A stretch of 64,000 nucleotides of DNA, from positions 1 to 64,000 of IMG/VR virus record IMGVR_UViG_3300046533_000294; one strand, written 5' to 3'. This document shows, one piece after another, positions 1-64,000 of the stretch. Both the position numbers and the translations under genes were made by a program. The notes under the pieces are model-generated. The model did no database searches. It saw only the letters and a program-made list of their open reading frames with translations, and had not been told where the DNA came from. Numbering within the stretch: position 1 is the stretch's first letter; each line of letters starts with the position of its first letter. The DNA is from a virus.

Positions 1-423
1 GGACGCTCGGAGCCTCTCTAAGAGGCTCCGACCGCCCGCCGAAGGAAGGAAGGTCTACGGCTCGCGCGCCTACGCTCTAAAGCCCGGGAGCCGCCCCTAC
101 CTACGGGGGACGGCGACCCTACGCGCGTCCGATCGAGTCCCCCGGGCGGCTATAAGGCGGGCGAGGCGAGGGAAGCCGTAGACCGCCCCCGCGAAGCCCG
201 CGCGTAGCGATCGCGCGGCTCCTCCGACTAATACCGCCCGCCTCTCGCCTCGAACGATCGAGGGATAACGTCGGCGCCCGTCTCCGGCTCGAAGAACGGT
301 ACGCGCGGGGGCGGGGAGGGGATCGCCTAACTCCGAACCGAGATCCGTAGCCTAAACGGTAAACGTCGCCTAGACGGGCTACGCCTCGGGGCGGGCGGGA
401 GCGGGGGAAGCGCGGAAAATCCC
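1..423. other. Dinucleotide-restricted GC-rich island without TG, CA or TT
   Basis: Read base by base, positions 1-423 contain no TpG, no CpA and no TpT. Every T is followed by A or C. The first TG is at 424-425. The stretch is very GC- and CpG-rich, while AA, TA and CT are common. Because TG and CA are both absent, neither strand carries an ATG, GTG, TTG or CTG codon, so no gene can begin here. AA is present while TT is absent, so the bias is not strand-symmetric. Function unknown. Confidence 0.9.
8..30. repeat. Perfect 10-bp inverted repeat
   Basis: Positions 8-17 and 21-30 are perfect reverse complements (arms CGGAGCCTCT and AGAGGCTCCG) separated by three bases. It could form a tight hairpin in RNA or be a protein-binding palindrome. 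It is not followed by a T tract, so a simple intrinsic terminator is not supported. Confidence 0.6.
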
Positions 424-1009
424 TGCTAATCGGGGTAATCGAGGCGCGAGCTCTCGACTCGCCGACCCGCCGATCACCGTGGGAAAAATGTAGAAACCGG
501 AGTCCCGGCACGGAAGCGGTCTTGACCGTTGAAACCCAGAATTGACCCCTAAACAACATAATTGACACAAAAACCCAACACCCCACAAAATTACACAAAA
601 TTACACAGAATATTCCAGGCAAAAACCACAACATTGACAAAAAACCACATTTTAGCAGGCTTTTCGTGCAGTAGCCTATTTAGAAAACTGAAAAACACAT
701 GCAGTCGCGTACCCGTACGCCCGCGACCCAAACCTCTCTATGCAGATTTTCTCGCTTACGCGCGTACGTGCGCCTAGGCGAAGGTTTTTTCACCGGGCCT
801 CGCGCGGGGCCGGGGGCGCGCGTTGCATTCAAAACTCATTATTCAGTAGTAAAAGCTCTTTGCGCGCGCGCGCGTACGAGGCACCCCAATTCACAACCAT
901 GGATATAAGTCTTTAGTGCGCGGGCGCGTGCACGCGCGCGAGGCCGGGCGCGAGCTGCACCAGCCAGCTATACTCACGCACAAACCCGCCACACACGAAA
1001 GGAGACACA
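424..1009. other. Non-coding leader: A/C-rich tract and CG-alternating tracts
   Basis: No convincing gene was found here. About 541-660 is strongly A/C-rich on the + strand with several TTGAC words (near 522, 542, 563 and 634) that could be parts of promoters, but no good -10 partner at proper spacing was found. From about 700 to 950 the sequence turns into CG-rich purine-pyrimidine alternations such as GCGCGCGCGCGTACG. The first well-supported gene starts at 1010, so this is the likely control region of the rightward late unit, by inference only. Confidence 0.4.
584..613. repeat. Tandem 10-bp direct repeats
   Basis: CACAAAATTA occurs at 584-593 and again at 594-603, followed by the degenerate copy CACAGAATAT at 604-613. 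Short AT-rich head-to-tail repeats next to a GC-rich island could be protein-binding iterons or a melting site; this is inference. Confidence 0.55.
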
Positions 1010-1213
1010 TTGGCTACCACCCAATCCCAGGCAGATCCCACTCCAGCCTCAGTCAAAGGAACTTGCGACTTCCGCTGGGGGCCGGGATGCACCGGAGCGG
1101 CCAGCCCAGACGGGAATCATCTCTGCCAGCTGGCCAAGGGCCACACCAAGCTCCAATGCGAGTGCTACTACGACGGCATCAAGCAAGTCAATGCCTCCCG
1201 GGATAGGGTTTAA
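1010..1213 (+). CDS. Small Cys-rich hypothetical protein
   Basis: A 67-residue protein of unknown function, first gene of the rightward unit. It starts at TTG, chosen because AAAGGAG lies five bases upstream. The central part holds five Cys and a His (CDF, GCTG, HLCQL, then QCEC), arranged as a possible small metal-binding domain. It is followed seven bases later by the next small gene. No family recognised. Confidence 0.6.
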   Translation: MATTQSQADPTPASVKGTCDFRWGPGCTGAASPDGNHLCQLAKGHTKLQCECYYDGIKQVNASRDRV

Positions 1214-1219
1214 CCACAA

Positions 1220-1429
1220 ATGGGTTACAACCCCCGATACAACCAGACTCCCGACAAAAACACCACAATCCTTCCGAGTGGCCGCACCATCAACCAGGCA
1301 GTCGCACGCGCCACCCAAAGACGGAGCTATGGAGACCAACTCTTAGGAGCAGACTTGCGATTGCTGAACGCCATTAACGGCCGGAAGCAGTACAACACTC
1401 GGCAAGCGAACGGGAACGGGATACGCTAA
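1220..1429 (+). CDS. Small hypothetical protein
   Basis: A 69-residue basic protein, unrecognised. It lies just after the Cys-rich gene and in the same direction. No strong Shine-Dalgarno sequence precedes the ATG, so translation may be coupled to the upstream gene. Rich in Asn, Gln and Arg with no transmembrane segment. Confidence 0.45.
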   Translation: MGYNPRYNQTPDKNTTILPSGRTINQAVARATQRRSYGDQLLGADLRLLNAINGRKQYNTRQANGNGIR

Positions 1430-1484
1430 GCTCCGATCCCCGCCCCCTCCCAGGAAAGGAGTAGACACGAGAGTCCTCGACAGA

Positions 1485-1829
1485 ATGCATTGGCATACTC
1501 ACATCGACGGGCTCGACTCCATCGAGCGACAGCTCCGCCAAATCAGGAAGGATATGCACAATATGAGCACACAGATGGACGAACTCAACACCGCGATCCA
1601 GAACCTTGTCGCCGACGCGACAGCAAACGCAGATGCTGTCACGGCTCTCATCGCCAAGATCGACGCCGTGGGCGTGACGGCGGATCTGTCCGACGAGATC
1701 CAGGCCGTCAAGGACGCCTCCGCGTCCCTCGAAGCCAGCAAGGAGGCAGCCGACGCCGTGCTGAACCCGCCGGCAGCTCCGGCCGACCCGGCGACCGACC
1801 CCAACGCGCCGGAGGTCAACCCTCTGTAG
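1485..1829 (+). CDS. Coiled-coil hypothetical protein
   Basis: A 114-residue protein. Residues about 10-95 show heptad-like spacing of Leu, Ile, Val and Met with many charged residues and Ala, typical of a long coiled coil. The tail is Pro/Ala-rich. The ATG is some 28 bases downstream of the purine-rich AGGAAAGGAG, so the exact start is uncertain. Function unknown. Confidence 0.55.
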   Translation: MHWHTHIDGLDSIERQLRQIRKDMHNMSTQMDELNTAIQNLVADATANADAVTALIAKIDAVGVTADLSDEIQAVKDASASLEASKEAADAVLNPPAAPADPATDPNAPEVNPL

Positions 1830-1853
1830 GCGCAGCACAACTGTCACAAATGT

Positions 1854-1892
1854 GGGGGCGCGCGATATGGCGGGAGGGGAATGCGCGCCCCC
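1854..1892 (+). repeat. GC-rich stem-loop between genes
   Basis: GGGGGCGCGC (1854-1863) is perfectly complementary to GCGCGCCCCC (1883-1892), with a 19-base loop. It sits in the 83-base gap between the coiled-coil gene and the 40-residue gene, ending about 20 bases before the latter's start. No T tract follows, so it is more likely an mRNA stability or attenuation structure than a classical terminator. Confidence 0.55.
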
Positions 1893-1912
1893 GCAAACCT
1901 CAAGGAGGCATC

Positions 1913-2035
1913 ATGCCAGCTCGATCCCAGGCCCAGCGTCGCTGGGCTTATGGCGTCAAGGGCGCCAAGTGGGCGAAGAAGCACCATTTCAACAACAAAG
2001 GGCGCTTGCCAGCCCGATCAAGAAAGCGGAAGTAG
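1913..2035 (+). CDS. 40-residue basic protein
   Basis: A very short protein rich in Arg and Lys (it opens MPARSQAQRRWAYG and ends RSRKRK). The ATG is preceded by AAGGAGG at ideal spacing, which is the main support for it being a gene. Its charge suggests nucleic-acid or virion association, but the function is unknown. Confidence 0.6.
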   Translation: MPARSQAQRRWAYGVKGAKWAKKHHFNNKGRLPARSRKRK

Positions 2036-2038
2036 GCA

Positions 2039-3100
2039 ATGGCCACTGTCATGCCCAAGTGGTGGGCCGACAGGAGACTCCGCAAGGAAGCTCTGGAGTT
2101 GAAGCTCGGATTGAGAAAACGTCCCAGTGACGTGCCCCACATCATGGCGGGCAGTCCGGTGGACAGGGAGCTGAACAAGTTCCAGAAATGGGCGTTGTGG
2201 ATCGCTGCTGGCAAGAATCCGCAGACGCGCCCGAAGGACATCTGGAAATCTGTGCCTGACAAGATGTATTGGGACGTACTCACCCAGTACATCAAGTTGC
2301 ACAGCACGCCACCACCGCAGAAGCCACCAATCCAGCCTACTCTGCCACCGTCCAAGTGGAAGAACACGCCGTGGGTGGTCAAGCACGTCCATACCAGCCA
2401 TGGACTGCGCAAGGACGACGGCGTCTGGACGATCGACCAGCTGATCGCCAGGGCCAAAGGAGCAAAATGCCAGGCGATTATCTGCCAGATTGGCGGAGAT
2501 ACACCTGACCCAGACTGGGCAGAGAACGCCCGAGCCCTCTACAAGGCAGGCAAAGCGGCAGGTCTGCGAATTGGGGCCTGGGGCCGGATGGACTACGTTA
2601 ACTGGGCCACTGTCCAGGCCATGGTCAAGTCAGTTCTGCCAATGGACGGGATTCTGGCTGATATCGAGGGTCGATGCCAGGATCAGATGCTGCCCGAGAA
2701 GCTCGTCAAGGAGTTTCCCAATCTACCACTGGGGGTGATTGCCACCGGAGCAATTGACCAGTCCCTCGACGGCCTCTCACCACCGGCAGTTGCGCAAAGG
2801 TGGGGTGACCACTTCGACTTCGTGGGGCAGGACTACCACAAAGCCGACAACCCGATGACGCCGGACACCGGCGAGAACTTCGTCTATTGGCGTTCAACTG
2901 CCAAGGTCAGCAGCGGGTTCAGGCATCTGCCCGAGGCGAAGGGACGCTGGCACATTCCGGTGGTCATGCCGAACGCCGAGACGTGCCCGCCGCTAGAGGC
3001 TCACCGTGCTTGGCTCCGAGACTACACGCCGCATTATGGTGTCTGGGACGGCGAGCTGGTGGAGGCCAATGGCGAGTGGGGCGTATTCGCTAGTATCTGA
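2039..3100 (+). CDS. Hypothetical protein, possibly a TIM-barrel glycosidase-like fold
   Basis: A 353-residue protein. The first 110 residues are Lys/Pro-rich, ending in a Pro-rich linker. From about 110 on there are alternating helix and strand segments ([51 protein letters not shown]) that resemble the strand ends of a TIM barrel such as those of glycoside-hydrolase-like phage proteins. The acidic DIEG strand end could hold a catalytic residue. The fold and any wall or sugar-cleaving role are inferences. It starts four bases after the previous stop. Confidence 0.5.
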
Positions 3101-3117
3101 CAATGAAAGGAGGACGG

Positions 3118-3807
3118 ATGCGAAAGATAATTGTGGCTTTAGCCGTGGCCGGTGCTACATTCGGGATCGCGACCACAGTCAACGCCAGTATCCCGAGCAG
3201 CAACGGCGTGTTCCATGGCTGCTACGCGCTGCACAACGAGACGACAGACAAGGGCGTCTTGCGTCTGGTCAACTTCGACGTTGGCGAGTTGTGCCGCTTT
3301 TATGAGGCGCCAGTCTCGTGGAACCAGACAGGGCCCACCGGCCCGACTGGCCCCAAGGGAGCAACAGGGCCAACTGGTAAGCCAGGCCCCACTGGCCCGA
3401 AAGGCCCCAAGGGTACGACTGGGCCCAAGGGCCCAACTGGGCCACCAGGGCCGAAGGGTGCTACTGGCGCTCCAGGCCCGAAGGGGGCAACAGGCCCCAA
3501 GGGGCCAACCGGCCTCAAGGGTGACAAGGGCGATCCGGGGCCAAAAGGCCCAACAGGGGCTCCTGGCCCGAAGGGTGCTACTGGGCCCAAAGGCCCGACT
3601 GGCATGAAAGGCCCGACAGGGCCCAAGGGGCCAACAGGCCCACGAGGCCCAACAGGCCCGCCAGGCCCGGGGGACAAGGATGACAAGGATCTCGGCAACG
3701 GCGAAGTCAAGTTCTGCGTGAACAAGTCGAGCGGTACAATGAAGATGTCGCCGCCAGCGACTTGCCACCAAAACGACTTCACGATCGAGGTCGTCGTCCA
3801 GCAGTAG
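3118..3807 (+). CDS. Secreted collagen-like Gly-X-Y repeat protein
   Basis: A 229-residue protein. An upstream in-frame ATG exists at 3103, but AAAGGAGG lies just before the ATG at 3118, so the latter is chosen. Residues 1-23 are a typical signal peptide (basic start, hydrophobic core, Ala before the cleavage site). Residues 24-70 form a small domain with two Cys (FHGCY and ELCRF) seen before collagen segments in actinobacterial proteins. About residues 71-187 are uninterrupted Gly-X-Y triplets dominated by GPT, GPK and GAT. A charged linker and a small C-terminal domain with two Cys follow. Bacterial collagen-like segments form triple-helical stalks; a signal peptide is unusual for a virion protein, so host-surface display is possible. 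Confidence 0.8.
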
Positions 3808-3914
3808 CAGAAGTCAGCAAGCCTCGGAGGATGGATTCAGGTAGAGTCCGAAACGCTTGACCCTCCACGCGGGCGGTGGCGGCAGATTCGGGAGCTGTCA
3901 CCGCCCGTCCGGCT

Positions 3915-4157
3915 ATGATGATAGATCACCTGACCAGATATCAGCGCGAGACGATCCGCGTTGCTGTCGAGATCGTGAATGAGTTGCCGCTCTGCGTCTG
4001 CGGGCAGAAACATGTTCATCCTGAAAACCCCCATTTGGCCGAGTACGAGCTACTGATCTTGGTGGATGCGGGTTGCATCATGTCGGAGTTCGGCATCCGA
4101 CCGACTCGCGTTCCAGGATTGCCATTCGAGTTCGAGGTCATAGGCATCAGCAAATAG
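3915..4157 (+). CDS. Hypothetical protein
   Basis: An 80-residue protein of unknown function; an alternative in-frame GTG lies at 3876. It has a CVCGQKHVHPENPH stretch with two Cys and two His that could bind zinc. No strong ribosome site was found for either start. It lies between the collagen-like gene and the resolvase-like gene. Confidence 0.5.
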   Translation: MMIDHLTRYQRETIRVAVEIVNELPLCVCGQKHVHPENPHLAEYELLILVDAGCIMSEFGIRPTRVPGLPFEFEVIGISK

Positions 4158-4172
4158 TGGGAGGAGCGTCCC

Positions 4173-4751
4173 ATGGACGGACTTTATGCGATAATGGCCA
4201 TTGATCCGGGCGGATCCACCGGCGTAGCCTGGGCAGTGTTCCACGAAGAAGCCAAAACAGTGAAAGAGGCCATTGACGGCAAGTGGGCAGCGGGGCAGAG
4301 GACGTATACTGGTGCTCCGAGGCAGCAAGTGGTCGATATTGCCAGACTCTGGCGCCGAACCTACCATACGTGGGTGAACGGGCTGGGAATCCCGCCAGAG
4401 AAGTGCTATATGGTGATAGAGGACTTCATTTTGGGCCCAAACACGCCTCCGGGCAGAGAACCGCTACTTGCAGCCACTATTGGCCAAGGAATCTACTATT
4501 ACCGGCTCGGATCGGCTCATGAGCACGAGCGCTGGAACTGTGGCCTGGTTCCGCCCGTCTCCGTCTGGTGGCAAACACCCGCTCAAGCCTCCAGCTTTGC
4601 CCGGAAGGAGCGTCTCAAGGATTGGGGCGTCTGGAGTCGAGGCCATCAACACGAGCGTTCGGCTTGGAAGCATGTCGCATTGAGGGTAGCACTGTTGATG
4701 GACTCCCGGCGCTCCCTCGCGCGTACGCGCGCACGCGCGACCGCCCGCTAG
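4173..4751 (+). CDS. RuvC-like Holliday junction resolvase / RNase H-fold nuclease
   Basis: A 192-residue protein. It opens with IMAIDPGGSTGVAWA, the first strand of the RNase H fold with the metal-binding Asp in the DPG-STG motif found in RuvC-type resolvases. The segment CYMVIEDF supplies the second acidic residue. Such enzymes cleave branched DNA before or during packaging, and the position just upstream of terminase fits. GGAGG precedes the ATG. The last dozen residues (SLARTRARATAR) are encoded by a CG-alternating tract at 4718-4742 and look unlike the rest, as if the original end was replaced. Confidence 0.75.
   Translation: MDGLYAIMAIDPGGSTGVAWAVFHEEAKTVKEAIDGKWAAGQRTYTGAPRQQVVDIARLWRRTYHTWVNGLGIPPEKCYMVIEDFILGPNTPPGREPLLAATIGQGIYYYRLGSAHEHERWNCGLVPPVSVWWQTPAQASSFARKERLKDWGVWSRGHQHERSAWKHVALRVALLMDSRRSLARTRARATAR
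4718..4744. repeat. CG-alternating tract overlapping a gene end
   Basis: A run of alternating purines and pyrimidines built from GCGCGTACGCGCGCACG. Similar tracts lie at about 850-950 and 52030-52205. Here it forms the extreme 3' end of the resolvase-like gene. Confidence 0.5.
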
Positions 4752-4807
4752 CCCAGCATCCAAGCCGTTTACGACGACCAGCCGCGATCCAGGGTAGGAT
4801 CGCGCTC

Positions 4808-5011
4808 GTGTACTACCCAGGTATCACCGTCATGCCTCACCCGCCCGTGGTCGTGCGTCCACCGGACTACGAGCCCATTGCCGTCGGCGTCGAGCAGGCG
4901 TACTCGCCAACAGGCACGTACGAGTGGACGCCCGACTTGGACTGGTGGCACGATTTCCTCCATACCAGTGATATCAAGTACCAGGCTCGTCCGCCAGAGA
5001 GGCCGATCTGA
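4808..5011 (+). CDS. Small hypothetical protein upstream of terminase
   Basis: A 67-residue acidic, aromatic-rich protein (WTPDLDWWHDF). GTG at 4808 is preferred because AGGGTAGGA lies just upstream; ATG at 4832 is the alternative. Its TGA overlaps the ATG of the terminase small subunit by one base, suggesting translational coupling. Function unknown. Confidence 0.55.
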   Translation: MYYPGITVMPHPPVVVRPPDYEPIAVGVEQAYSPTGTYEWTPDLDWWHDFLHTSDIKYQARPPERPI

Positions 5012-5796
5012 TGCCGAGAGGCGGCCACAATCCACCACCCGAGCCGCGACGCGGCCCCGGCTCTCGTCCTCGGAAGGGAGCAACCAAAGCTGTCGCTAAT
5101 GGCGGCCTCGACACCAAGCTGAGGAAGAAGCGCAGGCGGCTAGCCGACGGCAAGCAGCCAGGCTTCGAGGTTCAAGCTGCTCATGCCCTTGGTGGTAAGT
5201 GTGACGCCAAGAAAAGGGACGGGGTGGGCCGCTGTTCGCTGCCGGCGGGATATGGAACCGACCACCCGCAGATCGGGCGATGTAAGTATCATGGTGGTAA
5301 CTCTCCTGCCCACCACAGAAGTGTGATCGTGGAGCGCGCTCGGCTCATGGGCGCTCCGATCGACATGAACCCGGTCGAGGCCATCATCTGGTCGATCAGG
5401 ATCACGGCAGGGGAGGTCAAATGGCTCTCGGAGCAGATAGCCGAGATCGATGAGAAGGACTGGCACGAAAACACCGTGCTCGGCAAGCAAATGCACCTTT
5501 ACGTGCGGGAGCGGCGAGATCGCGTGGGTCTGCTCTACAAGATGGGGAATGATGCGATCAAACTCGGTCTGGCGGAACGCGCCATCAAGATGGCCGAGAT
5601 GTACGGTGTCGCCCTGTCGAGGTTCATCATGGGAGTCCTTGACGACCTGAAACTGACAGACGACCAACTGCAGCGAGCGCCCGGGATAGTGCGCAAGCAT
5701 CTAGTCGCTCTGGAAGGCAACAAGCCGATCGGTGACGAGCTAGCGCGCTTGACGATCGAGGGGCAGGCTGAGGAGGTAAAACAATTAGTAGCCTGA
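5011..5796 (+). CDS. terS: Terminase small subunit
   Basis: A 261-residue protein directly before the large terminase. The N-terminal 50 residues are basic and disordered. Residues about 58-95 hold CDAKKRDG, CSLPAG and CKYHGGNSP, a zinc-binding Cys/His cluster that precedes the helical region in many terminase small subunits and related phage proteins. The rest is predominantly helical. It should recognise phage DNA and regulate the large subunit. The identification rests on this motif and on position. AGGAGG near its 3' end serves the next gene. Confidence 0.75.
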   Translation: MPRGGHNPPPEPRRGPGSRPRKGATKAVANGGLDTKLRKKRRRLADGKQPGFEVQAAHALGGKCDAKKRDGVGRCSLPAGYGTDHPQIGRCKYHGGNSPAHHRSVIVERARLMGAPIDMNPVEAIIWSIRITAGEVKWLSEQIAEIDEKDWHENTVLGKQMHLYVRERRDRVGLLYKMGNDAIKLGLAERAIKMAEMYGVALSRFIMGVLDDLKLTDDQLQRAPGIVRKHLVALEGNKPIGDELARLTIEGQAEEVKQLVA

Positions 5797-7277
5797 ATGA
5801 ACTCCTCAACCCTGCCGATCTCGGTAGGATCTCGCTTCCAGCCGGCACCGCAGACGCGGTGCTGCGCTACATGTACCCGAAGCCAAGCATCTACCGCTCG
5901 AATGCGGCAGCGTGGATCCGCGACCGCTGTGGGGCTCATGTCTGGAGCAAGCAGGAGGAGATCTGTGTATCGACGGTAGCCAACAAGTATACGGCCGTGA
6001 AAGCTTGCCACGGCCCGGGCAAGAGTTACATCGCTGGCAAGATCGCGTCTTGGTGGCTCGACCCATCTGTTCACCCGCTCGGTTCCGCCTTTGTAGTCAC
6101 AACTGCGCCCTCGTGGCCACAGGTGCAGACCATTCTATGGCGTGAGATACGCCGCACTCACAGACAGGCTAACCTGTTTGGGAGGATCACGCTGGAATGT
6201 ATGTGGCACATGGGCGAGGGCCGATCGGGTGAAGAGATTGTGGCCATGGGCCGCAAGCCGCAGGACTACGATGAGCAGGCGTTCCAAGGGATCCATGCGC
6301 AATACGTTCTAGTCATCATGGACGAGGCGTGTGGCATTCCTAAAGCTCTCTGGGACGCCGTGAAGTCGATCGTGACCAACGACGAGTGTCGTGTTCTCGC
6401 GATCGGCAACCCAGACGACCCGGGCTCGGAGTTCGCAATGAACTGCAAGCCCGGGACGGACTGGAACGTAGTCCGCATATCGGCGTTCGACACACCTGCC
6501 TTCACCGGCGAGGCTTGTCCGCAGGAGGTCATGTCCCAGCTAACCAGTCCAGCGTGGGTGGACGAGCGCCGTCGCGACTGGGGTGAAGGCAGTAATCTGT
6601 GGATCTCCAAGGTGGAGGGCGAGTTCCCCGACGTCAGTGATGACTACCTGATCACGCCGTCGATGCTTGTGCGCGCCCACGCCATCGACCTGCCCGGATT
6701 CGCTCACGGGCGTTACGGGATGGACGTAGCCCGTATGGGCGACGACATGACAGCGATCTATCGCAATCGTGGCGGTCAGGTGCGGCACGTAGACAGCTGG
6801 GCGAAGCAAGACACGATGCAGAGTGCCGATCGGGCATTCAAATACCTGAGCCGCCACTTCCCTCTGATGGTGCCCATGAACGTGGACGGGATCGGCCTGG
6901 GTGCCGGCGTCTACGACCGGCTGCGTCAGCGCGGCTGTGAGGTGGGTAACTTCGAGGGATCGGGTCGCGCCCTGAATCCGCAGAAGTTCAACAACCGTCG
7001 CTCCGAGATGTGGTGGACATTCCGCAACTTGATGGAAGAAGGGTTGATCGACCTAGACCCGCTCGACACGCAGCTATCTGACGAGCTGCAGACCGTCAAG
7101 TGGTTCATCGACCTCTCGGGGCGCATTTGTATCGAGACCAAGGAGGACGCCAAGAAGCGCGGGGTGTCCTCACCTAACCGGGCGGATGCGGCAGCGATGT
7201 GCACCGTCGAGGCAAGCACGATCCTACGCATGAACACTGAGACTATCGCCGGCACGTTGCTGGCCAAGGCGATGTAG
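5784..7277 (+). CDS. terL: Terminase large subunit (packaging ATPase/nuclease), apparent ATT start
   Basis: The DNA-packaging motor. The Walker A motif is CHGPGKS at about residues 75-81, Walker B ends in MDEACG near 180, and the RNase H-like nuclease opens with GMDVARMGDD near 312 followed by VDGIGLG. Start: the only strong ribosome site is AGGAGG at 5771-5776; seven bases later the in-frame codon is ATT (5784), giving a natural N-terminus of the form SSLNELLNPADLG. The first canonical in-frame start is GTG 5859 with no good ribosome site, and it would remove 25 residues. An ATT start would be rare and possibly autoregulated. The gene overlaps the small subunit by 13 bases. Confidence 0.9.
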   Translation: MSSLNELLNPADLGRISLPAGTADAVLRYMYPKPSIYRSNAAAWIRDRCGAHVWSKQEEICVSTVANKYTAVKACHGPGKSYIAGKIASWWLDPSVHPLGSAFVVTTAPSWPQVQTILWREIRRTHRQANLFGRITLECMWHMGEGRSGEEIVAMGRKPQDYDEQAFQGIHAQYVLVIMDEACGIPKALWDAVKSIVTNDECRVLAIGNPDDPGSEFAMNCKPGTDWNVVRISAFDTPAFTGEACPQEVMSQLTSPAWVDERRRDWGEGSNLWISKVEGEFPDVSDDYLITPSMLVRAHAIDLPGFAHGRYGMDVARMGDDMTAIYRNRGGQVRHVDSWAKQDTMQSADRAFKYLSRHFPLMVPMNVDGIGLGAGVYDRLRQRGCEVGNFEGSGRALNPQKFNNRRSEMWWTFRNLMEEGLIDLDPLDTQLSDELQTVKWFIDLSGRICIETKEDAKKRGVSSPNRADAAAMCTVEASTILRMNTETIAGTLLAKAM

Positions 7278-7286
7278 GGAGGGAGC

Positions 7287-8108
7287 GTGGCAGTACCAAA
7301 CGTCAAGTTCAACAGGATGGTCAAAGAGGGCATGAAGGGGAACGACGTCATCGCCCTCAAGATCTGTGCTAGTCGCGCAGGATGCTGGCCCTGGGCAGAG
7401 TTCGACAACATAGCCCACAAGGAATTCATGAACGGCCGGGGCAAGACGAAGAACACGAGCGGGATCAAGGGCCTACAGCGTCTACTCAAGATCAACGCCG
7501 ACGGTGTGTACGGGCCTGTCACACACTCCAAGTCTCTGCCCTTCAAGGTGCCGGGCGGACAACTACATGCTGGCGAGTACATCTGGGATGGACATGCCCA
7601 GGTGCTCTACAGCGGCGCCAGCACCAGCAACGTCGTGGACAAGCAGAAAGCGATCGTCGCTGACGTCTGGAAATGGTGGCAGTGGATGATCGCGCACAAG
7701 GGTTCGATCCATTACGCGCAGACTCGACCGATGGGACAGCTAGCGGCGAAGCACGAGCCTCCGTTGCTGCCGTACTACGAAGACTGCTCATCGACATTCA
7801 TCTACTGCGCGTTCCTCGGTGGTGCGAAGTCGCCCGACATCGCCTACGGTTTCAGCGGCTACGGCAATACGGACTCCCTCATCCGCTGCGGCATCCCGAT
7901 CTCGGAGTCGCAGATCCCACAGTACATGCTAACGCACTATCTGGGCGTCATCTACGGCAGCAGCGTCTGGAGCACGCATCACATCTCGGCCATCAAGTCT
8001 CCGACGCAGGTGGCCTCGATGGGCAGCGAACAGGCCCCCGAGTGGTGGAGCTCAATTCATCGTGGCCCGGGAGCGATCGCAGGGATTCGAGCCTACTCAG
8101 TCTTGTGA
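7287..8108 (+). CDS. Endolysin: peptidoglycan-binding domain plus NlpC/P60- or CHAP-type amidohydrolase
   Basis: A 273-residue cell-wall hydrolase. Residues about 58-80 (GIKGLQRLLKIN then DGVYGPVT) match the repeat of PG_binding_1 domains. The C-terminal half has a catalytic-type Cys at 167 (YYEDCSSTFIYC) and a His pair at 231-232 (WSTHHIS), the arrangement of NlpC/P60 or CHAP peptidases. It has no signal peptide, so it probably relies on the holin. It starts at GTG behind GGGAGGGAGC. An unusual place, between terminase and portal rather than beside the holin. Confidence 0.8.
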   Translation: MAVPNVKFNRMVKEGMKGNDVIALKICASRAGCWPWAEFDNIAHKEFMNGRGKTKNTSGIKGLQRLLKINADGVYGPVTHSKSLPFKVPGGQLHAGEYIWDGHAQVLYSGASTSNVVDKQKAIVADVWKWWQWMIAHKGSIHYAQTRPMGQLAAKHEPPLLPYYEDCSSTFIYCAFLGGAKSPDIAYGFSGYGNTDSLIRCGIPISESQIPQYMLTHYLGVIYGSSVWSTHHISAIKSPTQVASMGSEQAPEWWSSIHRGPGAIAGIRAYSVL

Positions 8109-8112
8109 TGCG

Positions 8113-8307
8113 ATGCCCTTGCTCGAACCAGCCGAGTACCAGGTCTTGTTCTTGACTGCAAACGGACACACAGCCAAGGAAATCGGTCGAGCAACCGGCT
8201 GGCCGGAGGACACCGTCAAGAGTCTGCTTCGATCGGCGAGACGTAAGCTCGGAGCGAAGAACACAGTCAACGCCATCTGGATCGCACTTCAGAAAGGGCT
8301 GTTGTAA
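8113..8307 (+). CDS. LuxR/GerE-type helix-turn-helix protein
   Basis: A 64-residue protein that is almost only a GerE DNA-binding domain: LEPAEYQVLFLTANGHTAKE, then GRATGWPEDTVKSLLRSARR and KLGAKNTVNA. This matches the four-helix LuxR-type output domain with the recognition helix around TVKSLLRSA. It has no receiver or ligand domain. It overlaps the portal gene start by one base and lies inside the late operon, so it could be a late-gene regulator or DNA adaptor. Start chosen as the first ATG after the endolysin stop. Confidence 0.75.
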   Translation: MPLLEPAEYQVLFLTANGHTAKEIGRATGWPEDTVKSLLRSARRKLGAKNTVNAIWIALQKGLL

Positions 8308-9722
8308 TGTCGTACTCGATACCAACGAAGCTCGGAGATCGGATCGGCCCGCCGCCGACCGATCCTCTTGGTGTAGTCCTTCAGGGCACGCTGAGTCCTT
8401 CGGGGATGGCGCCGTGGACGCAGTGGTACGACACGTCCGAGTACGTTCCAGAGCTGAAGTGGCCCATGTCGATCGGCGTCTACAACCAGATGCGAACGGA
8501 CGCACAGTTGTCGGCCCTGTACAAGGGCACGACCCTTCCCATCCGTCGTTGGGACTGGTTTATTGTCCCGAACGGGGCCGACGAATCTATGGTGCGTGAA
8601 CTTCAGAAGGATCTCAACCTGCCTGTGGAAGGTGAGAAACTTCTGGAACAGCCTCTGCGCGGTCGCTCCAAGAATCGCTTCATCTTCATGGAGCATCAGC
8701 GCCTGGCAATGCGGGCGCTTCTGTTCGGTTTCGCCTACTTCGAGCAGCTAGGTACGATCTCCCCCACCGATGGTCTGCCCGATGGGCGGTGGCAACTCCG
8801 AAAGCTGGCGGAGCGCCCGCAGAAGACTATTGATCAGTTCCTCGTCTCGGACGACGGTGGCTTGATCTCGATCCGGCAGAACATTCGCCGCCTCGATCTG
8901 ACTGGTGGTGGTTATCTCCAGGCACCGGAGATCCCAATTGATCGCCTCGTCGGCTACGTCTGGGAGCAGGAAGACGGCTCGTGGGTAGGTCGCAGCATGT
9001 TGCGCGACTGCTACAAGAACTGGGTCGTGAAGGATCGTCTGATCAGGATCGACGCTATCAACCACGAGCGTGCCGGCGGCGTGCCGTACGTGACTGCGCA
9101 GCCGGGAGCGACGACAGGCGAGATCGAGCAGCTCCACAATATGGCGCGCGACTTCAAGATCGGCGAGGCGGCAGGTGGAGCCGTTCCGTTCGGAGCTGCG
9201 CTGAACATCGCTCGCGCTGGCAATACGAACGTAGTGGAGTCGATCAAGTATCACGACGAGTCGATGGCGCGTAACTGGCTGCTGATGATGATGCAGCTCG
9301 GAATGACCACAAGCGGGTCGCGCGCGCTCGGCCGGACGTTCCATGACTTCTTTGCTCAAGGTCAAGACTCGATCGCGCAGTGGTTCACGAGCGTGTTCAA
9401 CTGCCACGTGGTCGAGGATTGGGTGGATTGGAACTACGGCGAAGATGTCGAGCAGGTTCCGCTGCTCGGCTTCAAACCGGACATCGACCTGGCTCTGTCG
9501 GAGATCTCCGGTCTGATCACGGCTGGAGCGATCGTGGTAGACAGGGATCTGGAGGATGCCTTGCGTAGAGAGACGGGCCTGCCTCCGAAAGCTGCGGGTG
9601 CTCCTGACCCGGTTCCAGCATCAGAACTTACTCCTCCTCCTGGTAGTGGTGGATTTGGTTCGGGATCGGGTCAGGATGCCCCGGGAAGTGGCACAAAGCC
9701 AGAAGGTGGGCAGGGTCAATGA
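8307..9722 (+). CDS. Portal protein (DUF935 / Mu gp29-like)
   Basis: A 471-residue portal, the dodecameric ring at the capsid vertex through which DNA is packaged and to which the neck attaches. The region YNQMRTDAQLSALYKGTTLP followed by IRRWDWFIVP is characteristic of the DUF935-type portals. Position between terminase and protease/scaffold supports this. The last 45 residues are Pro/Gly/Ser-rich and probably disordered. ATG overlaps the previous stop. Confidence 0.85.
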   Translation: MSYSIPTKLGDRIGPPPTDPLGVVLQGTLSPSGMAPWTQWYDTSEYVPELKWPMSIGVYNQMRTDAQLSALYKGTTLPIRRWDWFIVPNGADESMVRELQKDLNLPVEGEKLLEQPLRGRSKNRFIFMEHQRLAMRALLFGFAYFEQLGTISPTDGLPDGRWQLRKLAERPQKTIDQFLVSDDGGLISIRQNIRRLDLTGGGYLQAPEIPIDRLVGYVWEQEDGSWVGRSMLRDCYKNWVVKDRLIRIDAINHERAGGVPYVTAQPGATTGEIEQLHNMARDFKIGEAAGGAVPFGAALNIARAGNTNVVESIKYHDESMARNWLLMMMQLGMTTSGSRALGRTFHDFFAQGQDSIAQWFTSVFNCHVVEDWVDWNYGEDVEQVPLLGFKPDIDLALSEISGLITAGAIVVDRDLEDALRRETGLPPKAAGAPDPVPASELTPPPGSGGFGSGSGQDAPGSGTKPEGGQGQ

Positions 9723-9807
9723 GGGCGGTTCACTCGGTCGGGGGCGCTCCCTCCCGGCTGCTCTCAGCGACTCTGCCCATTAGTCCCAGCAACCCGAAGG
9801 AGGTTTG

Positions 9808-9999
9808 ATGGCTGGGAAGATCGAAGGAGCAACGGGCAACATGGCGGGAGTGAAGGGCAACTCCCAGAGGATTCCTACCGCTAGGTGGGAGACCAATAGC
9901 CCAGAGACGGGTGGCCCGCCCGAGACGAAGGGGCGCGAGGGCGCCATGCTTCATGCGGAGCTGCAGAAGTCCAAAGGCACGGGACTGAAGGTTCCGTAG
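9808..9999 (+). CDS. Small hypothetical head-region protein
   Basis: A 63-residue basic, Gly-rich protein lying between portal and protease. GAAGGAGG sits just upstream of the ATG. Its stop is immediately followed by the protease ATG. No family recognised; likely virion or assembly related from context. Confidence 0.5.
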   Translation: MAGKIEGATGNMAGVKGNSQRIPTARWETNSPETGGPPETKGREGAMLHAELQKSKGTGLKVP

Positions 10000-11529
10000 A
10001 TGACCTGGGTGCTGGAGAAGATCGAGGGCACGCCCTACACGCGCCTCAAGGGCGTGCCGTTGGTGGGTACAGGGATCGACTATGCCATCTCGACACATCC
10101 CGAGGGATTCACGATCTCGGAGGAGATGCTGGCGGATGCGGTAGCGGCCACTGACGATCCAGCCATTGTTGATCCCCGCATGAAGCTGGGGCACAGCGAT
10201 GATCGCTTCGACAGCCCCGATTTTGACGGCGAGCCGGCAGTGGGCAGGATCGAGAACATGTCACTTGGCAACAACGGACAGACTATCTATGGTGACTATG
10301 TCACCTTCGACTGGCTGGCCAATCTGATCCCTCTCGCCTACCCCAACCGTTCCGTCGAAGCAGGTGCCGGCGTACAGCCTATGTTTGTCGAGAATCACGA
10401 GACTGTCACCGGCAAGAAATACCGGATGGTGCTGACGGGCGTAGCTCTACTCGGCGTCGTCTGGCCGGGTTGCTCCACGCTGGAAGACTTGGAACTGTTG
10501 TCTACCGGCGAGGGGGTGACCATCAAGCAAGAGATCGAGGCTGCCATGAATATCGAGGACGTTCGTTCTGCGTACTACGACTACTTGGAAGCCGAGGGTG
10601 GCGACACCTACTGGTGGTGGATCCGAGGGATGCGCTTGGAGCCCAATGAGCTGGTCGTGGACGACGACAGCGGTCATCTGTTCCGTGTTCCGTTCACGGT
10701 GGCGGATGGTGTCAATGTCGAGTTCGGGGAGCCAGTCCCGGTGGTCGTGGACTACAAGGACGTTCCCGCGTCAGTGGCGGCTGGGATCTACACCGAGGGC
10801 TTGCTGCTCGGTGGCCGCCAGGGGCAAGACACTTGTGTCTTGTTCGCAAGTAGGGCGGATTCCCGCCCAGAGTCCAACGAAGGAGGACAGATGACACCAG
10901 AGCAGCGCAAGCAGCTCTGTGCCTCGCTGGGCCTCGCCGAGGATGCGGACAACGCCGCCATCCAGGCGAAGCTACGTGAGACGGACATCCTCCAGGCCTC
11001 CACGGGCGAGGAGGAGCAGCCCGAGGAGGACGACGACACCGAGGACGACGACTCCAGCGAGGAGGAGTCCACGGAGGAGGAGACCACTGCTGAGTCAGCT
11101 CTGCCGGAGACTGTCACAGTCGAGGCGGGCGCATTCAGGCAGATGCAGGCGGATGCGAAGCTCGCGCGCGCGATGCACGAGCAGAACATCAAGGACAAGA
11201 ACGACCTCATCATGAGGGATGCGGTCGCCAAGGGCAAGTTCGCCCCGGCCGTCGCTGCAGCGGTTCGGATGCAGCTCGACAACCCCGCCACTCGCGATTC
11301 GGCCATCAAGTGGATCGGCGAGTGCGCGGAAGGAGTCGTGCCTGTCTCGGCCAAGGGATCCAGCGCCGCTGGTGACGAAGTCGAGAACGAAGTCAATGAG
11401 GGGCTGCCGTGGTTCTCGCGTGAGCACGCTCGCGCAGCGCGGATGGCCCAGGCCGATGCCGAAGGTAGCGTCCAGTCCGACGGACGGTACGCTCGCAACG
11501 GTGGGGCGCTCAAGGCAGGGGTCAACTGA
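10000..11529 (+). CDS. Capsid maturation protease with C-terminal scaffold domain
   Basis: A 509-residue protein. Residues about 1-180 resemble the Mu gpI-type head protease: PRMKLGHSDD then AVGRIENM, and later AYPNRSVEAG, with candidate catalytic His and Ser. Residues about 340-370 are a strongly acidic, low-complexity linker and 375-509 are helical, as expected of scaffold. An internal ribosome site and ATG at 10891 would give the scaffold part separately (see nested entry). It precedes decoration and capsid genes as usual. The protease should process capsid precursors inside the prohead. Confidence 0.75.
   Translation: MTWVLEKIEGTPYTRLKGVPLVGTGIDYAISTHPEGFTISEEMLADAVAATDDPAIVDPRMKLGHSDDRFDSPDFDGEPAVGRIENMSLGNNGQTIYGDYVTFDWLANLIPLAYPNRSVEAGAGVQPMFVENHETVTGKKYRMVLTGVALLGVVWPGCSTLEDLELLSTGEGVTIKQEIEAAMNIEDVRSAYYDYLEAEGGDTYWWWIRGMRLEPNELVVDDDSGHLFRVPFTVADGVNVEFGEPVPVVVDYKDVPASVAAGIYTEGLLLGGRQGQDTCVLFASRADSRPESNEGGQMTPEQRKQLCASLGLAEDADNAAIQAKLRETDILQASTGEEEQPEEDDDTEDDDSSEEESTEEETTAESALPETVTVEAGAFRQMQADAKLARAMHEQNIKDKNDLIMRDAVAKGKFAPAVAAAVRMQLDNPATRDSAIKWIGECAEGVVPVSAKGSSAAGDEVENEVNEGLPWFSREHARAARMAQADAEGSVQSDGRYARNGGALKAGVN
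10891..11529 (+). CDS. Nested scaffold protein (internal start)
   Basis: Within the protease gene, AAGGAGGACAG precedes an in-frame ATG at 10891, giving a separate 212-residue product identical to the protease C-terminus. This matches the lambda C/Nu3 and Mu I/Z arrangement, in which an in-frame internal start yields free scaffold in excess over protease. The product holds an acidic segment then a helical region. Inferred from the ribosome site and the domain boundary. Confidence 0.75.
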   Translation: MTPEQRKQLCASLGLAEDADNAAIQAKLRETDILQASTGEEEQPEEDDDTEDDDSSEEESTEEETTAESALPETVTVEAGAFRQMQADAKLARAMHEQNIKDKNDLIMRDAVAKGKFAPAVAAAVRMQLDNPATRDSAIKWIGECAEGVVPVSAKGSSAAGDEVENEVNEGLPWFSREHARAARMAQADAEGSVQSDGRYARNGGALKAGVN

Positions 11530-11996
11530 TGGCCAACGACTGCATCAAAGTCAAGGAAGAAGGCGATGCCATTACTTGTGAGGCCACAGCGGCCGTCACA
11601 GGTAAGCGGTTCGTCTACATCTCCGGTGCTCGTACGTCGGGTGGCATCGGTGCAACCGGCAACGTGCCGGCGGGCCAGCAAGGGGCTGGCCTCGTGGCCG
11701 ACGCGACTGTAGACAAGTCTGCTGTCTACAAGGCCCAGAACGTCGGGGCGGGCCAGGCAGCCAAGCGGGCTCTTGGCGTGGCGGCTTTCGACGCTCCGCT
11801 GGGAGGCATGTTCACCGTTCTCCGCGAGGGCATCCTGCCCATCACGTGCGGAGCTGCCATCACGGCAGGGAGCGAAGTCGAGATCGACGCTTCTGGTCGT
11901 GTCATCAACATCGCAGCGGGTATCGCTGTCGGCCTCGCCATGGATACGCAGGCGACGGTCGGAGCAGACGCTGAGATCCTGCTCTACAACAGCTAG
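11529..11996 (+). CDS. DUF2190-type capsid decoration/stabilising protein
   Basis: A 155-residue Ala/Gly/Val-rich protein, almost all beta, with ITCEATAAVTGKRFVYISG near the start and LGVAAFDAPLGGMFTVLREG in the middle. This is the pattern of DUF2190 proteins, which sit just before the major capsid gene and in known cases bind the outer capsid surface. ATG overlaps the protease stop. Confidence 0.75.
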   Translation: MANDCIKVKEEGDAITCEATAAVTGKRFVYISGARTSGGIGATGNVPAGQQGAGLVADATVDKSAVYKAQNVGAGQAAKRALGVAAFDAPLGGMFTVLREGILPITCGAAITAGSEVEIDASGRVINIAAGIAVGLAMDTQATVGADAEILLYNS

Positions 11997-12013
11997 GAGG
12001 GGGTGAAACAGGC

Positions 12014-12970
12014 ATGAAGCACCAGGTACTTCCGAACGGGGCAGTGCTGCTTATCGAGGAGGAGATCGAGGCCAGCTACTTCCCCAATCCGACTGTCCAC
12101 CCTCTTGGCCCGCCGACTCTGTCGGGAACGACCTACACGGTGGACTGGGCGCTGAACAACCCTACACGGGTGACCCAGTCGCTCATGGATCTCACTCTGC
12201 AGCGGTTCTTCGCTGATCGCGTCTTCACCAACGCGGGTGGGGTCACCGGTGGCGCGGTCATCTACGACCTGCTACTCGTCAACGAGCTGTACCTTCAGCG
12301 TGACTTCGAGATGATCGCGCCGGGAGCAGAGTTCCCGATCGTGACATCTCAGCGAGTCGCGCCGAGAGTCGCTCAAGTCGAGAAGTGGGGCGCCAAGTTC
12401 TACACCACGGTGGAAGCCAGAGACCGCAACCAGATCTCCGTCTACACCAAGCAGATCCGTCAGATGGCCAACACGCTCGTCCGCAAGATCAACCAACGGG
12501 CCGTGGACACGCTGAACGCTGCGATCACGGCCTACACTCGTACCACGACTGGGAACAGCTGGTCTACGGTGGTCACCACCGGCTCCAGCGCATCGAACGC
12601 TCCGTTGTGGCCTGCTCGTGACTTCGCTCGCGTCACGCAGCTGGCGGAGCAGACGGAGTTGGGATACGACTTCGATCTGTGGATCATGAACCCCACAGAG
12701 TATTTCAACCTCGCCACGATCTACGGCAACTTCCTCAACGACCTGCTCGCTTCGACGGGGTTCGACATCTTCGTCACCAACCGTGTCGCAGCTGGCTCGG
12801 CCTACGCGATCTCCAGTGGCAACGTCGGAGAGATGCGGGTCGAGCAGCCGCTGTTGACCGAGTCTTGGTACGAGGAGGAGACGCAGCGGTTCTGGACACA
12901 GTCAAGTGTTCGGCCGCTGTGGTTCGTCGATCAACCGTATGCGATCCTCCAGGTCACGGGCCTAACCTAG
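12014..12970 (+). CDS. Major capsid protein
   Basis: A 318-residue protein directly after the decoration gene, with an HK97-type composition: a short N-arm, a central segment with AGAEFPIVTSQRVAPRVAQV and TKQIRQMANTLVRKINQRAV, and a C-terminal SSVRPLWFVDQPYAILQVTG strand. It builds the icosahedral shell. The assignment is from position, size and composition. GGAGGGGGTG precedes the ATG. The absence of a long N-terminal delta domain fits use of a separate scaffold. Confidence 0.8.
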   Translation: MKHQVLPNGAVLLIEEEIEASYFPNPTVHPLGPPTLSGTTYTVDWALNNPTRVTQSLMDLTLQRFFADRVFTNAGGVTGGAVIYDLLLVNELYLQRDFEMIAPGAEFPIVTSQRVAPRVAQVEKWGAKFYTTVEARDRNQISVYTKQIRQMANTLVRKINQRAVDTLNAAITAYTRTTTGNSWSTVVTTGSSASNAPLWPARDFARVTQLAEQTELGYDFDLWIMNPTEYFNLATIYGNFLNDLLASTGFDIFVTNRVAAGSAYAISSGNVGEMRVEQPLLTESWYEEETQRFWTQSSVRPLWFVDQPYAILQVTGLT

Positions 12971-12986
12971 AAAGGGGGTGAACTAG

Positions 12987-13511
12987 ATGTCGGAATCTGT
13001 CTATGGCAAGGATCCACACCAGGACAATATCGCCGACTACACCGGCTCGGAAGACTACGCGGAGCAGGCAGACAGTCGGACGATCAAGCATCTCATGTTC
13101 CCCTGGCTGGTCGAGGCACCAAACACGGCTCATGCCGATGGGCCCAATGTGCTGAAGGAGCGCGTTGGAGTTCAAGGCGAAGTCGTCTCGATCGAGGAGC
13201 TAGGCCCGCTTGCCCTGGAGCGTGGTGAGCGGCTGGGCTCGTTCTACACTGACGCAGAGCTGGCCGGGCCAGCCACAGCGGAAGCCGCTGCGGTCGGCGA
13301 GACAGCCAGCAATACTTCGGAGTGGGGCGTGCCGGAGCTGGTTCAGTACATCGAGACCAACAAGCCCAACGTGGACGACACGATCGCCCTCGCCCAGGGC
13401 GATCCTGAAGCCGCCAAGCGAGTCTTGGAGGCCGAAGATGAAGCGACAGGTGGAGATCCACGCTCCGGTGTCACCAAGGGCCTGACGGCGGTCATCGGAG
13501 ATGCCTCGTAG
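12987..13511 (+). CDS. Hypothetical head-associated protein
   Basis: A 174-residue acidic protein, unrecognised. It follows the capsid gene by 16 bases with AAAGGGGGTG before its ATG. The C-terminal half (VPELVQYIETNKPNVDDTIA then QGDPEAAKRVLEAE) looks like a small helical peptide-binding or assembly domain. It ends at a GC-rich hairpin. A head-completion or capsid accessory role is suggested only by position. Confidence 0.5.
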   Translation: MSESVYGKDPHQDNIADYTGSEDYAEQADSRTIKHLMFPWLVEAPNTAHADGPNVLKERVGVQGEVVSIEELGPLALERGERLGSFYTDAELAGPATAEAAAVGETASNTSEWGVPELVQYIETNKPNVDDTIALAQGDPEAAKRVLEAEDEATGGDPRSGVTKGLTAVIGDAS

Positions 13512-13521
13512 TGGTGGAGAT

Positions 13522-13541
13522 GGGCGGGTTCACGCCCGCCC
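13522..13541 (+). terminator. GC-rich hairpin after the capsid block
   Basis: GGGCGGG (13522-13528) and CCCGCCC (13535-13541) form a 7-bp stem with a six-base loop, flanked further out by GTGGA and TCCAC. No T run follows, so termination would be partial at best; it could lower read-through from abundant capsid mRNA. The same GGGCGGG/CCCGCCC stem recurs at 54243-54260. Confidence 0.45.
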
Positions 13542-13567
13542 TCATCCACTCCTGCTAGGAGAAGCCG

Positions 13568-14017
13568 ATGGCAGCCTCAGCGAAATGGTACAATAACGCG
13601 ATCCTGGGCGTATTCAGCGCGACGGCCGCTCGTCGGTTCGACTGGGTGAACGACACTATCAAGGTGTCGCTCCACACTTCTGCGTACGCCTACAACCAGG
13701 CCACGAACACGTACTACTCCGACCTGAGCAACGAACTGGCCACCGGTTCGGGATACACAGCTGGCGGCTACACACTGGTCAACAAGACGCTCTCCTACGA
13801 CGCTCCTTCCAAGGAAGTCCGTCTCAACTCGGATGCTCCACAGTGGACGGCGGCAACGTTTACGTTCCGCATCTACGTGATCAGGAAGGATACAGGCACA
13901 CCATCCACGGCTCCATTGCTGGGATACGGAGACATGGGGGCCGACCAGTCGATCTCGGGCGGAACGTACACCCTGGTAGGAGACCCAACTGGTTGGCTGA
14001 AGGACATTGTGTCATGA
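13568..14017 (+). CDS. Hypothetical virion protein, paralogue A
   Basis: A 149-residue beta-rich protein. It shares with the next gene the order AKWYN, NDTIKVSLHTSAY, SGYTAGGYTL, LSYDAP, and LLGYGDMGADQSISGGTYT, so the two are tandem duplicates. The family is unrecognised. It starts after CTAGGAGAAGCCG. The location between capsid and neck genes suggests a decoration or structural protein. Confidence 0.6.
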   Translation: MAASAKWYNNAILGVFSATAARRFDWVNDTIKVSLHTSAYAYNQATNTYYSDLSNELATGSGYTAGGYTLVNKTLSYDAPSKEVRLNSDAPQWTAATFTFRIYVIRKDTGTPSTAPLLGYGDMGADQSISGGTYTLVGDPTGWLKDIVS

Positions 14018-14033
14018 TTAACGAGGAGGCAAC

Positions 14034-14474
14034 ATGGCTGTAACGGCCAAGTGGTACGGCAAGAATGTCCTGGATCAGTGGGGTTCATCCCCAGTTAACT
14101 GGACAGGAGACACAATCAAGGTGTCGCTTCACGCTAACACCTACGTGCCTAACCAGGACGTGGACGAGTTCTTCGCCGCTACGTCGGCAGAGTTGGCGAC
14201 GGCTGGTGGCTACACGGCTGGCGGAGCCACACTCGGAGGCAAGTCGGTGTCGTACGATGCACCGACCAACGAGGCGCGATTGATCGCAGGGAACGCATCA
14301 TGGGCGTCGGCGACCTTCACGTGCCGCATCGGATGCATCTACAAGTCCACGGGCGTTGCCGGCACGTCGCCGGTCATGGGCTACGTGGACATGGGCGCAG
14401 ACCAGTCAGTCTCGTCCGGTACGTTCACCATCCAGTGGGACGCCACCGGCGTGCTCAAGGGAGTCGCAGCGTAG
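14034..14474 (+). CDS. Hypothetical virion protein, paralogue B
   Basis: A 146-residue homologue of the preceding gene (AKWYG, GDTIKVSLHANTY, GGYTAGGATL, VSYDAP, VMGYVDMGADQSVSSGTFT). AGGAGG precedes the ATG. The two copies differ at roughly half of positions, so the duplication is old and both were kept, consistent with two different partners or sites on the particle. Function unknown. Confidence 0.6.
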   Translation: MAVTAKWYGKNVLDQWGSSPVNWTGDTIKVSLHANTYVPNQDVDEFFAATSAELATAGGYTAGGATLGGKSVSYDAPTNEARLIAGNASWASATFTCRIGCIYKSTGVAGTSPVMGYVDMGADQSVSSGTFTIQWDATGVLKGVAA

Positions 14475-14476
14475 CG

Positions 14477-14884
14477 ATGGCTCGGGCCGGAGCACCCAGC
14501 CAACGCGGTCGCGTCGAAAAGCAGGGGCGGGATCTCAGGATCTTCGCTCCTGCTGCGATCTGGCCTCAGCATAATGTCGGACTCAAAGATGCATCCGAGC
14601 TGACGCCAGAAGACATCATCAAGATGCAGGCAGCAGAGTTGCTCCGAATAAAGCAGGAGCTGGAGTTGCAGAAGATCGCGGCCCAAACGATCACGCGCTT
14701 CTGTATCTGCTGTATGTACGTGATAGAGCAGCACACTGGTGAAGACGTTGTCTCTATCGGACGAGATCTCTACAAGAAGCTCAGTGGTTCCGAGATCCAG
14801 ATTGCCGAGTGGCAGGACGGGAATGTTGGCCCTGTCTACGGCAGATACCTGGAGAAGTCACCCGACATCAGGATCGGAGGGTAA
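14477..14884 (+). CDS. Hypothetical helical protein
   Basis: A 135-residue protein, start at the ATG two bases after the previous stop. It has a basic N-terminus, a helical centre (TPEDIIKMQAAELLRIKQEL) and a short CICC motif. Unrecognised. It may be the first of a pair of small structural adaptors with the following gene. Confidence 0.5.
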   Translation: MARAGAPSQRGRVEKQGRDLRIFAPAAIWPQHNVGLKDASELTPEDIIKMQAAELLRIKQELELQKIAAQTITRFCICCMYVIEQHTGEDVVSIGRDLYKKLSGSEIQIAEWQDGNVGPVYGRYLEKSPDIRIGG

Positions 14885-14885
14885 G

Positions 14886-15218
14886 TTGGCGGAGTACGAA
14901 GTCACCATGGCGCCGCCCGAGGGGCAGCCCCAGACGTTCAAGGACACCAACGACGCGGATGGGTCGGAGATCGAACGCCCGATGATCCGCGTCTACAAGC
15001 TCAACGCCAGCACCGAGAACGCAGCTCGCGTCATCTGCGAGCGAAATGCGTTCGACATCGCGACGCAAGAAGTTGCCGAGAAAGGTGGCTTCACGGACGA
15101 GCAGCAGGACGAGCAGATGGATGCGGTTTTGTCCAGTCAGTGGGTCGTCCAGTCCATCCAGCAGGCCGGAGCAGCAGCAGCCCCGGCAGCAGCTGAGGAG
15201 CCGGCAGCGGCCGAGTAA
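14886..15218 (+). CDS. Hypothetical protein with Ala-rich tail
   Basis: A 110-residue acidic protein beginning at TTG one base after the previous stop, with CGGAGGGTAAG as its ribosome site. The last 20 residues are almost only Ala, Pro and Glu. Unrecognised. Its small size and position between head genes and the giant repeat proteins suggest a structural accessory. Confidence 0.5.
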   Translation: MAEYEVTMAPPEGQPQTFKDTNDADGSEIERPMIRVYKLNASTENAARVICERNAFDIATQEVAEKGGFTDEQQDEQMDAVLSSQWVVQSIQQAGAAAAPAAAEEPAAAE

Positions 15219-15255
15219 TGCTGCGTGCGTCCGCAACGGAGATGGGGCCGGTGGG

Positions 15256-17451
15256 ATGCCACCGAATCTGACCACCGGCCCTAGCACCCCAGTCCTGGAT
15301 GCTTTCAACAGGGCCAATGGCGCCATGGGCCCGAACTGGAGTTTTCCGGCTGCGGTGTCGGCTGACATCGGTTGTGCAATTTCCGGCAATCAGATGGGGT
15401 CTCAGTTGCAGCCCTCATCCGATTATTGGAACGCGCAGGTATTCGACTTCACTGCTGGCCCTGTCGAGAGCTATCTGGATATTGTCGTATCAGCAGCGTA
15501 CGGCATACAGGTTATTGGCTACATGTATGCTGTCGGATACCATTACCGCTTCGTCAGCGATGCAGTAAACAATAGACTGCGCCTAGTTGTATGTCAGGCC
15601 GGGGCTGATACCAATGTTCATCAGACTGATGGCGTAAACGTATCTGGTGGCGGACAAATGTGGATGTGGGTCGAGCCGACCCCGAGCGGCCCAGGGCTCG
15701 ACATGTACTGCATGTACCGCAATTCCCATGCCGGGGCGTGGACGCAAGCCTGGCCCGTTTACACGGACACCAACTTGCTCAGGACTTCTGGCTACGTCGG
15801 TGTCCGTTTGGCATCTAGTCAAACATTTAACTCCTTCATCGACAATTTCGGCGGTGGCGCGACCGCAGTATCTAACACCGTCGTAGCTCCGCCAGCGAGC
15901 GTAACGATGAGATCAGTAGCACCTGTGTCTCGGATAGACGATACAGTTGTATCCCCACCAGCTACTGTCAATGCGCAGTCTGTCGCACCGCTGGTCTCGA
16001 TCCCGAAGACAGTTGTAGCTCCGTTTGCGAGTTTTAGCTCGCAGTCGGTAGCTCCTGCCATCTCGGGCACTGCTGTAGTTATCAGTCCACCCGCGCTCTT
16101 CAATAGTCTGGCCGTCGCTCCGATCTCGGTGTTGTCTCCGCTTGTGCTCCCTGGCGCAGCAACATGGACGGCTACAGTCGTCGCGCCAGGGATAGGACGA
16201 CAGATCATTAGCTCAGCCGGGATCTTCACCACTACGGCAACTGCCCCTGGAACCGGCAGCACGGTAGCTCCGAATGCTGGGACATGGACGGCAGCTATCG
16301 CTACGCCGGTGACGGTGGTGTCGGTTCTGCCAACTGCTCCAATCTTCACAGTCAGTTCCGTGGCCCCGACCGTCATCCAAGGCTTGTTCTCGTTCCCCAA
16401 CGCTATGATGTTCACGGCCCAAGGCGTTACTCCATCTTTGATCATCGTTCAGGTGCTGACGATTCCCGCCGCGACTTGGACGGCAACGATCGCTACGCCT
16501 CTCTTGATCAAGACGTTGATCCCGAATGCAGCTCTAGTGACATTTCCGATCGTTGCACCTGCGCTCGCGATCGTTCTGCCCGCGACATCCGCGCTGGAGA
16601 CGTACTTGTCATCGACCCCCTCCTTCGTTGCGGGCTCGGGGCAGTCGCTTGCCGTTCCACCCGCGATGTTCTCGGCAGTTTCTGGTGCTATCTCTACATC
16701 GGTGTATGTCGTTGTGCCTGTTGCTCAGTTTATGTCAGTCGGTGCAGCTCCGACTCTCATCAACGCTTTGGTCTCCACTGCCGCAATCGTGTCGATGAAT
16801 AGTTCGGCTCCACTCGTTACTCTTAACCCGATCGTTTCTGGGCCGGTGTCTGTTGTCACGATGCGCGCAAACGCGCCGGGCATTCTGACCGGGATTGGCT
16901 CAACCGCAGCTGTCTTCACGGCGAGCGCGGCGACTCCGATCCCTGGCAACGCACAGGCGATTACTCCTGCGATGTTCAGTGCTGTCATATCGACTGTTCG
17001 GTTCGAGATTGCATCACTTCCGCTGGCGATCAAGACGACGTTCACGAGCGCGGCCTCTGTGGCGATGGTCGTACAGTTGCCGGTCGGAGTCTGGACTGCT
17101 GATGCTAGCTCTCCCCAGCTCGCAGTTCAAGTGTCCACTCTGGCCGGCATTCTAACGATGCCTGTGATGCCCATTTCGATGGACATCGAGAAGAAGGTCT
17201 TTGCGGATGTGGCCCGCTGGACTACTTCTACACAGGCACCGACGCCATCAATCAGTTTGACGAGTCCCGCACCGATCTGGGTCGGTTCGCCGCAGAATCC
17301 CCAGATCGGGCGGGGCACCATTGCTGTTCCCGCCATCGCTACCTTCCTGTGTGTTGAGCCAGGTCTGGTACAGGAGAGCACGCAAGCAGTTTACACGTAT
17401 GTGCCTGGTGAAGTTGTCGAGTCGAATGCGTGGCCGATGTGGCAACACTAA
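15256..17451 (+). CDS. Large repeat-rich virion protein with N-terminal lectin-like domain (A)
   Basis: A 731-residue protein. Residues about 12-210 form a beta-sandwich-like domain running from LDAFNRANGAMGPNW to SFIDNFGGG. The same framed domain begins the tail protein at 32917. The rest consists of roughly 25 degenerate repeats of about 18-25 residues, each with a VAPPA or VVAPFASF-like strand followed by SVAP. ATG chosen after GGTGGG. Neighbours are structural, so a whisker or surface fibre that binds sugars is plausible. Strand content and repeats are seen; binding is inference. Confidence 0.65.
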   Translation: MPPNLTTGPSTPVLDAFNRANGAMGPNWSFPAAVSADIGCAISGNQMGSQLQPSSDYWNAQVFDFTAGPVESYLDIVVSAAYGIQVIGYMYAVGYHYRFVSDAVNNRLRLVVCQAGADTNVHQTDGVNVSGGGQMWMWVEPTPSGPGLDMYCMYRNSHAGAWTQAWPVYTDTNLLRTSGYVGVRLASSQTFNSFIDNFGGGATAVSNTVVAPPASVTMRSVAPVSRIDDTVVSPPATVNAQSVAPLVSIPKTVVAPFASFSSQSVAPAISGTAVVISPPALFNSLAVAPISVLSPLVLPGAATWTATVVAPGIGRQIISSAGIFTTTATAPGTGSTVAPNAGTWTAAIATPVTVVSVLPTAPIFTVSSVAPTVIQGLFSFPNAMMFTAQGVTPSLIIVQVLTIPAATWTATIATPLLIKTLIPNAALVTFPIVAPALAIVLPATSALETYLSSTPSFVAGSGQSLAVPPAMFSAVSGAISTSVYVVVPVAQFMSVGAAPTLINALVSTAAIVSMNSSAPLVTLNPIVSGPVSVVTMRANAPGILTGIGSTAAVFTASAATPIPGNAQAITPAMFSAVISTVRFEIASLPLAIKTTFTSAASVAMVVQLPVGVWTADASSPQLAVQVSTLAGILTMPVMPISMDIEKKVFADVARWTTSTQAPTPSISLTSPAPIWVGSPQNPQIGRGTIAVPAIATFLCVEPGLVQESTQAVYTYVPGEVVESNAWPMWQH

Positions 17452-20186
17452 TCTGGAACGAAGATTTCGAGACGAACGCGATTGGCACAATCTTTTCTGG
17501 CGGGAATGCCTCGATCGACACCGTTGTCTTCAAAACTGGGGCCAAATCGGGCAAGTTCTCTGGTGATCCGGGTTACGGGCTCCACACCTGGGCTTCTGGC
17601 CCCATCACTGTATTCAAAGCTTGGATCCGCCTTGCATCCATTCCGAGTCAGGGCATTGAATTGATGACTTTGAACGGTGGCCCTCGTTTCGGTTACGACA
17701 TAGCTTCAAACAAGTTCGGATGGATCAATGGAACAGCACAAGTGATGGATCGCCTGTCTGCTGTTACGCCGGTAGCTGGACAATGGTATCTCTTGGAGTT
17801 CCGCGTCAATCAGTCCGCGAATCCGTGGGTGATAGACTACCAGATTGACGGCGTTCCCCAGACACAGATCACCTATGCCGTTGCTGCCTCAACAGTCAAC
17901 GCGATCTATCTCGGGCACACAACTGGGTTCTCGGTGTTCGTCACCCTTAACTGCGATGATGTACAGGCGTCTCAGACGGCGGCGGACTACCCGCTCAGCG
18001 TTGTTTCCAACACAGTGGTGTCTCCAGCAGCGGCATTCACTGCTAGATCCGTCGCTCCAGGCGTATCAGCCGACTGGCAAGTTGCGGCACCAGCGGCAGC
18101 CTTCACGGGGAGTTCTGTCGGCCCTACTCTATTCATCGGGACTAGCAACACGGTCGTAGCTCCACCGGCGACGTTCACTGGTAGTGCAGTTGCTCCGACT
18201 CTGATCGTCAGCGTTACGATCTCGGCTCCAGCCGCTACCTTCAACGCCAGCTCCGTCGCGCCACTTGTCTCGCGCACGGGACTAGTCATAGCCCCACCCG
18301 CGATCTTCACAAGCACGGCTGTTGCGCCACCAGTTTCAGGATCGGGGAACGTATCGGCCTCGCCAGCGACAACTAGCTTCACATCAGTCGCGCCGATCCC
18401 CACGGTGTCACTGACAATTTCAGCACCACCGGCGACTTTCTCAGCGTCGTCCGTCTCGCCGTTCCTGGGGCAGTCGCGGATCATTACGCCGCCAGCAGGG
18501 ATTTGGACAGCGACGGCTGTAGCTCCGGTAATCGGCAACACCGTGACGACAACTTGGCTGACAATCTCGAACGGAACATTCGAGACAGACGTATCCGGGT
18601 GGACTACCGCAGGTGGTTACTTCAACAATTCAGGAGCGACCTTAGCACGCGATGCAACGACAGCACATTCCGGCGTCGCATCTATGCTAATGACCACGGA
18701 TGGAGTCTCCGCTTCTGAAGGGTGTCGTTTCAGCATAAATATTGCTGCTGGAGTAACATACTTGTTCTCAGCTTGGCTAAAGGGGACAGGACAAGTTAAA
18801 CTAGCCGCAGGTGGTGGAGGCTTCACGCCGGTGGCAGGCCCTACCATTACTTTGACTCCAGCTTGGACGATGTATACGTTCGCCTGGACGCCAACAGCGA
18901 GTGGCCTCACGAACTTCACGATTGTCCAAGTGGGGCAAGGAGTCATCTCGGTCAACATCGATGATGTTTCTGTTGCACAGAACGTGTTTGCATCGATAGC
19001 ACCAACACTATCGGTTGCTGTTGCTGTACAAGCTACTCCTGCACTGGTGACGTTCTCATCCGTCGCACCAGCTATCAACTTCCCCAGCACCATAACGGCC
19101 TCACCGGCGGTAGCTACGTTCACTGCCATTTCTGCTGGGCTTTCACTTGGTGGTGGAGTTGTGCCCAACGCGGCAACGACGACATTCAGTTCAGTGGCGC
19201 CGATTCTTCAAGTCCCAAACACGATAGTCTCTCCGGTCGCAATATTCTCGGCTACAGCAGTTCCTCCGGTTCCGAGTGGGGCAGGGGCAGTGGCCGTCCC
19301 TCCAGCAGTCTGGACTGCGACAGTCGTAGCCCCGTCTCTCAGCCGGATTGCTACTGTACCAGCAGGAGTCTTTACTGCGGTGGTGATTGCTGGGAATCCC
19401 TCGCTCACAATCCCGGTGCCATTCGCCACGATGACGACTGTTAGCACTCCTCCGGCTATCGCTTTTGGAGCGAGTGTCACTATCGCAGCTCTGACCGTTA
19501 CCATGGCTGCGGTCGCTCCGACTCTGCTCGCTGGGCAGGGGGCCATTCTAACTCCGCAGGCAGCGATCTGGACGGCGACTGGCGTCGGGCCGTTCATCTT
19601 CATACACTCGTTCTATCCTGCGCCTCCGGCCCTCGCAACGTTCACGAGTGCCGCTCCGGGAGTTATCGCTGGGTCAGGGACTATCGTCGTTGTACCGGCT
19701 GCTACGGCTAGCTACGCTGCCGCTGCGCCGATCGTCGTTATCCCTGGCGGTGTTACAGTCCCGCCGGCATTGCTGACGATGTCAGCGCCTATCCCATCCC
19801 CAGGCATTGGCGAGTCCGTCACAGTTCCGGCGGGGGCATCAACTTTCGTGATAGTCTCTCCGGTGATCAATACCGGAACAATTGTCGGGGCTCCAGCCGG
19901 TGCTTGGCAGGCGACTTCGGCTACCCCCCAAGTCGCCATCCGGCTGGCTGCCCCGGCAGGGGTTGTTGCATACACCTCAACTGCTCCGACGGGCGGCGTG
20001 TTCCAGTTCGTGATCGCACCGATCGGCAAGGCGACTTTCCGATCAGTAGCACCATTGATCATCGGCGTCAGCGTCGGCACGGAGTTCACGTATACTCCGG
20101 GATCCATCTGGCAGCACTCGATGACTAGCGGCGATGCGATGCAGCCTCAGACCGGACGGATCGTTCAAACATACGAGAGGTTCTGA
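17430..20186 (+). CDS. Large repeat-rich virion protein with lectin-like domains (B)
   Basis: A 918-residue relative of the preceding protein, overlapping it by 22 bases. Residues about 5-190 form a concanavalin-like sandwich (FETNAIGTIFSGG, then HTWASGPITVFKAWIRL). After repeats of the APPATFTGSAVAP kind, a second jelly-roll-like domain appears near residues 370-520 (TFETDVSGWTTAGGYFNNSG), followed by more repeats. It ends in FTYTPGSIWQHS, close to the FTYTP/YTYVP end of protein A. Two long, fibre-like surface proteins side by side in the head-neck gap are unusual. Confidence 0.65.
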   Translation: MADVATLIWNEDFETNAIGTIFSGGNASIDTVVFKTGAKSGKFSGDPGYGLHTWASGPITVFKAWIRLASIPSQGIELMTLNGGPRFGYDIASNKFGWINGTAQVMDRLSAVTPVAGQWYLLEFRVNQSANPWVIDYQIDGVPQTQITYAVAASTVNAIYLGHTTGFSVFVTLNCDDVQASQTAADYPLSVVSNTVVSPAAAFTARSVAPGVSADWQVAAPAAAFTGSSVGPTLFIGTSNTVVAPPATFTGSAVAPTLIVSVTISAPAATFNASSVAPLVSRTGLVIAPPAIFTSTAVAPPVSGSGNVSASPATTSFTSVAPIPTVSLTISAPPATFSASSVSPFLGQSRIITPPAGIWTATAVAPVIGNTVTTTWLTISNGTFETDVSGWTTAGGYFNNSGATLARDATTAHSGVASMLMTTDGVSASEGCRFSINIAAGVTYLFSAWLKGTGQVKLAAGGGGFTPVAGPTITLTPAWTMYTFAWTPTASGLTNFTIVQVGQGVISVNIDDVSVAQNVFASIAPTLSVAVAVQATPALVTFSSVAPAINFPSTITASPAVATFTAISAGLSLGGGVVPNAATTTFSSVAPILQVPNTIVSPVAIFSATAVPPVPSGAGAVAVPPAVWTATVVAPSLSRIATVPAGVFTAVVIAGNPSLTIPVPFATMTTVSTPPAIAFGASVTIAALTVTMAAVAPTLLAGQGAILTPQAAIWTATGVGPFIFIHSFYPAPPALATFTSAAPGVIAGSGTIVVVPAATASYAAAAPIVVIPGGVTVPPALLTMSAPIPSPGIGESVTVPAGASTFVIVSPVINTGTIVGAPAGAWQATSATPQVAIRLAAPAGVVAYTSTAPTGGVFQFVIAPIGKATFRSVAPLIIGVSVGTEFTYTPGSIWQHSMTSGDAMQPQTGRIVQTYERF

Positions 20187-20917
20187 TGCCTTACTCGATC
20201 ACATTCGAGGACTACACCCCGCCACCGAAGTTCGATGGGCTGCCATGGACTGAGATCCACATTGAGGAGGCGCCAGTTACGACTGGGCCGTGGACTGAGA
20301 TCGATGTGCAGCCCATCGTTCCACTCGACTCCGATCCAACGGAACCGATGGCGCGTGCCTTCACCACGGACAACGCGACGCTCATCGCTGGCTGGTATCA
20401 GATCATCTTCCACGATGCCGCCGCGTCCACGGCAGTTCCCACGACTCCGATCCAGAATGTTCCTGTTGATACGATGCCCTATCTGCCAACCTTGGCAGAC
20501 ATCGGTGCGCTCATGCACGCTAGGACGCTCGACACGACTGGGAAAGAGATCGCCACCTTCAACAATAACACGCGACCGACTGGAGACGAAGTCAACCGCC
20601 TTATCCTCCAGGCATCCGACGACGTGACGACTGCGATCGACACCGACATCCCTGCGGGCGCGTACCGCTACGCCAAGCAAGCGATCATCTACCGCACAGC
20701 GATGCTAGTCGAGCTGGGTTACTGGCCGGAGCAGATCAACACCGGCCGCTCGCCCTATCCCCAATACTCGGATCTGTTCAACGCTTTCTTCATCAACCTA
20801 GAAAGCGCCGTCAGTCGAGAGCGCGAAGAAGCAATCTCTGGTGAGGACACTGGCAGTCCAGGAATGGCTGTCTACTCCTTCCCGCCCGGGCCTTGCGCAG
20901 GGAGCATCCGCTGGTGA
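20186..20917 (+). CDS. Head-tail connector/adaptor protein
   Basis: A 243-residue protein. The segment YLPTLADIGALMHARTLDTT followed by DEVNRLILQASDDVTTAI and AKQAIIYRTAMLVELGYWPE is helical and resembles HK97 gp6-like adaptors that dock under the portal. The first 90 residues are a separate beta-rich region. It is followed directly by gp10-like and completion proteins, the expected neck order. Confidence 0.6.
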   Translation: MPYSITFEDYTPPPKFDGLPWTEIHIEEAPVTTGPWTEIDVQPIVPLDSDPTEPMARAFTTDNATLIAGWYQIIFHDAAASTAVPTTPIQNVPVDTMPYLPTLADIGALMHARTLDTTGKEIATFNNNTRPTGDEVNRLILQASDDVTTAIDTDIPAGAYRYAKQAIIYRTAMLVELGYWPEQINTGRSPYPQYSDLFNAFFINLESAVSREREEAISGEDTGSPGMAVYSFPPGPCAGSIRW

Positions 20918-21558
20918 GCGCACTCACCTACAGCAGGTTCTCCGCCTCAAAGACAGAGATCGCAGCGATTGCTGCCAAGTACACCAAGATCGGTGAGAAG
21001 GTCGCCGACACGACTCCGGCTATGGATCTGATCGCAGACTATCTCCAGTTGATCTTCGAGAAGAACTTTGAGTCGTGGGGCAGGCGCAAGGGTGGATCTT
21101 GGCCAGCTCTGAAACAAGCAACGATCAAGAAGAAGCTAAGGCTGGTAGGTGCAGGTGGAGGGCATAGACTCCAAGGCGGGTATGCGTTCGGTGGAGGGTT
21201 CTTCATCCGGCCCAAAGGATCGAGTGGCGTCAAAGGTGTGTTCAGGCCTGCGCAAGGTGCCATCCATGTATACGAGCCTGTGCGCCTAACGGACAGATTG
21301 TTCAACGCTGCGAGTGGGAAGTCCTCCGAGACAGTCCGGCAGACGCTGCATAACAAGGCGCTGGTTGGAGTCGAAGGAATCCCGTACGCAAAGGTTCAGC
21401 GATTCGGTGGGGGCAACAAGATCCCGGCTCGTGACTACATGATGGTGGACGAGCAGGACAGGATCGAGATGCTGAGGATTCTGGAGACTTACATATTCCA
21501 GGTAACGATCGGCGGTCAGCGACGGCCCAAGGGACTGGGTGGCTTTGTCTTCGGTTGA
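20914..21558 (+). CDS. Neck protein, HK97 gp10 / virion morphogenesis-like
   Basis: A 214-residue protein. GTG at 20914 overlaps the preceding TGA and has GGGAG upstream. Features of the family include an N-terminal helix, the FESWGRRKGGSWPALKQATI segment and LVGVEGIPYAKVQRFGGGNK with PARDYMMV, typical of phage virion morphogenesis (gpG-type) proteins that end with a PAR-type loop. It should help join head and tail. Confidence 0.65.
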   Translation: MSALTYSRFSASKTEIAAIAAKYTKIGEKVADTTPAMDLIADYLQLIFEKNFESWGRRKGGSWPALKQATIKKKLRLVGAGGGHRLQGGYAFGGGFFIRPKGSSGVKGVFRPAQGAIHVYEPVRLTDRLFNAASGKSSETVRQTLHNKALVGVEGIPYAKVQRFGGGNKIPARDYMMVDEQDRIEMLRILETYIFQVTIGGQRRPKGLGGFVFG

Positions 21559-22183
21559 TATCTTTCTACCCATCAAGGATGGGACGCAGGTTGAGGAGGC
21601 CGTCACTGAGCAGCTCGCTGCCTGGATGCCTGTCTATCTGCGCGAGCTAGAGATCCAGCGCGGTTGGCCTGCTGACAAGCATCTACCAGCTGTGCGATCG
21701 TACACAACGTTCAGCCGCCTCGATCACTTCGATGAGCAGCAGCTGCCCGGAGTCGTGGTGTACTCTCCTGGGCTCAATGGCGCTCCGAAGATGGAGGGCA
21801 ACGGCACCTACACGGCCGTCTGGAATATTAGTATTGCTGTCATAGTTTCAGCCATGGATCAAGCATCTACGAATACGTTGGCAAAAATGTACGCGGCTGC
21901 TGTGCGGAGCATCATGGTACAGAAGCCTAGTCTCGGTGGGTTTGCCGTTCATGTTGTCTGGCGAAACGAGAGCTATGACGATCTCGGATCGTCCGAAGGT
22001 GAACGGACATTCGCTGTCGGTGTTGGAGAGTTCGACGTGATGGTAGAGAATGTAGTCAACAAGATGGGAGGCCCGCGTACCTATCCATCCGCCGATCCGC
22101 CCGACCCGGTGCATCAGCCTGGCAGCCAGTGGCCAGAGGCGCAGGAAGTCGATGTCGATGTAGAGAAGGAAGGGGTGGCATGA
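21539..22183 (+). CDS. Tail completion / neck protein
   Basis: A 214-residue protein starting at GTG, overlapping the gene before by 20 bases. The pattern of an N-terminal helix, central strands (TYTAVWNISIAVIVSAMDQA) and a helix (ASTNTLAKMYAAAVRSIMVQ) resembles tail terminator proteins. The final 30 residues are acidic and Pro-rich. It precedes the sheath, where the terminator gene normally lies. Moderately sure of role, from context. Confidence 0.55.
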   Translation: MALSSVDIFLPIKDGTQVEEAVTEQLAAWMPVYLRELEIQRGWPADKHLPAVRSYTTFSRLDHFDEQQLPGVVVYSPGLNGAPKMEGNGTYTAVWNISIAVIVSAMDQASTNTLAKMYAAAVRSIMVQKPSLGGFAVHVVWRNESYDDLGSSEGERTFAVGVGEFDVMVENVVNKMGGPRTYPSADPPDPVHQPGSQWPEAQEVDVDVEKEGVA

Positions 22184-22365
22184 CGACAGTCAAGAACGTC
22201 GGCGCTCTGACTGACCTGGCCGATGGAAGCATCCTGGCGCCAGGAGAGACAAAGGACGTCACAGCGAAGTCGCTGGGCGACCCGTTCAACCAGCAGTTGA
22301 TCGAGGAAGGACGCATCATGGTCGTTTCCGAGGAGCCTAAGAGCAAGAAGGGTGGTGACAAATGA
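22180..22365 (+). CDS. Small hypothetical tail protein
   Basis: A 61-residue protein of simple beta pattern (MTTVKNVGALTDLADGSILA). ATG overlaps the upstream TGA and its own stop overlaps the sheath ATG, so it is translationally coupled on both sides. Function unknown. Confidence 0.55.
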   Translation: MTTVKNVGALTDLADGSILAPGETKDVTAKSLGDPFNQQLIEEGRIMVVSEEPKSKKGGDK

Positions 22366-23810
22366 GCAGGCCGGGAGTCGAGATTGCCCTGTTGGAAGAG
22401 CCGCCCGCAAGGACTCCTCCAATCGACACGGGCGTCTTCTTTGCGGTTGGCCCAGCACAAAAAGGGCCGACCAATGCTGCAGCTTTCCTCCGCAGCATGT
22501 CTGAGTTCGAGTCCATCTACGGCGATCGCATGACCTACAGCTATCTGTGGGATGCGATGGACTGCTATTTCAGGGAGGGCGGAAGTCGAGCGTACATCAG
22601 CCGCGTCGTCGGGCCTGCTCCGATCAACGCCACTCACAACTTCAAGGACGCATCGAACGCCGATACGATGACGGTCACGGCGAACAGCCCTGGAGTCTGG
22701 GGCAACAACATCACCGTCCAGATCACTGCCGGTTCGGTTGGTGGTACATTCGTGGTCAACGTGTTCTACAACGGTTTGCTTGTAGAACTCTCGCCGGATC
22801 TCCTTGCCGGCACGGATGCCGTCAACTGGTCGCAGTCGTCCGAGTACGTCATCATCACGGACATCGCGGCCAGCACGCTGGATCCAGCCGTCGTCGCAGC
22901 GACTGCGCTTGTCGGCGGAACGGACGACAACACGAACATCGTCGAGAACAACTGGACGACGGCTTACACCCTGTTCGACAAGGGTCTGGGGCCAGGCCAG
23001 GTCGCAGCTCCAGGCCACACGACGCAGGCGGGACAGACGGCTCTGCTCGCTCACGCAGACGCCAACAACCGAGTTGCGCTCGTGGACGCCATCGACTCGG
23101 GATCGAAGGCAACTCTGAAGTCGGCAGCTGCCGCGCTACAGGGCGCGGTGCCAGGGAATCGTCACGCAGCTCTGTTCGCTCCGTGGGCGATCGTTCCGGG
23201 CATCGTCGCCGGCACTACCCGCATCGTTCCGTGGTCGGCTATCGAGGCCGGCATCATCTCGCGTAACGACGCAAGCATGAGCCCGAACATCGCAGCAGCT
23301 GGTCTGGCGAACGGTCAGAGCGTCTACGCGATCGGACTCAGCCAGCCGCCGTGGATCGACGCCGACCGTCAGGATCTCAACGCCTCGTCGGTCAACGTCG
23401 TCCGGGCGCTGTTCAACGGAATCATGGCATACGGGTTCCGTTCTCTCGTCAATCCTGGCGGCGATCCGAACTGGGTGCCGTTCAGCAACAGTCGCCTCTT
23501 CATGGCGATCGTCGCCGATGCGGACGCCATCGCCGAGCAGTACGTGTTCGCACAGATCGACGGCAAAGGTCTCACCTTCAAGCAGTTCGGCGGCGATCTC
23601 TCGGGCATGATGATGACGTACTTCAACGAGGGCTCGCTGTACGGCAGCACACCAGACGCTGCCTTCTACGTGGACACCGGCGACACGGTGAACACGCCGA
23701 GCACGATCTCCAACCTGGAGATCCATGCAGTGATCTCCGTCAAGATGAGCCCGTTCGGAGAACTGGTTCACATCGACATCGTCAAGAAGCTCGTAACCGA
23801 AGCCGTCTAG
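22362..23810 (+). CDS. Contractile tail sheath protein
   Basis: A 482-residue protein with the sheath hallmarks: MSRPGVEIALLEEPP at the start, TGVFFAVGPAQKGPTNAAAF, the GGSRAYISRVVGP strand, a variable middle domain, and the conserved C-terminal half with PWAIVPG, PPWIDADR and a C-terminal IHAVISVKMSPFGELVHIDI strand that links subunits. It contracts to drive the tube through the envelope and identifies the phage as a myovirus type. Confidence 0.92.
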   Translation: MSRPGVEIALLEEPPARTPPIDTGVFFAVGPAQKGPTNAAAFLRSMSEFESIYGDRMTYSYLWDAMDCYFREGGSRAYISRVVGPAPINATHNFKDASNADTMTVTANSPGVWGNNITVQITAGSVGGTFVVNVFYNGLLVELSPDLLAGTDAVNWSQSSEYVIITDIAASTLDPAVVAATALVGGTDDNTNIVENNWTTAYTLFDKGLGPGQVAAPGHTTQAGQTALLAHADANNRVALVDAIDSGSKATLKSAAAALQGAVPGNRHAALFAPWAIVPGIVAGTTRIVPWSAIEAGIISRNDASMSPNIAAAGLANGQSVYAIGLSQPPWIDADRQDLNASSVNVVRALFNGIMAYGFRSLVNPGGDPNWVPFSNSRLFMAIVADADAIAEQYVFAQIDGKGLTFKQFGGDLSGMMMTYFNEGSLYGSTPDAAFYVDTGDTVNTPSTISNLEIHAVISVKMSPFGELVHIDIVKKLVTEAV

Positions 23811-23822
23811 GGGGTGAAGTAA

Positions 23823-24266
23823 ATGGCAACATCGCAAGGCGGGCCGACCAGGAAGGACACCTATGTCGTCACCGTCATCGTGGATGGCATCACGCTGCTG
23901 GAGCCGTTCGACAAGATGACAGGCGGGGATTTGGACTCAGACGAGTTCAAGTATTACCCCGGCGGCATGGTGCAGCCGATCTCTCTGGGCGGCAAGGTCA
24001 ACCCCAGCAACGTGGTCGTGTCTCGGTTGTATCGTCTGAACCGAGATCACACCAACTTGCAGCGACTCCTGAACGGGGTTGGCAAGGTCACGATGCGCGT
24101 TCTGAGGCAGCCTCTGGACATCGACGCCAACCCGTACGGGTCGCCGATCGTCTGGAACGGCATCCTCAAGCGAGTCACCGTGCCTGAGGTCGATTCGGAG
24201 TCCAGCGATCCAGGTCTGCTTGAACTAGAGATGACACCGGCGGGCAACCCGCACGTCGGCGGCTAA
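23823..24266 (+). CDS. Tail tube protein
   Basis: A 147-residue protein placed immediately after the sheath. It has the tube-protein layout: a short N-terminal strand (YVVTVIVDGITL), a loop with LDSDEFKYYPGGM, a helix-turn region and paired strands with VTVPEVDSESSDPGLLELEM. GGGGGTGAAG precedes the ATG. It forms the rigid inner tube surrounded by the sheath. Confidence 0.85.
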   Translation: MATSQGGPTRKDTYVVTVIVDGITLLEPFDKMTGGDLDSDEFKYYPGGMVQPISLGGKVNPSNVVVSRLYRLNRDHTNLQRLLNGVGKVTMRVLRQPLDIDANPYGSPIVWNGILKRVTVPEVDSESSDPGLLELEMTPAGNPHVGG

Positions 24267-24288
24267 ACGAGAACAGGGAGGGAGCGCC

Positions 24289-24855
24289 ATGCCAATGCCA
24301 GAAGACGAAACGAGGATCCAGCCCATTGTGGAGTCGGAGCAAGAGCTGGAGCCAGAGAACGGACTTGTCTCGGACGGCGTGCAGCGGAACATCATGGACA
24401 AGCTGCGCGCTGTCCGCGATGAGCAGACAGAAGGCATCACTTGCTTCATCACCGTCCCTGGTTACAATGGCCTGCTGAAAGCAGAGTACAGTGTCCTGCC
24501 GGCGAGAGAGATGAGCCAGATGGGCAAGAAGGTCGAGCGGCAGTTCAAGGACAACGCCGATCGTCAGCTACACGGGCTCATCGATGTACTCATCTCTGCC
24601 TGTCGAGGTCTGTACTACGTCGAGGACGACGATGGACTGACTCCGATTGACCCGGATGAGTCCGGCTATCCTCTCACCTACACCGACCCTCGCACTGCCA
24701 ATTACTTCCGACTGGGTGAAGCTCCGAGTGCAAGGGTCTGTTTGTTCGGGATCTTTCGCAACCAAGAGCCGAGCATCCTCGCCCACGGCATGAAACTGAG
24801 TCGTTGGTACGAGGATACGTCGAAAGATGTCGATGAGGGGTTCCTGGGGGAATAG
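24289..24855 (+). CDS. Tail assembly chaperone, short (G-like) form
   Basis: A 188-residue acidic protein after the tube gene. It coats the tape measure during tail assembly, as lambda gpG does. The reading frame ends in TTC CTG GGG GAA TAG. The run GGGGG at 24846-24850 lets a fraction of ribosomes slip back one base into the extension described in the next entry. Confidence 0.8.
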   Translation: MPMPEDETRIQPIVESEQELEPENGLVSDGVQRNIMDKLRAVRDEQTEGITCFITVPGYNGLLKAEYSVLPAREMSQMGKKVERQFKDNADRQLHGLIDVLISACRGLYYVEDDDGLTPIDPDESGYPLTYTDPRTANYFRLGEAPSARVCLFGIFRNQEPSILAHGMKLSRWYEDTSKDVDEGFLGE

Positions 24856-25058
24856 GTGCCAGCGACGAGATCACGCAAGCCGCACACATACTCCTCGCTG
24901 GCGGAGATCCTCTGCGGTGGCTCAACAGCGAAGATGCCTTCGAGACGAACATAATGTATCAAGTCGCTATCAAGGCAGTCGAGATGCAGCGCGAGGTCAT
25001 GTACGAGGATCTCGCACGTCGAATCGCAGCCAACGTGAGTAAGTTGTTCAAGAGGTAA
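24289..25058 (+). CDS. Tail assembly chaperone, -1 frameshift (GT-like) fusion
   Basis: Slippage by -1 at GGGGGAA (24846-24852) changes GAA TAG into GGA ATA GGT and continues in the -1 frame to the TAA at 25056-25058, adding about 67 residues. The extension begins IGASDEITQAAHILLAGGDP, contains RWLNSEDAFETNIMYQVAIK, and has no independent start codon with a ribosome site. It ends two bases before the tape measure ATG. The arrangement is the conserved programmed frameshift of long-tailed phages. Confidence 0.8.
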
Positions 25059-25060
25059 TC

Positions 25061-27268
25061 ATGGCCGGTACTACTGACCAGATGTTGATCGAGCAGATCA
25101 TCGTTGGCGGCGATAAGGTCGTTTCTACTCTCGCGGCCGAAGTCGCAGAGATGAAGGCACTGGAGCTGCAGAGTCTCAAGACTGCGGCGGGAGTAGGAGC
25201 GTCTCAGAAAAAGAGCTTCCTGCTCATGCAGACTCTCTTCACCGCTCGCCGCGTCTTGTACGGATTCTCGCTCGCGGTAGGCGCTACGGCGATCGGACTG
25301 CTCGATATGGGGTTCAAGTTCGACGTCATGATGCAGTCTTCGCAGCTCGCGTTCAGCGGCTTGCTACATTCGACGAGCCTGGCGAAGCAAGAACTCGACT
25401 TGTTGTTCCAGACGGCGGCACACTCGCCGTTCCTGTTCCAGAACCTGACACAGTCCGCTCGACTGCTGCTGGCGTTCGGGATGAACTTGAAGCAGACCAA
25501 CGCCGTAGTCATGTCGAGCGCAAACGCGCTCGCCTATTTCGGCAAGACCGGAGCTGATCTGGAGAACGTCTCGGCGACATTCGGCAAGATCTACCAGAGC
25601 GGATACTTGATGATGCGCCAGGTGAGGCAGCTAGTCGTCGCCGGCATCCCTGTCTTCCCGGCTCTGCGCAAGGAGCTGCACTTGACCGATCTCCAGGTTC
25701 AGCAGTTCATGGCTGGCAAGCTGAAGATCCCGTCCGACATCGGTATCCAGGCTTTGCTCAACTACATGAACAAGAACTTCGGCGACGGCATGCAGCGATT
25801 CAGCAAGACCTGGACTGGTCGCTGGACAACTCTCAAGGACTACACACAGATGCTCATCGGCGGACTGATCCAGGGGCCGTTCAACTCCATGCTGGCTCGA
25901 CTCGGCGTCATTAACGATGCCATGGCGAAGCTAATCGAGACATCCAAGACCAAGGGGTTTGGCGCGACGCTCCAGCAGCTAGACAGTATGCTGGGTGCAG
26001 GCGGAGGACTTGTTGGTGGGATCAATTTCCTTGTCATGGTGTTCAAGAGTCTCTGGAATATTCTCAAGCTGGTCTTCCCCGTCATGTGGAGCATGAGATA
26101 CATTTTCGTAGCTGCATTCGCACCTATTTACGCGCTTGCGGTAATCGTGTTGTGGTTGACTCAGCATGCGCTGCTGCCTCTCAAGGTCATTCTCTACCCG
26201 ATCGTGTTCGTGCTGCTTGTCCGCTACGTCATCTGGACGACGTACGCCTACATCGTGACGACGACGTATAAGGGAGCGGTGCTCCTGCTGAACATCGCGT
26301 TGAGCACCTACTACTGGATCCTGGGCAGATTGATCCTGGTCAAGCGCGCACTCGCACGCGCTACTGTTTTCCTCAACCTGGTGGAGAGGGTAGGCTGGCG
26401 CATGGCGATCCTGAACACCACGGCCGGCACCAGGTGGAATACGGCGTACAAGTATCTGGAGGCGCAGACCTGGCGACTCATCACTGCTCTCAGAGGACTG
26501 ACTCTCGCCGAGATTATCGCAGGTGGCTGGGTCGTCGTCATCATCCTAGCCGTGCTCGCTCTCTACGCTGCCTTCGCCTACTTCATGGTCAAGTCCAAGG
26601 CGTTCCGAGACTTCATGCTGCACTACGGTGGCTTCATCATGCTGTTCCTGGGGCCATTGGCAGTCGTCGGCACAGTCCTGCTCATCATCGGCTATTTCGG
26701 GAAGTTGAAGGCCGCATTCTTCGATCTAGTCAATTTCGTGAAGAGTCACTGGCTCGATCTGCTTCTGTTCTTCGCCACTGGAGGGCTCGGCAATATCCTC
26801 TACCACTTCTGGGATCCAATCAAGAACGGGCTCAGCGATGCCGTCAACTGGATGAAGGGGATCTTCACCGACCTGTTCAACTGGATCAAGAGCCAAGCCC
26901 AGGGCGCGCTCGATCCTCGAAACTGGATCCCATTCGGACTCGGATCTCTAGTCGGTGGCAAGGGCCACGTGGGCTTCAGTTGGACTGACTTGATCAAACT
27001 TCCATTCGCTGGGTTCTGGGCTGAGGGTGGCGTAACCAAGCAACACGGATATGCAGTTGTGGGCGAGCGTGGCCCGGAACTGGTCTGGTTGCCCGGAGGA
27101 GCAAATGTCCGCCCACTCGCGCCGATGCCGGCGGCGGCTGGCACCCAGCAGCTCCAGGCAGGCGGTGGCCCGAGACAGCTGACGGTTCACGTTCCAGTCA
27201 TGCTCGATAGTGGAGTTCTCGCTAACTCGACAGCCAAGCTGATGCTCGACCAGATGGCGAGGGCATGA
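25061..27268 (+). CDS. Tape measure protein
   Basis: A 735-residue protein, the ruler of tail length and the protein ejected into the envelope. Residues about 75-250 hold the conserved tape-measure block (LTQSARLLLAFGMNLKQTNA, FGKTGADLENVSATFGKIYQ). About 325-560 contain several strongly hydrophobic helices probably able to insert in membrane. The short length relative to many myoviruses predicts a fairly short tail. A Gly-rich end with GYAVVGERGPELVWLPGG follows. Confidence 0.85.
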   Translation: MAGTTDQMLIEQIIVGGDKVVSTLAAEVAEMKALELQSLKTAAGVGASQKKSFLLMQTLFTARRVLYGFSLAVGATAIGLLDMGFKFDVMMQSSQLAFSGLLHSTSLAKQELDLLFQTAAHSPFLFQNLTQSARLLLAFGMNLKQTNAVVMSSANALAYFGKTGADLENVSATFGKIYQSGYLMMRQVRQLVVAGIPVFPALRKELHLTDLQVQQFMAGKLKIPSDIGIQALLNYMNKNFGDGMQRFSKTWTGRWTTLKDYTQMLIGGLIQGPFNSMLARLGVINDAMAKLIETSKTKGFGATLQQLDSMLGAGGGLVGGINFLVMVFKSLWNILKLVFPVMWSMRYIFVAAFAPIYALAVIVLWLTQHALLPLKVILYPIVFVLLVRYVIWTTYAYIVTTTYKGAVLLLNIALSTYYWILGRLILVKRALARATVFLNLVERVGWRMAILNTTAGTRWNTAYKYLEAQTWRLITALRGLTLAEIIAGGWVVVIILAVLALYAAFAYFMVKSKAFRDFMLHYGGFIMLFLGPLAVVGTVLLIIGYFGKLKAAFFDLVNFVKSHWLDLLLFFATGGLGNILYHFWDPIKNGLSDAVNWMKGIFTDLFNWIKSQAQGALDPRNWIPFGLGSLVGGKGHVGFSWTDLIKLPFAGFWAEGGVTKQHGYAVVGERGPELVWLPGGANVRPLAPMPAAAGTQQLQAGGGPRQLTVHVPVMLDSGVLANSTAKLMLDQMARA

Positions 27269-27993
27269 TGGCGTCTCCGCAACAGTACATTACGATCCGA
27301 TCCGCGAGCGGCTCCGTCTCGGCTCTGCTCGATGACACGACGCCAACGGTCACGGACGGTTATGGTGGCTGGCAGGAAGTCCAGCGCGCTCGCCGGACAG
27401 CCTACGTTGATTGGCCGGGGAAGAACGCGCTCAAGATGCAGATTGGCATTGTGTTCGATGGCTTCGCTGCCGACAAGGATGTGTCTGGTCAAGTCAAGAC
27501 GCTAGAGAGCATGGCTCTGCCGATCGACGGGACACTCGCTCCTCCACATGTCACCCTCGCTGGGTTCGTACCACATACAGATCTGACATGGGTTATCGAC
27601 ACCATCACCTGGGGAGATACCAACAGGAACGAGAAGGGCATCCTGGTTCGGCAGAAGTTGACCATCATGTTCTGGCAGTATGTGCCCGAGGACATCATCG
27701 TGAAGTCTCTGGCTAGTAAGACTCGCGCATCGTCCAAAGCCAAGAGCACCGCCTCGAAGGGCACGCCCACGCGCAGCTACAGCCGGACGACATACGGTTA
27801 CAGTCCTTCAACTACCTCGACTGCCGTGGCCACGACTCTCTACGTCGCCAAGGCAGGCGACACCCTGAACTCGATCGCAGCGAAGCAGCTTGGCGACTAC
27901 AAGCGATGGACGGAGATCGCCGACTTGAACAATCTAACTAACCCATTCACGCCATTCAAGGGTGGAGAGAAGCTCAAGGTGCCGATCAGCTAA
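27265..27993 (+). CDS. LysM-domain baseplate protein
   Basis: A 242-residue protein. ATG at 27265 or 27268; the former overlaps the tape measure stop. The C-terminal 50 residues are a LysM motif (LYVAKAGDTLNSIAAKQLGD, then NNLTNPF and GEKLKVP). In P2, Mu and T4-like tails a LysM protein (gpX/gp53 type) follows the tape measure and joins the hub to the tube. A Ser/Thr-rich linker separates it from a beta-rich N-terminal part. Confidence 0.8.
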   Translation: MMASPQQYITIRSASGSVSALLDDTTPTVTDGYGGWQEVQRARRTAYVDWPGKNALKMQIGIVFDGFAADKDVSGQVKTLESMALPIDGTLAPPHVTLAGFVPHTDLTWVIDTITWGDTNRNEKGILVRQKLTIMFWQYVPEDIIVKSLASKTRASSKAKSTASKGTPTRSYSRTTYGYSPSTTSTAVATTLYVAKAGDTLNSIAAKQLGDYKRWTEIADLNNLTNPFTPFKGGEKLKVPIS

Positions 27994-30209
27994 TGGCCTT
28001 CTCTCCTCCCAAAGGTGGCGGCGGTGCTACGCCAGCGCCTCCCAAGACGACTGTTCCTCTCAGCCCTAATTCGCCGGTGGATCGTGGCGCAGGAAACAAG
28101 CCAGCCGATAGCTGGGGCATGGCGACGGACATCGGTGATCTTTGGGTCTGGGTCGAGGGCAACAAAGTCGAGAACATCCGGGAGCGCGTGATCGCCGACG
28201 GAGCCAAGATCAAGCTCACGATCGACGGCGCGCATACCGTGACAATCTCGCTGGACGACTACGACCGGAAGATCCTACGAGGCAAGAACATCATTCGCCA
28301 CAAGTCGCAGGTCTTTCTCCAGAGCCGCTGGTGGACGCTCGTGCAGGGATCGAAGAATGGCGACCAGCTCGATCTCACTTTCGAGGATGCCCACACCGCC
28401 AACCTGCGCACGTACGGCAAGCTGCTCCTACTCCCGAAGACTTGGGGCAGCCGATGCCAGTTCATCTGGCGCCTCGTTCTGGAAGCAGCCGCTACCGACA
28501 AGAGTCTCAACTACGAGGCTCCATGCGCCGGAAAGAATATCCCACAGAAATTGATCAACTCTGTTCTCGGACTACAGACGCCTAGCTCACCTTACATCCG
28601 TGACCCATACGTCTCGGTGAAGCCAGCGACTAAGAAGACCATCTACGTTGATGGTGTTCCGGCGAACTCTGCACAGATCGACATCATCAACACGATCATG
28701 GATGTCTGCTCCTCGATGAACGTCCGGCGTAAGGTCGCGGTCACCGTCATCATGATCGGGATCCACGAGTCCACTCTACGCAATTTGGAGTTTTCCCAGA
28801 GCCCCGTGAGCATTCTGACCGGACACCCGCATCGAGGAGTCTGGCAGCAAGATCCGTTCTACTGGCCCGCGAGCGGCAATGTGCGCACGGACGCGATCGG
28901 TGATGGAACGCACAAGGGGGCGGTCGCGGCGTGTAACGCGGTAGACAAGCAGTATCAGAATGTCTCGGTGAACGAGCTGGCTAACCGAACGCAGGTTGTG
29001 AGCGGATACGACTTCTTTGGTAGGGGTGGCGAGTTCCGCATCGAGGCCGAGCGCATTGTTACTGCCTGGGGCTGGTCGGGAGGCGACATCACGACTACGC
29101 TGCCCAAGAGCCAGCAGCCAAAGAGTGGTACGGCCATCACGGCTGGAGCAGGCGGGCAGCCATTCGGCAAGGTGCCGGATATTCCTCCGACCTTCCTGAC
29201 GGCCGGCAGCAGCGGAGGCACTAACTCTCAATGGCATCGTGGTGCGCCCCGATCAAAGAAGGGCGTACGCCGGTTCGAGAACGAGAACAGCTGGACATGT
29301 ATCCAGCGGATGGCGAGCGAGGTCAACTGGTACGCTTTCATGTTGGGTGACTATCTCGTGTTCGCTCCGGGCGATTGGCTCTTTGCCAAGCCGGTGGACT
29401 TTACCTTCAAGGAGTTTGAGCAGGGCGTTAGTTACATCGACTTCGACTACGATGTCAACAAGATGAACGCTACATGCACAATACACACTCGGATCGAGGA
29501 ATGGCCAGTCGATCCTGGTAACGTCATCAAGCTCGAAGACATGGGCATCGTGGATGGCGACTGGCTGGTGAGCGCGTACGAGCGCAGCTTGTTCAGCCAT
29601 GAAGTCACCGTTACCTGCATCAAGCCCAAGCCGAAGTTCCCCGAGCCGACTACCACTAGCAATATCTTCCAGCCTGGCACTACCACCGGTGGCGAGGTTG
29701 TCCCACCGGCCACAAGCCCGATCGTCGGCGACGACATTCGTCACTCGATCGCTGCTTGGGCGGTCAGCGGGGCGAAGGGCCCACCGCCATACTACCGCTC
29801 ACCTTCAGATCCCATCAACAAGAAGCCCGGTTTCTGGCCGGAGAGGATGGACTGTTCCGGGTTTGTCATCCAGTGTTACTGCTGGGGCAGCAAGCTCAAG
29901 GAGAAGTACGATCCCTGCCAGAACAACTGGGGTGGAGGAAGCACTGCGACTATGTATCCCAATGGCAGAACGATCCCCCAGGGCCAGGCGCAGATGGCCG
30001 ACGTGGTCATCTGGTCGAACGGCCCTGCTGTCGGAGGCGATCACGAGCACACGGCTGTCTTCATCGAAGACTGGAATGGGACTGCGACTAAGATGATTAG
30101 TCATGGTGGAAGCACGCCAGGGCCATCCCAGACTACCTTCGGCGACGAGAACGACTGGCAGATCCTCCATCACAGTGCCAGACCAACCGTCAAGAACTAC
30201 ATCGACTAA
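27993..30209 (+). CDS. Baseplate hub protein fused to an NlpC/P60 peptidase
   Basis: A 738-residue protein. After a Pro-rich start, residues about 45-560 form the gpD/gp27-like hub (VTISLDDYDRKILRGKNIIR, LDLTFEDAHTANLRTYGKLL). Residues about 580-738 are an NlpC/P60 cysteine peptidase: catalytic Cys at 621 in MDCSGFVIQCYCWG, His in GGDHEHTAVFIEDW near 684-686. The enzyme would cut peptide bridges in peptidoglycan at the point of tube entry. Fusion of hydrolase and hub puts enzyme stoichiometry at three per virion, by analogy with hub trimers. Confidence 0.8.
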   Translation: MAFSPPKGGGGATPAPPKTTVPLSPNSPVDRGAGNKPADSWGMATDIGDLWVWVEGNKVENIRERVIADGAKIKLTIDGAHTVTISLDDYDRKILRGKNIIRHKSQVFLQSRWWTLVQGSKNGDQLDLTFEDAHTANLRTYGKLLLLPKTWGSRCQFIWRLVLEAAATDKSLNYEAPCAGKNIPQKLINSVLGLQTPSSPYIRDPYVSVKPATKKTIYVDGVPANSAQIDIINTIMDVCSSMNVRRKVAVTVIMIGIHESTLRNLEFSQSPVSILTGHPHRGVWQQDPFYWPASGNVRTDAIGDGTHKGAVAACNAVDKQYQNVSVNELANRTQVVSGYDFFGRGGEFRIEAERIVTAWGWSGGDITTTLPKSQQPKSGTAITAGAGGQPFGKVPDIPPTFLTAGSSGGTNSQWHRGAPRSKKGVRRFENENSWTCIQRMASEVNWYAFMLGDYLVFAPGDWLFAKPVDFTFKEFEQGVSYIDFDYDVNKMNATCTIHTRIEEWPVDPGNVIKLEDMGIVDGDWLVSAYERSLFSHEVTVTCIKPKPKFPEPTTTSNIFQPGTTTGGEVVPPATSPIVGDDIRHSIAAWAVSGAKGPPPYYRSPSDPINKKPGFWPERMDCSGFVIQCYCWGSKLKEKYDPCQNNWGGGSTATMYPNGRTIPQGQAQMADVVIWSNGPAVGGDHEHTAVFIEDWNGTATKMISHGGSTPGPSQTTFGDENDWQILHHSARPTVKNYID

Positions 30210-31093
30210 TGCCACAGACTCAACAACTCGTCGAGCTACTGAAGCCTGATAACCAGGAGACTATAGACTTCAGTGGTGCTTGGTACGCTGAAGTTGCAGT
30301 CGATGTCCAGGACTTTAGCGATCCAATGTGGGTACTCATTCCTGACTTCAGTGACACTCTTGTCTGGGGCCCATGCGTCTGGCAGAGCCGCGACGCGCAG
30401 AGTCTGCCGCACCAAGGAGATCTCGCGCTCGCGATCTACGACAACCGACGCAATATGTGGATCCCATGCTGGTGGCCTTTCACCGACAACACTAGCTCAG
30501 CGGTGCGCCCTCCGAACCCCAGCTCCAAGTATCCTCCCAGCACTGCTCCTCCGGCTAGTGGGATTCTCAAGTCGGTCGGCGGCCACCCGGTCGAGCAGAG
30601 AATCCAGAAGGGATCGGGCGAGGGTGGCGGGGCTGGAGTCCCAGTCACGTCATCGGTACAGCGCGGAGTCATCCACGACACCGAGGGTGCCGGCGACTAC
30701 AATGGGCAGATAGACTTCATGGCGTCGGCATACTTCCCCAACTTCGCGATCGGGACGGACAACGGACAAGTCCGCATCACTCAGTTCGAGCCGGTCGGTG
30801 TCTCATCCGACGCGACGGCAGCCCACGACTTCGAGATCATGTGTCAGATCGAGATCATCGCGCCGAGCGGAGCAGCGAACTACACGACAGGTCAGTGGCG
30901 CTCTTGGCTCACCCCGATCAAATCTGCTCTGCAAGGGCTGATGGGCAGCGTCGGCGTCCCGATGACGTACCGAGGCGCTCCAGCCAACCGAGGGCAGAAC
31001 TGGGCGCAGTCTGGCTGGTTCGGGCATATTGACGTTCCTGACAACGACCACACCGATCCGGGAACAGGTTTCCCATGGAGTGACTATCTATGA
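30209..31093 (+). CDS. Tail spike with OB-fold and amidase domain
   Basis: A 294-residue protein. Residues about 35-92 (FSDPMWVLIPDFSDTLVWGP, LALAIYDNRRNMWIPCWWPF) form an OB-fold like the gpV/gp5 spike base. From about 150 on there is an N-acetylmuramoyl-L-alanine amidase of the amidase_2 type: GVIHDTEGAGD with H156, WFGHIDVPDNDHTDPG with H273 and D283, the likely zinc ligands and catalytic site. It cleaves the glycan-peptide bond during entry. It neighbours a hub carrying a different hydrolase, giving two activities at the tail tip. Confidence 0.75.
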   Translation: MPQTQQLVELLKPDNQETIDFSGAWYAEVAVDVQDFSDPMWVLIPDFSDTLVWGPCVWQSRDAQSLPHQGDLALAIYDNRRNMWIPCWWPFTDNTSSAVRPPNPSSKYPPSTAPPASGILKSVGGHPVEQRIQKGSGEGGGAGVPVTSSVQRGVIHDTEGAGDYNGQIDFMASAYFPNFAIGTDNGQVRITQFEPVGVSSDATAAHDFEIMCQIEIIAPSGAANYTTGQWRSWLTPIKSALQGLMGSVGVPMTYRGAPANRGQNWAQSGWFGHIDVPDNDHTDPGTGFPWSDYL

Positions 31094-31443
31094 GAAGTAA
31101 GGACGTACTGACTCCCCACATCTCGATTCCCTTCACGATGCTGGCCTGGGGAGTCGGCGGTGTGGACGTGAACGAGCAGGATACGCTGGATGATGTCTAC
31201 GACTGCGTACAAGCGGTCATCCGCTGCCCTGAGAACTGGCGGCCGGAGTTGATGGCGTTCGGAATCGCCGACCAGACGTTCACGCAGAACGAGATCGACC
31301 TAGGCGAGATCGCCGACAAAGTGAGCGTCTGGGAGCCTCGGTCGGAAGTTCTCTACGAGCAGGCCCTGAGCGGGATCACATTGCTGGATGACATCGTCAA
31401 GGCGAGAGTCGCTAGAATCCAGACTGGAGGCTCCAGTGCCTAG
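31090..31443 (+). CDS. Baseplate wedge protein, gp25/gpW-like
   Basis: A 117-residue protein with the gp25-like pattern DVNEQDTLDDVYDCVQAVIR followed by CPENWRPELMAFGIADQTF and a C-terminal helix. These proteins initiate sheath assembly at the baseplate. It overlaps the spike gene by four bases (ATGA), and AGACTGGAGG at its end is the ribosome site of the next gene. Confidence 0.8.
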   Translation: MRSKDVLTPHISIPFTMLAWGVGGVDVNEQDTLDDVYDCVQAVIRCPENWRPELMAFGIADQTFTQNEIDLGEIADKVSVWEPRSEVLYEQALSGITLLDDIVKARVARIQTGGSSA

Positions 31444-32917
31444 TTATCTCAGCCCGCCTATCGAGACTGACCCGCAGATCCTGGCGCAGGACAGCTTCGA
31501 CTTCCTCCAAACGGAGTATCCTGGCTGGATCCCTGCCGAGGGCAACTTTGAAGTCTGGTTGATCGAGTGCATGGCCCGGATGATCGGGCAGCTCCGAGAC
31601 ATCACCAGCCTCGTACCTACGGCCATCTTCAAATACTTCGGTCAGACTTTGATGGGGATCGTCCCTGTCGAGGCGAGCAACGCGACCGGCTACACGACCT
31701 GGACGATGATTGACGATCTTGGCTACACGATCCCTGCCGGAACCCAGATCCAGATACGTGATGCCTCAGGCAACTACTACCCATTCGAGACCAACGTTGA
31801 CTACATCGTAGCTCCGGGCAACACCGTCACTGACACTGCTGCCGTAGGTATCACGGCCGTCTTCGAGGGCGCTGCTAGCTCCGGGCTCACCGGCGATGCT
31901 GAGCTTCTGGACATCCTCGCGTTCGTAGCTAGTGTGACCGTCGAGGGACAGACGATGGGCGGCCAGGATGGACAGACTGACGACGAATACCTTGACCACC
32001 TAGTTGAGCAGCTCCAGTTGATGGCTCCGCGTCCGATCCTCGCGCCGGACTTCGCCGCCATGGCCAAGAACATCGCTGGTGTCTGGCGAGCCGTCGCGAT
32101 CGACGGTCTGGTGCCTTCAGTTAACGAAGTCCAGCGTGTTGCTGTAGACGCTACCGCAGGGACTTTCACACTCACCTTCGGCGGGCAGACGACAGCGGCG
32201 CTAGCCTTCAACGTCACAGCGGCTGCTCTTCAGGCAGCACTAGCGGCGCTATCCAGCATCGGCCCCAACAACGTGGCGGTAACGGGTGGGCCTGGGAACG
32301 CAGGCGCGACGACACCATACAGCGTCACATTCATCGGCACACTAGCCGGAACCAACGTTGCCCAGATGACATCGAACGGGACGCTGCTGACGGGTGGAAC
32401 GACTCACACTGCCACAGTGACCACGGTGACTGCTGGAGTTGCGACTGCGTACAACGTCGAGCGGTATGTGTCTGTATTCCCGGTGGACGAGTTCGGGCAG
32501 CCAGTCGCCGGTAACGTCAGGACGACACTAGCGAGCTATCTCGACAGCCTGCGTGAAGTCAATTTCGTAGTCCCGGTGGTGGATCCGAAGTATCAGGAAT
32601 TTGATGTCCAGGTCGAAGTGGTAGCGAATCCTGGCACCGACAAGGTGGCGCTACAGGCTGCTGTTGTCGCTGCTCTTCAGAGTTATCTCGATCCATCCAA
32701 GTGGGGTGTGCCCCTGAACGACAGCACCGAGTGGCTGAACGATACGCACCTACGCTTCCTGGAAGTTGCCCAGGTCGTCAACAACGTGATCGGTGTCAAC
32801 TACATCGTCAACCTAACGACGGCGCTCCATAACGGATCGCCCAACGTCGTAGACATCGCTATGCCTGGCGACGTGGCCCTCCCGACTGCTGGCTCGATCG
32901 TGGTGACGGTGGACTAA
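31436..32917 (+). CDS. Baseplate J-like wedge protein with an inserted beta domain
   Basis: A 493-residue protein starting at GTG with GGAGG five bases upstream. It has the gpJ/gp6 framework: FEVWLIECMARMIGQLRDIT, LGYTIPAGTQIQI, TVEGQTMGGQDGQTDDEYLD, and a C-terminal VDPKYQEFDVQVEVVANPGT. Between the halves, residues about 231-334 are a foreign beta-rich module (VAVDATAGTFTLTFGGQTTA, then ALAFNVTAAALQAALAAL and VAVTGGPG) of the kind repeated in many bacterial and phage surface proteins. The insertion probably displays a domain on the baseplate rim. Confidence 0.85.
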   Translation: MPSYLSPPIETDPQILAQDSFDFLQTEYPGWIPAEGNFEVWLIECMARMIGQLRDITSLVPTAIFKYFGQTLMGIVPVEASNATGYTTWTMIDDLGYTIPAGTQIQIRDASGNYYPFETNVDYIVAPGNTVTDTAAVGITAVFEGAASSGLTGDAELLDILAFVASVTVEGQTMGGQDGQTDDEYLDHLVEQLQLMAPRPILAPDFAAMAKNIAGVWRAVAIDGLVPSVNEVQRVAVDATAGTFTLTFGGQTTAALAFNVTAAALQAALAALSSIGPNNVAVTGGPGNAGATTPYSVTFIGTLAGTNVAQMTSNGTLLTGGTTHTATVTTVTAGVATAYNVERYVSVFPVDEFGQPVAGNVRTTLASYLDSLREVNFVVPVVDPKYQEFDVQVEVVANPGTDKVALQAAVVAALQSYLDPSKWGVPLNDSTEWLNDTHLRFLEVAQVVNNVIGVNYIVNLTTALHNGSPNVVDIAMPGDVALPTAGSIVVTVD

Positions 32918-34479
32918 TGCCGCCTGGAGCAGCCCCACAGACAGCGATTCTCGATGCCTTCAACCGTGCTGACTCGGGATCACTCGGGTCGGCTTGGTCA
33001 TCGCCTGCTCTGAGCGGAGAAAGTTCCCTCAAGATCGGTGGCAATAATGCTGTAGGATACATTGGGCAGAACATTCCTTGCTCTAGTTACTACAACACAT
33101 TATTGAATGCTGCTGGTGGCGCTGAGTGTTACATAGACCTAGCGAGTTTCACCGGAGGAGCCAACTTCCAGTTGATCTTTGGTCTTACCTCGGTAGGGAA
33201 TGGATGGCGCTTCGTCTGTGATCAGGCGAATGACATCTACCGGCTGAACCGAATGGTCGCCTCAGCGGACACGACGATCGCATCGAACAACGGAGGCACC
33301 TCAAACTGCACGAGACTCTGGGTGTACTTCGAGCCGTCCGGTACGACCGGCATGCAGATCTGGTGCTATGCATGGAACAACTCCACTGGTGCCTGGGTTC
33401 TGCAATGCAACTACACTGATACCTACTGGGGTGTCGTCAGTAATCAGTACTTTGGTTTGAGGATCTCAGGGAGCTATTCTGTAGCCCTAGACAACTTTGG
33501 TGGTGGCTCGCTCGGCGTCAGAGGGCAGGCAGCCCCAGCCGTCGCTACGGCGTCGGCCATCCCGGCGACGACGTTCAAATCTCTTTCAGGGATCGCTGTC
33601 CCGGCTGTTGCAACGGCCGCGTCACCGAGTGCTAGTCCAAGGATGGCCCCGGTAGCTGCGGCGGCTACCTCGACTGCGGGAGCGTTGCCAGCAAAGAGCA
33701 AGATGGTCGTCAACGCAACGTACGCTACGGCTACGGCGACATCGGCTGTCGCAACAGGATCGACTGTCATCCCAGTCTATCCGCCAATCAAGCCGCCGAC
33801 ACCTGCGCCACCACCGCCACCGCCAGATCCGCGAGACGTGCCGGCACTCGATGGGCCGTTCACGTACATCATGTACAACGCGATGCTGCCGCTCGCCTGG
33901 GCCGACGAGAGTCTTGGCTGGCCAATGCTGAACTTCTTCAAGTCGATCGCTTACACCGTCCATGAGCCGTATGCGCTGGCCGTCGATCCTGGCTGGCAGC
34001 TCGTCGTGGACATCAACAATGTGCCATCGAAGTTCCTGGACTGGCTGGCGCAGTTCGTAGGGATTCCGACGATCACGTTCACCAACCAGACGAATGATGT
34101 CAAGCGCGCCGAGATCCTCGACGCTCCAGGCTGGCATCGTGGAACGCGCGCTCGCATGGTCAAGGCCGCTCAGGCAACGCTGACAGGGAACCAGAACGTG
34201 TTTGTCTATGAGCGGTATGACCCCAACTTTCCCGGACAGGATCGAGCCTACCACATTACGTTCATCACCTACGCGAGTGAGACGCCTAGCTCAGCCAGCA
34301 CCCTCGCGGCTCTGACGGCAGCCAAGCCGGGTGGGCTCCAGATGACGCTGCTGTCGAGAGCCGGACAGATTTGGATGTGGTTCCGAGATCATTATCCGCC
34401 AACAACCTCGCGGACATGGGCGATTGCCAAGTCGGATTACGCCGACTGGGAACATGCCCGTGACGTGACCTACTACTAG
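32917..34479 (+). CDS. Tail protein I-like with N-terminal lectin-like domain
   Basis: A 520-residue protein. Residues about 8-200 (LDAFNRADSGSLGSAWSSPA through LDNFGGGSLG) repeat the domain of the protein at 15256. About 200-300 are Ala/Thr/Pro-rich with the same VAP-type repeats and a poly-Pro linker. About 305-520 match phage tail protein I (gpI): MYNAMLPLAWADE, FLDWLAQFVGIPTI, RAEILDAPGWHRGTRARMVK. gpI normally carries fibres at the baseplate edge; here the N-terminal addition may itself be an adhesin. Confidence 0.8.
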   Translation: MPPGAAPQTAILDAFNRADSGSLGSAWSSPALSGESSLKIGGNNAVGYIGQNIPCSSYYNTLLNAAGGAECYIDLASFTGGANFQLIFGLTSVGNGWRFVCDQANDIYRLNRMVASADTTIASNNGGTSNCTRLWVYFEPSGTTGMQIWCYAWNNSTGAWVLQCNYTDTYWGVVSNQYFGLRISGSYSVALDNFGGGSLGVRGQAAPAVATASAIPATTFKSLSGIAVPAVATAASPSASPRMAPVAAAATSTAGALPAKSKMVVNATYATATATSAVATGSTVIPVYPPIKPPTPAPPPPPPDPRDVPALDGPFTYIMYNAMLPLAWADESLGWPMLNFFKSIAYTVHEPYALAVDPGWQLVVDINNVPSKFLDWLAQFVGIPTITFTNQTNDVKRAEILDAPGWHRGTRARMVKAAQATLTGNQNVFVYERYDPNFPGQDRAYHITFITYASETPSSASTLAALTAAKPGGLQMTLLSRAGQIWMWFRDHYPPTTSRTWAIAKSDYADWEHARDVTYY

Positions 34480-34487
34480 GAGGGACA

Positions 34488-35702
34488 GTGGGATCAGTTA
34501 CAACTCGACTCCAGCTGCCCTACCCCGCGCTGACTGACACGGCAGACGGGCCAGCGGCGTTCCAGGCGCTCGCGGTCGCACTCGATAAGGCTGCCATCGA
34601 TGATCAGGGTGCGTTCAGCGCGAGGCCGGTCAGCACGCCAGGTCAGCCAGGCATCAAAGGACGCTATTACTGGGCTACCGACCAGGCAATTCTCTACCGC
34701 GACAATGGCACAGGTTACGACCCTGTCACGATCTCTGCGCCGGTGGATGGTGACCCGGACGTTCCCAGCTTGCGCACGATGGGCCCAGGCAGTCACCAGG
34801 CATGCGCAGGCGACGATCCCCGGCTGAGCGACCAGCGGACTCCGCTCGACAATTCCGTCACCGGCCCAAAGGTTCACACAAGCTTGAAGCCGTCAGGTGG
34901 CGCTGCTGCCTCGACTGAGGCGCTGCGCGCTCTCGGCTCGGATGCGGGCCTAGCCGCTCCGGGACAGCACGCGACGTACCATCGGCCATCCTTCAACGGC
35001 GGCGTGTCCCCGATCGACTACACGCTCGTCAATTTGTTCGGTACAAAGAACCAGAGAGTGCTGCGCGATCCAACAACAGCACCAAGCCTAACCTGGTACG
35101 AGACGGACACCGGCGACTTCTACATCTCAAACAGCACAATATGGATCCGTATCCATCAGGCTGCGATTCAGGGGCCGTCGTACTTGCCCATCGCCAACTT
35201 TCCTCCGGCTGGATCGACAGACGGGCAGGAAGTCTATATCATCATAGACCAGCGTACCATCTGGCACGTCCGCTACGACGCGGCTGAGCCCAGCCAGTAC
35301 AAGTGGAAGTGCATCGGTCGTCAGGAGCCAATGTACGCAAACGCATCTGGTGCTATCCCTCTACCTGCTAGTCCTGCGGCGGTATGTCAGGTTCAGCTGC
35401 CGCGCTCAGGCGAGTACCGGCTAGAAGCAGGTGGTGTATTCGATCGGCCGGCATCGGCAGTAGGCGGAACACATCTCAATCTCTACACCGGCATCGGTGG
35501 AGTCCAGGGAATCGGCGGTGAGGGCTGGCTGGACGCGACCAATGGCCATACAGCGCAGACAGTTGAAGTTGCGAACGATTACGCCCCGGCCGCCACTGCA
35601 CAGTCGGCTGCCACATTCGCCTACGGTGCCAACAATGACCCCAGCAGCCCCGTCAACGTCATTAAGGCTTGGCTGAAGGCGTTCCCCATGAGGCTCTCGT
35701 GA
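34488..35702 (+). CDS. Tail fibre protein
   Basis: A 404-residue protein starting at GTG behind AGGAGGGACA. The N-terminus (TTRLQLPYPALTDTADGPAA, FQALAVALDKA) is the common attachment segment of short actinophage fibres. The middle has PSLRTMGPGSHQACAGDDPR, a conserved fibre turn, and the last 130 residues look like a C1q/TNF-like beta-sandwich head (SGEYRLEAGGVFDRP, HLNLYTGIGGVQG). It is probably receptor binding, and followed at once by the holin. Confidence 0.7.
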   Translation: MGSVTTRLQLPYPALTDTADGPAAFQALAVALDKAAIDDQGAFSARPVSTPGQPGIKGRYYWATDQAILYRDNGTGYDPVTISAPVDGDPDVPSLRTMGPGSHQACAGDDPRLSDQRTPLDNSVTGPKVHTSLKPSGGAAASTEALRALGSDAGLAAPGQHATYHRPSFNGGVSPIDYTLVNLFGTKNQRVLRDPTTAPSLTWYETDTGDFYISNSTIWIRIHQAAIQGPSYLPIANFPPAGSTDGQEVYIIIDQRTIWHVRYDAAEPSQYKWKCIGRQEPMYANASGAIPLPASPAAVCQVQLPRSGEYRLEAGGVFDRPASAVGGTHLNLYTGIGGVQGIGGEGWLDATNGHTAQTVEVANDYAPAATAQSAATFAYGANNDPSSPVNVIKAWLKAFPMRLS

Positions 35703-35944
35703 ACGACGTTCAACCGCCCGAGGATAACCCCAACAGGGCAGAGCGTGCAGCTGACGCGGCTAGTGGTGGTGGAATTGGCATCCTAGTCGTCTGGATCGCG
35801 TCTCTGTTTGGTGCTGAGCTTCCGCCAGCTGCGGCAGCGACGCTGACAACCTTCATTATTATTCTAGCAGCCGCTCTTGGAAGGAACGGTATCCGAGGAA
35901 TAGCGGTCAAGCTCTGGCGCGGTGCAAACGGAGACAGCAAATAG
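35699..35944 (+). CDS. Probable holin
   Basis: An 81-residue protein. GTG overlaps the fibre stop by four bases. It has a charged N-terminus, two hydrophobic segments (GGIGILVVWIASLFG and AAAATLTTFIIILAAALG) separated by a short turn with Pro, and a basic tail. The size and topology fit a class II holin that permeabilises the membrane to release the endolysin. Last gene of the rightward unit; its TAG is directly followed by the stop of the leftward unit. Confidence 0.65.
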   Translation: MNDVQPPEDNPNRAERAADAASGGGIGILVVWIASLFGAELPPAAAATLTTFIIILAAALGRNGIRGIAVKLWRGANGDSK

Positions 35945-36406
35945 TTATCGCATCGCGTACGCCATTTGGGTCAGCTCATTCGAGAGTCGAGTGACTGCCG
36001 ATTTGGCGTACGCGGTGTCGGGTTTCTTGAGTCCCCAAGTGGCGATGTAGATGCGGCGAGCCGACAGATAGCTCTCCTGTTCCTCCCACCACTTGTCCCA
36101 GATCAGGCTCGCGCCCTCCACCTTGTCCTCATCGGTGATCGGCCGCCAGCCTACCTTACTTGAGTCCTTCGCGCTCCACCCGGCCAGGGATTGTCGCAGG
36201 ACGTGGATTGTCCGCTTGCACCGGCGCTTGTCTGCCGCTAGCTCGTCGGACGTTGCGTCACCGCCCAGTCGGCGGGGGATGTCGAAAGCCACCAAGATGC
36301 GACAGGCAGCCGTCTGGATCCGCGCGATCTCCTCGCTCGCGAAGGAATCGCTATTGAGATCGGTGTCTACGTCTAGGCCCGGCTCGAACCACGTCTCTAG
36401 GAACAT
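35945..36406 (-). CDS. Hypothetical protein
   Basis: A 153-residue mostly helical protein with many Trp and charged residues. ATG at 36406 is chosen because CAGGAGG lies eight bases upstream; a TTG at 36424 has no proper site. Last gene of the leftward unit. No family recognised. Confidence 0.55.
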   Translation of the reverse strand: MFLETWFEPGLDVDTDLNSDSFASEEIARIQTAACRILVAFDIPRRLGGDATSDELAADKRRCKRTIHVLRQSLAGWSAKDSSKVGWRPITDEDKVEGASLIWDKWWEEQESYLSARRIYIATWGLKKPDTAYAKSAVTRLSNELTQMAYAMR

Positions 36407-36510
36407 TGCTGCAGCCTCCTGCAATCCTTCGAGGGATAGGATGAACTCCGACCTGGGTTAGCACCTACGAGGGATTGCATGGCCATGCAGCAAAGCCGGG
36501 GGCGCACCGA

Positions 36511-36948
36511 CTATTCCTCCGCTCCGCAGCCCCGGTAGGACATCCAGGCCTGCCACCGCTCCTGCGACCAGGTGGGATTCGGGATCACGTGGATCTCGTT
36601 CCCGAGCACGTACGACATGTCCAATGCCGTCAGGATCTTGTCGGCAATACTCAGGTTCGTGCACCTGAACTGGCTCATCAAGATCCTGCGAACGATTCTG
36701 TCATCGATCCCTGCTAGCTCGGCAACGACTGACGTGAAGGAATACTGCGCTCTGTGGCTGTACTCATCAATGTGGTAAGCATCCCACTCGTCGGCGACCC
36801 GACGGAGGACTGATGCTAGCTCCTCCGTCGGGACAACCTGAGGATCGGACTGGGTATAGTTGGGCTCCCACCCAGCCTCCAGCTGCTGCCGAATACGTCG
36901 GACGCGGTGGTAGTAAGCAGACCCGTGCTTGTACCCGTCCTCGCTCAC
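36511..36948 (-). CDS. Hypothetical helical protein, possibly DNA-binding
   Basis: A 145-residue protein. GTG at 36948 overlaps the ThyX stop as GTGA. The centre (FTSVVAELAGIDDRIVRRIL, then CTNLSIADKILTAL) has the spacing of a helix-turn-helix domain of the kind found in small phage regulators. Trp-rich end. The DNA-binding role is inference from this segment alone. Confidence 0.5.
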   Translation of the reverse strand: MSEDGYKHGSAYYHRVRRIRQQLEAGWEPNYTQSDPQVVPTEELASVLRRVADEWDAYHIDEYSHRAQYSFTSVVAELAGIDDRIVRRILMSQFRCTNLSIADKILTALDMSYVLGNEIHVIPNPTWSQERWQAWMSYRGCGAEE

Positions 36949-37853
36949 AGGATGCGCAGCTCCTTCTTGGGCTTGAAGCGCCGGTTCTCCTCGATCGCGT
37001 AGGGGAAGTCGCATTGACCCTCGACCTGCTCCCAGCCCTGGAACTCGCACATCTTGGTCTTCTCGCAGGTGATCTTGATGTAGGGCTCCAGCCAGGGGTG
37101 GGCCTCGACTAGCAGCCTACCCATCTCCCGGAAGCAGTACACGATTTCGTGCTGGAACATCGTACACGCCCGGTAGGCGTAGGTGGCAATGAACTCCCGA
37201 AGCGGATACTCGCACTGGATGTAGTTAGTGGTGCCTTCCGGCAGGATATAGCGAGCGTCCTGATAGCTCACGTCGTGGATACAGGCGACCCGATACGCCT
37301 CATGCGCCGCCGCGAGTGCCTTCAGGTAGGCGTCACGGACAGGGATAGGCGCTCGCCAGATTGACTCTGGCATCCGGGCCTGGGGCTGCGTCCCGTACCA
37401 CGTAGCTCGCTGGCTCTGTTGGTGGAACCCAGCCTTGCGCGTCCGTACGAGCTGGTGAGTACAGCATCGGGACACGCCAGTGATCTCAAAGACGACAACC
37501 TGGGTCTCAAGGGAGGCTTGTAGACCTCCCTTGAGCATTTCGTCCCAGTCCGCCATCTCACCAGGATTGTCGATGTCGAGCCCCGTGGTCGCCCTGAGCG
37601 CACGGCTCTGAACAGCACGGAAGTCTTCCTCGTTGATCCCTTGCACGAGACGCACCTGGATGTCGTCTACGCCGACCGAGATACGACCGTTGTCGAACGG
37701 ACTGTTGTGAGTCCCTTCCCTGTTCTTGGAGTGGCGGTTGAATGCCACGTCCCTGCCCAGAGGAGTCTCGTGGTAGTCCATCGACGCCCGGCTCGGATGG
37801 TAGTAGGCGTACTCCTGGTCAACTGTCTCGATATAGATGAGATGCGGATCCAT
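36945..37853 (-). CDS. thyX: Flavin-dependent thymidylate synthase, RTR variant
   Basis: A 302-residue ThyX, which methylates dUMP with methylene-tetrahydrofolate and FAD. The signature RHRX7S appears as R137-T138-R139 with Ser at 147 (HQLVRTRKAGFHQQSQRA), so the His of the motif is replaced by Thr. Other family features are present (FEITGVSRCCTHQL, REFIATYAYRACTMFQHEIV). The start is set at ATG 37853, two bases from the end of the HU gene; upstream in-frame codons would run over HU. It should supply thymidylate, or a modified pyrimidine, for phage DNA. Confidence 0.85.
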   Translation of the reverse strand: MDPHLIYIETVDQEYAYYHPSRASMDYHETPLGRDVAFNRHSKNREGTHNSPFDNGRISVGVDDIQVRLVQGINEEDFRAVQSRALRATTGLDIDNPGEMADWDEMLKGGLQASLETQVVVFEITGVSRCCTHQLVRTRKAGFHQQSQRATWYGTQPQARMPESIWRAPIPVRDAYLKALAAAHEAYRVACIHDVSYQDARYILPEGTTNYIQCEYPLREFIATYAYRACTMFQHEIVYCFREMGRLLVEAHPWLEPYIKITCEKTKMCEFQGWEQVEGQCDFPYAIEENRRFKPKKELRIL

Positions 37854-37855
37854 CG

Positions 37856-38254
37856 CTAACCCTTCTGGCTGACGATGTTCTTGCCTGCCTTCGACTTTAG
37901 GAAAGCAGATTGCCCTTTCGGATCGAGCTTCTTGGGCGCGACCCTCTTGATTGCTGTTGCAGGCGTGGCCATGAGTCGGACAGCAGCCTTGCGTGCTTTG
38001 CTGTCCACTGCTGCCGTCTGCTCGACGCCACCGAAGCCGATGTACGTCTCGCCCTTCTTGTACATCTGCCCCTTGACGCGGGGCGCGGTGTACCGCCAAG
38101 AGATCTTGCAGATTCCCGGTAGGCTGAAGTCGTAGCCGTCGGAGATCTCCTCTTCTGCGATCTGCGCGAGCGCATCCATTACGCTCTTGGACAACCCCGG
38201 CTTGACGCCGGTCAGCTCCTCGACGGCTTGTGCCAGCTCTGTCTTAGACAGCAC
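37856..38254 (-). CDS. HU/IHF-like DNA-binding protein
   Basis: A 132-residue protein beginning MLSKTELAQAVEELTG, the HU N-terminal helix pair, followed by ISDGYDFSLPGICKISWRYT (the beta arm region) and a long Lys/Ala-rich tail (KRVAPKKLDPKGQ). HU-type proteins bend DNA in replication, recombination or packaging. The extended basic tail recalls actinobacterial HU. GAAGGGAGC precedes the ATG. Confidence 0.75.
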   Translation of the reverse strand: MLSKTELAQAVEELTGVKPGLSKSVMDALAQIAEEEISDGYDFSLPGICKISWRYTAPRVKGQMYKKGETYIGFGGVEQTAAVDSKARKAAVRLMATPATAIKRVAPKKLDPKGQSAFLKSKAGKNIVSQKG

Positions 38255-38275
38255 TTTGCTCCCTTCTCGTTGCTT

Positions 38276-38620
38276 TTAAGGTGCCCGGCCCATCCAGTAG
38301 AGATAGCCGCCGTTCGTATAGCAGCCATTCCCTCCTAGACCGATGCGCCGGATGACGCGATATTGCTGCCATGGTGTGGCGTTGTACGCTTCTGATGGGT
38401 AGCCGGGATACTTGTACTGATCCCATGCTCCGTAGTAGAACCCGAAGGCACCTTGATACGTTCCACTGTTGTGCCTCCAGTTCAGCTGCGTCTCGCACAT
38501 CCCGACGGCCCAGTACAACTTCGGCAGCCATCGCGGACGCTGGGGGATGCTGAACGTGCTCGCTGTTGCGACTGTCGTGAGGGCGAACCCCACGATGATC
38601 ATGGCGGCGAGTCGCCTCAT
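38276..38620 (-). CDS. Secreted Rpf/lysozyme-like muralytic protein
   Basis: A 114-residue protein. Residues 1-20 are a signal peptide. The rest is a small transglycosylase fold resembling resuscitation-promoting factors: WAVGMCETQLNWRHNSGTYQ with the candidate catalytic Glu at 43, GAFGFYYGAWDQYK, and ATPWQQYRVIRRI. Two Cys could form a disulphide. Such enzymes cut the glycan backbone. It sits apart from the lysis genes among replication genes, so a role in waking or weakening the host wall early is possible. Confidence 0.7.
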   Translation of the reverse strand: MRRLAAMIIVGFALTTVATASTFSIPQRPRWLPKLYWAVGMCETQLNWRHNSGTYQGAFGFYYGAWDQYKYPGYPSEAYNATPWQQYRVIRRIGLGGNGCYTNGGYLYWMGRAP

Positions 38621-38643
38621 TAACCTCCAGTGTTTGGGGGTGT

Positions 38644-41600
38644 CTACGCATCGGGGTCAATCACCCACATCTTGCTTGCCTTGACCTCGCGCGCAGCTCT
38701 GAATCCGCGCTTCACGCCCTGGACTACTACAACGTCCTTGTTCAGGCGCAGGCCCCACAGAGCCTTTCGGAAACCCGGATACTTGTAGCGGTCTACACGT
38801 ACCGACACTAGCTCCGTGCCGTCGTACCCGGCCATGATCATCCACTCGTTAAGATCAGGCCGGTCGATCGTCTCTGGGTCAACTTCGACTCCACGGGCCT
38901 TGTTGATTTCCCAGATGTCACGAAGGTTCCTTTGGACTATGACCCCTATCCACGTAACCTCCGTGTCCCGCCCGCGCTCGTACGGCACTTCCAGCGCGGT
39001 ATGGGTCGGCTCCGGTACGCCCAAGTTGGGCAGTTCGGTCTTGACCTTCTGGATCAAATTGTCCAGGGTGTAGATTCCGAATACGTCCGGTTGGCTGACC
39101 CAATCTTGTATCATGGCCGCTGTCTTCGGCCCGAATCCTGATATGCGCTCGATCTCGCCCCACTCGGTGAGGCTCATGGAGTCCCGTCCCTCGATCAGCG
39201 CAGCTGCCTTCTTCTCGCCGATGCCGGGGATCTGGAGCAGCCCACCATGGAGCGTCCGAGTATGGTTGTTGTACGTCCAGGTTAGCTCCGTCTGGTCGAA
39301 GCGTGGAGCCTCCACTAGGAAGCCGTGCCTGACCACATCTCGGAGCGCGACCGTCTCGGGGTCAATCTTGGCCTTGGAGACAGCCGAGGCTTTCGTGTTC
39401 CCGCGAGAGCCGGACGAGTTAGCCGACGATCGCGCTGATACGCCTCTCAGGAGCCACTTGTACCAGACCCCTTGGTGGTGCGCTTTGAAGTGCCCGTCCC
39501 ACCAGGCGATCGTTCCGTAGGAGATTGTGTGGGCGGCGTTGAAGGCGTAGGAGCCTGCGGTGATGCAGTCTCCCCAGATTGCTTTCGCGACCCCCTCAGA
39601 GATTTCAGGTACGTCCATACGTTCATGTGCTGTACTCGCTCCTTCCCAGAATCGTTCCCATTGTCGGTTAAACTCCTGGTCGCCGAGTTTCTTGCTGATG
39701 ATGCGACGGATGTGCGCAGCGTGTGTCCAGTCGAAGTTGCCGATTTCGCGCACGATGCGCAGGATCTGCTCCTGGTAGATTATCTGGAAGTAGGTGCCGG
39801 CCGTGATCGCCGCCAGCGCAGGATGCGAAACCGTCGGCTTGATGATGCCTCGCTTGATGTCGATGTAGCTCTGGGCCGATCCATTATGGAGAGGCCCTGG
39901 TCGAGCAAGTGCTGTAATGTCGCAAACCTCTCGGAAAGTGTCAGGGTGAAGGGCTCCGTTGATGGATCGCACTGCTCGCCCCTCGAACTGGAAGATCCCC
40001 GTGACGTCGTTCTCTTTGAATAGCGCAATGACTTCATCGTCCTCCGTCGGTATGTTGTAGAGATAGCTGACCGGCTCTCCTATGTCCCGACAGCAGCCTG
40101 CCAGACGATCGAGCGCGTTCAAGCGCAGGTAGTCTAGTTTGAGCAGACCCAGATACTCGGCGTCGTACTTATCAATACCAACGACCTTTCTGACTCGATC
40201 CTTGACGACTCGGGTGATGACGGAGCACACATCGGTAATGGGGCCGTTCGACACAACCACACCAGCAGCGTGGACTCCGAACCCTTTGGCATTGCCCTCC
40301 AATCTGGTTGCCGTCGCCAGGTTCGGAAAATCCGTGAGAACCTTCGAGGCTTGTTCGAACTGCTCAAAAGTATCCTCGATGGTCGCCGAGGCGCGAAGAT
40401 CACCGCTACTTCGTTCGATGAGGACATCTTTCACCTTCTCAACTTCGTAGATTGGGATACCATAGACGCGCGCCGTGTCGTCGAGCGCCAGTCTGGACTT
40501 GTACATCGTAAAGGTACCAACATCGCTGACACAGTCGCGACCGTAGCGGTAGATGAGGTAGTCCACAACTTCATGACGTCTCTCTGCCTCGAAGTCCACG
40601 TCGATGTCAGGTAGATCCTGCCGGGAGATGTCGATGAACCTTTCAAACACAAGATGGTCAAAGAGCATTGGATTGACCTCAGTGATGCGGAGTATCCAAC
40701 ACGCCAGTGAGGCGGCGGCAGATCCCCGAGCCGGGCCAACCGCAATTCCTTTGTCTTTCGCCCAGCGTAGAGAGTCGCTGACAATAAGAAAGTAGTCAAC
40801 AAAGTCCTTCTCCTCGATGATTCCCATCTCATAGCGCAGCCTTTCCGCGTACCGCTCGCGCTCGGGACGAGGCAGCTTGTGGCACTCGCGCTCTCGCCAT
40901 CCCTGCCTCAGCCACTCGCGCCAGGTAGCTATCGAGTCCTTGGTTGGAAACCTTACCATCGGCAGCTTCGGCAGCTCGACCTGACACCGCTGCGCTATCT
41001 GCTCCGTGTTGAGGATGGCGTCGATTGCTTGCTTGCGAGGCACACCCGTAGCTACGAGTTTGCGCAGGATCGTGTTGTCGTTAGGAGCCACGCAGAGATC
41101 GGCGTTGTAGCCCCAGCCACGGATCTGCTCCTCCAGCGTCTGCTGCTTGCCCGGCCGGACGTTGTGAAGGATCTGTTGTAGCTCCTTCTCGGTCGGCACG
41201 GTGTAGTGGCAGTCGAGCGTTACAACGAGCGGGATGTCTGTCTCGCGGGAGATGCGAGCTAGAGCTTCATTAGCCAGGCACGTTTCCTTGAGTTCAGGAA
41301 ATGCCTGAATCTCGATGTAATACGAGTCTCCGAAGGTGGATTGAAACTTACGAGCCAGGCTTCTAGCTCTCCCGTAGGAAGCATCCGCAACATCAATGCC
41401 TTTCCCTCCCATGAGGCTAGTGAAGAGAAGCGAACTTTGGCATCCACTAAGTACAATGAGTCCGCGTTTCTTAGCGGATAGCATCTGTCCAGAAACAGTT
41501 GGGTTGTGATAGAACCCTTCGGCATTGGCCTCTGAGACAAGGCGTAGGAGGTTTCGATACCCCTCCTGCGTCTCAGCCAAGACCGTGAGATGGTTCTTAC

Positions 41601-42015
41601 TTTGCTTCCTGTTTTCATCATCTATGGGCCCGCAGTAGAACTCGCACCCGAAGATGGACTGGATCCCCTCCTTACGCGCAGCTTGCTCAAACTTCGCATG
41701 ACTGAAAACATTTCCGTGCTCTGTGAGGGCGAGAGAGCCCATACCAAGCTCATTCGCCCTGCGCACGTGCGCCTCGGGCAGCGCATATCCGTCAAGGAAG
41801 GAATAAGTAGAGTGGTGATGAAGGCTTCGGAACCGCATGTCTCGCACGCGAACAGGCACGCGAGCTGTCCTTTTCTCCTTCCGAACCAATGCTGGTTGTT
41901 CGCCATTGGAACATTCCTCCTTGTGTCGATCGCGTCCGCTGAACGCGCTGATCCCCGAGTCGCTGAGCGACTTCTTGAAATCTCTCCTGATGACCCCTGT
42001 CTTACGCTTCGCCAT
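38644..42015 (-). CDS. dnaE: DNA polymerase III alpha-like (C-family) replicative polymerase
   Basis: A 1123-residue C-family polymerase. The PHP domain opens at about 62 with FRSLHHHSTYSFLDG. The catalytic Asp pair lies in LPDIDVDFE at 469-476, after GPARGSAAASLACW. The third acidic region is DAEYLGLLKLDYLRLNALD. A C-terminal helix-hairpin-helix is in LLQIPGIGEKKAAALIEGR. The first 58 residues are an extra basic leader. GGGGAGGATTC precedes the ATG, which overlaps the upstream gene by 14 bases. No separate proofreading or clamp-loader gene is visible here, so PHP exonuclease activity or host factors may be used. Confidence 0.93.
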   Translation of the reverse strand: MAKRKTGVIRRDFKKSLSDSGISAFSGRDRHKEECSNGEQPALVRKEKRTARVPVRVRDMRFRSLHHHSTYSFLDGYALPEAHVRRANELGMGSLALTEHGNVFSHAKFEQAARKEGIQSIFGCEFYCGPIDDENRKQSKNHLTVLAETQEGYRNLLRLVSEANAEGFYHNPTVSGQMLSAKKRGLIVLSGCQSSLLFTSLMGGKGIDVADASYGRARSLARKFQSTFGDSYYIEIQAFPELKETCLANEALARISRETDIPLVVTLDCHYTVPTEKELQQILHNVRPGKQQTLEEQIRGWGYNADLCVAPNDNTILRKLVATGVPRKQAIDAILNTEQIAQRCQVELPKLPMVRFPTKDSIATWREWLRQGWRERECHKLPRPERERYAERLRYEMGIIEEKDFVDYFLIVSDSLRWAKDKGIAVGPARGSAAASLACWILRITEVNPMLFDHLVFERFIDISRQDLPDIDVDFEAERRHEVVDYLIYRYGRDCVSDVGTFTMYKSRLALDDTARVYGIPIYEVEKVKDVLIERSSGDLRASATIEDTFEQFEQASKVLTDFPNLATATRLEGNAKGFGVHAAGVVVSNGPITDVCSVITRVVKDRVRKVVGIDKYDAEYLGLLKLDYLRLNALDRLAGCCRDIGEPVSYLYNIPTEDDEVIALFKENDVTGIFQFEGRAVRSINGALHPDTFREVCDITALARPGPLHNGSAQSYIDIKRGIIKPTVSHPALAAITAGTYFQIIYQEQILRIVREIGNFDWTHAAHIRRIISKKLGDQEFNRQWERFWEGASTAHERMDVPEISEGVAKAIWGDCITAGSYAFNAAHTISYGTIAWWDGHFKAHHQGVWYKWLLRGVSARSSANSSGSRGNTKASAVSKAKIDPETVALRDVVRHGFLVEAPRFDQTELTWTYNNHTRTLHGGLLQIPGIGEKKAAALIEGRDSMSLTEWGEIERISGFGPKTAAMIQDWVSQPDVFGIYTLDNLIQKVKTELPNLGVPEPTHTALEVPYERGRDTEVTWIGVIVQRNLRDIWEINKARGVEVDPETIDRPDLNEWMIMAGYDGTELVSVRVDRYKYPGFRKALWGLRLNKDVVVVQGVKRGFRAAREVKASKMWVIDPDA

Positions 42016-42295
42016 CCTCGAATCCTCCCCAATGGTCTACGATGCCGTCGGTGTTCTGACGCCCATCGATTGCGACCATGTAACGGATCTGGCCCGATCG
42101 GTACCACTTCGTCTTGCCCGTGAATTCGTCCTCATCCTTGGTAACGAGATCCTCTGGCTGATAGATAAAAATGGCTACGGTTGTCCGGCCCTCGTGCTCT
42201 ATCGGGATGAACCGCTCAGCCAGGATCTTTACCGGCCGATTGAACGTAATCATCCCGTGGAGTAGGACGGACTGCCTGTATCCTTTCTTGTTCAT
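42002..42295 (-). CDS. Hypothetical protein
   Basis: A 97-residue beta-rich protein of unknown function (ERFIPIEHEGRTTVAIFIYQ). ATG overlaps the methyltransferase stop by four bases and its end overlaps the polymerase start, so it is coupled on both sides. Confidence 0.6.
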   Translation of the reverse strand: MNKKGYRQSVLLHGMITFNRPVKILAERFIPIEHEGRTTVAIFIYQPEDLVTKDEDEFTGKTKWYRSGQIRYMVAIDGRQNTDGIVDHWGGFEDGEA

Positions 42296-42837
42296 AGTCG
42301 CGTCAACTGACTCACGACGACGAGGTTGCGATCGCTCAGACCCATGATCATGCTGAAGTTCTCTTCCAATCTGAGATGCCTCGGCATCGAGCCATCGTAG
42401 TAGGAGTTGTCCAGTAGGTTCTTCCACGTCTCGACTGTCCAGAACGTTTTGTGGTCGAGATCCTGATAGGCGAGCTGCGACCCATACCAGGGCACGACTA
42501 CGTTGAGCACTCCCTGCGGGCGAAGGACGCGCTCGATCTCATCGAGCATGAACATCAGCGTCTCTCTATCCAGATGCTCCAAGAAATGTAGAGCGAACAC
42601 CGTGTCTACGGATCCAGTGTCGTAGTCGGACAACATCGGAGCGCGCCACCCATTCTCCCAGCTTAGGTTGTCGGCACCGTTCAAGTTCTTGTACCCAGAG
42701 CCGAGGTTGAGAACCTTGTACTTGCCGAGCAGCGTCGGCTCGTAGCCAGGTGCTCTGCGATCCATGCCGACAGAGAACAGCTCTAGCAGGTCGCGCGGGA
42801 TCGGGTGCCATTTAGTCTCTATCGCACCCATGGCCAT
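42292..42837 (-). CDS. Class I SAM-dependent methyltransferase
   Basis: A 181-residue protein. Motif I is KVLNLGSGYKNLNGADN, followed by the VDTVFALHFLEHL block (the HxLEH of methyltransferase type 11) and VLRPQGVLNVVVP as the next strand. The small size fits a small-molecule or nucleotide methylase rather than a DNA methylase, since no target-recognition domain is seen. It neighbours an oxidoreductase and phosphatase set, so it may modify the same substrate. Start may also be the ATG six bases inside. Confidence 0.75.
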   Translation of the reverse strand: MAMGAIETKWHPIPRDLLELFSVGMDRRAPGYEPTLLGKYKVLNLGSGYKNLNGADNLSWENGWRAPMLSDYDTGSVDTVFALHFLEHLDRETLMFMLDEIERVLRPQGVLNVVVPWYGSQLAYQDLDHKTFWTVETWKNLLDNSYYDGSMPRHLRLEENFSMIMGLSDRNLVVVSQLTRL

Positions 42838-43097
42838 TCTCCGTTTAGGTTCTGATTGCGTAGCTGAATGAGACAGAAAGCTGAATAGTTGATGACGTCC
42901 ACTAGCTCGGCTTCCGCTTCTGCGAGATCCGGGCTGCGCTCCATGAGGAGAGCGAACGCCCGCTCAGCTTTGGCGAATACGTGACTGACCATTCCGCGTG
43001 CTCCCGACCGGCGCCAGACATCCTTGCGCTTTTTCTGTCGCTCGTTCATGATCTGTCGGCAAGCATTCATGACGTCGTTCCACTCGTTGTCGGTCAT
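42819..43097 (-). CDS. MazG/Nmad1-like small helical protein
   Basis: A 92-residue helical protein. The pattern KRKDVWRRSGARGMVSHVFA then KAERAFALL and AELVDVINYSAFCLIQL resembles the DUF1599/Nmad1 family, related to all-alpha nucleotide pyrophosphohydrolases, in which an E..E..D..N helix binds metal. That family has been linked by comparative genomics to base modification. The call is from pattern only. ATG overlaps the dehydrogenase stop. Confidence 0.5.
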   Translation of the reverse strand: MTDNEWNDVMNACRQIMNERQKKRKDVWRRSGARGMVSHVFAKAERAFALLMERSPDLAEAEAELVDVINYSAFCLIQLRNQNLNGEWPWVR

Positions 43098-43885
43098 CGC
43101 ATACCTCCGGCCAGCTCGATCTGCGAGCCGACGGCGTGGGCCCAGTTCTCATTCTCGTCCGTGACCAGGCTCTCGACCACCGCTGCGATCTCGTGCCTGG
43201 ATAGAAAGCCCATCGGTGGCTCTGCGCTCGCCCAGTAGGCGTAGGCGTCTTCCATGCCGATGTCCCGGTAGCGCGCGATTCCCTCGACAGTGACCTTGGT
43301 CATCGGAGAATCGAGGACGTTGCCTGGGTGGACGATGAAGACGCGGTAACCCTTCGGCCCTAGCTCCCAAGCCATACAACGGGCGAAGTGCGCCAGCCCT
43401 GCCTTGGCGGCGCAGTATGGGGCAGAGGCGTTCAGTACCTTTGTGTATGCCATCGAGCCGATGTAGGCGATGTGCTTCACCCACGGCGTATGGAGCGTAG
43501 TCCGAACAAACTGCTGCGTCGCCACCATTGGGCAGAGGAGCGTATCGTGGAGGACTTCTACTTGATCGTCGAGCATGTAGTTCTCGAACCAGTCCAGGTG
43601 AGTAGTCGCGGCGCAGACAATCAACGTGTCGATCACTCCGGGATCGCCCTGCCCCGCTTCGGTGAGGAAGTCGATACACTGATCCGGAAACCAGCAGTTG
43701 TGGGCTTTCTTGTTGGTGCCAGCAACGCTGAGCCATTCCTCGCGAGCGAACAGACGCTCTGCGATCGCCTCGCCGATATTGCCAGGCGAGATTCCGATGA
43801 TCGCGCCGTGGCGGATCTCGGGATATGATACATCGTGCGCATTCAATTGTGCTTCTACATACTTGTCATGCAGCTGATGCTTCAT
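43094..43885 (-). CDS. Short-chain dehydrogenase/reductase
   Basis: A 263-residue SDR. The nucleotide-binding turn is GAIIGISPGNIGEAIAERL; the second strand block contains LIVCAATTH; the catalytic Ser is in IAYIGSMAY and the Tyr-x3-Lys pair is in APYCAAKAGLAHF. WELGPKGYRVFIVHPGNV follows as in the family. It reduces or oxidises an unknown substrate with NAD(P). Phages rarely carry SDRs; it lies in an uninterrupted overlapping set with the phosphatase and flavoprotein. Confidence 0.85.
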   Translation of the reverse strand: MKHQLHDKYVEAQLNAHDVSYPEIRHGAIIGISPGNIGEAIAERLFAREEWLSVAGTNKKAHNCWFPDQCIDFLTEAGQGDPGVIDTLIVCAATTHLDWFENYMLDDQVEVLHDTLLCPMVATQQFVRTTLHTPWVKHIAYIGSMAYTKVLNASAPYCAAKAGLAHFARCMAWELGPKGYRVFIVHPGNVLDSPMTKVTVEGIARYRDIGMEDAYAYWASAEPPMGFLSRHEIAAVVESLVTDENENWAHAVGSQIELAGGMR

Positions 43886-44528
43886 GGTGCTCCTTCCACG
43901 TCGCGAATCTATCCTTGAGATGCCTCATCGCCCCTCCTGAGTCTCCTCGATTGGGTCGTGACCTGGCCCGGTTCCAGACGGATCGGAACAGGAACGGAAC
44001 GCTCGGGCCGAACAATTCCTCGGCTCGGTCGTACATCTCGACAAGATCGTCGAAGATGGCGATGACTCGATCGGGTTCGATTCGCTCTGCGAGGTCATCA
44101 TATTTGTCCTCGGAGTAGATGAGCCCCTCATACGGTACTCGGTTCCGTCTGAGCCACTCACGCGTGTCTGGATCTATCCCGTCGAGTCGTTGGTACGGGC
44201 GCGTAGTTGTCACCCAGACTTCGCACCCTAGCCGCTCGGATGTCTGCGCTACTCTTACCATGTCTTTGAATGGAGACATAGATCGCTTCTGCGCTCCCTG
44301 GCGGTAGGCCAGCTTAATGTCCTGCCATGTTCGATAGTCGCACTCGAAGACGCGGCAGAACCATGAGTTGAACGTCTCGTGTCCGGCGTAGCGCCAGTCC
44401 TCGATGCCCATCGTGCCCAGATATTCGGCAGCGAAGTAGAGCAGGTGACTATGATAGTCCCCCATCGTCCCATCGATGTCGAACGCGACAACTGGCTTGA
44501 TCACTTCAGAGCATTGAGTGCACAGCAT
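43866..44528 (-). CDS. HAD-superfamily phosphatase
   Basis: A 220-residue protein. Motif I is VVAFDIDGTMGD with the nucleophile and acid Asp, motif II lies in VWVTTTRPYQR, and motif IV in VIAIFDDLVEMYDRA. The cap between them (YLGTMGIEDWRYAGHETFNS) is helical. It resembles 5'-nucleotidase or polynucleotide 3'-phosphatase-like phage HADs. The start is ATG 44528 behind GGAGACG, inside the flavoprotein gene's 3' end; GTG 44504 just after that gene's stop is an alternative. Confidence 0.8.
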   Translation of the reverse strand: MLCTQCSEVIKPVVAFDIDGTMGDYHSHLLYFAAEYLGTMGIEDWRYAGHETFNSWFCRVFECDYRTWQDIKLAYRQGAQKRSMSPFKDMVRVAQTSERLGCEVWVTTTRPYQRLDGIDPDTREWLRRNRVPYEGLIYSEDKYDDLAERIEPDRVIAIFDDLVEMYDRAEELFGPSVPFLFRSVWNRARSRPNRGDSGGAMRHLKDRFATWKEHHEASAA

Positions 44529-45264
44529 CGAACGTCTCCTGGAAAACATGGTGGGTGAGAACTCCCTTACGCCACGCACCGAACCTGCCAGCCCAGAGAA
44601 CGGTGGGCCAGCAGTCGCAGTCGTTCCCTGTTGGCTTACGTCCCGGACGAAGCCCGTTAAATGGAGGCTCAGTCGCGTACTCGTAGCTGAGCATGTCGTC
44701 GATTCGACTGTAGCGATACCAAGGATGTTTCGGATCGCCGGAGTAGACCATGGTGGTGGCTTCGCTGTCGTTGCCCGGCTGGTACATCCTGACCCAGATG
44801 TTCTGCCGGTTGAACGAGTGCAGATCAGTCTGGAGGCAGAACGCGGGCTTGGGAGCGGTGCAAACGGTCAAGTCGAACGCGCGAGACAGGTCGAGCAAAC
44901 CTTGCCTGTCAATGGATTCCTTGACAATCCGATCGTGGTAGATCTCCCAAGCCCGGTCGTACGCCTTGCGCAGCGACCACATTCCGAAAGTGCCCTCCTC
45001 GAAATGATCCCAGCTCACGGGATGATCATCGCTACCGTACACCTTGCGAGCGTAGCCCTCTTTGGTACCGAACTTCTTGATCAGGATCGTGCTCTCGGGT
45101 CGCTCTCGCGTCAGCCCGGGGATGTTGGTATGGAGATACATCGCGCCGGTCAACATTGACTTGCGCTTCTTATCCGTGAAGATCCTGACCTCCGCCCGCA
45201 GCTGGCTAGCAGCGTGCGCTGCAAGTAACCCGGACGGCCCACACCCTACGATGGCGACCTTCAT
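44506..45264 (-). CDS. FAD/NAD(P)-binding oxidoreductase
   Basis: A 252-residue protein opening with MKVAIVGCGPSGLLAAHAAS, the Rossmann GxGxxG motif of flavoprotein monooxygenases and reductases. It continues with RIFTDKKRKSMLTG and, near the end, PTVLWAGRFGAWRKGVLTHH, a second FAD-contact block. It is shorter than most members (usually 350-450), so it lacks a full substrate domain. Its substrate is unknown. It heads the unusual enzyme set 45264-42292. Confidence 0.7.
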   Translation of the reverse strand: MKVAIVGCGPSGLLAAHAASQLRAEVRIFTDKKRKSMLTGAMYLHTNIPGLTRERPESTILIKKFGTKEGYARKVYGSDDHPVSWDHFEEGTFGMWSLRKAYDRAWEIYHDRIVKESIDRQGLLDLSRAFDLTVCTAPKPAFCLQTDLHSFNRQNIWVRMYQPGNDSEATTMVYSGDPKHPWYRYSRIDDMLSYEYATEPPFNGLRPGRKPTGNDCDCWPTVLWAGRFGAWRKGVLTHHVFQETFDAVHSML

Positions 45265-45581
45265 TCGCTCTCCCCCTCGCCAGGATGCAACAGCTTCTGC
45301 TGCTCCTCCGGGGGCGACTCGAACTGCTCAGGGCGCTGGCTCGCGTCTAGCTCCTCGATCTCCATGTTCTCACCGGAGATGCGCAGGCTCGTGCCGTCCG
45401 TGAATCGGATCAGGATGGCGCGACGCTGCCAGCCTACGTTGTCGAATACCTGGCAGGACTGGATTGCCTTGCCTGGCCCGACGAACTTGAACGACGCCTC
45501 AATCTGTTCGAAGATCTGGTTGGCCATTGCTTCCTCTTGATCCGTCTCGTGAATAATCCTGCCAGTTCCTTTCTTTGTCAT
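45261..45581 (-). CDS. Hypothetical protein
   Basis: A 106-residue protein. Start at 45581 is supported by GGGAGCTGGT and by the ATGA overlap with the previous gene; ATG 45527 behind AGAGGAAGCA is possible. The core (ILIRFTDGTSLRISGENMEI) is a beta hairpin, and the tail is Gln/Glu-rich. Unrecognised. Confidence 0.55.
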   Translation of the reverse strand: MTKKGTGRIIHETDQEEAMANQIFEQIEASFKFVGPGKAIQSCQVFDNVGWQRRAILIRFTDGTSLRISGENMEIEELDASQRPEQFESPPEEQQKLLHPGEGESE

Positions 45582-45850
45582 ACCAGCTCCCTTGCTTGAT
45601 GTCTCCCCGCGATAAGTCCGACCAGGAAGAAGTGCATGAACAGCGTGTTGATTGCGGGCTCGATCTTCGGATCCATCGTCTTCCAGGCTGGGTACTCCCG
45701 CTTGACGTGACCCACCCGACGCTGGAGCAGATTGTCGAACGCCTCGCGCTCGACTTCCAGAGTCGCGAGCTGTCGCCCGTAGTCCGGCGCACCGGCGTAC
45801 GCCACCTGGAGCACCGTCTCTGCTCGCGCTAGGGATTCCGCGTTGATCAT
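45578..45850 (-). CDS. Hypothetical helical protein
   Basis: A 90-residue helical protein (MINAESLARAETVLQVAYAG). ATG overlaps the primase-helicase stop by four bases, with AGAGG upstream. Unknown function; the tight coupling suggests a helper of replication. Confidence 0.55.
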   Translation of the reverse strand: MINAESLARAETVLQVAYAGAPDYGRQLATLEVEREAFDNLLQRRVGHVKREYPAWKTMDPKIEPAINTLFMHFFLVGLIAGRHQARELV

Positions 45851-48618
45851 TTGACCTCTCTTAGAATCACGTGCATTGTCGGCTCCACCCGGATGTCGCC
45901 GCCGTCCTTGCGCACCATCCGCGCGCCCCACAGTTTGTTTATCTTCGCGTTGGCCTCCGATCGTTCGATGTTCAGTATCTCCTCCAGATCCTGCCTCCTG
46001 AAAGTAGAGTTGGAACGGAGGAACTTGGCTAGGTCGCGGTTCTCTAGCAGGTACTTGCGCATCATCGTACGGTTGTTCTCTGCCTCGCGCCGATCCTCGA
46101 AGATCTCATCAGAGCGGTCGCGGTAGCCGAACGTCGGCATCGCATAGAGATGATGGAGGAATGCCACGGCGTCGTGGACGTGCTCCGGCTTAACAATTAC
46201 CTTTTCGCAGGCGTCGTCCGTGCTGAACGTCCTAGCTGCGAGCGCGGTAGAGATGCGAGCAATCTTCTCGCGGATGTCGGCTGCTTGTACGAGGGGAGGA
46301 TCTTCGATGTAAGCCTTGCCCACGATCGTCGCTGCTGCCATTGCTGCTTTCTCGGCAGGTGAAGTCCAGACAATTTGATCGGGCCTCCTCGTCCAGCACC
46401 ATAGCAGTAGCTTGTGGCATAGACTAGCCGTGAATCGGTTCTCACTTGGCTCGAACCGAACGTTGTACTGCTCGACCGGAACGTCGTGCATCGTCACGGC
46501 CATCGCCATGTCGAAGCGGGCTATGTCTTCCATCGCGCCGATCAGCGGGCGTAGCGCGTCTACCCCGTACGTGAACTGGCCCATGTTTCCTCCATTGCGG
46601 GGGTTCGCTAACCAAATCATGCGCGTCCGGGCGTGCGTCGCCTCCTGCTGGATCTTGGAGATGCGCACTACTCCGTCGTGGCGCAGGTCGGACATGTGGC
46701 CGATGTCCTCGTACGAGAGCGCGGAGATCTCATCGATCACAACCGCTCGACGGTCGTTGAGCGGAATGACACCCCATGTGACAACCCATTCCTTTCCGCC
46801 AAGCTGCTGCAGACCGCCAACAAGTCCTGCATAAGACGCAGATTCTCCACCGACGATCTCACCTGCACCATAGTGACGGAGGAGCTGCCTTGCCGCTTCG
46901 GATTTACCAGTTCGAGTGTCACCGTATACACAACATTGGAGCCATCCGCGTCGGATGAGTTTGCCGTTAAACTTGAACGAAAGAACAGAATGTAGCGTGA
47001 GATCAAAGATAGCATGCATCTCCCAGCGTCCGGTAATGCGGGTCACGTGCTCACCCATCGCCTCCGCGATCTGTCTCAGCTTCTTGACGGGCCGGGATTT
47101 GGTGGTTGTTTGGAATCGACGTAGTTCGCGAGCTGATGTCCTATCCAGCTCAAAATTGTCCAGAGAGGTTGATACGGGAGCGAGTTCCCAAGAGAGAAAC
47201 TCGTTTCGTTGATCTCTTGGGTTCGGGTGAAGCGCCCCAAGCGCAACGACAGTGTTATTGGGAAGTGTATCGTGTCGGCCAGTACTAATGATGCGTAGAG
47301 TTTTGTACGATCCTGCTTCCTGACTGTCAGAGTGATCGAGGGACGGGCGGGCATATAGAACCTCCACTGATTGGTATTCCTTCGGTTCGATGATGAGCTT
47401 CCCGCACTTGACCGCCCCGTATTCCTTCCTGATCGAATCGAATAGCTGCTGCTGGTTCGCATCAATCAGGGCCAGTATCGTCGGACTGTCGCCGCCTATC
47501 GTGACTTCGGCCGCGCCAGTGGCCTTCATGGGGCAGAATTGGCACTTGACTCCAGCGTCACGCGTACACGTTAGCTGGGCAGTGCGTGGCACGGTGTAAC
47601 CCGGCTCCTTCTTCCCCTTGATCGTCACAATTAGGTTGACAGGCTTCGCGATGTTCTTCGCGTCACTACTGTCCAGCACCGAGATAGTCTCTGGCCCTGA
47701 TTCATGCGACTCCTTTGCTCGCCAGGGCTGGGCGTCCCTGAGCAGCTGCTCGAAGTCCTCACGATCGTGCTCCATCCAGAAGTCAGACAGATCCTTGCCG
47801 TGTTTCTCAGTCAGCTCGTACGGTAGAACAACAACACGGACGTCACAAACGCGAGAGAGAGCACGAGCCACGACCCGGTTAGCATCCACGCCAGTATCAT
47901 CGCGGTCATGGCAGAGGTAGACCAACTTGTTCCTGAAAGCCTCACTCCACTCTTGCTTCCAGATCTTGGCCGATCCGGTCTTGGTGATAGCTGGATAGCC
48001 AGCTTGGATCGTCGCGAGCGCATCCCATTCTCCTTCGCAGACTACGAGTGTGTCATGAACGAGCTGGTCGGCTGGATAGAGACGTGGCGTGTTGTGCCCA
48101 CTCATGCCCCAGATCTTCGTGTCGCCTTTCGGACGCGGCGTGTATTGACGGATGTTCCATAGCTCTCCGTCCGGCCCGTAGACAGGGATCGTGTATACGT
48201 GCTTGTCTTTGTCCCACCCGATCCTGAACCGCTTGAGCGTGTCGGATGTGAGCCCGCGACGCCCTACGATCTCGTCCAGCGCAGTTTCCTCATCCATCAG
48301 GTTCTGTGCCCAGGCATCAGCCATGGCAGGCGACAACGCCTCCTTTGCGCGGCGCGGTCGCCCACCATTCCTGCGACTGCGGACTGCGGCTTGACTGTTC
48401 GGCGCGATCCATCGAGGCTTCTGCTTGATGAGATCCGTCACCGTACAGCCGCCGCAGCCCGCTTGGCAGAAGAATTGAGCAGAGTACACGTTGATGGAGG
48501 CAGAGCGAACCGTGTCCTCATGCAGAGGGCACAGTAAGTACCACTCGCCATCTTCGCGTGGCGCATCCGTGACGAAGTAGTCGCGGAGTTGCCTTATCTG
48601 CCCGTTCTTAATCGGCAT
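45847..48618 (-). CDS. DnaG-type primase fused to an MCM-like AAA+ helicase
   Basis: A 923-residue replication protein. Residues 1-60 hold a CHC2 zinc finger (C30, H33, C51, C55). A TOPRIM domain follows with E195 in VVCEGEWDAL and the DxD at 238-240 in CHDRDDTG. About 305-530 is an OB-like region with four Cys (351, 359, 362, 405), like the MCM N-terminal zinc domain. About 550-720 is an AAA+ core of MCM style: Walker A GDTRTGKS (566-573), GGESASYAGLVGG, Walker B VVIDE (626-630), sensor-1 WLANPRNG, and arginine-bearing DIARFDMAMAV. This gives primer synthesis and unwinding in one chain. Primase-helicase fusions with RecA-like helicase are common in phages; an MCM-like module in a tailed bacterial phage is not. 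Confidence 0.85.
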   Translation of the reverse strand: MPIKNGQIRQLRDYFVTDAPREDGEWYLLCPLHEDTVRSASINVYSAQFFCQAGCGGCTVTDLIKQKPRWIAPNSQAAVRSRRNGGRPRRAKEALSPAMADAWAQNLMDEETALDEIVGRRGLTSDTLKRFRIGWDKDKHVYTIPVYGPDGELWNIRQYTPRPKGDTKIWGMSGHNTPRLYPADQLVHDTLVVCEGEWDALATIQAGYPAITKTGSAKIWKQEWSEAFRNKLVYLCHDRDDTGVDANRVVARALSRVCDVRVVVLPYELTEKHGKDLSDFWMEHDREDFEQLLRDAQPWRAKESHESGPETISVLDSSDAKNIAKPVNLIVTIKGKKEPGYTVPRTAQLTCTRDAGVKCQFCPMKATGAAEVTIGGDSPTILALIDANQQQLFDSIRKEYGAVKCGKLIIEPKEYQSVEVLYARPSLDHSDSQEAGSYKTLRIISTGRHDTLPNNTVVALGALHPNPRDQRNEFLSWELAPVSTSLDNFELDRTSARELRRFQTTTKSRPVKKLRQIAEAMGEHVTRITGRWEMHAIFDLTLHSVLSFKFNGKLIRRGWLQCCVYGDTRTGKSEAARQLLRHYGAGEIVGGESASYAGLVGGLQQLGGKEWVVTWGVIPLNDRRAVVIDEISALSYEDIGHMSDLRHDGVVRISKIQQEATHARTRMIWLANPRNGGNMGQFTYGVDALRPLIGAMEDIARFDMAMAVTMHDVPVEQYNVRFEPSENRFTASLCHKLLLWCWTRRPDQIVWTSPAEKAAMAAATIVGKAYIEDPPLVQAADIREKIARISTALAARTFSTDDACEKVIVKPEHVHDAVAFLHHLYAMPTFGYRDRSDEIFEDRREAENNRTMMRKYLLENRDLAKFLRSNSTFRRQDLEEILNIERSEANAKINKLWGARMVRKDGGDIRVEPTMHVILREVK

Positions 48619-48622
48619 GTTG

Positions 48623-49417
48623 CTAGAAAGGCTCCTCGTTGTCGTCGGCGCGGAGCGCGGCGATGAGGTTTGCCTTCGTGGACTTTGCTCCCTTCTTGAG
48701 CGAGAGATCTCGCTTGTTGAACTCCTCTTTCAGGTCACCGAGCGACCAGTCATCGTAGTCGTCGCCCTCGGCATCCACGATCGCAGCACGGATGTCGTCG
48801 TCCGACATTTTGGTGGTGACCTTGACCTCTAGCTCGTTGTCCTTGATGTACTTCTTGAGTTCAGAGCGATCGAGTTCAGCGAGAGGGTCATCTGCTTCTT
48901 CCTCTTCTGGCTCCTCGTCCTCCTCCTCTTCTGCTTCTTCGTCTTCTTCAACCTCCTCCTCCTCGTCAACCTCGTCCTCGTCTTCTGCTTCCTCCTCTTC
49001 ATCGGCTTCATCGGCGTCGGCGTCCTCGCCCTCTTCAACCTCCTTGGCGGCGAGCCAAGTCTTCAGACGAGCCTTGTACGCGCCGTCGTACTCGTCCTTC
49101 GTGACCTGTACACGGCACTCCTTGCCGATGAGCTTCTTGGGATCGAGCGAGCCCTTCGCGGGCATCCCGAGCGCGTCCGTGAACTCACGCAGCTTCCATG
49201 CCGTTGCGTCGTACAGACCGATGTATGAGTGGAGCGGAGCAAACTTGTCACCGACCGAGACGGTGATATGGAAGTCACCCTTGCCTTCGATCTTGGTGCC
49301 GTCGGACTTCTCTGTCCGATGCTCGGCAGTCATGATCTTGGCCTTGTAGATTTTCGGCGGTGCTTGTTCGCCGGCACCCGACTCGACATCGCTCACGTCA
49401 TATCTAATCGCTGGCAA
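48623..49417 (-). CDS. Probable single-stranded DNA-binding protein with acidic linker and two HeH/SAP-like repeats
   Basis: A 264-residue protein starting at TTG 49417, where AGGAGG lies seven bases upstream; the start overlaps the upstream ATPase gene by 14 bases. Residues about 20-125 are beta-rich (DFHITVSVGDKFAPLHSYIG) and resemble OB-type ssDNA-binding proteins. About 126-185 are nearly all Glu/Asp. The end holds two 35-residue helix-loop-helix repeats (LDRSELKKYIKDNELEVKV, WSLGDLKEEFNKRDLSLKK), often found at ends of phage DNA-binding proteins. Located between a Sak4-like ATPase and the primase-helicase, it likely coats ssDNA. Confidence 0.6.
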   Translation of the reverse strand: MPAIRYDVSDVESGAGEQAPPKIYKAKIMTAEHRTEKSDGTKIEGKGDFHITVSVGDKFAPLHSYIGLYDATAWKLREFTDALGMPAKGSLDPKKLIGKECRVQVTKDEYDGAYKARLKTWLAAKEVEEGEDADADEADEEEEAEDEDEVDEEEEVEEDEEAEEEEDEEPEEEEADDPLAELDRSELKKYIKDNELEVKVTTKMSDDDIRAAIVDAEGDDYDDWSLGDLKEEFNKRDLSLKKGAKSTKANLIAALRADDNEEPF

Positions 49418-50204
49418 CTCTATTCCTCCTGCGTCTGGTAGTGGTGGGCGCGATTCCACGCGCCTGCTTGATTGCTGCTTCTAGCTTCGGCACAGTCAGG
49501 TCGATCACCTGACCATTCGGAAATGCATGGAACTGATCCTTCCCGTAGAAGGATGTGTTGCCTTTGAATCGAGTCTTCGTATATTGTTCCCCCTTCCTCG
49601 TCTCGCTGTCGTGAACTGTCTGGTAGCCGACCATCTGCATGTAGCCCGAGATCCGCTGGGGCATACCTTTGCCCTGGATCCACGGCATCATGCGTTCGAT
49701 GTATTGCGGCCCCATTTCTTCGTCTGGTTCACCTTCCTGGACTTCCATCCAGAACTGGTGGGCTGTGATGCCAAGATGGAACAGATCGCAACCCATCATG
49801 AATCTGACCCACTCCGCGATCCGTCCCATGTTGACGCCGTAGTCGCCCTTGTCCCACCAAGCGTTAGCGCGGTTAGGGTTGCGTCGCTTGGCTACGTCAA
49901 AGATGTCATCAAGGCCGACATCCTGCCAACACGAGATCGAGTCGAGCCAGATCCACTCGTATGAATTGCCCTCGTGTCTGGCCCACGCTAGGACTTCATT
50001 CATCCCAGACCAATCCTTAACCAACCAATGGTCAGCACCGCAGTTCTTGATCGCGTCTAGGTGCTCGACGTAGGGGTGAACGATGAGCGTGTTCGATCCA
50101 CCGCTCCCAGCCAGCGTCGTCTTGCGCGATCCAGGATCACCATAGACCAGTATGCGATAGTGCTTGCTGGGCTTGATTGATTGGATGTCAGCTGGCTTAG
50201 CCAT
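49404..50204 (-). CDS. Sak4-like RecA-fold ATPase
   Basis: A 266-residue protein of the phage AAA_24/Sak4 group, single-domain RecA relatives that promote strand annealing with ssDNA-binding protein. Walker A is GDPGSRKTT at 22-30, with Arg where Gly usually precedes the Lys. Walker B is the YEWIWLDSISC strand. The tail is basic (TTTRRRRNRVASD). It is coupled to the ssDNA-binding gene downstream, which supports recombination function. Ribosome site GAGGAGGTGAG. Confidence 0.75.
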   Translation of the reverse strand: MAKPADIQSIKPSKHYRILVYGDPGSRKTTLAGSGGSNTLIVHPYVEHLDAIKNCGADHWLVKDWSGMNEVLAWARHEGNSYEWIWLDSISCWQDVGLDDIFDVAKRRNPNRANAWWDKGDYGVNMGRIAEWVRFMMGCDLFHLGITAHQFWMEVQEGEPDEEMGPQYIERMMPWIQGKGMPQRISGYMQMVGYQTVHDSETRKGEQYTKTRFKGNTSFYGKDQFHAFPNGQVIDLTVPKLEAAIKQARGIAPTTTRRRRNRVASD

Positions 50205-50352
50205 CTCTCACCTCCTCTCCTAGCTGCTCGTAGACTTCTTCAGCAGTCACCGACCTGTTGCAGATCGGACAGTAGTAGATCATCAATGACTGGTTTAGCC
50301 GCGCCGGTCGGCGGCAATCCATACATACGACTGGATGATTTTGAAATGTCAT
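50197..50352 (-). CDS. 51-residue zinc-ribbon protein
   Basis: A very short protein beginning MTFQNHPVVCMDCRRPAR and continuing MIYYCPICNRSV, so it has two CxxC knuckles of a zinc ribbon. It overlaps the next gene's start by eight bases, and its end encodes that gene's ribosome site. Function unknown; zinc ribbons of this size often bind RNA, polymerase or other proteins. Confidence 0.6.
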   Translation of the reverse strand: MTFQNHPVVCMDCRRPARLNQSLMIYYCPICNRSVTAEEVYEQLGEEVRDG

Positions 50353-50362
50353 ATCGCTGCAA

Positions 50363-50530
50363 CTAAAAATTGGATTTTTGCCCTATAGCAATTCGAGAAT
50401 ATTTCCTGCGCGTCTTCTTGACCGGCTTCGCGGCACAGTAGCGACATCGCTTCTCGCCCTTGATGACTAGCTCGGGCCTGCCCCAGGGACGCAGCTTCGC
50501 GCAGCTCGGGCAATCGACGTAGATCGTCAC
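50363..50530 (-). CDS. 55-residue zinc-ribbon protein
   Basis: A short basic protein with CPSCAK and CRYCAAK knuckles 20 residues apart and a Lys/Arg-rich end (KPVKKTRRKYSR). It starts at GTG, overlapping the previous TGA as GTGA, behind GGGGAGAAACC. Second zinc ribbon in a row; nucleic-acid binding is likely from charge. Unrecognised family. Confidence 0.6.
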   Translation of the reverse strand: MTIYVDCPSCAKLRPWGRPELVIKGEKRCRYCAAKPVKKTRRKYSRIAIGQKSNF

Positions 50531-50691
50531 GGTTTCTCCCCGTCCATCATCGCCCTGATGGAAGTTGGCTTCTCCTCGCCAGCCAGAGCAGCACGAGTTT
50601 CCTCGACGAACGCGGTAGCACGGAGGATGACTTCCAGCAGCCTGTCCCGTTCATCCTCCAACTCGGCGATGCGGCGGTCTTTTGCGCCCAT
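50527..50691 (-). CDS. Small coiled-coil protein
   Basis: A 54-residue protein (MGAKDRRIAELEDERDRLLE) predicted to be one long helix with heptads of Leu, Ile and Val. ATG overlaps the preceding stop (TGATG); GTG 50694 is an alternative. Function unknown. Confidence 0.5.
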   Translation of the reverse strand: MGAKDRRIAELEDERDRLLEVILRATAFVEETRAALAGEEKPTSIRAMMDGEKP

Positions 50692-50891
50692 CACGATGCC
50701 TGCTGGACTAGCTCGTAGCCGCCGACGCAGAGAACAAATACGAGCGAGAGTAAACCGATCACTATCAGCGCGATCCCTGCCCACTCTGCCGCGTACAGGA
50801 TCAGCGAGCCGGGCCGGTCGCGCATATCGTCGAGCAGGCTCGCGCGCTTCTGGGTGGGAATGATCCCAGTCTTAGCCTCGCTGCTGCTCAC
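50691..50891 (-). CDS. Small membrane protein
   Basis: A 66-residue protein. Residues 1-28 are polar and 30-60 form one or two hydrophobic segments (LILYAAEWAGIALIVIGLLS, then LVFVLCVGG). ATG overlaps the nuclease stop by four bases. Role unknown; it might be membrane anchoring or superinfection exclusion. Confidence 0.55.
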   Translation of the reverse strand: MSSSEAKTGIIPTQKRASLLDDMRDRPGSLILYAAEWAGIALIVIGLLSLVFVLCVGGYELVQQAS

Positions 50892-51889
50892 TTCTGCTCC
50901 GAGGCAATGACTTCGTGCTCCGCGTATGGATCCCAGGTCTGGGTCGTTGCTTCCATCAGTTCCTCCCAGTCGGACTTGATCTCGTGGGCCTCGCAGATGT
51001 CGAACATACTACATCCCTGACAAGTCCACTTCGTGGCGTTCTTGTAGATGAGAATGCTGTTCTCGCGGAACGTGGAGGCGCTCTGCTTCGCGTCGTGGAT
51101 CTGCTGCCACTGCTTCTGAACGCGATCGTAGACAGACGCGCTGTCTTTGTCGTCGCGGAATACCGGCTTGCGATCGAAATAGGGTGCTGGCTGCTTAGCT
51201 GAGATCGAGCCGTCCTTGTTGAGGTAGTTGCCACCATTATCCCTCGGGCGCTGGTCGGGTGGCGCTTTGCGCAAGAAGTTGAAGAGCAGACCAGAGAGCT
51301 GCGTACTGCGAGGGATCAGCTTCGCGCGATAGATGGCCTCACGTCCGAATGTCCAATACGATCCCGCCTGCTCGTCCAGGAGCAGCCAACGCGGATGACG
51401 CTCGATCCCTTTCGTGGTCTTGTGATCCGGCATCCAGACTTTCTTGGTCGGCAGATGTCGCCAGACCCCATCTACGACGCCGGTGTAGTAGAACGGGGTT
51501 GCGTGATTGATGCGGATGCGAAACGGGTACTCGGTCGCGAGTACCTCCCATTCATCGTCTGCTCCGTAGTGATCGACGTAGTTTGTGAGCATTGCCGGGC
51601 CTAGCTCGGCAGCGTTAGCCCACACTTCGTCATCTTCGATTTTGAAGCCAAACTCACCAGCGACCTTCGCGTCTGCCTCGTACAGGCGCTCGAAGGTCAA
51701 TGCTGGGTTCGGCCCGCGCTTCTTGCCCGGCTTGTAGTAGGCAGCCAGCGCGCCGTGTATGAGCGTCCCGAAGCGCAATGGCGGTCGGTCGATGTTGGGT
51801 CTACGTGCTAGAAAGTAGTTCTGGTACCACAGGAATCGACAACGCTCAAAGGTGGTGCGTTCTGATGTTCTGAGTTGCGGAATGGGCAA
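50888..51889 (-). CDS. Cas4/RecB-type PD-(D/E)XK exonuclease with iron-sulphur cluster
   Basis: A 333-residue nuclease. Core motifs are GTLIHGALAAYY, YYTGVVDGVW, VWMPDHKTTKG (Asp-x-Lys) and LDEQAGSYWTF (Gln..Tyr). Four Cys at 17, 290, 293 and 299 give the C-xn-C-x2-C-x5-C pattern that holds a 4Fe-4S cluster in Cas4 and AddB. Such enzymes resect DNA ends to feed recombination, here probably with the Sak4-like ATPase. No cas1/cas2 genes or CRISPR array are nearby. First gene after the 52 kb intergenic region. Confidence 0.85.
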   Translation of the reverse strand: MPIPQLRTSERTTFERCRFLWYQNYFLARRPNIDRPPLRFGTLIHGALAAYYKPGKKRGPNPALTFERLYEADAKVAGEFGFKIEDDEVWANAAELGPAMLTNYVDHYGADDEWEVLATEYPFRIRINHATPFYYTGVVDGVWRHLPTKKVWMPDHKTTKGIERHPRWLLLDEQAGSYWTFGREAIYRAKLIPRSTQLSGLLFNFLRKAPPDQRPRDNGGNYLNKDGSISAKQPAPYFDRKPVFRDDKDSASVYDRVQKQWQQIHDAKQSASTFRENSILIYKNATKWTCQGCSMFDICEAHEIKSDWEELMEATTQTWDPYAEHEVIASEQK

Positions 51890-52238
51890 GACGCTCCCTC
51901 CAAATTGATGATATGCGAACGGCGAAGCTCGCTACGAGAACCCTAGACGATCCGCACCCGTTTCGCGATGCCGAGTTATGTCGAGTTTTGCGATCCCTCG
52001 ATTTCCAGGGATTTCGCGATTGATGAGAATTGCTTACGCGCGCGCGCGCCCCGGTAGGAAATGATATGTTATCTATACGCGCGCGTCCCTACGCGCGAGG
52101 CCGTGAAAAATCCCCGCCTACGCGCGTATACGCGCGCACGTATGCCCGTAGGCGGGGAGATTCAAATAGTGATTTCTCCTAGGCGGGCGTACGTACGCGC
52201 GCGAATGAACACATGTTTCAATTGATTGTAAAGAGATT
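51890..52238. other. Long intergenic region with repeats; candidate replication origin or promoter region
   Basis: The largest gap in the leftward unit, about 350 bases. TTTCGCGAT occurs at 51961-51969 and 52012-52020. ATCCCT/AGGGAT (51993-51998, 52007-52012) form a hairpin. TCCCCGCCTACG (52111-52122) is perfectly complementary to CGTAGGCGGGGA (52147-52158). CG-alternating runs and a short AT-rich spot (ATGATATGTTATCTATA near 52062-52079) lie between. No gene was seen. Origin or promoter function is inference from repeats, hairpins and position within replication genes. Confidence 0.45.
52111..52158. repeat. 12-bp inverted repeat
   Basis: TCCCCGCCTACG and CGTAGGCGGGGA are exact complements separated by 24 bases of CG-alternating sequence (CGCGTATACGCGCGC). 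A related half, CCTAGGCGGGCG, occurs at 52179-52190 and again, inverted, near 771-780. Could be a binding palindrome or cruciform. Confidence 0.6.
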
Positions 52239-54122
52239 TTACTTCTTTCCGAGGTCTTTCATCGCTCTACGATGTACATCCAAGATGATCTCATTCAGCT
52301 TGCTTTTCGTTGCCGTCGTATCCTGGATGTATTGTTCGACGGTATTCCGGCTGCGGTAGTAGTAGCAGGTCACCTGATGGATCCGCGAGATCCTGTGAAT
52401 CCGGTCTTCCAATTGCTCCTGGTCGTCCGGGTTCCAAGTCTCGTCCAAGATGTGGCAAGTATCGGCTCGATCGAGCGTGATTGACACGCCGCCGGCAGTC
52501 GTGGTCATACAGACGACTCTCGGGCCGGTTCCTTTCTGGAACTCACGCTGGATTCGTACACGATCCTTGCCCTTGGTATCGCCTGTGATCAACGCTACTG
52601 GGATGCCCTGCTTCTCAAGCCAGTTAGCCACCATGTTGATCATTTCCTTGAACTGGCTAGCGATAATCGTTTGAGCATCACCTTCGGGATCATCCGCGTC
52701 GATACCAGTTTCGTTGAGCTTCTGGAGCAGCTGTGGCAGCTTCCCAGAATCCTCAGTTGGGATCAACTTCTGCTTGATCTCGATCCCCTCACCTAGGCAG
52801 TCTTCACATCCATGCAACATGCCTTCGTTTCTCTTGTGCTTGCATGGCACTTCGTACTCATGAATGAGACAGACTGCGTTGGCGAACTGCTTTAGTCGCA
52901 GATACTCCGTCAGGATGTTGGTGGCAGACAGATGTTGTTTCTCGATGCGGATCTCAGCAGCTCGCGCAAATTCACGATACTGAGCTGCTTGCTTCGGGGA
53001 CATATCACACATGACTTCCACCGGCTGCTTTGGAGGCAGCTGGCTTGCGACTTCCGACTTGAGCCGACGCACGATATACGGCGCGTGATAGGCGTAGAAC
53101 GCCTCTTCAATGCCGGGCTTCAGGCCCATGATGATCTTGTGATTCCTGAAACCGCTCTCGATTACCAGCCACTGCTCAGCCCACTTCCACTTTGAGCTGA
53201 ATCTGTCGGGGTCGATGAAGTTCAGCGCCGACCAGAGTCTGATTGGCTTACCACCCATAGGCGTACCGCTCATGGGGATTCGCTTCTGCTCTTTCCGTAC
53301 CATGGCCTTGGCGAGTTTCGAGAACTGGGATGAGCTTTCGCAGAGCCCCGTTTTGTGGTACTCATCGATGGTGATACTCGTCCAGTTCGCTTCAAGGAAC
53401 ACGTCTCGCCACGACTTCGAGCGTACCATGCTCGCAGTTGTGACAAAGGCATATCCACCATGGACTGCTACAGCTTCCATGATCTGCTCAGGAAGCGCGT
53501 TGCGCTCCTTCGCAGGTGTCTCGCTGTAGAGCGTGAACACCGGGATCTCGGTGAACCGTTCTAGCTCATATTGCCAGACAGTCTCCAGAGCAGTTTTCGG
53601 TGCTATGATCAGATGTTCGCCTTGTTCGATCTGGGCTTCATGAATCGCACCGATGACTTCGATGGTCTTCCCGAGGCCCATCTGGTTCAGGTTGCCGGCG
53701 TTAGTCGCCGCCAGAAACGCGATGTCTGCTCGCTGATACGGCCGATCTGGCCAGTCCTCAGTTCCGTCGCCTGCAATAAGTGCTACAAGCTCTGGCACCG
53801 AGTCTGGACAATAGGCCAGCTCTGCATCTTCTGCGAGCGCGAGGCTCGACAGATTCCGCTCACGTTGAACCTCGTCCCGGCCCCACTGGAGCAGCTTCGG
53901 GCCCAGCGTGAGAGTGTTCTGGAACAGTAGACGCAGGATGCGGCCAGTCGCGAGATCGAGTGGCACTGACCAAGCCGGGCCACCTTTCTCAGGTGGAACG
54001 AACCGGCTGTTTGGCACCTTGAACTTGATGGTGTCCTTGGTACGGTGGTCGTACGAGAACGTCAACCAGATCCTCTTGCCATCCGGAGAGAGTTCTGCAA
54101 CGACACCAGTGGTTTTACCCAC
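52239..54122 (-). CDS. SNF2-type DEAD/H helicase
   Basis: A 627-residue superfamily 2 ATPase. Motif I is QMGLGKT (149-153), motif II is DEYH (253-256), motif III is SGTPMGG, the C-terminal lobe has TTTAGGVSITLDRAD, and motif VI is DRIHRISRIHQV. A Cys-rich insert (CKHKRNEGMLHGCEDC) near 440 may bind zinc. SNF2 proteins move along duplex DNA to remodel or displace proteins; phage forms act in replication or recombination. It starts at GTG with GAAGGAGGGTG upstream. Confidence 0.9.
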   Translation of the reverse strand: MGKTTGVVAELSPDGKRIWLTFSYDHRTKDTIKFKVPNSRFVPPEKGGPAWSVPLDLATGRILRLLFQNTLTLGPKLLQWGRDEVQRERNLSSLALAEDAELAYCPDSVPELVALIAGDGTEDWPDRPYQRADIAFLAATNAGNLNQMGLGKTIEVIGAIHEAQIEQGEHLIIAPKTALETVWQYELERFTEIPVFTLYSETPAKERNALPEQIMEAVAVHGGYAFVTTASMVRSKSWRDVFLEANWTSITIDEYHKTGLCESSSQFSKLAKAMVRKEQKRIPMSGTPMGGKPIRLWSALNFIDPDRFSSKWKWAEQWLVIESGFRNHKIIMGLKPGIEEAFYAYHAPYIVRRLKSEVASQLPPKQPVEVMCDMSPKQAAQYREFARAAEIRIEKQHLSATNILTEYLRLKQFANAVCLIHEYEVPCKHKRNEGMLHGCEDCLGEGIEIKQKLIPTEDSGKLPQLLQKLNETGIDADDPEGDAQTIIASQFKEMINMVANWLEKQGIPVALITGDTKGKDRVRIQREFQKGTGPRVVCMTTTAGGVSITLDRADTCHILDETWNPDDQEQLEDRIHRISRIHQVTCYYYRSRNTVEQYIQDTTATKSKLNEIILDVHRRAMKDLGKK

Positions 54123-54139
54123 TTGGCACCCTCCTTCGA

Positions 54140-54260
54140 TGTATCCTACAATGTGCTGCAGCCATGGACAACGGCTGCAAGGGGCGTCTTCACCCCTCGG
54201 GATGTCCCTGGAAGCAGGAAGCCAGAGACACCCCGAGCGGTGGGGCGGGTTGCCCCGCCC
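54140..54260 (-). repeat. Array of four hairpins before the SNF2 gene
   Basis: Between two leftward genes lie successive stems: TGCAGCC/GGCTGCA (54157-54163, 54173-54179), GGGG/CCCC (54181-54184, 54193-54196), an 11-bp stem with one mismatch (54196-54206, 54227-54237) whose loop has a further CTGG/CCAG stem, and GGGCGGG/CCCGCCC (54243-54249, 54254-54260). The array differs from the repeated early-region element but occupies the same place before a GAAGGAGGGT site. Probably RNA structure for attenuation or processing. Confidence 0.5.
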
Positions 54261-54267
54261 TCGCCAC

Positions 54268-54639
54268 TCACTTCTTCAATCGGCTCCGTCGCCGGGTCTT
54301 GGCTACAATTTTGACGCCTGAGCGTGTCTGCTCGGGGAGTCTGTTGTGCCGGACTTCCTGAACGATCGTTTTGATCTGATCGTCGTTCAGTCCTTTGATC
54401 CCGACCACATCTTCCAGCCCAACCGTTCGCATGTTCGTGTGGATCTCACGTCCTCGATCCACCATTCGGTCGGAGTAAAACTGGACGAGTGGCTGCTTTC
54501 GGAAGCCTGATGACGTCTGGCCAGCAGGCAGGAAGCGTATGTACTTGGCGCAGAACACTTCGTCTGTGAACGTGATGGAAGTCTCGTCATCAGCGTTCAT
54601 GAGTTCGCTTCGAGTACGCACGCTCCTGCCTTCTAGCAA
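54268..54639 (-). CDS. Hypothetical basic protein
   Basis: A 123-residue protein with a basic end (VKIVAKTRRRSRLKK). The start is doubtful. TTG 54639 and GTG 54621 are possible, yet the frame stays open and protein-like upstream (HIDVDDELKALLEG) to the previous gene's stop without any ordinary start, so a non-standard start near 54665 cannot be excluded. TFTDEVFCAKYIRFLPAGQT in the middle. Unrecognised. Confidence 0.5.
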   Translation of the reverse strand: MLEGRSVRTRSELMNADDETSITFTDEVFCAKYIRFLPAGQTSSGFRKQPLVQFYSDRMVDRGREIHTNMRTVGLEDVVGIKGLNDDQIKTIVQEVRHNRLPEQTRSGVKIVAKTRRRSRLKK

Positions 54640-54671
54640 CGCCTTCAGTTCATCATCAACATCGATGTGAA

Positions 54672-55151
54672 CTAAGGGCGCTGGGAGAGTGCCGACCTCC
54701 GACGCACCTTGTCGGACTTGGGCTTGTTGGTGCTTCCTTTCGGCCTACCGGGGCCGCGCTTCTCAGTCGTATCTGATGCCGGCTTCTTGCTGGCCGATGC
54801 CCCGTTGGCGCTGGCCTTCCGGCCGCGACTGATGGAGTGCTTCTCCAGCACGTCGCCATACTCGTTCTTGAGCTGGGAGACGCTGACGCCGGTGTACGCT
54901 GCGATGCGCTCGACGCGCAGACCGCGAGCCCGTGCCTTCTTGACGTTGGCCTCGGTGAGCTTGAACTTCAAGCTCGGGTCGATCACAACTTCCGCCGCGT
55001 ACAGGATCTGGGCCGCCATTGGCCTGGCGACCTTGTACTTGTCCTGGATCGCGTCGAACTTGGCGCTGTCCTTGGCGTCCCCCATCTTCTTGATAACGGG
55101 GGCCACCTTCTGAACCATGGTGGGGTCAGCACCCTTTGCGACTCTGGCCAT
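54672..55151 (-). CDS. DNA-binding protein with AT-hook
   Basis: A 159-residue basic protein. Residues about 75-105 (NVKKARARGLRVERIAAYTG, VSVSQLKNEYG) look like a helix-turn-helix; near 130-140 lies KRGPGRPKGSTNK, a classical AT-hook core (GRP) that binds the minor groove of AT-rich DNA. The tail is Lys/Arg-rich. Together with the HU protein it may organise phage DNA or regulate early genes. GAAGGAGGGACTC precedes the ATG. Confidence 0.65.
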   Translation of the reverse strand: MARVAKGADPTMVQKVAPVIKKMGDAKDSAKFDAIQDKYKVARPMAAQILYAAEVVIDPSLKFKLTEANVKKARARGLRVERIAAYTGVSVSQLKNEYGDVLEKHSISRGRKASANGASASKKPASDTTEKRGPGRPKGSTNKPKSDKVRRRSALSQRP

Positions 55152-55181
55152 GAGTCCCTCCTTCGTGGTAGTGGTGGATTA

Positions 55182-55269
55182 GGCCACTAGGGATGATATC
55201 GTAAAGTGGCCTGGATGGCTAGCCAACCATCCCGACCAAAACCCCATGATTACCAGGGGTTTTGATCGG
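55182..55269 (-). repeat. Three successive stem-loops upstream of the AT-hook gene
   Basis: GGCCACT/AGTGGCC (55182-55188, 55205-55211), GGATGG/CCATCC (55213-55218, 55227-55232), and a 14-bp stem with one mismatch, CCGACCAAAACCCC against GGGGTTTTGATCGG (55232-55245, 55256-55269). No T tract on the - strand follows. On that strand the long stem ends 81 bases before the GAAGGAGGG site, so attenuation or processing is more likely than plain termination. Confidence 0.5.
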
Positions 55270-55274
55270 CATAG

Positions 55275-55604
55275 TTAACTCGTCAATGCAAGCGCCCAGG
55301 CTGCACCTTCAGCGAAGCTCTCGACTTGATAGCCCGCTTCCTTGACAGGCTCGCCCTTGTGGAGCAGGTACTGGCGAGTCGTGAGCGTTCGCTCGCGTGC
55401 GTTGTATGGATTCAAAGCGACACGGACGACTGAGAGATCGCCGTTGTCCACCTGGAGCAGCTTCGGATGTTCTTTGGCGACATGTACACAGGCCTCATTG
55501 TGAGTCCCGAGCTTCATGTTGCAGGCCTCACAGAACTTCATCTGTACGACCTTGAGGCCTGGGAACTCGAATGACTGAATCCAACCAGCTTCTGCTTTAA
55601 GCAT
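55275..55604 (-). CDS. Zinc-finger hypothetical protein
   Basis: A 109-residue protein with FCEACNMKLGTHNEACVHVA and KEHPKLL: two Cys, two further His and a Cys in C2H2-like spacing, so a zinc-binding site is likely. The C-terminal part is mixed alpha/beta. ATG follows GAAGGAGGGTCA. Function unknown. Confidence 0.6.
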   Translation of the reverse strand: MLKAEAGWIQSFEFPGLKVVQMKFCEACNMKLGTHNEACVHVAKEHPKLLQVDNGDLSVVRVALNPYNARERTLTTRQYLLHKGEPVKEAGYQVESFAEGAAWALALTS

Positions 55605-55619
55605 TGACCCTCCTTCTGA

Positions 55620-55675
55620 AGTTCGTATGAACTCCGAGCCTATCCGTCGTGTCGGACGGACAGACTCGCAGATCA
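55620..55675 (-). promoter_or_regulatory. Early-region RNA element, copy 1
   Basis: On the - strand it begins TGATCTGC (its TGA is the stop of the gene at 55673) and continues GAG-U-hairpin-G-CUC. The stem is extended by UCCGUC/GACGGA with a U-G wobble at pair 4. Hairpin B (GGAGUUC, loop AUAC, GAACUUC) follows at once, then GAAGGAGGGTCA and the ATG of the gene at 55604. Confidence 0.75.
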
Positions 55676-55852
55676 CTTCGCGCTGACGATCCTGTATGAA
55701 GATGCTTCATTGACGCCGATGATAACGTCTGCTTCGCCATCTGTCGGATTGAGCATCTGGGCCAAATGTGCACGTATCTGCTCAGGCGTTTGTTCGGGGC
55801 CGACAAGCCACTCAACCTCTACTTCAATCATGATGTAGACTGGATCATCCAA
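55673..55852 (-). CDS. Small hypothetical protein
   Basis: A 59-residue acidic protein (EVEVEWLVGPEQTPEQIRAH). TTG 55852 is chosen because GGGAGGG ends eight bases upstream; ATG 55831 lacks a site. Alpha/beta pattern, unrecognised. It is a single-gene cassette between copies 1 and 2 of the early-region RNA element. Confidence 0.55.
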   Translation of the reverse strand: MDDPVYIMIEVEVEWLVGPEQTPEQIRAHLAQMLNPTDGEADVIIGVNEASSYRIVSAK

Positions 55853-55871
55853 TCAGAGCACCCTCCCTTCT

Positions 55872-55922
55872 GGAGTTCTGATGAACTCCGAGCCTACTCC
55901 AATGGAGTAGACTCGCAGCTCA
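55872..55922 (-). promoter_or_regulatory. Early-region RNA element, copy 2
   Basis: - strand: TGAGCTGC with the TGA ending the gene at 55920, then hairpin A GAG-U-CUACUCC, loop AUU, GGAGUAG-G-CUC, and directly hairpin B GGAGUUC, loop AUCA, GAACUCC. Both stems are complete; the U-G wobble is at pair 4. AAGGGAGGG follows. Confidence 0.8.
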
Positions 55923-56435
55923 CCTCTTGATGCTGTCGTATGCTGCTTTGAACCAGTCCATCGCTCGTCCTTCGTCGATGCTGGAGTCGTTGTACTCGAT
56001 GATGAGCGACTCCAGCTGCTCGATGCTGTAATCCTTGATCTCGTCGTCGCTGAGTGTCAGGTCTTCTTGTTCAATCTCGCCGAAGTTGTTTGTTACCTCA
56101 GGCCGTTCGCTTCTCGGAATCGCCAGCGCGAGCGCACGCAACGACTTCTCCAATGCCTTCAACCTGGCCTTGGGGAATTCACCGCCTTTGAAGTAGTGCG
56201 ATGGGTTCTGGATCGTCGGGCAGTATGCCGTCAAGCCCGAGTCCCAGTCGTCAGACTTTGCGATGACGACACGAGCGAGCTTCGCGTTGATGACTGCGAG
56301 GCCGACGGCGCAGCCGTGCGGCTTCTTGTTGCCGTTAGCTTCCGCTTCCTGCATCAATTCGCCACAGAGCCAGTGTCCGGCTCGGATGTCCAGGATGGAC
56401 TCCTCCAGCACGACCTTGGCTGTCATTCTCGGCAT
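55920..56435 (-). CDS. Hypothetical protein
   Basis: A 171-residue protein. ATG behind GAAGGAGGGTCA. N-terminal strands and a helix (LDIRAGHWLCGELMQEAEAN), then an acidic helical half (IEQEDLTLSDDEIKDYSIEQ). No family recognised. Only gene of its cassette between copies 2 and 3 of the RNA element. Confidence 0.6.
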   Translation of the reverse strand: MPRMTAKVVLEESILDIRAGHWLCGELMQEAEANGNKKPHGCAVGLAVINAKLARVVIAKSDDWDSGLTAYCPTIQNPSHYFKGGEFPKARLKALEKSLRALALAIPRSERPEVTNNFGEIEQEDLTLSDDEIKDYSIEQLESLIIEYNDSSIDEGRAMDWFKAAYDSIKR

Positions 56436-56453
56436 TGACCCTCCTTCGGTTAC

Positions 56454-56503
56454 GGTACTCTCATGAGCACCGGCCGGCACCCAAAGGTACCAGCCGCTGA
56501 TCA
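56454..56503 (-). promoter_or_regulatory. Early-region RNA element, copy 3
   Basis: - strand: TGATCAGC, hairpin A GGC-U-GGUACC, loop UUUG, GGUGCC-G-GCC (10 bp with the wobble at pair 4), directly hairpin B GGUGCUC, loop AUGA, GAGUACC. Upstream it is preceded only by a nine-codon reading frame ending in TAG TGA rather than by a full gene. Confidence 0.8.
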
Positions 56504-56580
56504 CTACTTTCGCCATCTCTCCCGAATGATCATCCACAATATACGGAACCAGCGTGGTGACAGAAAGATTGGCGGTTGTG
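56504..56580 (-). other. Short gap with a nine-codon reading frame
   Basis: Between the gene ending at 56581 and RNA element copy 3 lies a 77-base gap. It holds ATG ATC ATT CGG and further codons ending TAG TGA, with no clear ribosome site. It may be the remnant of a deleted small gene of the cassette. Nothing else was seen. Confidence 0.35.
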
Positions 56581-56850
56581 TCATTTGTGGATGACGCCGA
56601 TCAGGCGCTCGATCGGGATGGACATCTGCTTGCCCTTGGCAGGGCCGTTTTTGGGCCAGAACTTCACCCATCGGTTTCCATGTTCGTCGGTGAAGAACTC
56701 GACAGGCATCAATTCCCTCTTGGGGTTTCTCGGCCTGTTTACGGGCACAGTCTCTCGTCTGATAAAGTAGATGGCGTTGCCATCTGACTCCTCGACCAAG
56801 ACCGACTCGACGTTGTCCAAGACGATGTTCTCCTGTGGTGCTTCAACCAT
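56581..56850 (-). CDS. Hypothetical protein
   Basis: An 89-residue beta-rich protein (VEFFTDEHGNRWVKFWPKNG). ATG overlaps the stop of the upstream gene by one base. Unrecognised. Second gene of its cassette. Confidence 0.55.
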   Translation of the reverse strand: MVEAPQENIVLDNVESVLVEESDGNAIYFIRRETVPVNRPRNPKRELMPVEFFTDEHGNRWVKFWPKNGPAKGKQMSIPIERLIGVIHK

Positions 56851-57098
56851 TATGCCTCCGTGAACTTGTGAATCGCCACGGGATCGGGATCATGGGCGTC
56901 GAACAATTCAACACCGATGTCGTCGTTCTCGTAGCGATGGATGAATAAGCCGAAGATCACACGGTTTCCGATCTTGAAGATGAGGTCGTGCTCCCAATCC
57001 ATTCGTTCTGGCAATACCGGGAGCTGGATCGCAGCTGTGACGCCAGCCTCATCATAAGTAACGACCTTGACCTTGAGGAGCTTCGGCAGATTTGTCAC
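56850..57098 (-). CDS. Hypothetical protein, start preceded by a three-codon reading frame
   Basis: An 82-residue beta-rich protein. It starts at GTG 57098, eleven bases after AGGAGG. An ATG three bases after AGGAGG opens ATG CTG AAG TGA, and the GTG lies within AAGTGA. So translation may begin at that ATG, stop after three codons and restart at the overlapping GTG, or the GTG may be used directly. Function unknown. Confidence 0.55.
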   Translation of the reverse strand: MTNLPKLLKVKVVTYDEAGVTAAIQLPVLPERMDWEHDLIFKIGNRVIFGLFIHRYENDDIGVELFDAHDPDPVAIHKFTEA

Positions 57099-57125
57099 TT
57101 CAGCATGACCCTCCTTCGTGTAATC

Positions 57126-57181
57126 GGAGTCGGGTGACTCCAGCCCCCGGTGACCGCAGAGTCAACCGGGAGCTGCAACTA
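57126..57181 (-). promoter_or_regulatory. Early-region RNA element, copy 4
   Basis: - strand: TAGTTGC (TAG ends the gene at 57179), hairpin A AGC-U-CCCGGU and ACCGGG-G-GCU, directly hairpin B GGAGUC, loop ACCC, GACUCC, then GAAGGAGGGTC. The leading stop is TAG instead of TGA. Confidence 0.75.
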
Positions 57182-57514
57182 CCCTGACATCCGTCGTATG
57201 TATGCTTGTAACGGAGTGTCTCTGTTGTCTCTTTGTTCTTGGATAGTTGCCCATCGACAATTACCGGGTTCGTAGTTCCCGTCATTGTCGATTCTGTCGA
57301 TCTGCTTGCCTGGTGGTCGTACTCCCATGTCCGCCAGGAAGTTCTCGAACTTGAGCCAGCGTTCGCAAACCTTAATGCCTCGTGCTCCGTACTTGTAGTA
57401 CGAATCGGCATTAGGATTCATGCAACGCTGTTTCATTGTCGTCCAGATTCGGTATGTGCTGGTAGGCTTTCCACCCTCACAGTGACCATGAGTTATCTGG
57501 CCGCCGGGCTTCAT
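57179..57514 (-). CDS. HNH/AP2-like homing-endonuclease-type protein
   Basis: A 111-residue protein with the conserved layout THGHCEGGKPTSTYRIWTTM, KQRCMNPNADSYYKYGARGI, and DRIDNDGNYEPGNCRWAT. This is shared by many free-standing phage proteins related to HNH/AP2 homing endonucleases, where the final Asn-Cys-Arg-Trp block follows the DNA-contact region. It may be a mobile gene, though its ATGA overlap with the KTSC gene shows it is well integrated in the cassette. Confidence 0.75.
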   Translation of the reverse strand: MKPGGQITHGHCEGGKPTSTYRIWTTMKQRCMNPNADSYYKYGARGIKVCERWLKFENFLADMGVRPPGKQIDRIDNDGNYEPGNCRWATIQEQRDNRDTPLQAYIRRMSG

Positions 57515-57735
57515 CCGACTTGCTGGACTGGGTAGTGCGGCTTGATGTGCTTGTTGATATAGCTGCCAACGCTTTGCGCGTTAGCCGCTACAACAGCACG
57601 TTGGTATGGCACGCCTGTGTAGGCGTACGTCTTGCCGCTCTTGTATGTGACGTACATGATGCTCTTGTCACTATCCCAAGAGATCGACTCGACATTGCTG
57701 GAGTGTGGAACTGGAATCGGTCGTCGTGTGCTCAT
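57511..57735 (-). CDS. KTSC-domain protein
   Basis: A 74-residue protein that is essentially one KTSC domain: SSNVESISWDSDKSIMYVTY followed by KSGKTYAYTGVP and a C-terminal helix (SVGSYINKHIKPHY). KTSC domains occur alone or with RNA polymerase or lysyl-tRNA synthetase-like proteins; their role is unclear. ATG overlaps the upstream stop by four bases. Confidence 0.8.
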   Translation of the reverse strand: MSTRRPIPVPHSSNVESISWDSDKSIMYVTYKSGKTYAYTGVPYQRAVVAANAQSVGSYINKHIKPHYPVQQVG

Positions 57736-57929
57736 TTCGCACGCGCTTCCCCGGCCATAAACCGCTTGGCTGCTTCCTTGGGCTTCATCCCCGCCATGTA
57801 CCAGTCGTGCAACAGATCTTCGTCGCACTCGTCGCGCATGGTCAGATAGATTTCGCCCGTCTCAGCTTCGCGCATCTTGCTGACTTGATCGCCGAAGCGA
57901 TCGCTCCAGTGAGAGAACGTGTAGCTCAT
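57732..57929 (-). CDS. Hypothetical protein
   Basis: A 65-residue helical acidic protein (MREAETGEIYLTMRDECDED) with a KPKEAAKRFMAGEARAK end. Overlaps both neighbours by four bases. Unrecognised. Confidence 0.55.
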   Translation of the reverse strand: MSYTFSHWSDRFGDQVSKMREAETGEIYLTMRDECDEDLLHDWYMAGMKPKEAAKRFMAGEARAK

Positions 57930-58183
57930 GTGATCGAGTCCAGGAATTCTTGCGCTTCACTTGCTGAGCAAGGATTATCCCACTCATCGAACATGTCTCT
58001 AGCTAGCTCCCATGCTGTCGGCAGCCGCTTATTGCGGTACCACAGCAGACAGAGAGCGTCGAGCCACATGAATGGACGCTGATCACCAGGGCCACGCTCG
58101 ACATCTGGGATGTTGTCAAGCTTGATGCCGGCCTCGCGCATCTCGCGCTCAGCTTCTTCCCAGGCGTGTTCGGGCTCGGTCAT
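57926..58183 (-). CDS. Hypothetical protein
   Basis: An 85-residue protein with a helical N-terminus and a Trp/Leu-rich centre (FMWLDALCLLWYRNKRLPTA), compatible with a small helical domain. Four-base overlaps on both sides. Unrecognised. Confidence 0.55.
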   Translation of the reverse strand: MTEPEHAWEEAEREMREAGIKLDNIPDVERGPGDQRPFMWLDALCLLWYRNKRLPTAWELARDMFDEWDNPCSASEAQEFLDSIT

Positions 58184-58383
58184 GTGATCACCTTGTTGGC
58201 CTTCAGCAGATCCACGATCGTCTGGCGGTCGGCGTTGACGTTACCAGTCCGAGCTAGCCAGAGACAGTAGTCGATGATCTCGCCTCGGTTCTTGTACTCA
58301 ACGCTGAAGATCTCCTTGTTCGTGGATGTCTTCACCGTTACGACATGTCCGACACGAGTCACGCTAATGTTGACCTGAGCCAT
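58180..58383 (-). CDS. Hypothetical protein
   Basis: A 67-residue alpha/beta protein (VNISVTRVGHVVTVKTSTNK). ATG overlaps the stop of the upstream gene. Unrecognised. Confidence 0.55.
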   Translation of the reverse strand: MAQVNISVTRVGHVVTVKTSTNKEIFSVEYKNRGEIIDYCLWLARTGNVNADRQTIVDLLKANKVIT

Positions 58384-58913
58384 CACCAGCCTTCTTTCGC
58401 CGCACAAATTGGGCCAATGCCGAGTGCGCGACTGCGCTCGTCGGTGAGCGTCCGTCCGCAGATCCCGCAATGGCCCAGCTCGCGCCCGTAGCGCATGCTA
58501 GCCTCTTTGGGGTCTTTGGCGATCTCCGTCATGATAGACTTCCTGTGCTCCGTGTTCTTGATCGGATAGCGTTCATCCGATGCACGGACGCTCAGGAATG
58601 TGTAGCCTGCCCACTTGCCCTCGGTCGGCTTGTCCACATGGTAGAACTTCAGGACATCGTCCATCGGATCGACCACTGCGTACCTGCCGGCCGGGATGTC
58701 AGGCCAGTCTCGACTGACCTGCTTCTTAGGCAGTCCCTTCATGACGTCAATGATCCGGCTCGCTTCGCCCTTGCTGAGCTTTCGCGTGCCGGCATCGACC
58801 TTGGCGATGAAAGCAGCTTGCTTCTCCGTGATCTCATGCTTCTTGGCGAGATCGTGGAGATACTCAAGCTGATTCTCCGATGCTGGATCCTCTGTCCAGG
58901 CTGTCGTTGCCAT
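58383..58913 (-). CDS. DUF6011-like zinc-binding protein
   Basis: A 176-residue protein. The last 35 residues, CGICGRTLTDERSRALGIGP followed by ICAAKEGW, match the small treble-clef-like zinc domain found at the end of many actinophage proteins (DUF6011 type). The middle (IPAGRYAVVDPMDDVLKFYH) is a beta domain and the N-terminus is helical (ENQLEYLHDLAKKHEITEKQ). First gene of a six-gene cassette, behind GAAGGAGGGCAT. Confidence 0.7.
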   Translation of the reverse strand: MATTAWTEDPASENQLEYLHDLAKKHEITEKQAAFIAKVDAGTRKLSKGEASRIIDVMKGLPKKQVSRDWPDIPAGRYAVVDPMDDVLKFYHVDKPTEGKWAGYTFLSVRASDERYPIKNTEHRKSIMTEIAKDPKEASMRYGRELGHCGICGRTLTDERSRALGIGPICAAKEGW

Positions 58914-58931
58914 ATGCCCTCCTTCGGGTTT

Positions 58932-58983
58932 GGTACTCGGCTGAGCACCGGCCCACCTCATTGCTGAGATGAGCCGCTGATCA
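58932..58983 (-). promoter_or_regulatory. Early-region RNA element, copy 5
   Basis: - strand: TGATCAGC, hairpin A GGC-U-CAUCUC, loop AGCAAU, GAGGUG-G-GCC (10 bp, with the conserved wobble plus another U-G), directly hairpin B GGUGCUC, loop AGCC, GAGUACC. The upstream gene's TGA lies two bases before the motif TGA. Confidence 0.8.
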
Positions 58984-58985
58984 AG

Positions 58986-59165
58986 TCACTTCAGGCATTT
59001 GAGGCAAGTAATGGGATGTCGAGTCTTGACCAGCACCATTGGATGACCATTCCACGGCTTCACGGGCTGTCCGCAGACGGGTTCGCCCGATGAGTTCCGC
59101 TCATGGTACTTCAAGCTGCTGTCAAGACTGGGCGTGATCTGCATCCTGATTTGAAGAGTCACCAT
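58986..59165 (-). CDS. Hypothetical Cys-containing protein
   Basis: A 59-residue basic protein. ATG overlaps the upstream TGA by one base (TGATG). One Cys in EPVCGQPVKPW and two in ITCLKCLK at the end suggest a zinc site. Unrecognised. Confidence 0.5.
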   Translation of the reverse strand: MVTLQIRMQITPSLDSSLKYHERNSSGEPVCGQPVKPWNGHPMVLVKTRHPITCLKCLK

Positions 59166-59353
59166 CAGTTACGCCCGATTTCGCATGCCCGTGTCTGACA
59201 TTCTGGATCGCTGGACTTAACTTGGTTGGCCAGCATCAGAATGTATTGCGGCCCGCCATGATAATCCCCACCACAGCAAGCTGTGCCATCGCTGCGAAGA
59301 CTGTGCACTGTTCGCCACTTTCGATGAACAAGCACTTGACGTGTCTTCACCAT
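59165..59353 (-). CDS. Hypothetical protein
   Basis: A 62-residue protein (MVKTRQVLVHRKWRTVHSLR) with CCGGDYHGG in the middle and further Cys near the end, possibly metal-binding. ATG behind GAAGGAGGGTCAA. First gene of a two-gene cassette. Confidence 0.55.
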   Translation of the reverse strand: MVKTRQVLVHRKWRTVHSLRSDGTACCGGDYHGGPQYILMLANQVKSSDPECQTRACEIGRN

Positions 59354-59367
59354 TTGACCCTCCTTCT

Positions 59368-59419
59368 GGTACTCGGCTGAGCACCACACCCTGCCTTCGA
59401 GGGCAGGATGCGCTACTCA
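59368..59419 (-). promoter_or_regulatory. Early-region RNA element, copy 6
   Basis: - strand: TGAGTAGC, hairpin A GCA-U-CCUGCC, loop CUCGAA, GGCAGG-G-UGU, directly hairpin B GGUGCUC, loop AGCC, GAGUACC. The upstream gene ends in TAA five bases earlier, so here the motif is kept although its TGA is not the stop. Confidence 0.8.
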
Positions 59420-59423
59420 GTTG

Positions 59424-59603
59424 TTATCCGTGGTATTCATTGCTGAGGTGTGAGACGATATGGATGTGAGTATGTACCGGAGCGTTTTCCAGAAGATGAC
59501 GGATGTAGAACGTCGCTGTTGCCAGCTCCGTGAACTTCTTGAACGTGCCTTCGCCGGATTCGCCACCCATCCACACTTCGTACACAACGTGTGGTTCGTC
59601 CAC
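59424..59603 (-). CDS. Hypothetical protein
   Basis: A 59-residue alpha/beta protein (FTELATATFYIRHLLENAPV). It starts at GTG behind GAAGGAGGGTAGC. His-rich end. Single-gene cassette. Unrecognised. Confidence 0.55.
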   Translation of the reverse strand: MDEPHVVYEVWMGGESGEGTFKKFTELATATFYIRHLLENAPVHTHIHIVSHLSNEYHG

Positions 59604-59617
59604 GCTACCCTCCTTCT

Positions 59618-59671
59618 GGTGCTCTTCTGAACACCGAGCCTCACAATTGTCTTTGTGAGACTCGCTACTCA
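59618..59671 (-). promoter_or_regulatory. Early-region RNA element, copy 7
   Basis: - strand: TGAGTAGC with the TGA ending the gene at 59669, hairpin A GAG-U-CUCACAA, loop AGACAA, UUGUGAG-G-CUC, directly hairpin B GGUGUUC, loop AGAA, GAGCACC. Confidence 0.8.
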
Positions 59672-59974
59672 GCTGACTGTTTCTTGGTAGATGATACCTC
59701 TGATCATCGGGGCCCACTCGGGCGAGTCAGGCCCGTAGTTGGTCGCTGAGAACACGTCCATGTCGGCCCTGACGACACTCGGCGTCTCGTTGTCAGCTGC
59801 TGGTTCCTCGGGGTCGAGCTTCTGACGGATCTCTAGCTTGAACATCGGCGTGCCCATGCTGTCGCAGATGATCATCTCGACATCACCTTCGGGAAGTGAG
59901 ACTCTTGATACGAGAGAGAGATCATCGGCAACTTCGAGATACCACGGAGTTGGAATCAGCTCGGGTTCATCCAT
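59669..59974 (-). CDS. Hypothetical protein
   Basis: A 101-residue acidic beta-rich protein (VEMIICDSMGTPMFKLEIRQ). ATG behind GAAGGAGGGTCAG. Single-gene cassette. Unrecognised. Confidence 0.55.
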   Translation of the reverse strand: MDEPELIPTPWYLEVADDLSLVSRVSLPEGDVEMIICDSMGTPMFKLEIRQKLDPEEPAADNETPSVVRADMDVFSATNYGPDSPEWAPMIRGIIYQETVS

Positions 59975-59992
59975 CTGACCCTCCTTCGTTGC

Positions 59993-60044
59993 GGTACTCG
60001 GATGAGTACCGCGCCCACCCCATGCGGGGAAGACGCGCTACTCA
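59993..60044 (-). promoter_or_regulatory. Early-region RNA element, copy 8
   Basis: - strand: TGAGTAGC with the TGA ending the gene at 60042, hairpin A GCG-U-CUUCCCC, loop GCAU, GGGGUGG-CGC (one U-U mismatch; wobble at pair 4 kept), directly hairpin B GGUACUC, loop AUCC, GAGUACC, a perfect 7-bp stem. Confidence 0.8.
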
Positions 60045-60179
60045 TTTCTTTTTCTCGCAGTCGTCACAGATGCCGGCCACGATGTTGCTTCCGGTGATCT
60101 GTGCTTGAAATAGATCCTGCGATGTGACCTGGACGTACTTGAATTTGTGACACTTGGTGCAGTAGCCAACAAGTCTCAT
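60042..60179 (-). CDS. 45-residue zinc-ribbon protein
   Basis: A very short protein beginning MRLVGYCTKCHKFKYV and ending GICDDCEKKK, so a two-knuckle zinc ribbon. ATG overlaps the upstream stop by four bases. Third zinc ribbon of this size in the leftward unit. Function unknown. Confidence 0.6.
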   Translation of the reverse strand: MRLVGYCTKCHKFKYVQVTSQDLFQAQITGSNIVAGICDDCEKKK

Positions 60180-60412
60180 CCTGGGCACTCGCTTTCAAGA
60201 TGAACGAGATCGAGATCACCCTGGCTGTCGATCGCATCGTAGACTCTCAGCCCGAACTTGATGGGCACGCGAATGCGATTTGGCTGGGTTTTCCAGGTTT
60301 TTACCTGGCCGTTCACTCGCCAGCGTTGACACGTACCGTCGGCATTCTTGTAGAAGTCATGATGCAGAACGTCGCCGGGCTTCAACGCCTTGGCTTGTTC
60401 TAGCGTGATCAT
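60176..60412 (-). CDS. Hypothetical protein
   Basis: A 78-residue protein with an ITLEQAKALKPGDVLHH start and beta strands after it (GTCQRWRVNGQVKTWKTQPN). The pattern suggests a small SH3-like barrel. Four-base overlaps at both ends. Confidence 0.55.
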   Translation of the reverse strand: MITLEQAKALKPGDVLHHDFYKNADGTCQRWRVNGQVKTWKTQPNRIRVPIKFGLRVYDAIDSQGDLDLVHLESECPG

Positions 60413-60630
60413 GTCGACACCTGGCCCTGGGGCGAGATGCCGCCGTAGATCGGCTGACCATGATCAGTCCAGTGCATCGTGAAGCACAGATAGTTGTTCG
60501 GCAGATCGAGTCCGCCCTTCTGAACAACCACGTTTTCAAGTTTCGGGTTGTTAAGAAGAACATCAATGCTTTTCTTCTGCGCTGTAGTCATGGTATTGAA
60601 AGCCTCTTGGGTCATCTTGACCTTGATCAC
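60409..60630 (-). CDS. Hypothetical protein
   Basis: A 73-residue protein: helical N-terminus (MTQEAFNTMTTAQKKSIDVL) then strands. Overlaps both neighbours by four bases. Unrecognised. Confidence 0.55.
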   Translation of the reverse strand: MIKVKMTQEAFNTMTTAQKKSIDVLLNNPKLENVVVQKGGLDLPNNYLCFTMHWTDHGQPIYGGISPQGQVST

Positions 60631-61010
60631 TTATGTGACCTCCATGCGACGATCTTGTCTCCGGGCAGGAAGATGACTGGCTTCTCCATCTGCGAGTGAA
60701 GAAAGCGATGCTTGTGCTTAACAACCTGTTCGCCCTCTGTCACCAGGCCACAGTCGCCCTCGATGTAGTACACACCGAATTGGAATGTGACGTAGTGCTC
60801 GAACTCTTGCCCTGACCATTTCGATTCAAGCTTGTTGTCTGGATCGAACGTCCAGGTGCCGAGATCCGAGAACTTCTTGCCAATCTGATATTCTCTGTCT
60901 GGATCTTCATCCATGTAGGCCACGGTGTAGCAGAAGTCAAGCATCTGCTGATCCCAGATGAGATCCTTGCGACGCTTACCCTTCCGCTCCACATATATGT
61001 TGAGTGGCAT
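60627..61010 (-). CDS. Hypothetical protein
   Basis: A 127-residue alpha/beta protein (WDQQMLDFCYTVAYMDEDPD, FEHYVTFQFGVYYIEGDCGL). ATG behind GAAGGAGGGCAGA. First of four overlapping genes. Unrecognised. Confidence 0.6.
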   Translation of the reverse strand: MPLNIYVERKGKRRKDLIWDQQMLDFCYTVAYMDEDPDREYQIGKKFSDLGTWTFDPDNKLESKWSGQEFEHYVTFQFGVYYIEGDCGLVTEGEQVVKHKHRFLHSQMEKPVIFLPGDKIVAWRSHK

Positions 61011-61025
61011 TCTGCCCTCCTTCGT

Positions 61026-61078
61026 GGTGTCGTATGAACACCGACCCACTCACTGTTAGGTGAGTGAGTCGCTATTCA
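61026..61078 (-). promoter_or_regulatory. Early-region RNA element, copy 9
   Basis: - strand: TGAATAGC with the TGA ending the gene at 61076, hairpin A GAC-U-CACUCAC, loop CUAACA, GUGAGUG-G-GUC, directly hairpin B GGUGUUC, loop AUAC, GACACC (one bulged base). Confidence 0.8.
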
Positions 61079-61363
61079 ATCTTCATCCGATCTCAGCTTC
61101 TCTGTGAGCAGTCTATGGATCTCGCGGAGGATAGCTTGCTGATCGGACGGACTGAACCTCTGCTCCCAGATCGGCTTCTTGACTGGCGTCCTGGGTGGCT
61201 TTGCTGCTGGCTGTGGCTTCGGCTTGGCAGTGTACTCGCGAATGTCGTTTTTCCTGATAACATCCTTGATCCCACGACCGTGCAATCGCCACCATGCCAT
61301 GATGAGTGCGATGGTGAACATTGCTGCCGGGATGTCGATGAAGATGAACTTGACGTAACTCAT
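61076..61363 (-). CDS. Membrane protein with cytoplasmic basic tail
   Basis: A 95-residue protein. Residues about 5-24 are a transmembrane segment (FIFIDIPAAMFTIALIMAWW); the rest is basic and Pro-rich (KPKPQPAAKPPRTPVKKP) with a terminal helix. ATG overlaps the upstream stop by four bases. Possibly acts with the following membrane peptide. Unrecognised. Confidence 0.6.
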   Translation of the reverse strand: MSYVKFIFIDIPAAMFTIALIMAWWRLHGRGIKDVIRKNDIREYTAKPKPQPAAKPPRTPVKKPIWEQRFSPSDQQAILREIHRLLTEKLRSDED

Positions 61364-61503
61364 GATGAAGGCGATAGTGCTACTAGGAACACGTACACGC
61401 CTATGATCAAGAGCGCGATCACAATTCCCAACACGAGGAGTCGGGACGCCATCCAGAGAATGACGAACTGATCTTGCCATCGTTTTGGGATCTTGATGGT
61501 CAC
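61360..61503 (-). CDS. 47-residue membrane peptide
   Basis: Begins MTIKIPKRWQDQFVILW and then has a single hydrophobic span (LLVLGIVIALLIIGVYVFLV). It starts at GTG, overlapping the stop of an 11-codon reading frame as GTGA, and has no ribosome site of its own. Translation thus probably depends on ribosomes finishing the short frame. Function unknown. Confidence 0.55.
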   Translation of the reverse strand: MTIKIPKRWQDQFVILWMASRLLVLGIVIALLIIGVYVFLVALSPSS

Positions 61504-61535
61504 CTTACATCGATGCTGTTCCCGAGTGGTTTCAT
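61500..61535 (-). CDS. 11-codon leader reading frame
   Basis: ATG behind GAAGGAGGGTCAA opens MKPLGNSIDVR and stops at TGA overlapping the next GTG. This is the only frame served by the strong site, so it must be translated. It may be a leader peptide that sets expression of the membrane peptide by reinitiation. Confidence 0.5.
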   Translation of the reverse strand: MKPLGNSIDVR

Positions 61536-61552
61536 TTGACCCTCCTTCGGAT

Positions 61553-61606
61553 GATGCTCATTTGAGCACCCGCCAACACACTCTGCGATGTGCCAGCGGC
61601 TGATCA
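61553..61606 (-). promoter_or_regulatory. Early-region RNA element, copy 10
   Basis: - strand: TGATCAGC with the TGA ending the gene at 61604, hairpin A CGC-U-GGCACA and UGUGUU-G-GCG (several wobbles including the one at pair 4), directly hairpin B GGUGCUC, loop AAAU, GAGCAUC. Confidence 0.75.
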
Positions 61607-61837
61607 AATACGAACAGCGATGAAGTCTCGCAGCCTTCCGTTGCCGATTAGGATTGTTGCGATCCACTGGTGGGTGTCGTTTCCTGTTCGGCGCTCGCGG
61701 ATGATGCGTTGTCTGTTTCCCGCAAAATCATGCAAAGCGTGCATCGCGGTTGGTGCTTCGATGACAGCAACTTTGCGGAATGTCCCTGCGCCTCTGCCAT
61801 CGTACCACGTTCTGATCTCGAATGTTCCCATTGTCAT
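61604..61837 (-). CDS. Hypothetical protein
   Basis: A 77-residue alpha/beta protein (MGTFEIRTWYDGRGAGTFRK, VAVIEAPTAMHALHDFAGNR). ATG overlaps the upstream stop. Unrecognised. Confidence 0.55.
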   Translation of the reverse strand: MTMGTFEIRTWYDGRGAGTFRKVAVIEAPTAMHALHDFAGNRQRIIRERRTGNDTHQWIATILIGNGRLRDFIAVRI

Positions 61838-62205
61838 CTCAGCAGAACCTCCGGCCCGAACCAGATGTGGTTCATGACCGTGACGACACGATGTGCGATC
61901 TTATGAGCCATCCAACCATCACGATGAGGGTTGTCTTCTTCGAGGCCAGCGTTCTCTGCCTCGATCTCGATGTTGTCTGTGATCGGCACCATGAGCATCT
62001 TCATCAGCTCTGGTGGACATGCTTCCCAAATGCAAGCAGGGTTGCCCCACTTGGCATCCTCGATCGCAATACGTTCTGCGAGCTTAGGCGTGAGCCCACG
62101 CTCGTGAACGCATTCCGAACAGAGCCATGTTCTGACGATGATGTTGTCGTCGGTGCTTTCCGTGACCATGGTTGTCGGACATCCGAAACACCTGATGATT
62201 GCCAT
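61834..62205 (-). CDS. Zinc-binding hypothetical protein
   Basis: A 123-residue protein whose N-terminus carries CFGCPTTM and LCSECVHERGL, two CxxC knuckles 23 residues apart. The rest is helical and acidic. ATG behind GAAGGAGGGTCAA. Unrecognised. Confidence 0.6.
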   Translation of the reverse strand: MAIIRCFGCPTTMVTESTDDNIIVRTWLCSECVHERGLTPKLAERIAIEDAKWGNPACIWEACPPELMKMLMVPITDNIEIEAENAGLEEDNPHRDGWMAHKIAHRVVTVMNHIWFGPEVLLR

Positions 62206-62218
62206 TTGACCCTCCTTC

Positions 62219-62273
62219 GTTGTGATGAATACCAACCGCTCCGGGGGACAACTCCCGGAGCAGCTGCTAGTCA
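62219..62273 (-). promoter_or_regulatory. Early-region RNA element, copy 11
   Basis: - strand: TGACTAGC with the TGA ending the gene at 62271, hairpin A AGC-U-GCUCCGGG, CCCGGAGC-G-GUU (wobble at pair 4 kept). Hairpin B is degenerate here; only a four-base GUUG/CAAC stem is possible. Confidence 0.65.
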
Positions 62274-62561
62274 CCAGCTTTTGTACGGTGACAGCGCCTT
62301 GACGCGATCGAGATATTCCGAGGCGTCGTGAAGCTGTGTACCTTCTTCATCGCAAGTGTCGAACTGGTCGAACTTGTCGATGAAAGCCCACTCGCCAGCG
62401 TCACCCATGTAGATGTAGCCGACGAGTCTGCCGTCAATCTCGTACACGTAGCACTCGTAGTTCGTGTCGATGTCTGGGTAATCACCAATGATGTCTTTGG
62501 CATACAGCTCTGCTGTGTGCTCTAGATCCTGACGAAACTCAGACTCAGTCATTTCTTTCAT
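62271..62561 (-). CDS. Hypothetical protein
   Basis: A 96-residue acidic protein with aromatic-rich strands (YECYVYEIDGRLVGYIYMGD). ATG overlaps the upstream stop by four bases. Acidity and size are like some DNA mimics, but nothing specific supports that. Unrecognised. Confidence 0.55.
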   Translation of the reverse strand: MKEMTESEFRQDLEHTAELYAKDIIGDYPDIDTNYECYVYEIDGRLVGYIYMGDAGEWAFIDKFDQFDTCDEEGTQLHDASEYLDRVKALSPYKSW

Positions 62562-62761
62562 GGGATCTGCTTGACGAAGACGGCTGCTCTGAACTTGGTG
62601 TCAACGCGATTGAAGCCGTGGTTGATCAGCTTCTCGATCAGACGTTCACCGTCGTCTACGTGAATGATCTTGACGGATTCGATCTCTTTCTGATCGATGA
62701 TGGACACGACTTTCACTTGCTTGTCGCTGACCGGGATCAGTGAAACGCGCTTAACGCTCAC
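62558..62761 (-). CDS. Hypothetical protein
   Basis: A 67-residue beta-alpha protein (VKVVSIIDQKEIESVKIIHV). Four-base overlaps at both ends. Unrecognised. Confidence 0.55.
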   Translation of the reverse strand: MSVKRVSLIPVSDKQVKVVSIIDQKEIESVKIIHVDDGERLIEKLINHGFNRVDTKFRAAVFVKQIP

Positions 62762-62979
62762 GCTGTCACCTGATCCTTTGTGATCCAGAGCTGGCCGGAA
62801 CCTGTGCCCAAGCTGTCGTACGCTCGATACAGCTTCCAGTGCTTATCGCAGCCATGACCCCACGGCCCGTAACGAGTTTTGAAGTCGTACGGCCCTGGTG
62901 TCTTCATGCCTTCTTGATTGCAGAAATCGCAATCGGGAATGCGAGGCACGACGCAGACTTTTCCCTTTTCTGCTTTCAT
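62758..62979 (-). CDS. Zinc-binding hypothetical protein
   Basis: A 73-residue protein with PDCDFCNQEG and HGCDKHWKLY, i.e. two Cys, then a Cys and His, likely one zinc site. Starts ten bases after GAAGGAGGG. First of three overlapping genes. Confidence 0.6.
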   Translation of the reverse strand: MKAEKGKVCVVPRIPDCDFCNQEGMKTPGPYDFKTRYGPWGHGCDKHWKLYRAYDSLGTGSGQLWITKDQVTA

Positions 62980-63002
62980 TCTGTGCGACCCTCCTTCGTT
63001 TT

Positions 63003-63054
63003 GGTGGTTTGAACACCAGCCCTGTCGGATTATATCTGACAGAGCTGCTACTCA
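63003..63054 (-). promoter_or_regulatory. Early-region RNA element, copy 12
   Basis: - strand: TGAGTAGC with the TGA ending the gene at 63052, hairpin A AGC-U-CUGUC, GACAG-G-GCU, directly hairpin B, shortened to GGUG/CACC. Confidence 0.75.
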
Positions 63055-63375
63055 ATACCTGCTTTTCGAGACGAGCTTGCCGTTGTCGAAGCAGAACTGA
63101 TAGCTGCCGTTCTGGCTGAGAATGCCGTAGTAGATACAACGGCTGTTCAATGTGCCGCCGTAGCCACCGACAGTTGTGTCGTCGCTGCTCTGAGGACTGC
63201 CGAACGAGCTTCTCACGTAGCTTTCGCTGACGCCAATTGGCATGATAGCGAAAGCATTGGGATCGACCTGAGCACTTGACTTATCGCTCGCGTCGGTGAT
63301 CCCGTGAAGTGCGAATGCTCCACCGCCTACAAAGAGGCTGAGTAGCAGCAGAATGGTGATGAATGCGCCTTTCAT
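63052..63375 (-). CDS. Exported or membrane-anchored protein, BamE/SmpA-like fold
   Basis: A 107-residue protein. Residues 1-23 are a signal or anchor (MKGAFITILLLLSLFVGGGA). The remainder (IMPIGVSESYVRSSFGSPQS, CIYYGILSQNG, SYQFCFDNGKLVSK) has the helix-helix-three-strand layout of SmpA/BamE-like domains, with two Cys. It may act in the envelope, for example on superinfection. AAGGAAGG upstream. Confidence 0.6.
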   Translation of the reverse strand: MKGAFITILLLLSLFVGGGAFALHGITDASDKSSAQVDPNAFAIMPIGVSESYVRSSFGSPQSSDDTTVGGYGGTLNSRCIYYGILSQNGSYQFCFDNGKLVSKSRY

Positions 63376-63411
63376 TTTACGACCTTCCTTCGTTTTGTTT
63401 TTATTTGGTTC

Positions 63412-63464
63412 TGTGTCTGCTGACACAAGCCGCTACACGTTGTCCTGAGTAGCAGCTTCTATCA
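63412..63464 (-). promoter_or_regulatory. Early-region RNA element, copy 13
   Basis: - strand: TGATAGA (TGA ends the gene at 63462), hairpin A AGC-U-GCUAC, GUAGC-G-GCU, directly hairpin B UGUGUC, loop AGCA, GACACA. The lead motif is diverged, the two stems are conserved. Confidence 0.75.
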
Positions 63465-63782
63465 GTTGACGATACTGTGATCCTTGATGCTGATCCAGCC
63501 GCATTCGCCTTCAATACACATCACGATTCCTCGCAATGTCGGTCTGCTGTCAAGCCCTTCGCCGCCGCCATAGCGGTTGCTAGGATCGAAATCACTGATC
63601 CAGACACAGATTTCATATCCGAGTTGCTCGGCGTAACAGTAGAAGATGATCTGATCACCTTGGACACCAGCTACTGTCCAGTGAGGGCTGACATATTCGC
63701 CTTCATACTGATTGGCGATCCAGTCAGCTTTGACTTCGCGGTCAGTTGCTGTCCAAACTTTTGCTATGAACTCTGGCTTCAT
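63462..63782 (-). CDS. Hypothetical protein
   Basis: A 106-residue alpha/beta protein (FIAKVWTATDREVKADWIAN, IIFYCYAEQLGYEICVWISD). ATG behind GAAGGAGGGCCA. Single-gene cassette. Unrecognised. Confidence 0.6.
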   Translation of the reverse strand: MKPEFIAKVWTATDREVKADWIANQYEGEYVSPHWTVAGVQGDQIIFYCYAEQLGYEICVWISDFDPSNRYGGGEGLDSRPTLRGIVMCIEGECGWISIKDHSIVN

Positions 63783-63798
63783 TGGCCCTCCTTCGTTT

Positions 63799-63850
63799 TT
63801 GTGTTCTGTAGTACAAGCCGCGTCGGTTGTCCACGACGCAGCTTCTGCTA
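63799..63850 (-). promoter_or_regulatory. Early-region RNA element, copy 14
   Basis: - strand: TAGCAGA (TAG ends the gene at 63848), hairpin A AGC-U-GCGUCG, CGACGC-G-GCU, then a weak hairpin B (UGU/ACA) and GAAGGAGGGCC. Confidence 0.7.
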
Positions 63851-63946
63851 CAGATGTCCGACTGCGCGCCCAATGAGTGCGCAGATGATGACGACGATTG
63901 GCGCAGCCGTGATATACGTTGGCCAAGCATCTTTCCACTTGTACAT
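63848..63946 (-). CDS. 32-residue membrane microprotein
   Basis: Begins MYKWKDAWPTYITAAPIVV and ends IGRAVGHL; residues 12-27 form one hydrophobic span. ATG is preceded by AAAGGAAGGTACAC, and the gene fills a whole cassette between copies 14 and 15 of the RNA element, which is the main reason to accept so short a gene. Function unknown. Confidence 0.55.
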   Translation of the reverse strand: MYKWKDAWPTYITAAPIVVIICALIGRAVGHL

Positions 63947-63973
63947 GTGTACCTTCCTTTGTTTTTTATCGTT

Positions 63974-64000
63974 CAAGGCCGAGCGGGTTGTCCTTCGCTC
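63974..64000 (-). promoter_or_regulatory. Early-region RNA element, copy 15 (cut by window end)
   Basis: - strand: GAGCG and CGCUC form the inner stem (63996-64000 with 63981-63985), followed by G-GCC, the 3' arm expected of hairpin A. The lead motif lies beyond the window and should read GGC-U just 5' of the stem. Confidence 0.55.

Follow-up and report, generated by a model that had tools for sequence, protein, structure and literature searches.

A DnaG-type primase fused to an MCM-type motor: a widespread and under-annotated form of viral primase-helicase

MCM is the helicase engine for chromosome copying in archaea and eukaryotes. Fusions of a primase with a helicase are already known in two forms, MCM joined to an AEP primase and DnaG joined to an SF4 helicase, the latter in T7. 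For BcMCM of a Bacillus cereus prophage, an AEP-MCM fusion, 3'->5' helicase, primase and DNA polymerase activities have been reported (PMC4538821). The presence of MCM genes in bacterial mobile elements was noted in 2018, and DnaG fusions go unmentioned in the passages considered here (PMC5862659). No description of a DnaG-MCM protein was found in the literature searched, the coverage of which was incomplete, and no priority is claimed.

The window analyzed here, the whole stretch of 64,000 nucleotides, belongs to a tailed phage. Genes for terminase, portal, maturation protease, scaffold, major head protein and tape measure are located on the plus strand, and the replication genes, among them one for a DnaE-type polymerase, on the minus strand. 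The sequence-only reading of this DNA had placed a primase fused to an MCM-like helicase at 45847-48618, and these coordinates were correct: the gene (45847..48618) is a single uninterrupted ORF of 923 aa on the minus strand, starting with ATG and with the stop codon included. All features within the gene described below are on the same strand.

The N-terminal half carried the hallmarks of a bacterial DnaG-type primase, as had been proposed. The CHC2-type zinc finger region (residues 1-70; 48409..48618) has the pattern C30-x2-H33 ... C51-x3-C55, in which C30 and C51 were invariant and H33 nearly invariant among 52 aligned relatives; the model Zn_ribbon_DnaG matched 33 of these. The DnaG RNA-polymerase domain including TOPRIM (residues 97-300; 47719..48330) was supported by Pfam and profile matches. 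Toprim_2 scored 4.5e-7 at residues 192-280, above the curated cut-off, and a profile of 8 relatives matched Aquifex DnaG (2au3, 2.3e-23) and the T7 gp4 primase (1nui, 1.8e-8) in the PDB. The TOPRIM metal-site residues are E195, D199, D238 and D240, and D199, D238, D240 and the G196-E197 pair were invariant in the 52 aligned relatives. A CHC2 zinc finger together with TOPRIM acidic metal ligands, as in DnaG-type primases, is thus confirmed. No AEP model in Pfam scored on the window protein, CHC2/TOPRIM being found there instead.

The C-terminal half contains an AAA+ motor (residues 505-720; 46459..47106), assigned to the MCM type by Pfam, phmmer and hhalign. All motor motifs quoted in the sequence-only reading were recovered: GDTRTGKS at residues 566-573, GGESASYAGL at 590-599, WLANPRNG at 669-676 and DIARFDMA at 698-705. 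Conservation was evaluated in 94 representatives, 86 of them being used for the DnaG-MCM form, and a structural model was built with AlphaFold from the 52 aligned sequences (pLDDT 87.6).

The catalytic residues were found intact. G566 and K572 of Walker A (46900..46923), E630 of the Walker B strand VVIDE (residues 625-630; 46729..46746), N672 of sensor 1 (46591..46614) and R701 of the arginine-finger motif EDIARFD (46510..46530), which corresponds to the MCM SRF position, were present in 94/94 representatives, and Walker B D629 in 80/94. The helix-2 insert (residues 586-615; 46774..46863), with an MCM-like GESAS.AGL...W...WG pattern, had G586, G598 and G616 in all 94; in the model it forms a strand-helix-strand element (strands 586-590, 601-605 and 611-615; helix 596-599). 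The pre-sensor-1 beta-hairpin (residues 650-662; 46633..46671) was modelled as two strands (650-654 and 658-662), with K655 kept in 78 of the 86 DnaG-MCM representatives. In hhalign, both the helix-2 insert and EDIARFD were aligned with their archaeal MCM counterparts, the arginine finger being SRFD in the latter. Both the helix-2 insert and the pre-sensor-1 hairpin of MCM are thus present in the predicted fold, and the arginine finger in the SRF motif and the sensor 1 Asn are those of MCM as well.

The predicted AAA+ lid helices (residues 731-826; 46141..46428) deviated in one respect. The column that usually holds the MCM sensor-2 arginine, ahead of the "RLSEA" helix of the lid, is D/N (D781), according to an hhalign alignment that may be shifted at this point. 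K785, found in 94/94 representatives, and the nearly invariant R783 and R788 are close to this column, so nucleotide sensing either differs or may have moved to K785 or R788. The C-terminal winged-helix-like region (residues 850-923; 45850..46071) consists of helices and a two-strand wing in the AlphaFold model and was reached by few of the MCM alignments obtained with VIA (7pmk_5, to residue 914).

The genomic neighborhood was that of a replication region. The gene directly upstream (48623..49459, minus strand) encodes an acidic-tailed protein of phrog_3724 with unassigned function; phage ssDNA-binding proteins often have a very long acidic tail, and this protein is possibly one of them. Beyond it, likewise on the minus strand, are genes for a Sak4-like ATPase (49404..50204; phrog_124, 1.5e-18), a PD-(D/E)XK exonuclease (50888..51889; phrog_1218, 7e-68) and an SNF2-type helicase (52239..54122; Pfam SNF2-rel_dom, 3.3e-32). 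A DnaE-type DNA polymerase III alpha of 1123 aa (38644..42015, minus strand; polc superfamily, 1.3e-172, above cut-off) lies 3.8 kb from the primase-MCM gene on its other side. The order SNF2, exonuclease, Sak4, small gene, primase/MCM and polymerase constitutes a conserved gene block.

The suggested DnaE-like partner was thus present in the window and also in the actinophages, but this pairing is not fixed: the window gene is paired with DnaE, whereas Bacillus-type relatives (L010, L011) have PolA instead. A DnaE or PolA replicase was found in every annotated cultured phage whose neighborhood was read. The number of DnaE-type polymerase genes also varied, with one in the window and two in phages Karate and Wollypog (L008, L009), an HNH endonuclease gene being located between the two in Wollypog. 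In the Bacillus-type relatives, QueC/D/E and FolE (queuosine-type) genes adjoin the primase-MCM gene.

DnaB_C was detected neither in the record of the window nor in seven related records, while controls scored in 14/14 genomes. The seven records include five complete cultured genomes, those of four DnaG-MCM phages and of the AEP-MCM phage vB_BboS-125. Nothing in the window's record therefore suggests a RecA-fold SF4/DnaB motor of the T7 gp4 kind. Among the window ORFs scanned, the primase-MCM gene was the only one for a primase.

Taken together, the gene at 45847-48618 very probably encodes the phage's own primase and replicative helicase. In this protein, DnaG occupies the N-terminal position that is taken by AEP in BcMCM-type proteins. 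By analogy with known MCMs and DnaG primases, six copies would form a ring around one strand, probably the leading strand, and this ring would travel 3'->5', as MCMs do, led by the N-tier. The N-tier would hold the DnaG domains at the exit of the excluded lagging strand, and their RNA primers would be passed to the phage polymerase, DnaE in this case. Such a mode of action is the most likely reading, given the 3'->5' unwinding and priming reported for BcMCM.

The strongest alternative is that the MCM part acts as an origin-recognition or remodelling ATPase and that unwinding is left to host DnaB. Some phages do borrow host DnaB, the lack of a phage DnaB is compatible with such use, and the D/N at the classical sensor-2 arginine column would fit a motor with another task. 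However, Walker A, Walker B, sensor 1 and the arginine finger have been kept, as has the hairpin lysine in most cases, and in T7 gp4 and BcMCM, too, the helicase is fused directly to a primase. A loader resembling DnaC or lambda P was not found when ORFs of the replication region were scanned, a set covering part of the small ORFs. This alternative is accordingly considered unlikely.

A role in recombination or repair rather than in replication would be in line with the adjoining Sak4, exonuclease and SNF2 helicase genes. It is harder to reconcile with a protein that is the only primase among the window ORFs scanned, in a record devoid of DnaB, and with the replicase genes that accompany it in the annotated cultured phages read. 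A primase-helicase devoted to recombination or repair is thus regarded as improbable, distinctly more so than a remodelling ATPase, and a replicative primase-helicase remains the preferred reading.

Whether the motor is in fact of the MCM family was approached by several comparisons. Pfam MCM (PF00493) scored 8.1e-7 at residues 527-676, above the curated cut-off. The same model scored above cut-off in 14/14 control genomes, which included E. coli and other bacteria without a replicative MCM, so the Pfam hit is insufficient alone for calling phage MCMs and was rejected as sole evidence. When the single protein was compared with the PDB by phmmer, the motor region matched MCM chains of many organisms (best 2.9e-6), apart from one meaningless non-MCM match at E=1. 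The profile of 8 relatives retrieved DnaG for residues 1-300, MCM for the motor, and no other chains. A tblastn search of 72,556 plasmids with the motor (E<=10) yielded two plasmid-borne relatives, an AEP fusion of Bacillus velezensis and a CHC2 fusion of Paenibacillus larvae, together with six archaeal MCM genes and no others.

A motor from another AAA+ clade (ComM/Mg-chelatase, Lon/ClpX, RuvB or SF3) that just resembles MCM would be in line with the PF00493 scores in bacteria and with hhalign probabilities of 83% for YifB and 67% for ClpX. In each comparison, however, the MCM matches were the better ones and spanned more columns. The MCM part of the 52 relatives was matched by hhalign to four archaeal MCMs with 98.6% probability (E 1e-15, 405 columns). 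With single control sequences, hhalign ranked the MCMs over all of YifB, ClpX, Lon and RuvB, and in hmmsearch MCMs reached 2e-13 to 3e-4, while ClpX gave 370 and YifB, Lon and RuvB no match. At E 0.01, MCM scored in 48 of the 52 relatives and no other AAA+ family in any. SF3 families were absent from the Pfam matches at E<=1 and from the 52 relatives at 0.01, and no SF3 chain was among the PDB matches listed for phmmer or the 8-relative profile.

Comparisons of the predicted structure gave the same picture. The best 50 Foldseek matches in the PDB were all MCM (top 9e-23), and VIA-align superimposed 455 residues over 304-839 on the MCM/DNA complex 6mii (Z 30.3, rmsd 5.8); all matches listed by VIA-align were MCM, although the lack of other families in that list is no proof by itself. 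The match also takes in the N-tier, which is absent from the other clades. As judged from these searches, MCM is the AAA+ family nearest to the motor, and the proposal of an MCM motor withstood comparison with the SF3 and Lon/RuvB types by profile searches as well as by AlphaFold modelling. Membership in another clade is refuted as far as sequence and predicted fold permit, and its probability is very low.

The MCM N-tier (residues 306-490; 47149..47703) was recognized as an OB-like beta domain with a four-Cys zinc-ribbon, the model having strands at 327-351, 408-425, 441-446, 456-465 and 472-481. The four cysteines, C351, C359, C362 and C405 (47404..47568), were invariant in 52/52 aligned relatives and kept in 81-85 of the 86 DnaG-MCM representatives. 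In the VIA comparison with MCMs, the aligned part starts at residue 304. Since 505-839 comprises just 335 residues, at least 120 of the 455 aligned residues belong to the N-tier, which supports the earlier remark on an OB-like, four-Cys region. Pfam MCM_OB and MCM_lid did not score on the window protein, and the assignment of N-tier and lid therefore rests on structure prediction and cysteine spacing. Folding of the N-tier on its own without an alignment gave a pLDDT of 29.6 and was discarded. The predicted fold is consistent with an OB domain of the MCM type carrying putative zinc-binding cysteines.

The same fusion was found in cultured phages of Microbacterium (Krampusviruses), Arthrobacter (Wollypog), Bacillus (BSP7/BSTP12) and Weizmannia (Youna2), with 29-34% identity and the same gene order. 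A family profile identified relatives in 248 IMG/VR stretches, and the sampled loci comprised 138 distinct DnaG-MCM and 22 AEP-MCM sequences. Among 84,980 bacterial and archaeal species genomes, there were three matches, all on metagenome-assembled contigs, so the family appears to be phage-specific. The dN/dS of the DnaG-MCM gene was 0.11-0.15, which shows purifying selection. Retention of the fusion in cultured phages and many environmental contigs at such dN/dS values is more than chance. The combination regarded as unusual in the sequence-only reading, a DnaG-type primase with an MCM motor, was thus confirmed; it is, however, not the oddity of one phage but a widespread and conserved architecture.

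The record of 129,757 bp consists of two colinear related phage genomes placed head to tail (the window, 1-64000, and G000:C1 66435-128470; 72-89% DNA identity, offset ~65 kb), and the primase-MCM gene is present twice, in copies 86% identical. This is likely an assembly join, or possibly a pair of tandem prophages. Such a join might raise the suspicion of an assembly or frameshift artefact in the gene, which is already refuted and has practically no probability left, as both copies carry the same uninterrupted fusion, shared by complete cultured phages from four host genera as well as by many unrelated contigs.

Two variants of the gene were also encountered. In two metagenome-assembled loci (L165, 7917-11570; L166, 50-3156) it is split where the N-tier adjoins the AAA+ motor. 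The halves are separated by short ORFs that overlap, and in L165 one of these ORFs encodes a small cysteine-containing protein. A very divergent CHC2 + MCM protein occurs in L178 (4399-7191) and in the Paenibacillus phages vB_PlaP_API480 and SV21; most of the four cysteines are missing from it, and its Walker A is altered to GEPRSMKS.

In the Bacillus phage vB_BboS-125 and in plasmid p3 of B. velezensis, Pfam DNA_primase_S precedes the same MCM module; AEP models scored on L177 and L182. The module of the window protein was aligned with that of p3 from N-tier to C-terminus (hhalign E 6e-79, 608 columns). A pattern scan with the AEP-MCM pair gave few relatives, as the patterns fell in the primase, and was replaced by a search with the MCM module. 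A tree of 61 modules, with archaeal MCMs as the root, placed the AEP forms inside the DnaG forms. L211, a DnaG-MCM protein of ~993 aa in a plus frame, was grouped inside the AEP clade, a position with full SH-aLRT support, its module being sister to the Bacillus AEP-MCM modules, and it is a candidate for a primase swap. Forcing AEP into one clade was rejected with an AU p of 0.037, a value that is suggestive, not strong. BcMCM would belong in the same clade of MCM modules.

The tree suggests that the primase was exchanged at least twice. The DnaG-MCM fusion shows that the type of primase and the type of helicase can be separated in evolution. It could equally well be right or wrong that a single phage MCM chassis has taken unrelated, interchangeable primases, DnaG and AEP having replaced each other at least twice, and that in DnaG-MCM a bacterial primase is carried on the front tier by a motor of 3'->5' polarity. 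We know of no DnaG-helicase pair with 3'->5' polarity, all having the opposite one. On CMG, it is at the N-tier side that Pol alpha-primase and the lagging strand meet, as is envisaged for the primase of DnaG-MCM.

DnaG-MCM is thus a real, widespread and under-annotated form of viral primase-helicase. The proteins of the Krampusviruses, Wollypogvirus, BSP7/BSTP12 and Youna2 have the same fusion and are labelled merely as primase or primase/helicase, that of Youna2 even as "DNA primase small subunit". Their annotation can be corrected, since many phage "DNA primase" proteins carry an MCM helicase. The fusion is moreover available in laboratory-growable phages of Microbacterium, Arthrobacter and Bacillus subtilis, and allows a direct test of the ability of DnaG to prime for a leading-strand helicase that moves 3'->5'.

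When compared with archaeal and eukaryotic MCMs, the window protein shares the N-tier, the AAA+ domain with helix-2 insert, the pre-sensor-1 hairpin, the [S/A]RFD arginine finger and the lid, at ~15-20% identity. It differs in its Walker A (GDTRTGKS versus GDPGxAKS), in its cysteine spacing (C-x7-C-x2-C-x42-C versus paired CxxC), in the sensor-2 arginine column, which is not conserved, and in the DnaG fused ahead. The AEP-MCM fusions (BcMCM, vB_BboS-125, p3) likewise have the primase N-terminal to MCM, but their primase is AEP (DNA_primase_S), whereas that of the window protein is DnaG CHC2/TOPRIM. T7 gp4 also has a CHC2/TOPRIM primase N-terminal to the helicase in a single chain; in contrast, its motor is a RecA-fold SF4 enzyme moving 5'->3', while the AAA+ MCM motor of the window protein is expected to move 3'->5'. 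A bacterial primase and an archaeo-eukaryotic replicative helicase are here joined in one chain.

Follow-up and report, generated by a model that had tools for sequence, protein, structure and literature searches.

Known Elements at Phage Gene Junctions

In phage T7, RNase III cleaves the early mRNAs at hairpins between genes; these hairpins lie upstream of early genes and contain an internal loop, and no third competing strand is known there. The ermC, cat and trp leaders are attenuators in which the ribosome decides between exclusive helices sharing one strand, each a single leader with a short peptide. The put RNA of HK022 consists of two adjacent hairpins in an early phage transcript, occurs in one or two copies near promoters and is not tied to stop or start codons; we know of no alternative fold with a shared strand in this RNA. 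Ribosome termination structures (RTS) are stable hairpins behind stop codons at gaps of at least 25 nt (PMC7518266). SAS and ESAS repeats are described in cluster K mycobacteriophages (PMC3203893) and in Microbacterium phages of cluster EF (PMC7302621), with about 10-19 copies per genome at the start codons of non-structural genes only. The SAS is a fixed, asymmetric 13-bp sequence, GGGATAGGAGCCC or GGGAAAGGACCCC (PMC3203893, PMC7302621), and an upstream part of two variable inverted halves is found in larger intergenic gaps; for the ESAS repeats the authors report no support for RNA pairing and favour DNA binding (PMC3203893).

The element described here is a small RNA present in about 15 copies per genome between early gene groups of an uncultivated phage (genome A) and its relatives. 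The window, the whole 64,000-nt stretch of genome A that was analysed, contains 15 copies between 55.6 and 64.0 kb, all on the - strand, as the earlier note had proposed for leftward intergenic copies. Copy number, placement at start codons of non-structural genes and variable inverted halves in the larger gaps recall SAS/ESAS, however the element is defined by pairing and covariation and has a third strand. Its repeated sequence is an extended Shine-Dalgarno (SD) sequence (GAAGGAGGG in phages A to C, AGGAGGGTACC in phage D) matching neither SAS consensus, and its strongly covarying pairs set it outside the ESAS repeats, whose inverted halves are reported not to pair. The likeness to cluster K repeats suggested earlier does not hold, as pairing of the ESAS repeats in RNA is reported to be unsupported (PMC3203893) and the element is missing from phage Anakin, in which SAS/ESAS-type sequences occur. 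As in RTS, a stable fold lies directly behind a stop codon in gaps of at least 25 nt and may insulate adjacent genes, but RTS are a statistical stability signal with no conserved architecture or alternative fold. Repeated, long and internally interrupted intergenic hairpins upstream of early genes are shared with the T7 RNase III sites, and two adjacent hairpins in an early transcript with put RNA. Two mutually exclusive helices with one shared strand are common to the element and the attenuators; in contrast to the latter, the element has full genes upstream, recurs at every early junction and does not sequester the SD, and neither fold hides the start site or forms a terminator. The absence of a U tract after the hairpins also separates it from intrinsic terminators.

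Architecture of the Element

It is nearly certain that the element is built from three strands. S2, which forms the 5′ side of the second hairpin, can pair with either S1, the 5′ leader, or S3, and the two pairings are mutually exclusive. Pairing of S1 with S2 prolongs the first hairpin, P1, into a single long helix with a G.G mismatch, while pairing of S2 with S3 gives a separate hairpin, P2, that lies alongside P1 and begins exactly at the P1 junction. The S1:S2 helix retains a G.G or G.A mismatch, and the same S2 base remains paired in P2. P1 is 8-19 bp long (median 11, with 10-12 bp in most elements) and S1:S2 adds 8 positions, for a helix of about 20 bp in total. An A-rich spacer and the SD follow P1 and P2. 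The earlier description, in which a UGANYWGC leader served as a sequence motif ahead of two independent hairpins, is revised accordingly; the leader is strand S1 and can pair with S2, to which it is complementary, so that three mutually competing strands replace two separate hairpins and an alternative helix had been missed.

Constant identities are limited to G7, G7′ and the G of P1 pair 4, and the remainder varies. The U.G wobble reported at this pair is a feature of genome A but not a general one, being U.G in 30 and C-G in 14 of 48 curated elements. S3 is absent from three copies, near 63.97, 63.81 and 62.23 kb, and is reduced to a 4-bp remnant in the copy near 63.02 kb; in sister genome B it is missing at the same junctions. 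The S3-less copies still keep the G.G mismatch, which is therefore not maintained solely for competition with S3. The sequence GAAGGAGGG is found 15 times in the window, where 0.6 occurrences would be expected; all are on the - strand, and 12 of them lie in the element region.

Fourteen of the 15 copies lie wholly within the window, and the most upstream crosses its edge. Sequence of genome A outside the window completes this first copy (63968..64000), with S1 past the end at 64012-64006, P1 at 64005-63976, S2 at 63975-63968 and no S3; a scan located a copy at the same end of genome B. Copy 2 (63786..63851) comprises S1 63851-63844, P1 63843-63816, S2 63815-63808 and SD 63794-63786, without S3. 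It is followed by copy 3 (63383..63465; S1 63465-63458, P1 63457-63428, S2 63427-63420, S3 63417-63412, SD-like GAAGGAAGG 63391-63383), copy 4 (62989..63054; S1 63054-63047, P1 63046-63018, S2 63017-63010, S3 reduced to CCACC, SD 62997-62989) and copy 5 (62210..62273; S1 62273-62266, P1 62265-62234, S2 62233-62226, SD 62218-62210), the last again without S3. S3 reads GAGCATC in copy 6 (61540..61606; S1 61606-61599, P1 61598-61571, S2 61570-61563, SD 61548-61540) and (C)GACACC in copy 7 (61015..61078; S1 61078-61071, P1 61070-61043, S2 61042-61035, SD 61023-61015). It is GAGCACC in copy 9 (59608..59671; S1 59671-59664, P1 59663-59636, S2 59635-59628, SD 59616-59608) and GAGTACC in copy 8 (59979..60044; S1 60044-60037, P1 60036-60011, S2 60010-60003, SD 59987-59979), copy 10 (59358..59419; S1 59419-59412, P1 59411-59386, S2 59385-59378, SD 59366-59358), copy 11 (58917..58983; S1 58983-58976, P1 58975-58950, S2 58949-58942, SD 58925-58917) and copy 13 (56439..56503; S1 56503-56496, P1 56495-56472, S2 56471-56464, SD 56447-56439). 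Copy 12 (57109..57182) has an S1 at 57182-57175 (GTAGTTGC) that includes a UAG stop, followed by P1 57174-57142, S2 57141-57134, S3 CGACTCC and SD 57117-57109. The series ends with copy 14 (55861..55922; S1 55922-55915, TGAGCTGC; P1 55914-55890; S2 55889-55882, GGAGTTCA; S3 GAACTCC; SD 55870-55861) and copy 15 (55608..55675; S1 55675-55668, P1 55667-55636, S2 55635-55628, S3 GAACTTC, SD 55616-55608).

Covariation and Fold Energies

Covariation was tested with shuffle and slide controls in place of R-scape. Across the 48 curated elements, the S1:S2+P1 fold has 93.8% of positions paired and a covariation of 0.87 versus 0.26 in shuffles, and the P1+P2 fold 96.8% and 0.86 versus 0.27. The S1:S2 pairing persists in elements picked without any S1 criterion, from P1, P2 and SD only (z of about 13; 10 within phage). 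Linked triplets run through S1, S2 and S3, with A:U:A versus U:A:U at position 6 and C:G:C, A:U:A or U:A:U at position 8. Judged by these sequence comparisons, both the S1:S2 and the S2:S3 pairing are maintained by compensatory change. The predicted energy gap between the two folds is -0.8 +/- 2.9 kcal/mol and is at most 4 kcal/mol in 51 of 63 elements.

The covariation of the three outer pairs noted earlier is borne out, and the wobble is specific to the - strand (70 G.U cells versus 14 A.C cells), in line with the proposal that the functional molecule is leftward RNA. Covariation well above the controls and recurrence of the same structure in distant phages both agree with the functional structured RNA that had been postulated, and neither of the two outcomes named earlier as its refutation came about. 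DNA hairpins of the REP or IS200 type were set aside because the sequences vary and the wobble is specific to the RNA strand.

Gene Junctions and Distribution

The elements are confined to junctions with a gap, and an SD and start codon come after each. Between 64.0 and 55.3 kb, our reading is that each junction gap above about 30 nt contains a copy and that other gene pairs abut or overlap. The stop codon that ends the upstream gene overlaps S1 or closely precedes it; in 56 of 63 elements (52 of the 53 assignable and 4 of the 10 others) this stop falls between -17 and +4 nt relative to S1. In 6 elements the closest likely upstream stop is 35-83 nt from S1. The UGA of the earlier motif is frequent but does not occur in every copy; the constant feature is that a stop codon is located near S1. 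Genome compaction alone could be the source of this adjacency. A signal for stop-codon read-through or of the SECIS type was discounted, since S1 in phage D does not retain the UGA.

The element was found in eight further distinct phages, all from one deep clade, and the phages bearing it form a single clade in a helicase tree. Genome G006, which also holds L054, has two elements. The primase relatives G005 and G007 show no clear elements, with at best one doubtful copy in G005. The isolates Yara, Wollypog, MacGully, Gray, Cantare and Anakin, which have a related helicase, polymerase, primase or sheath, are without the element, and a search for helicase relatives in bacterial genomes returned none. 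A motif search with a pattern like that of genome A gave one match only, apparently by chance, and megablast against 50,697 phage records gave no match. Covariance-model searches of Rfam release 15 with the window and six related loci produced no match above the gathering cut-off and nothing relevant when relaxed to E values up to 1, consistent with the earlier statement that no named motif is known. Competition of three strands for pairing between one gene's stop codon and the next ribosome-binding site suggests that these junctions have a so far undescribed switch or processing signal built into them.

Proposed Mechanism and Alternative Explanations

The element is best read, if tentatively, as a cis-acting, two-state intercistronic RNA of the early transcript, gated by the ribosome that ends the upstream gene; this may well be correct, although the case falls short of a probable one. 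The terminating ribosome would occupy S1 together with the base of P1 and thereby leave S3 as the only partner for S2. When the ribosome is absent, S1:S2 would be free to form and S3 would be released beside a strong SD. Such a ribosome-dependent choice of partner would signal upstream translation to the downstream start site, and the element would also hold the ribosomes of neighbouring genes apart. In the 6 elements with a distant stop, S1 lies out of reach of a ribosome terminating there.

SD accessibility is nearly equal in the two states (0.63 versus 0.71), an observation that speaks against ribosome gating. The segment from S3 to the SD does not exceed shuffled sequences in stability (z -0.24); because of these two results no masked start site is seen, and an SD masked in one state is not supported. 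An anti-SD in the P1 loop was rejected as a general feature, as it occurs in just two kinds of element, both outside the window. The element was also considered as a site of cassette exchange and rejected, with only one pair of almost identical copies noted at positions that do not correspond.

The main rival to a ribosome-gated switch is a processing site for RNase III or a similar enzyme between cistrons, in which a cut near the mismatch would separate the cistrons and free S2 for pairing with S3, so that the downstream mRNA would begin with a fully paired protective 5′ hairpin. A helix of about 20 bp in total interrupted by a G.G mismatch, the keeping of this mismatch even where S3 is missing, the exact coincidence of the P2 start with the P1 junction and the resemblance to cutting of T7 early mRNAs at intergenic hairpins all favour processing, however total helix length is not strictly held, with P1 varying from 8 to 19 bp, and RNase III alone gives no prediction of a stop codon at S1, leaving this explanation rather unlikely though a serious one. 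Antitermination of the HK022 put type, in which the nascent RNA would act on RNA polymerase as the early operon is transcribed, would account for two adjoining hairpins in early transcripts, but with up to 15 copies each linked to a start codon, in place of a single one near a promoter, and with most stem positions free in sequence, it is very improbable.

The constancy of G7, G7′ and the pair-4 G amid varying sequence would also suit an operator RNA through which one phage or host RNA-binding protein governs the whole early set, recognizing the G.G mismatch, the adjacent C-G, W6 and the Y.G pair at P1-4. One candidate for this trans-acting partner is a KTSC-domain protein encoded at 57511..57732 on the - strand (PF13619, E=2.7e-15), a domain postulated to bind RNA (PMC8541194). 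The protein is present in all eight element-bearing relatives searched and, among 15 without the element, only in G005, which has at best its one doubtful copy; the co-occurrence may be plain ancestry, and it is weakened as proof of a partner because the element bearers form one clade. An operator also has no need of S3, and this explanation is considered unlikely. A plain translation insulator, in which a stable hairpin after the stop would halt post-termination ribosomes short of the next start and the second hairpin would add stability, fits the rules reported for RTS, as the elements fill gaps above about 30 nt directly behind stops and are absent from overlapping gene pairs (PMC7518266). 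Insulation needs stability alone, however, and leaves the three-way covariation, the conserved mismatch and the constant identities unexplained, making it improbable. Among the functions the earlier note had listed as candidates, processing and translation insulation remain live; antitermination and recombination between cassettes gain no direct support.

Implications for Early Gene Control

Little is known of how phages control neighbouring early genes of one transcript independently, and the SAS/ESAS-like repeats of actinobacteriophages have lacked an explained function since 2011. Because three-way covariation directly reveals the pairing logic of the element, particular strands and a single mismatch are accessible to testing. 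It is conceivable, if far from assured, that, at nearly every gene-group boundary, a ribosome coming off one gene flips an RNA of three strands that sets the fate of the next gene, be it initiation or the cutting and capping of its mRNA; this would be a new class of RNA device punctuating the whole early programme. Should the ribosome-gated reading be true, the element would be a compact natural module with which the genes of an operon could be coupled or insulated.

Source record and phage

The IMG/VR record (G000) comprises 129,757 bases, of which the window covers 1-64000. Reading of the rest of the record and self-alignment reveal a head-to-tail pair of related phage genomes, genome A of the window and its sister B, which join near 64.95 kb and are about 72-97% alike in DNA across most of their length. 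Their presence in one record reflects a true tandem or the joining of two strains during assembly, and B supplies a second set of element copies. Phage proteins include a large terminase, DnaE-like polymerase, primase-helicase, SNF2-type helicase and tail sheath. No near relative was found among INPHARED phage records, and the best protein-level matches are mostly to actinobacteriophages, at about 29-42% identity. A tail sheath-like protein and a probable baseplate protein, the latter identified by reading only, are encoded on the positive strand (22362-23810 and 31388-32917), suggesting that the tail is probably contractile.

Three-strand anatomy of the element

The negative strand of A carries fifteen copies of the element between 64.0 and 55.6 kb. 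Each separates the stop codon of one gene from the extended Shine-Dalgarno (SD) sequence of the next (GAAGGAGGG or a close variant). By reading, a copy occupies each gap exceeding about 30 nt in this region, and gene pairs without one abut or overlap. The wobble cells comprise 70 G.U on the negative strand against 14 A.C, which indicates that the molecule under selection is the leftward RNA.

The earlier note described a two-hairpin RNA behind a UGANYWGC motif; the analysis bears out the repeated leftward structured RNA, and folding of the copies uncovers an alternative helix that had been overlooked, with more than half of the copies preferring a fold other than the one described. The leader UGANYWGC (S1) pairs with S2, the 5′ arm of the second hairpin (P2), lengthening the first hairpin (P1) into a single long helix and ruling out P2, in which S2 pairs with the 3′ arm, S3. 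Because both pair with S2, S1 is nearly a direct repeat of S3, but carries a G in place of the C of S3; the S1:S2 helix therefore contains a G.G mismatch, located next to P1. P1 has a median length of 11 bp (mostly 10-12 bp) and no conserved apical loop. In predicted energy, one fold differs from the other by -0.8 ± 2.9 kcal/mol; the gap stays within 4 kcal/mol for 51 of 63 elements, and SD accessibility is about equal in both folds.

S3 is absent from the A copies near 63.97, 63.81 and 62.23 kb, is cut down to CCACC near 63.02 kb, and is also missing at the matching junctions of B. All these copies retain the S1:S2 helix with its G.G mismatch. That pairing is thus the more constant of the two, and either the mismatch serves a purpose beyond allowing competition by S3 or it is an evolutionary relic. 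Copy 15 of A (55628-55675) is nearly identical to a B copy near 123.3 kb at a non-matching gene junction, hinting that elements can pass from one junction to another by copying or recombination. The last early-region junction (55164-55275, negative strand) has a different layout, also present in B, in which a terminator-like hairpin (CCCC..GGGGTTTT) is followed by the palindrome GATGGTTGGCTAGCCATC; this is possibly an operator or promoter region.

Covariation

In A6, which aligns 48 curated elements without gaps, 93.8% of S1:S2 and P1 cells are paired (position 7 left out), with a covariation of 0.866 against 0.257 ± 0.020 when shuffled and at most 0.163 with the partner slid. The corresponding values for P1 and P2 are 96.8% paired and 0.859, against 0.273 ± 0.019 and at most 0.210. 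Among the linked S1:S2:S3 triplets are A:U:A and U:A:U (position 6) and C:G:C, A:U:A and U:A:U (position 8). The S1 base at position 7 is G in almost every row, whereas S2 and S3 form G-C, G.U or A-U there; the mismatch is thus preserved even as its partner changes. Because the choice of register and rows for A6 was biased towards the mismatch and S1:S2 pairing, the unbiased test is a selection that requires P1, a neighbouring P2 and an SD with start codon but leaves S1 free, avoiding circularity (84 matches, some of them noise). Here the S1:S2 pairing score is 11.1, against 5.9 ± 0.4 with 5′ flanks redealt among elements (z 13) and 6.9 ± 0.4 with flanks redealt within each phage (z 10), the latter limiting the problem that shuffles ignore kinship.

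Distribution and known systems

A DNA pattern for S2-S3-SD identified phage C (IMGVR_UViG_3300046517_000603), and helicase alignments yielded phage D (IMGVR_UViG_3300047160_005790; about 46% identity in the helicase) and 19 more helicase relatives. A custom descriptor search located elements in A, B, C, D, L042/L043 (one stretch in two records), L044, L050, L051, L053 and L054; no clear element set was found in L045-L049, L052, L055-L057, L059 and L060, or in the isolates Yara, Wollypog, MacGully, Gray, Cantare and Anakin. Applied to the A region shuffled three times, the same search returned no elements, and it gave few matches on opposite strands. The element bearers group together in the helicase tree, as a single deep clade (support 93/91).

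The element has no Rfam match, and no description of it was found in the open-access literature searched. Nearest in placement and copy number are the (extended) Start-Associated Sequences (SAS/ESAS) of actinobacteriophages, whose consensus differs (PMC3203893, PMC7302621) and for which the ESAS authors found RNA pairing unsupported (PMC3203893). In Microbacterium phage Anakin (L030), GTAGCGAAAT...GTAGAG-type sequences precede SAS-like GGGAAAGGACCCC sites (e.g., 571-652, 9287-9408 and 12473-12554) and show no three-strand layout. Ribosome termination structures share the position behind stop codons, but lack a conserved fold (PMC7518266).

Stop-codon placement and possible mechanisms

Upstream stops were sought in an interval reaching 30 nt upstream and 45 nt downstream of the first base of S1, with gene ends assigned by frame length and SD rather than by a gene finder. 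On this basis, a likely upstream stop falls at -17 to +4 of S1 in 52 of 53 elements with an assignable gene end, at 0 or +1 in 24 of them. Among ten unassigned elements inspected by hand, a long frame ends at -3 to 0 in four, and the nearest likely stop is 35-83 nt upstream in six (C 5812, C 8453, D1 2949, D2 9958, D2 14244 and L044 3422). In two kinds of element the P1 loop contains 9-10 nt that are perfectly complementary to the element's own SD region (UGACCCUCC; UGUACCCUCC), at 5771-5850 of L016 (phage C), about 9850-9960 of L043 and about 3370-3460 of L044; for C 5812 and L044 3422, which have such loops, the upstream stop is 38-55 nt away.

At the level of sequence, the analysis establishes three strands forming two mutually exclusive helices; both are under selection and lie between a stop codon and a start site, where they may act as a ribosome-gated switch or as a processing site. 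Under gating, a ribosome terminating on the upstream gene would cover S1 and the foot of P1, forcing S2:S3, while a junction without a ribosome would allow S1:S2. The strongest rival is processing by RNase III, with P2 capping the cut product, which would account for the helix length and mismatch better than gating does, but the stop-codon position less well. A third candidate is an operator RNA bound by protein: a KTSC-domain protein, encoded at 57511-57732 on the negative strand, occurs in all eight element-bearing relatives searched and, apart from G005, in none of 15 element-less ones, although this co-occurrence is weak evidence because the element bearers form a single clade. A KTSC protein structure is available in the PDB (7x8c). 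The element represents a real and new family of phage RNAs, present in multiple copies and showing three-way covariation, and the anatomy described is nearly certain.
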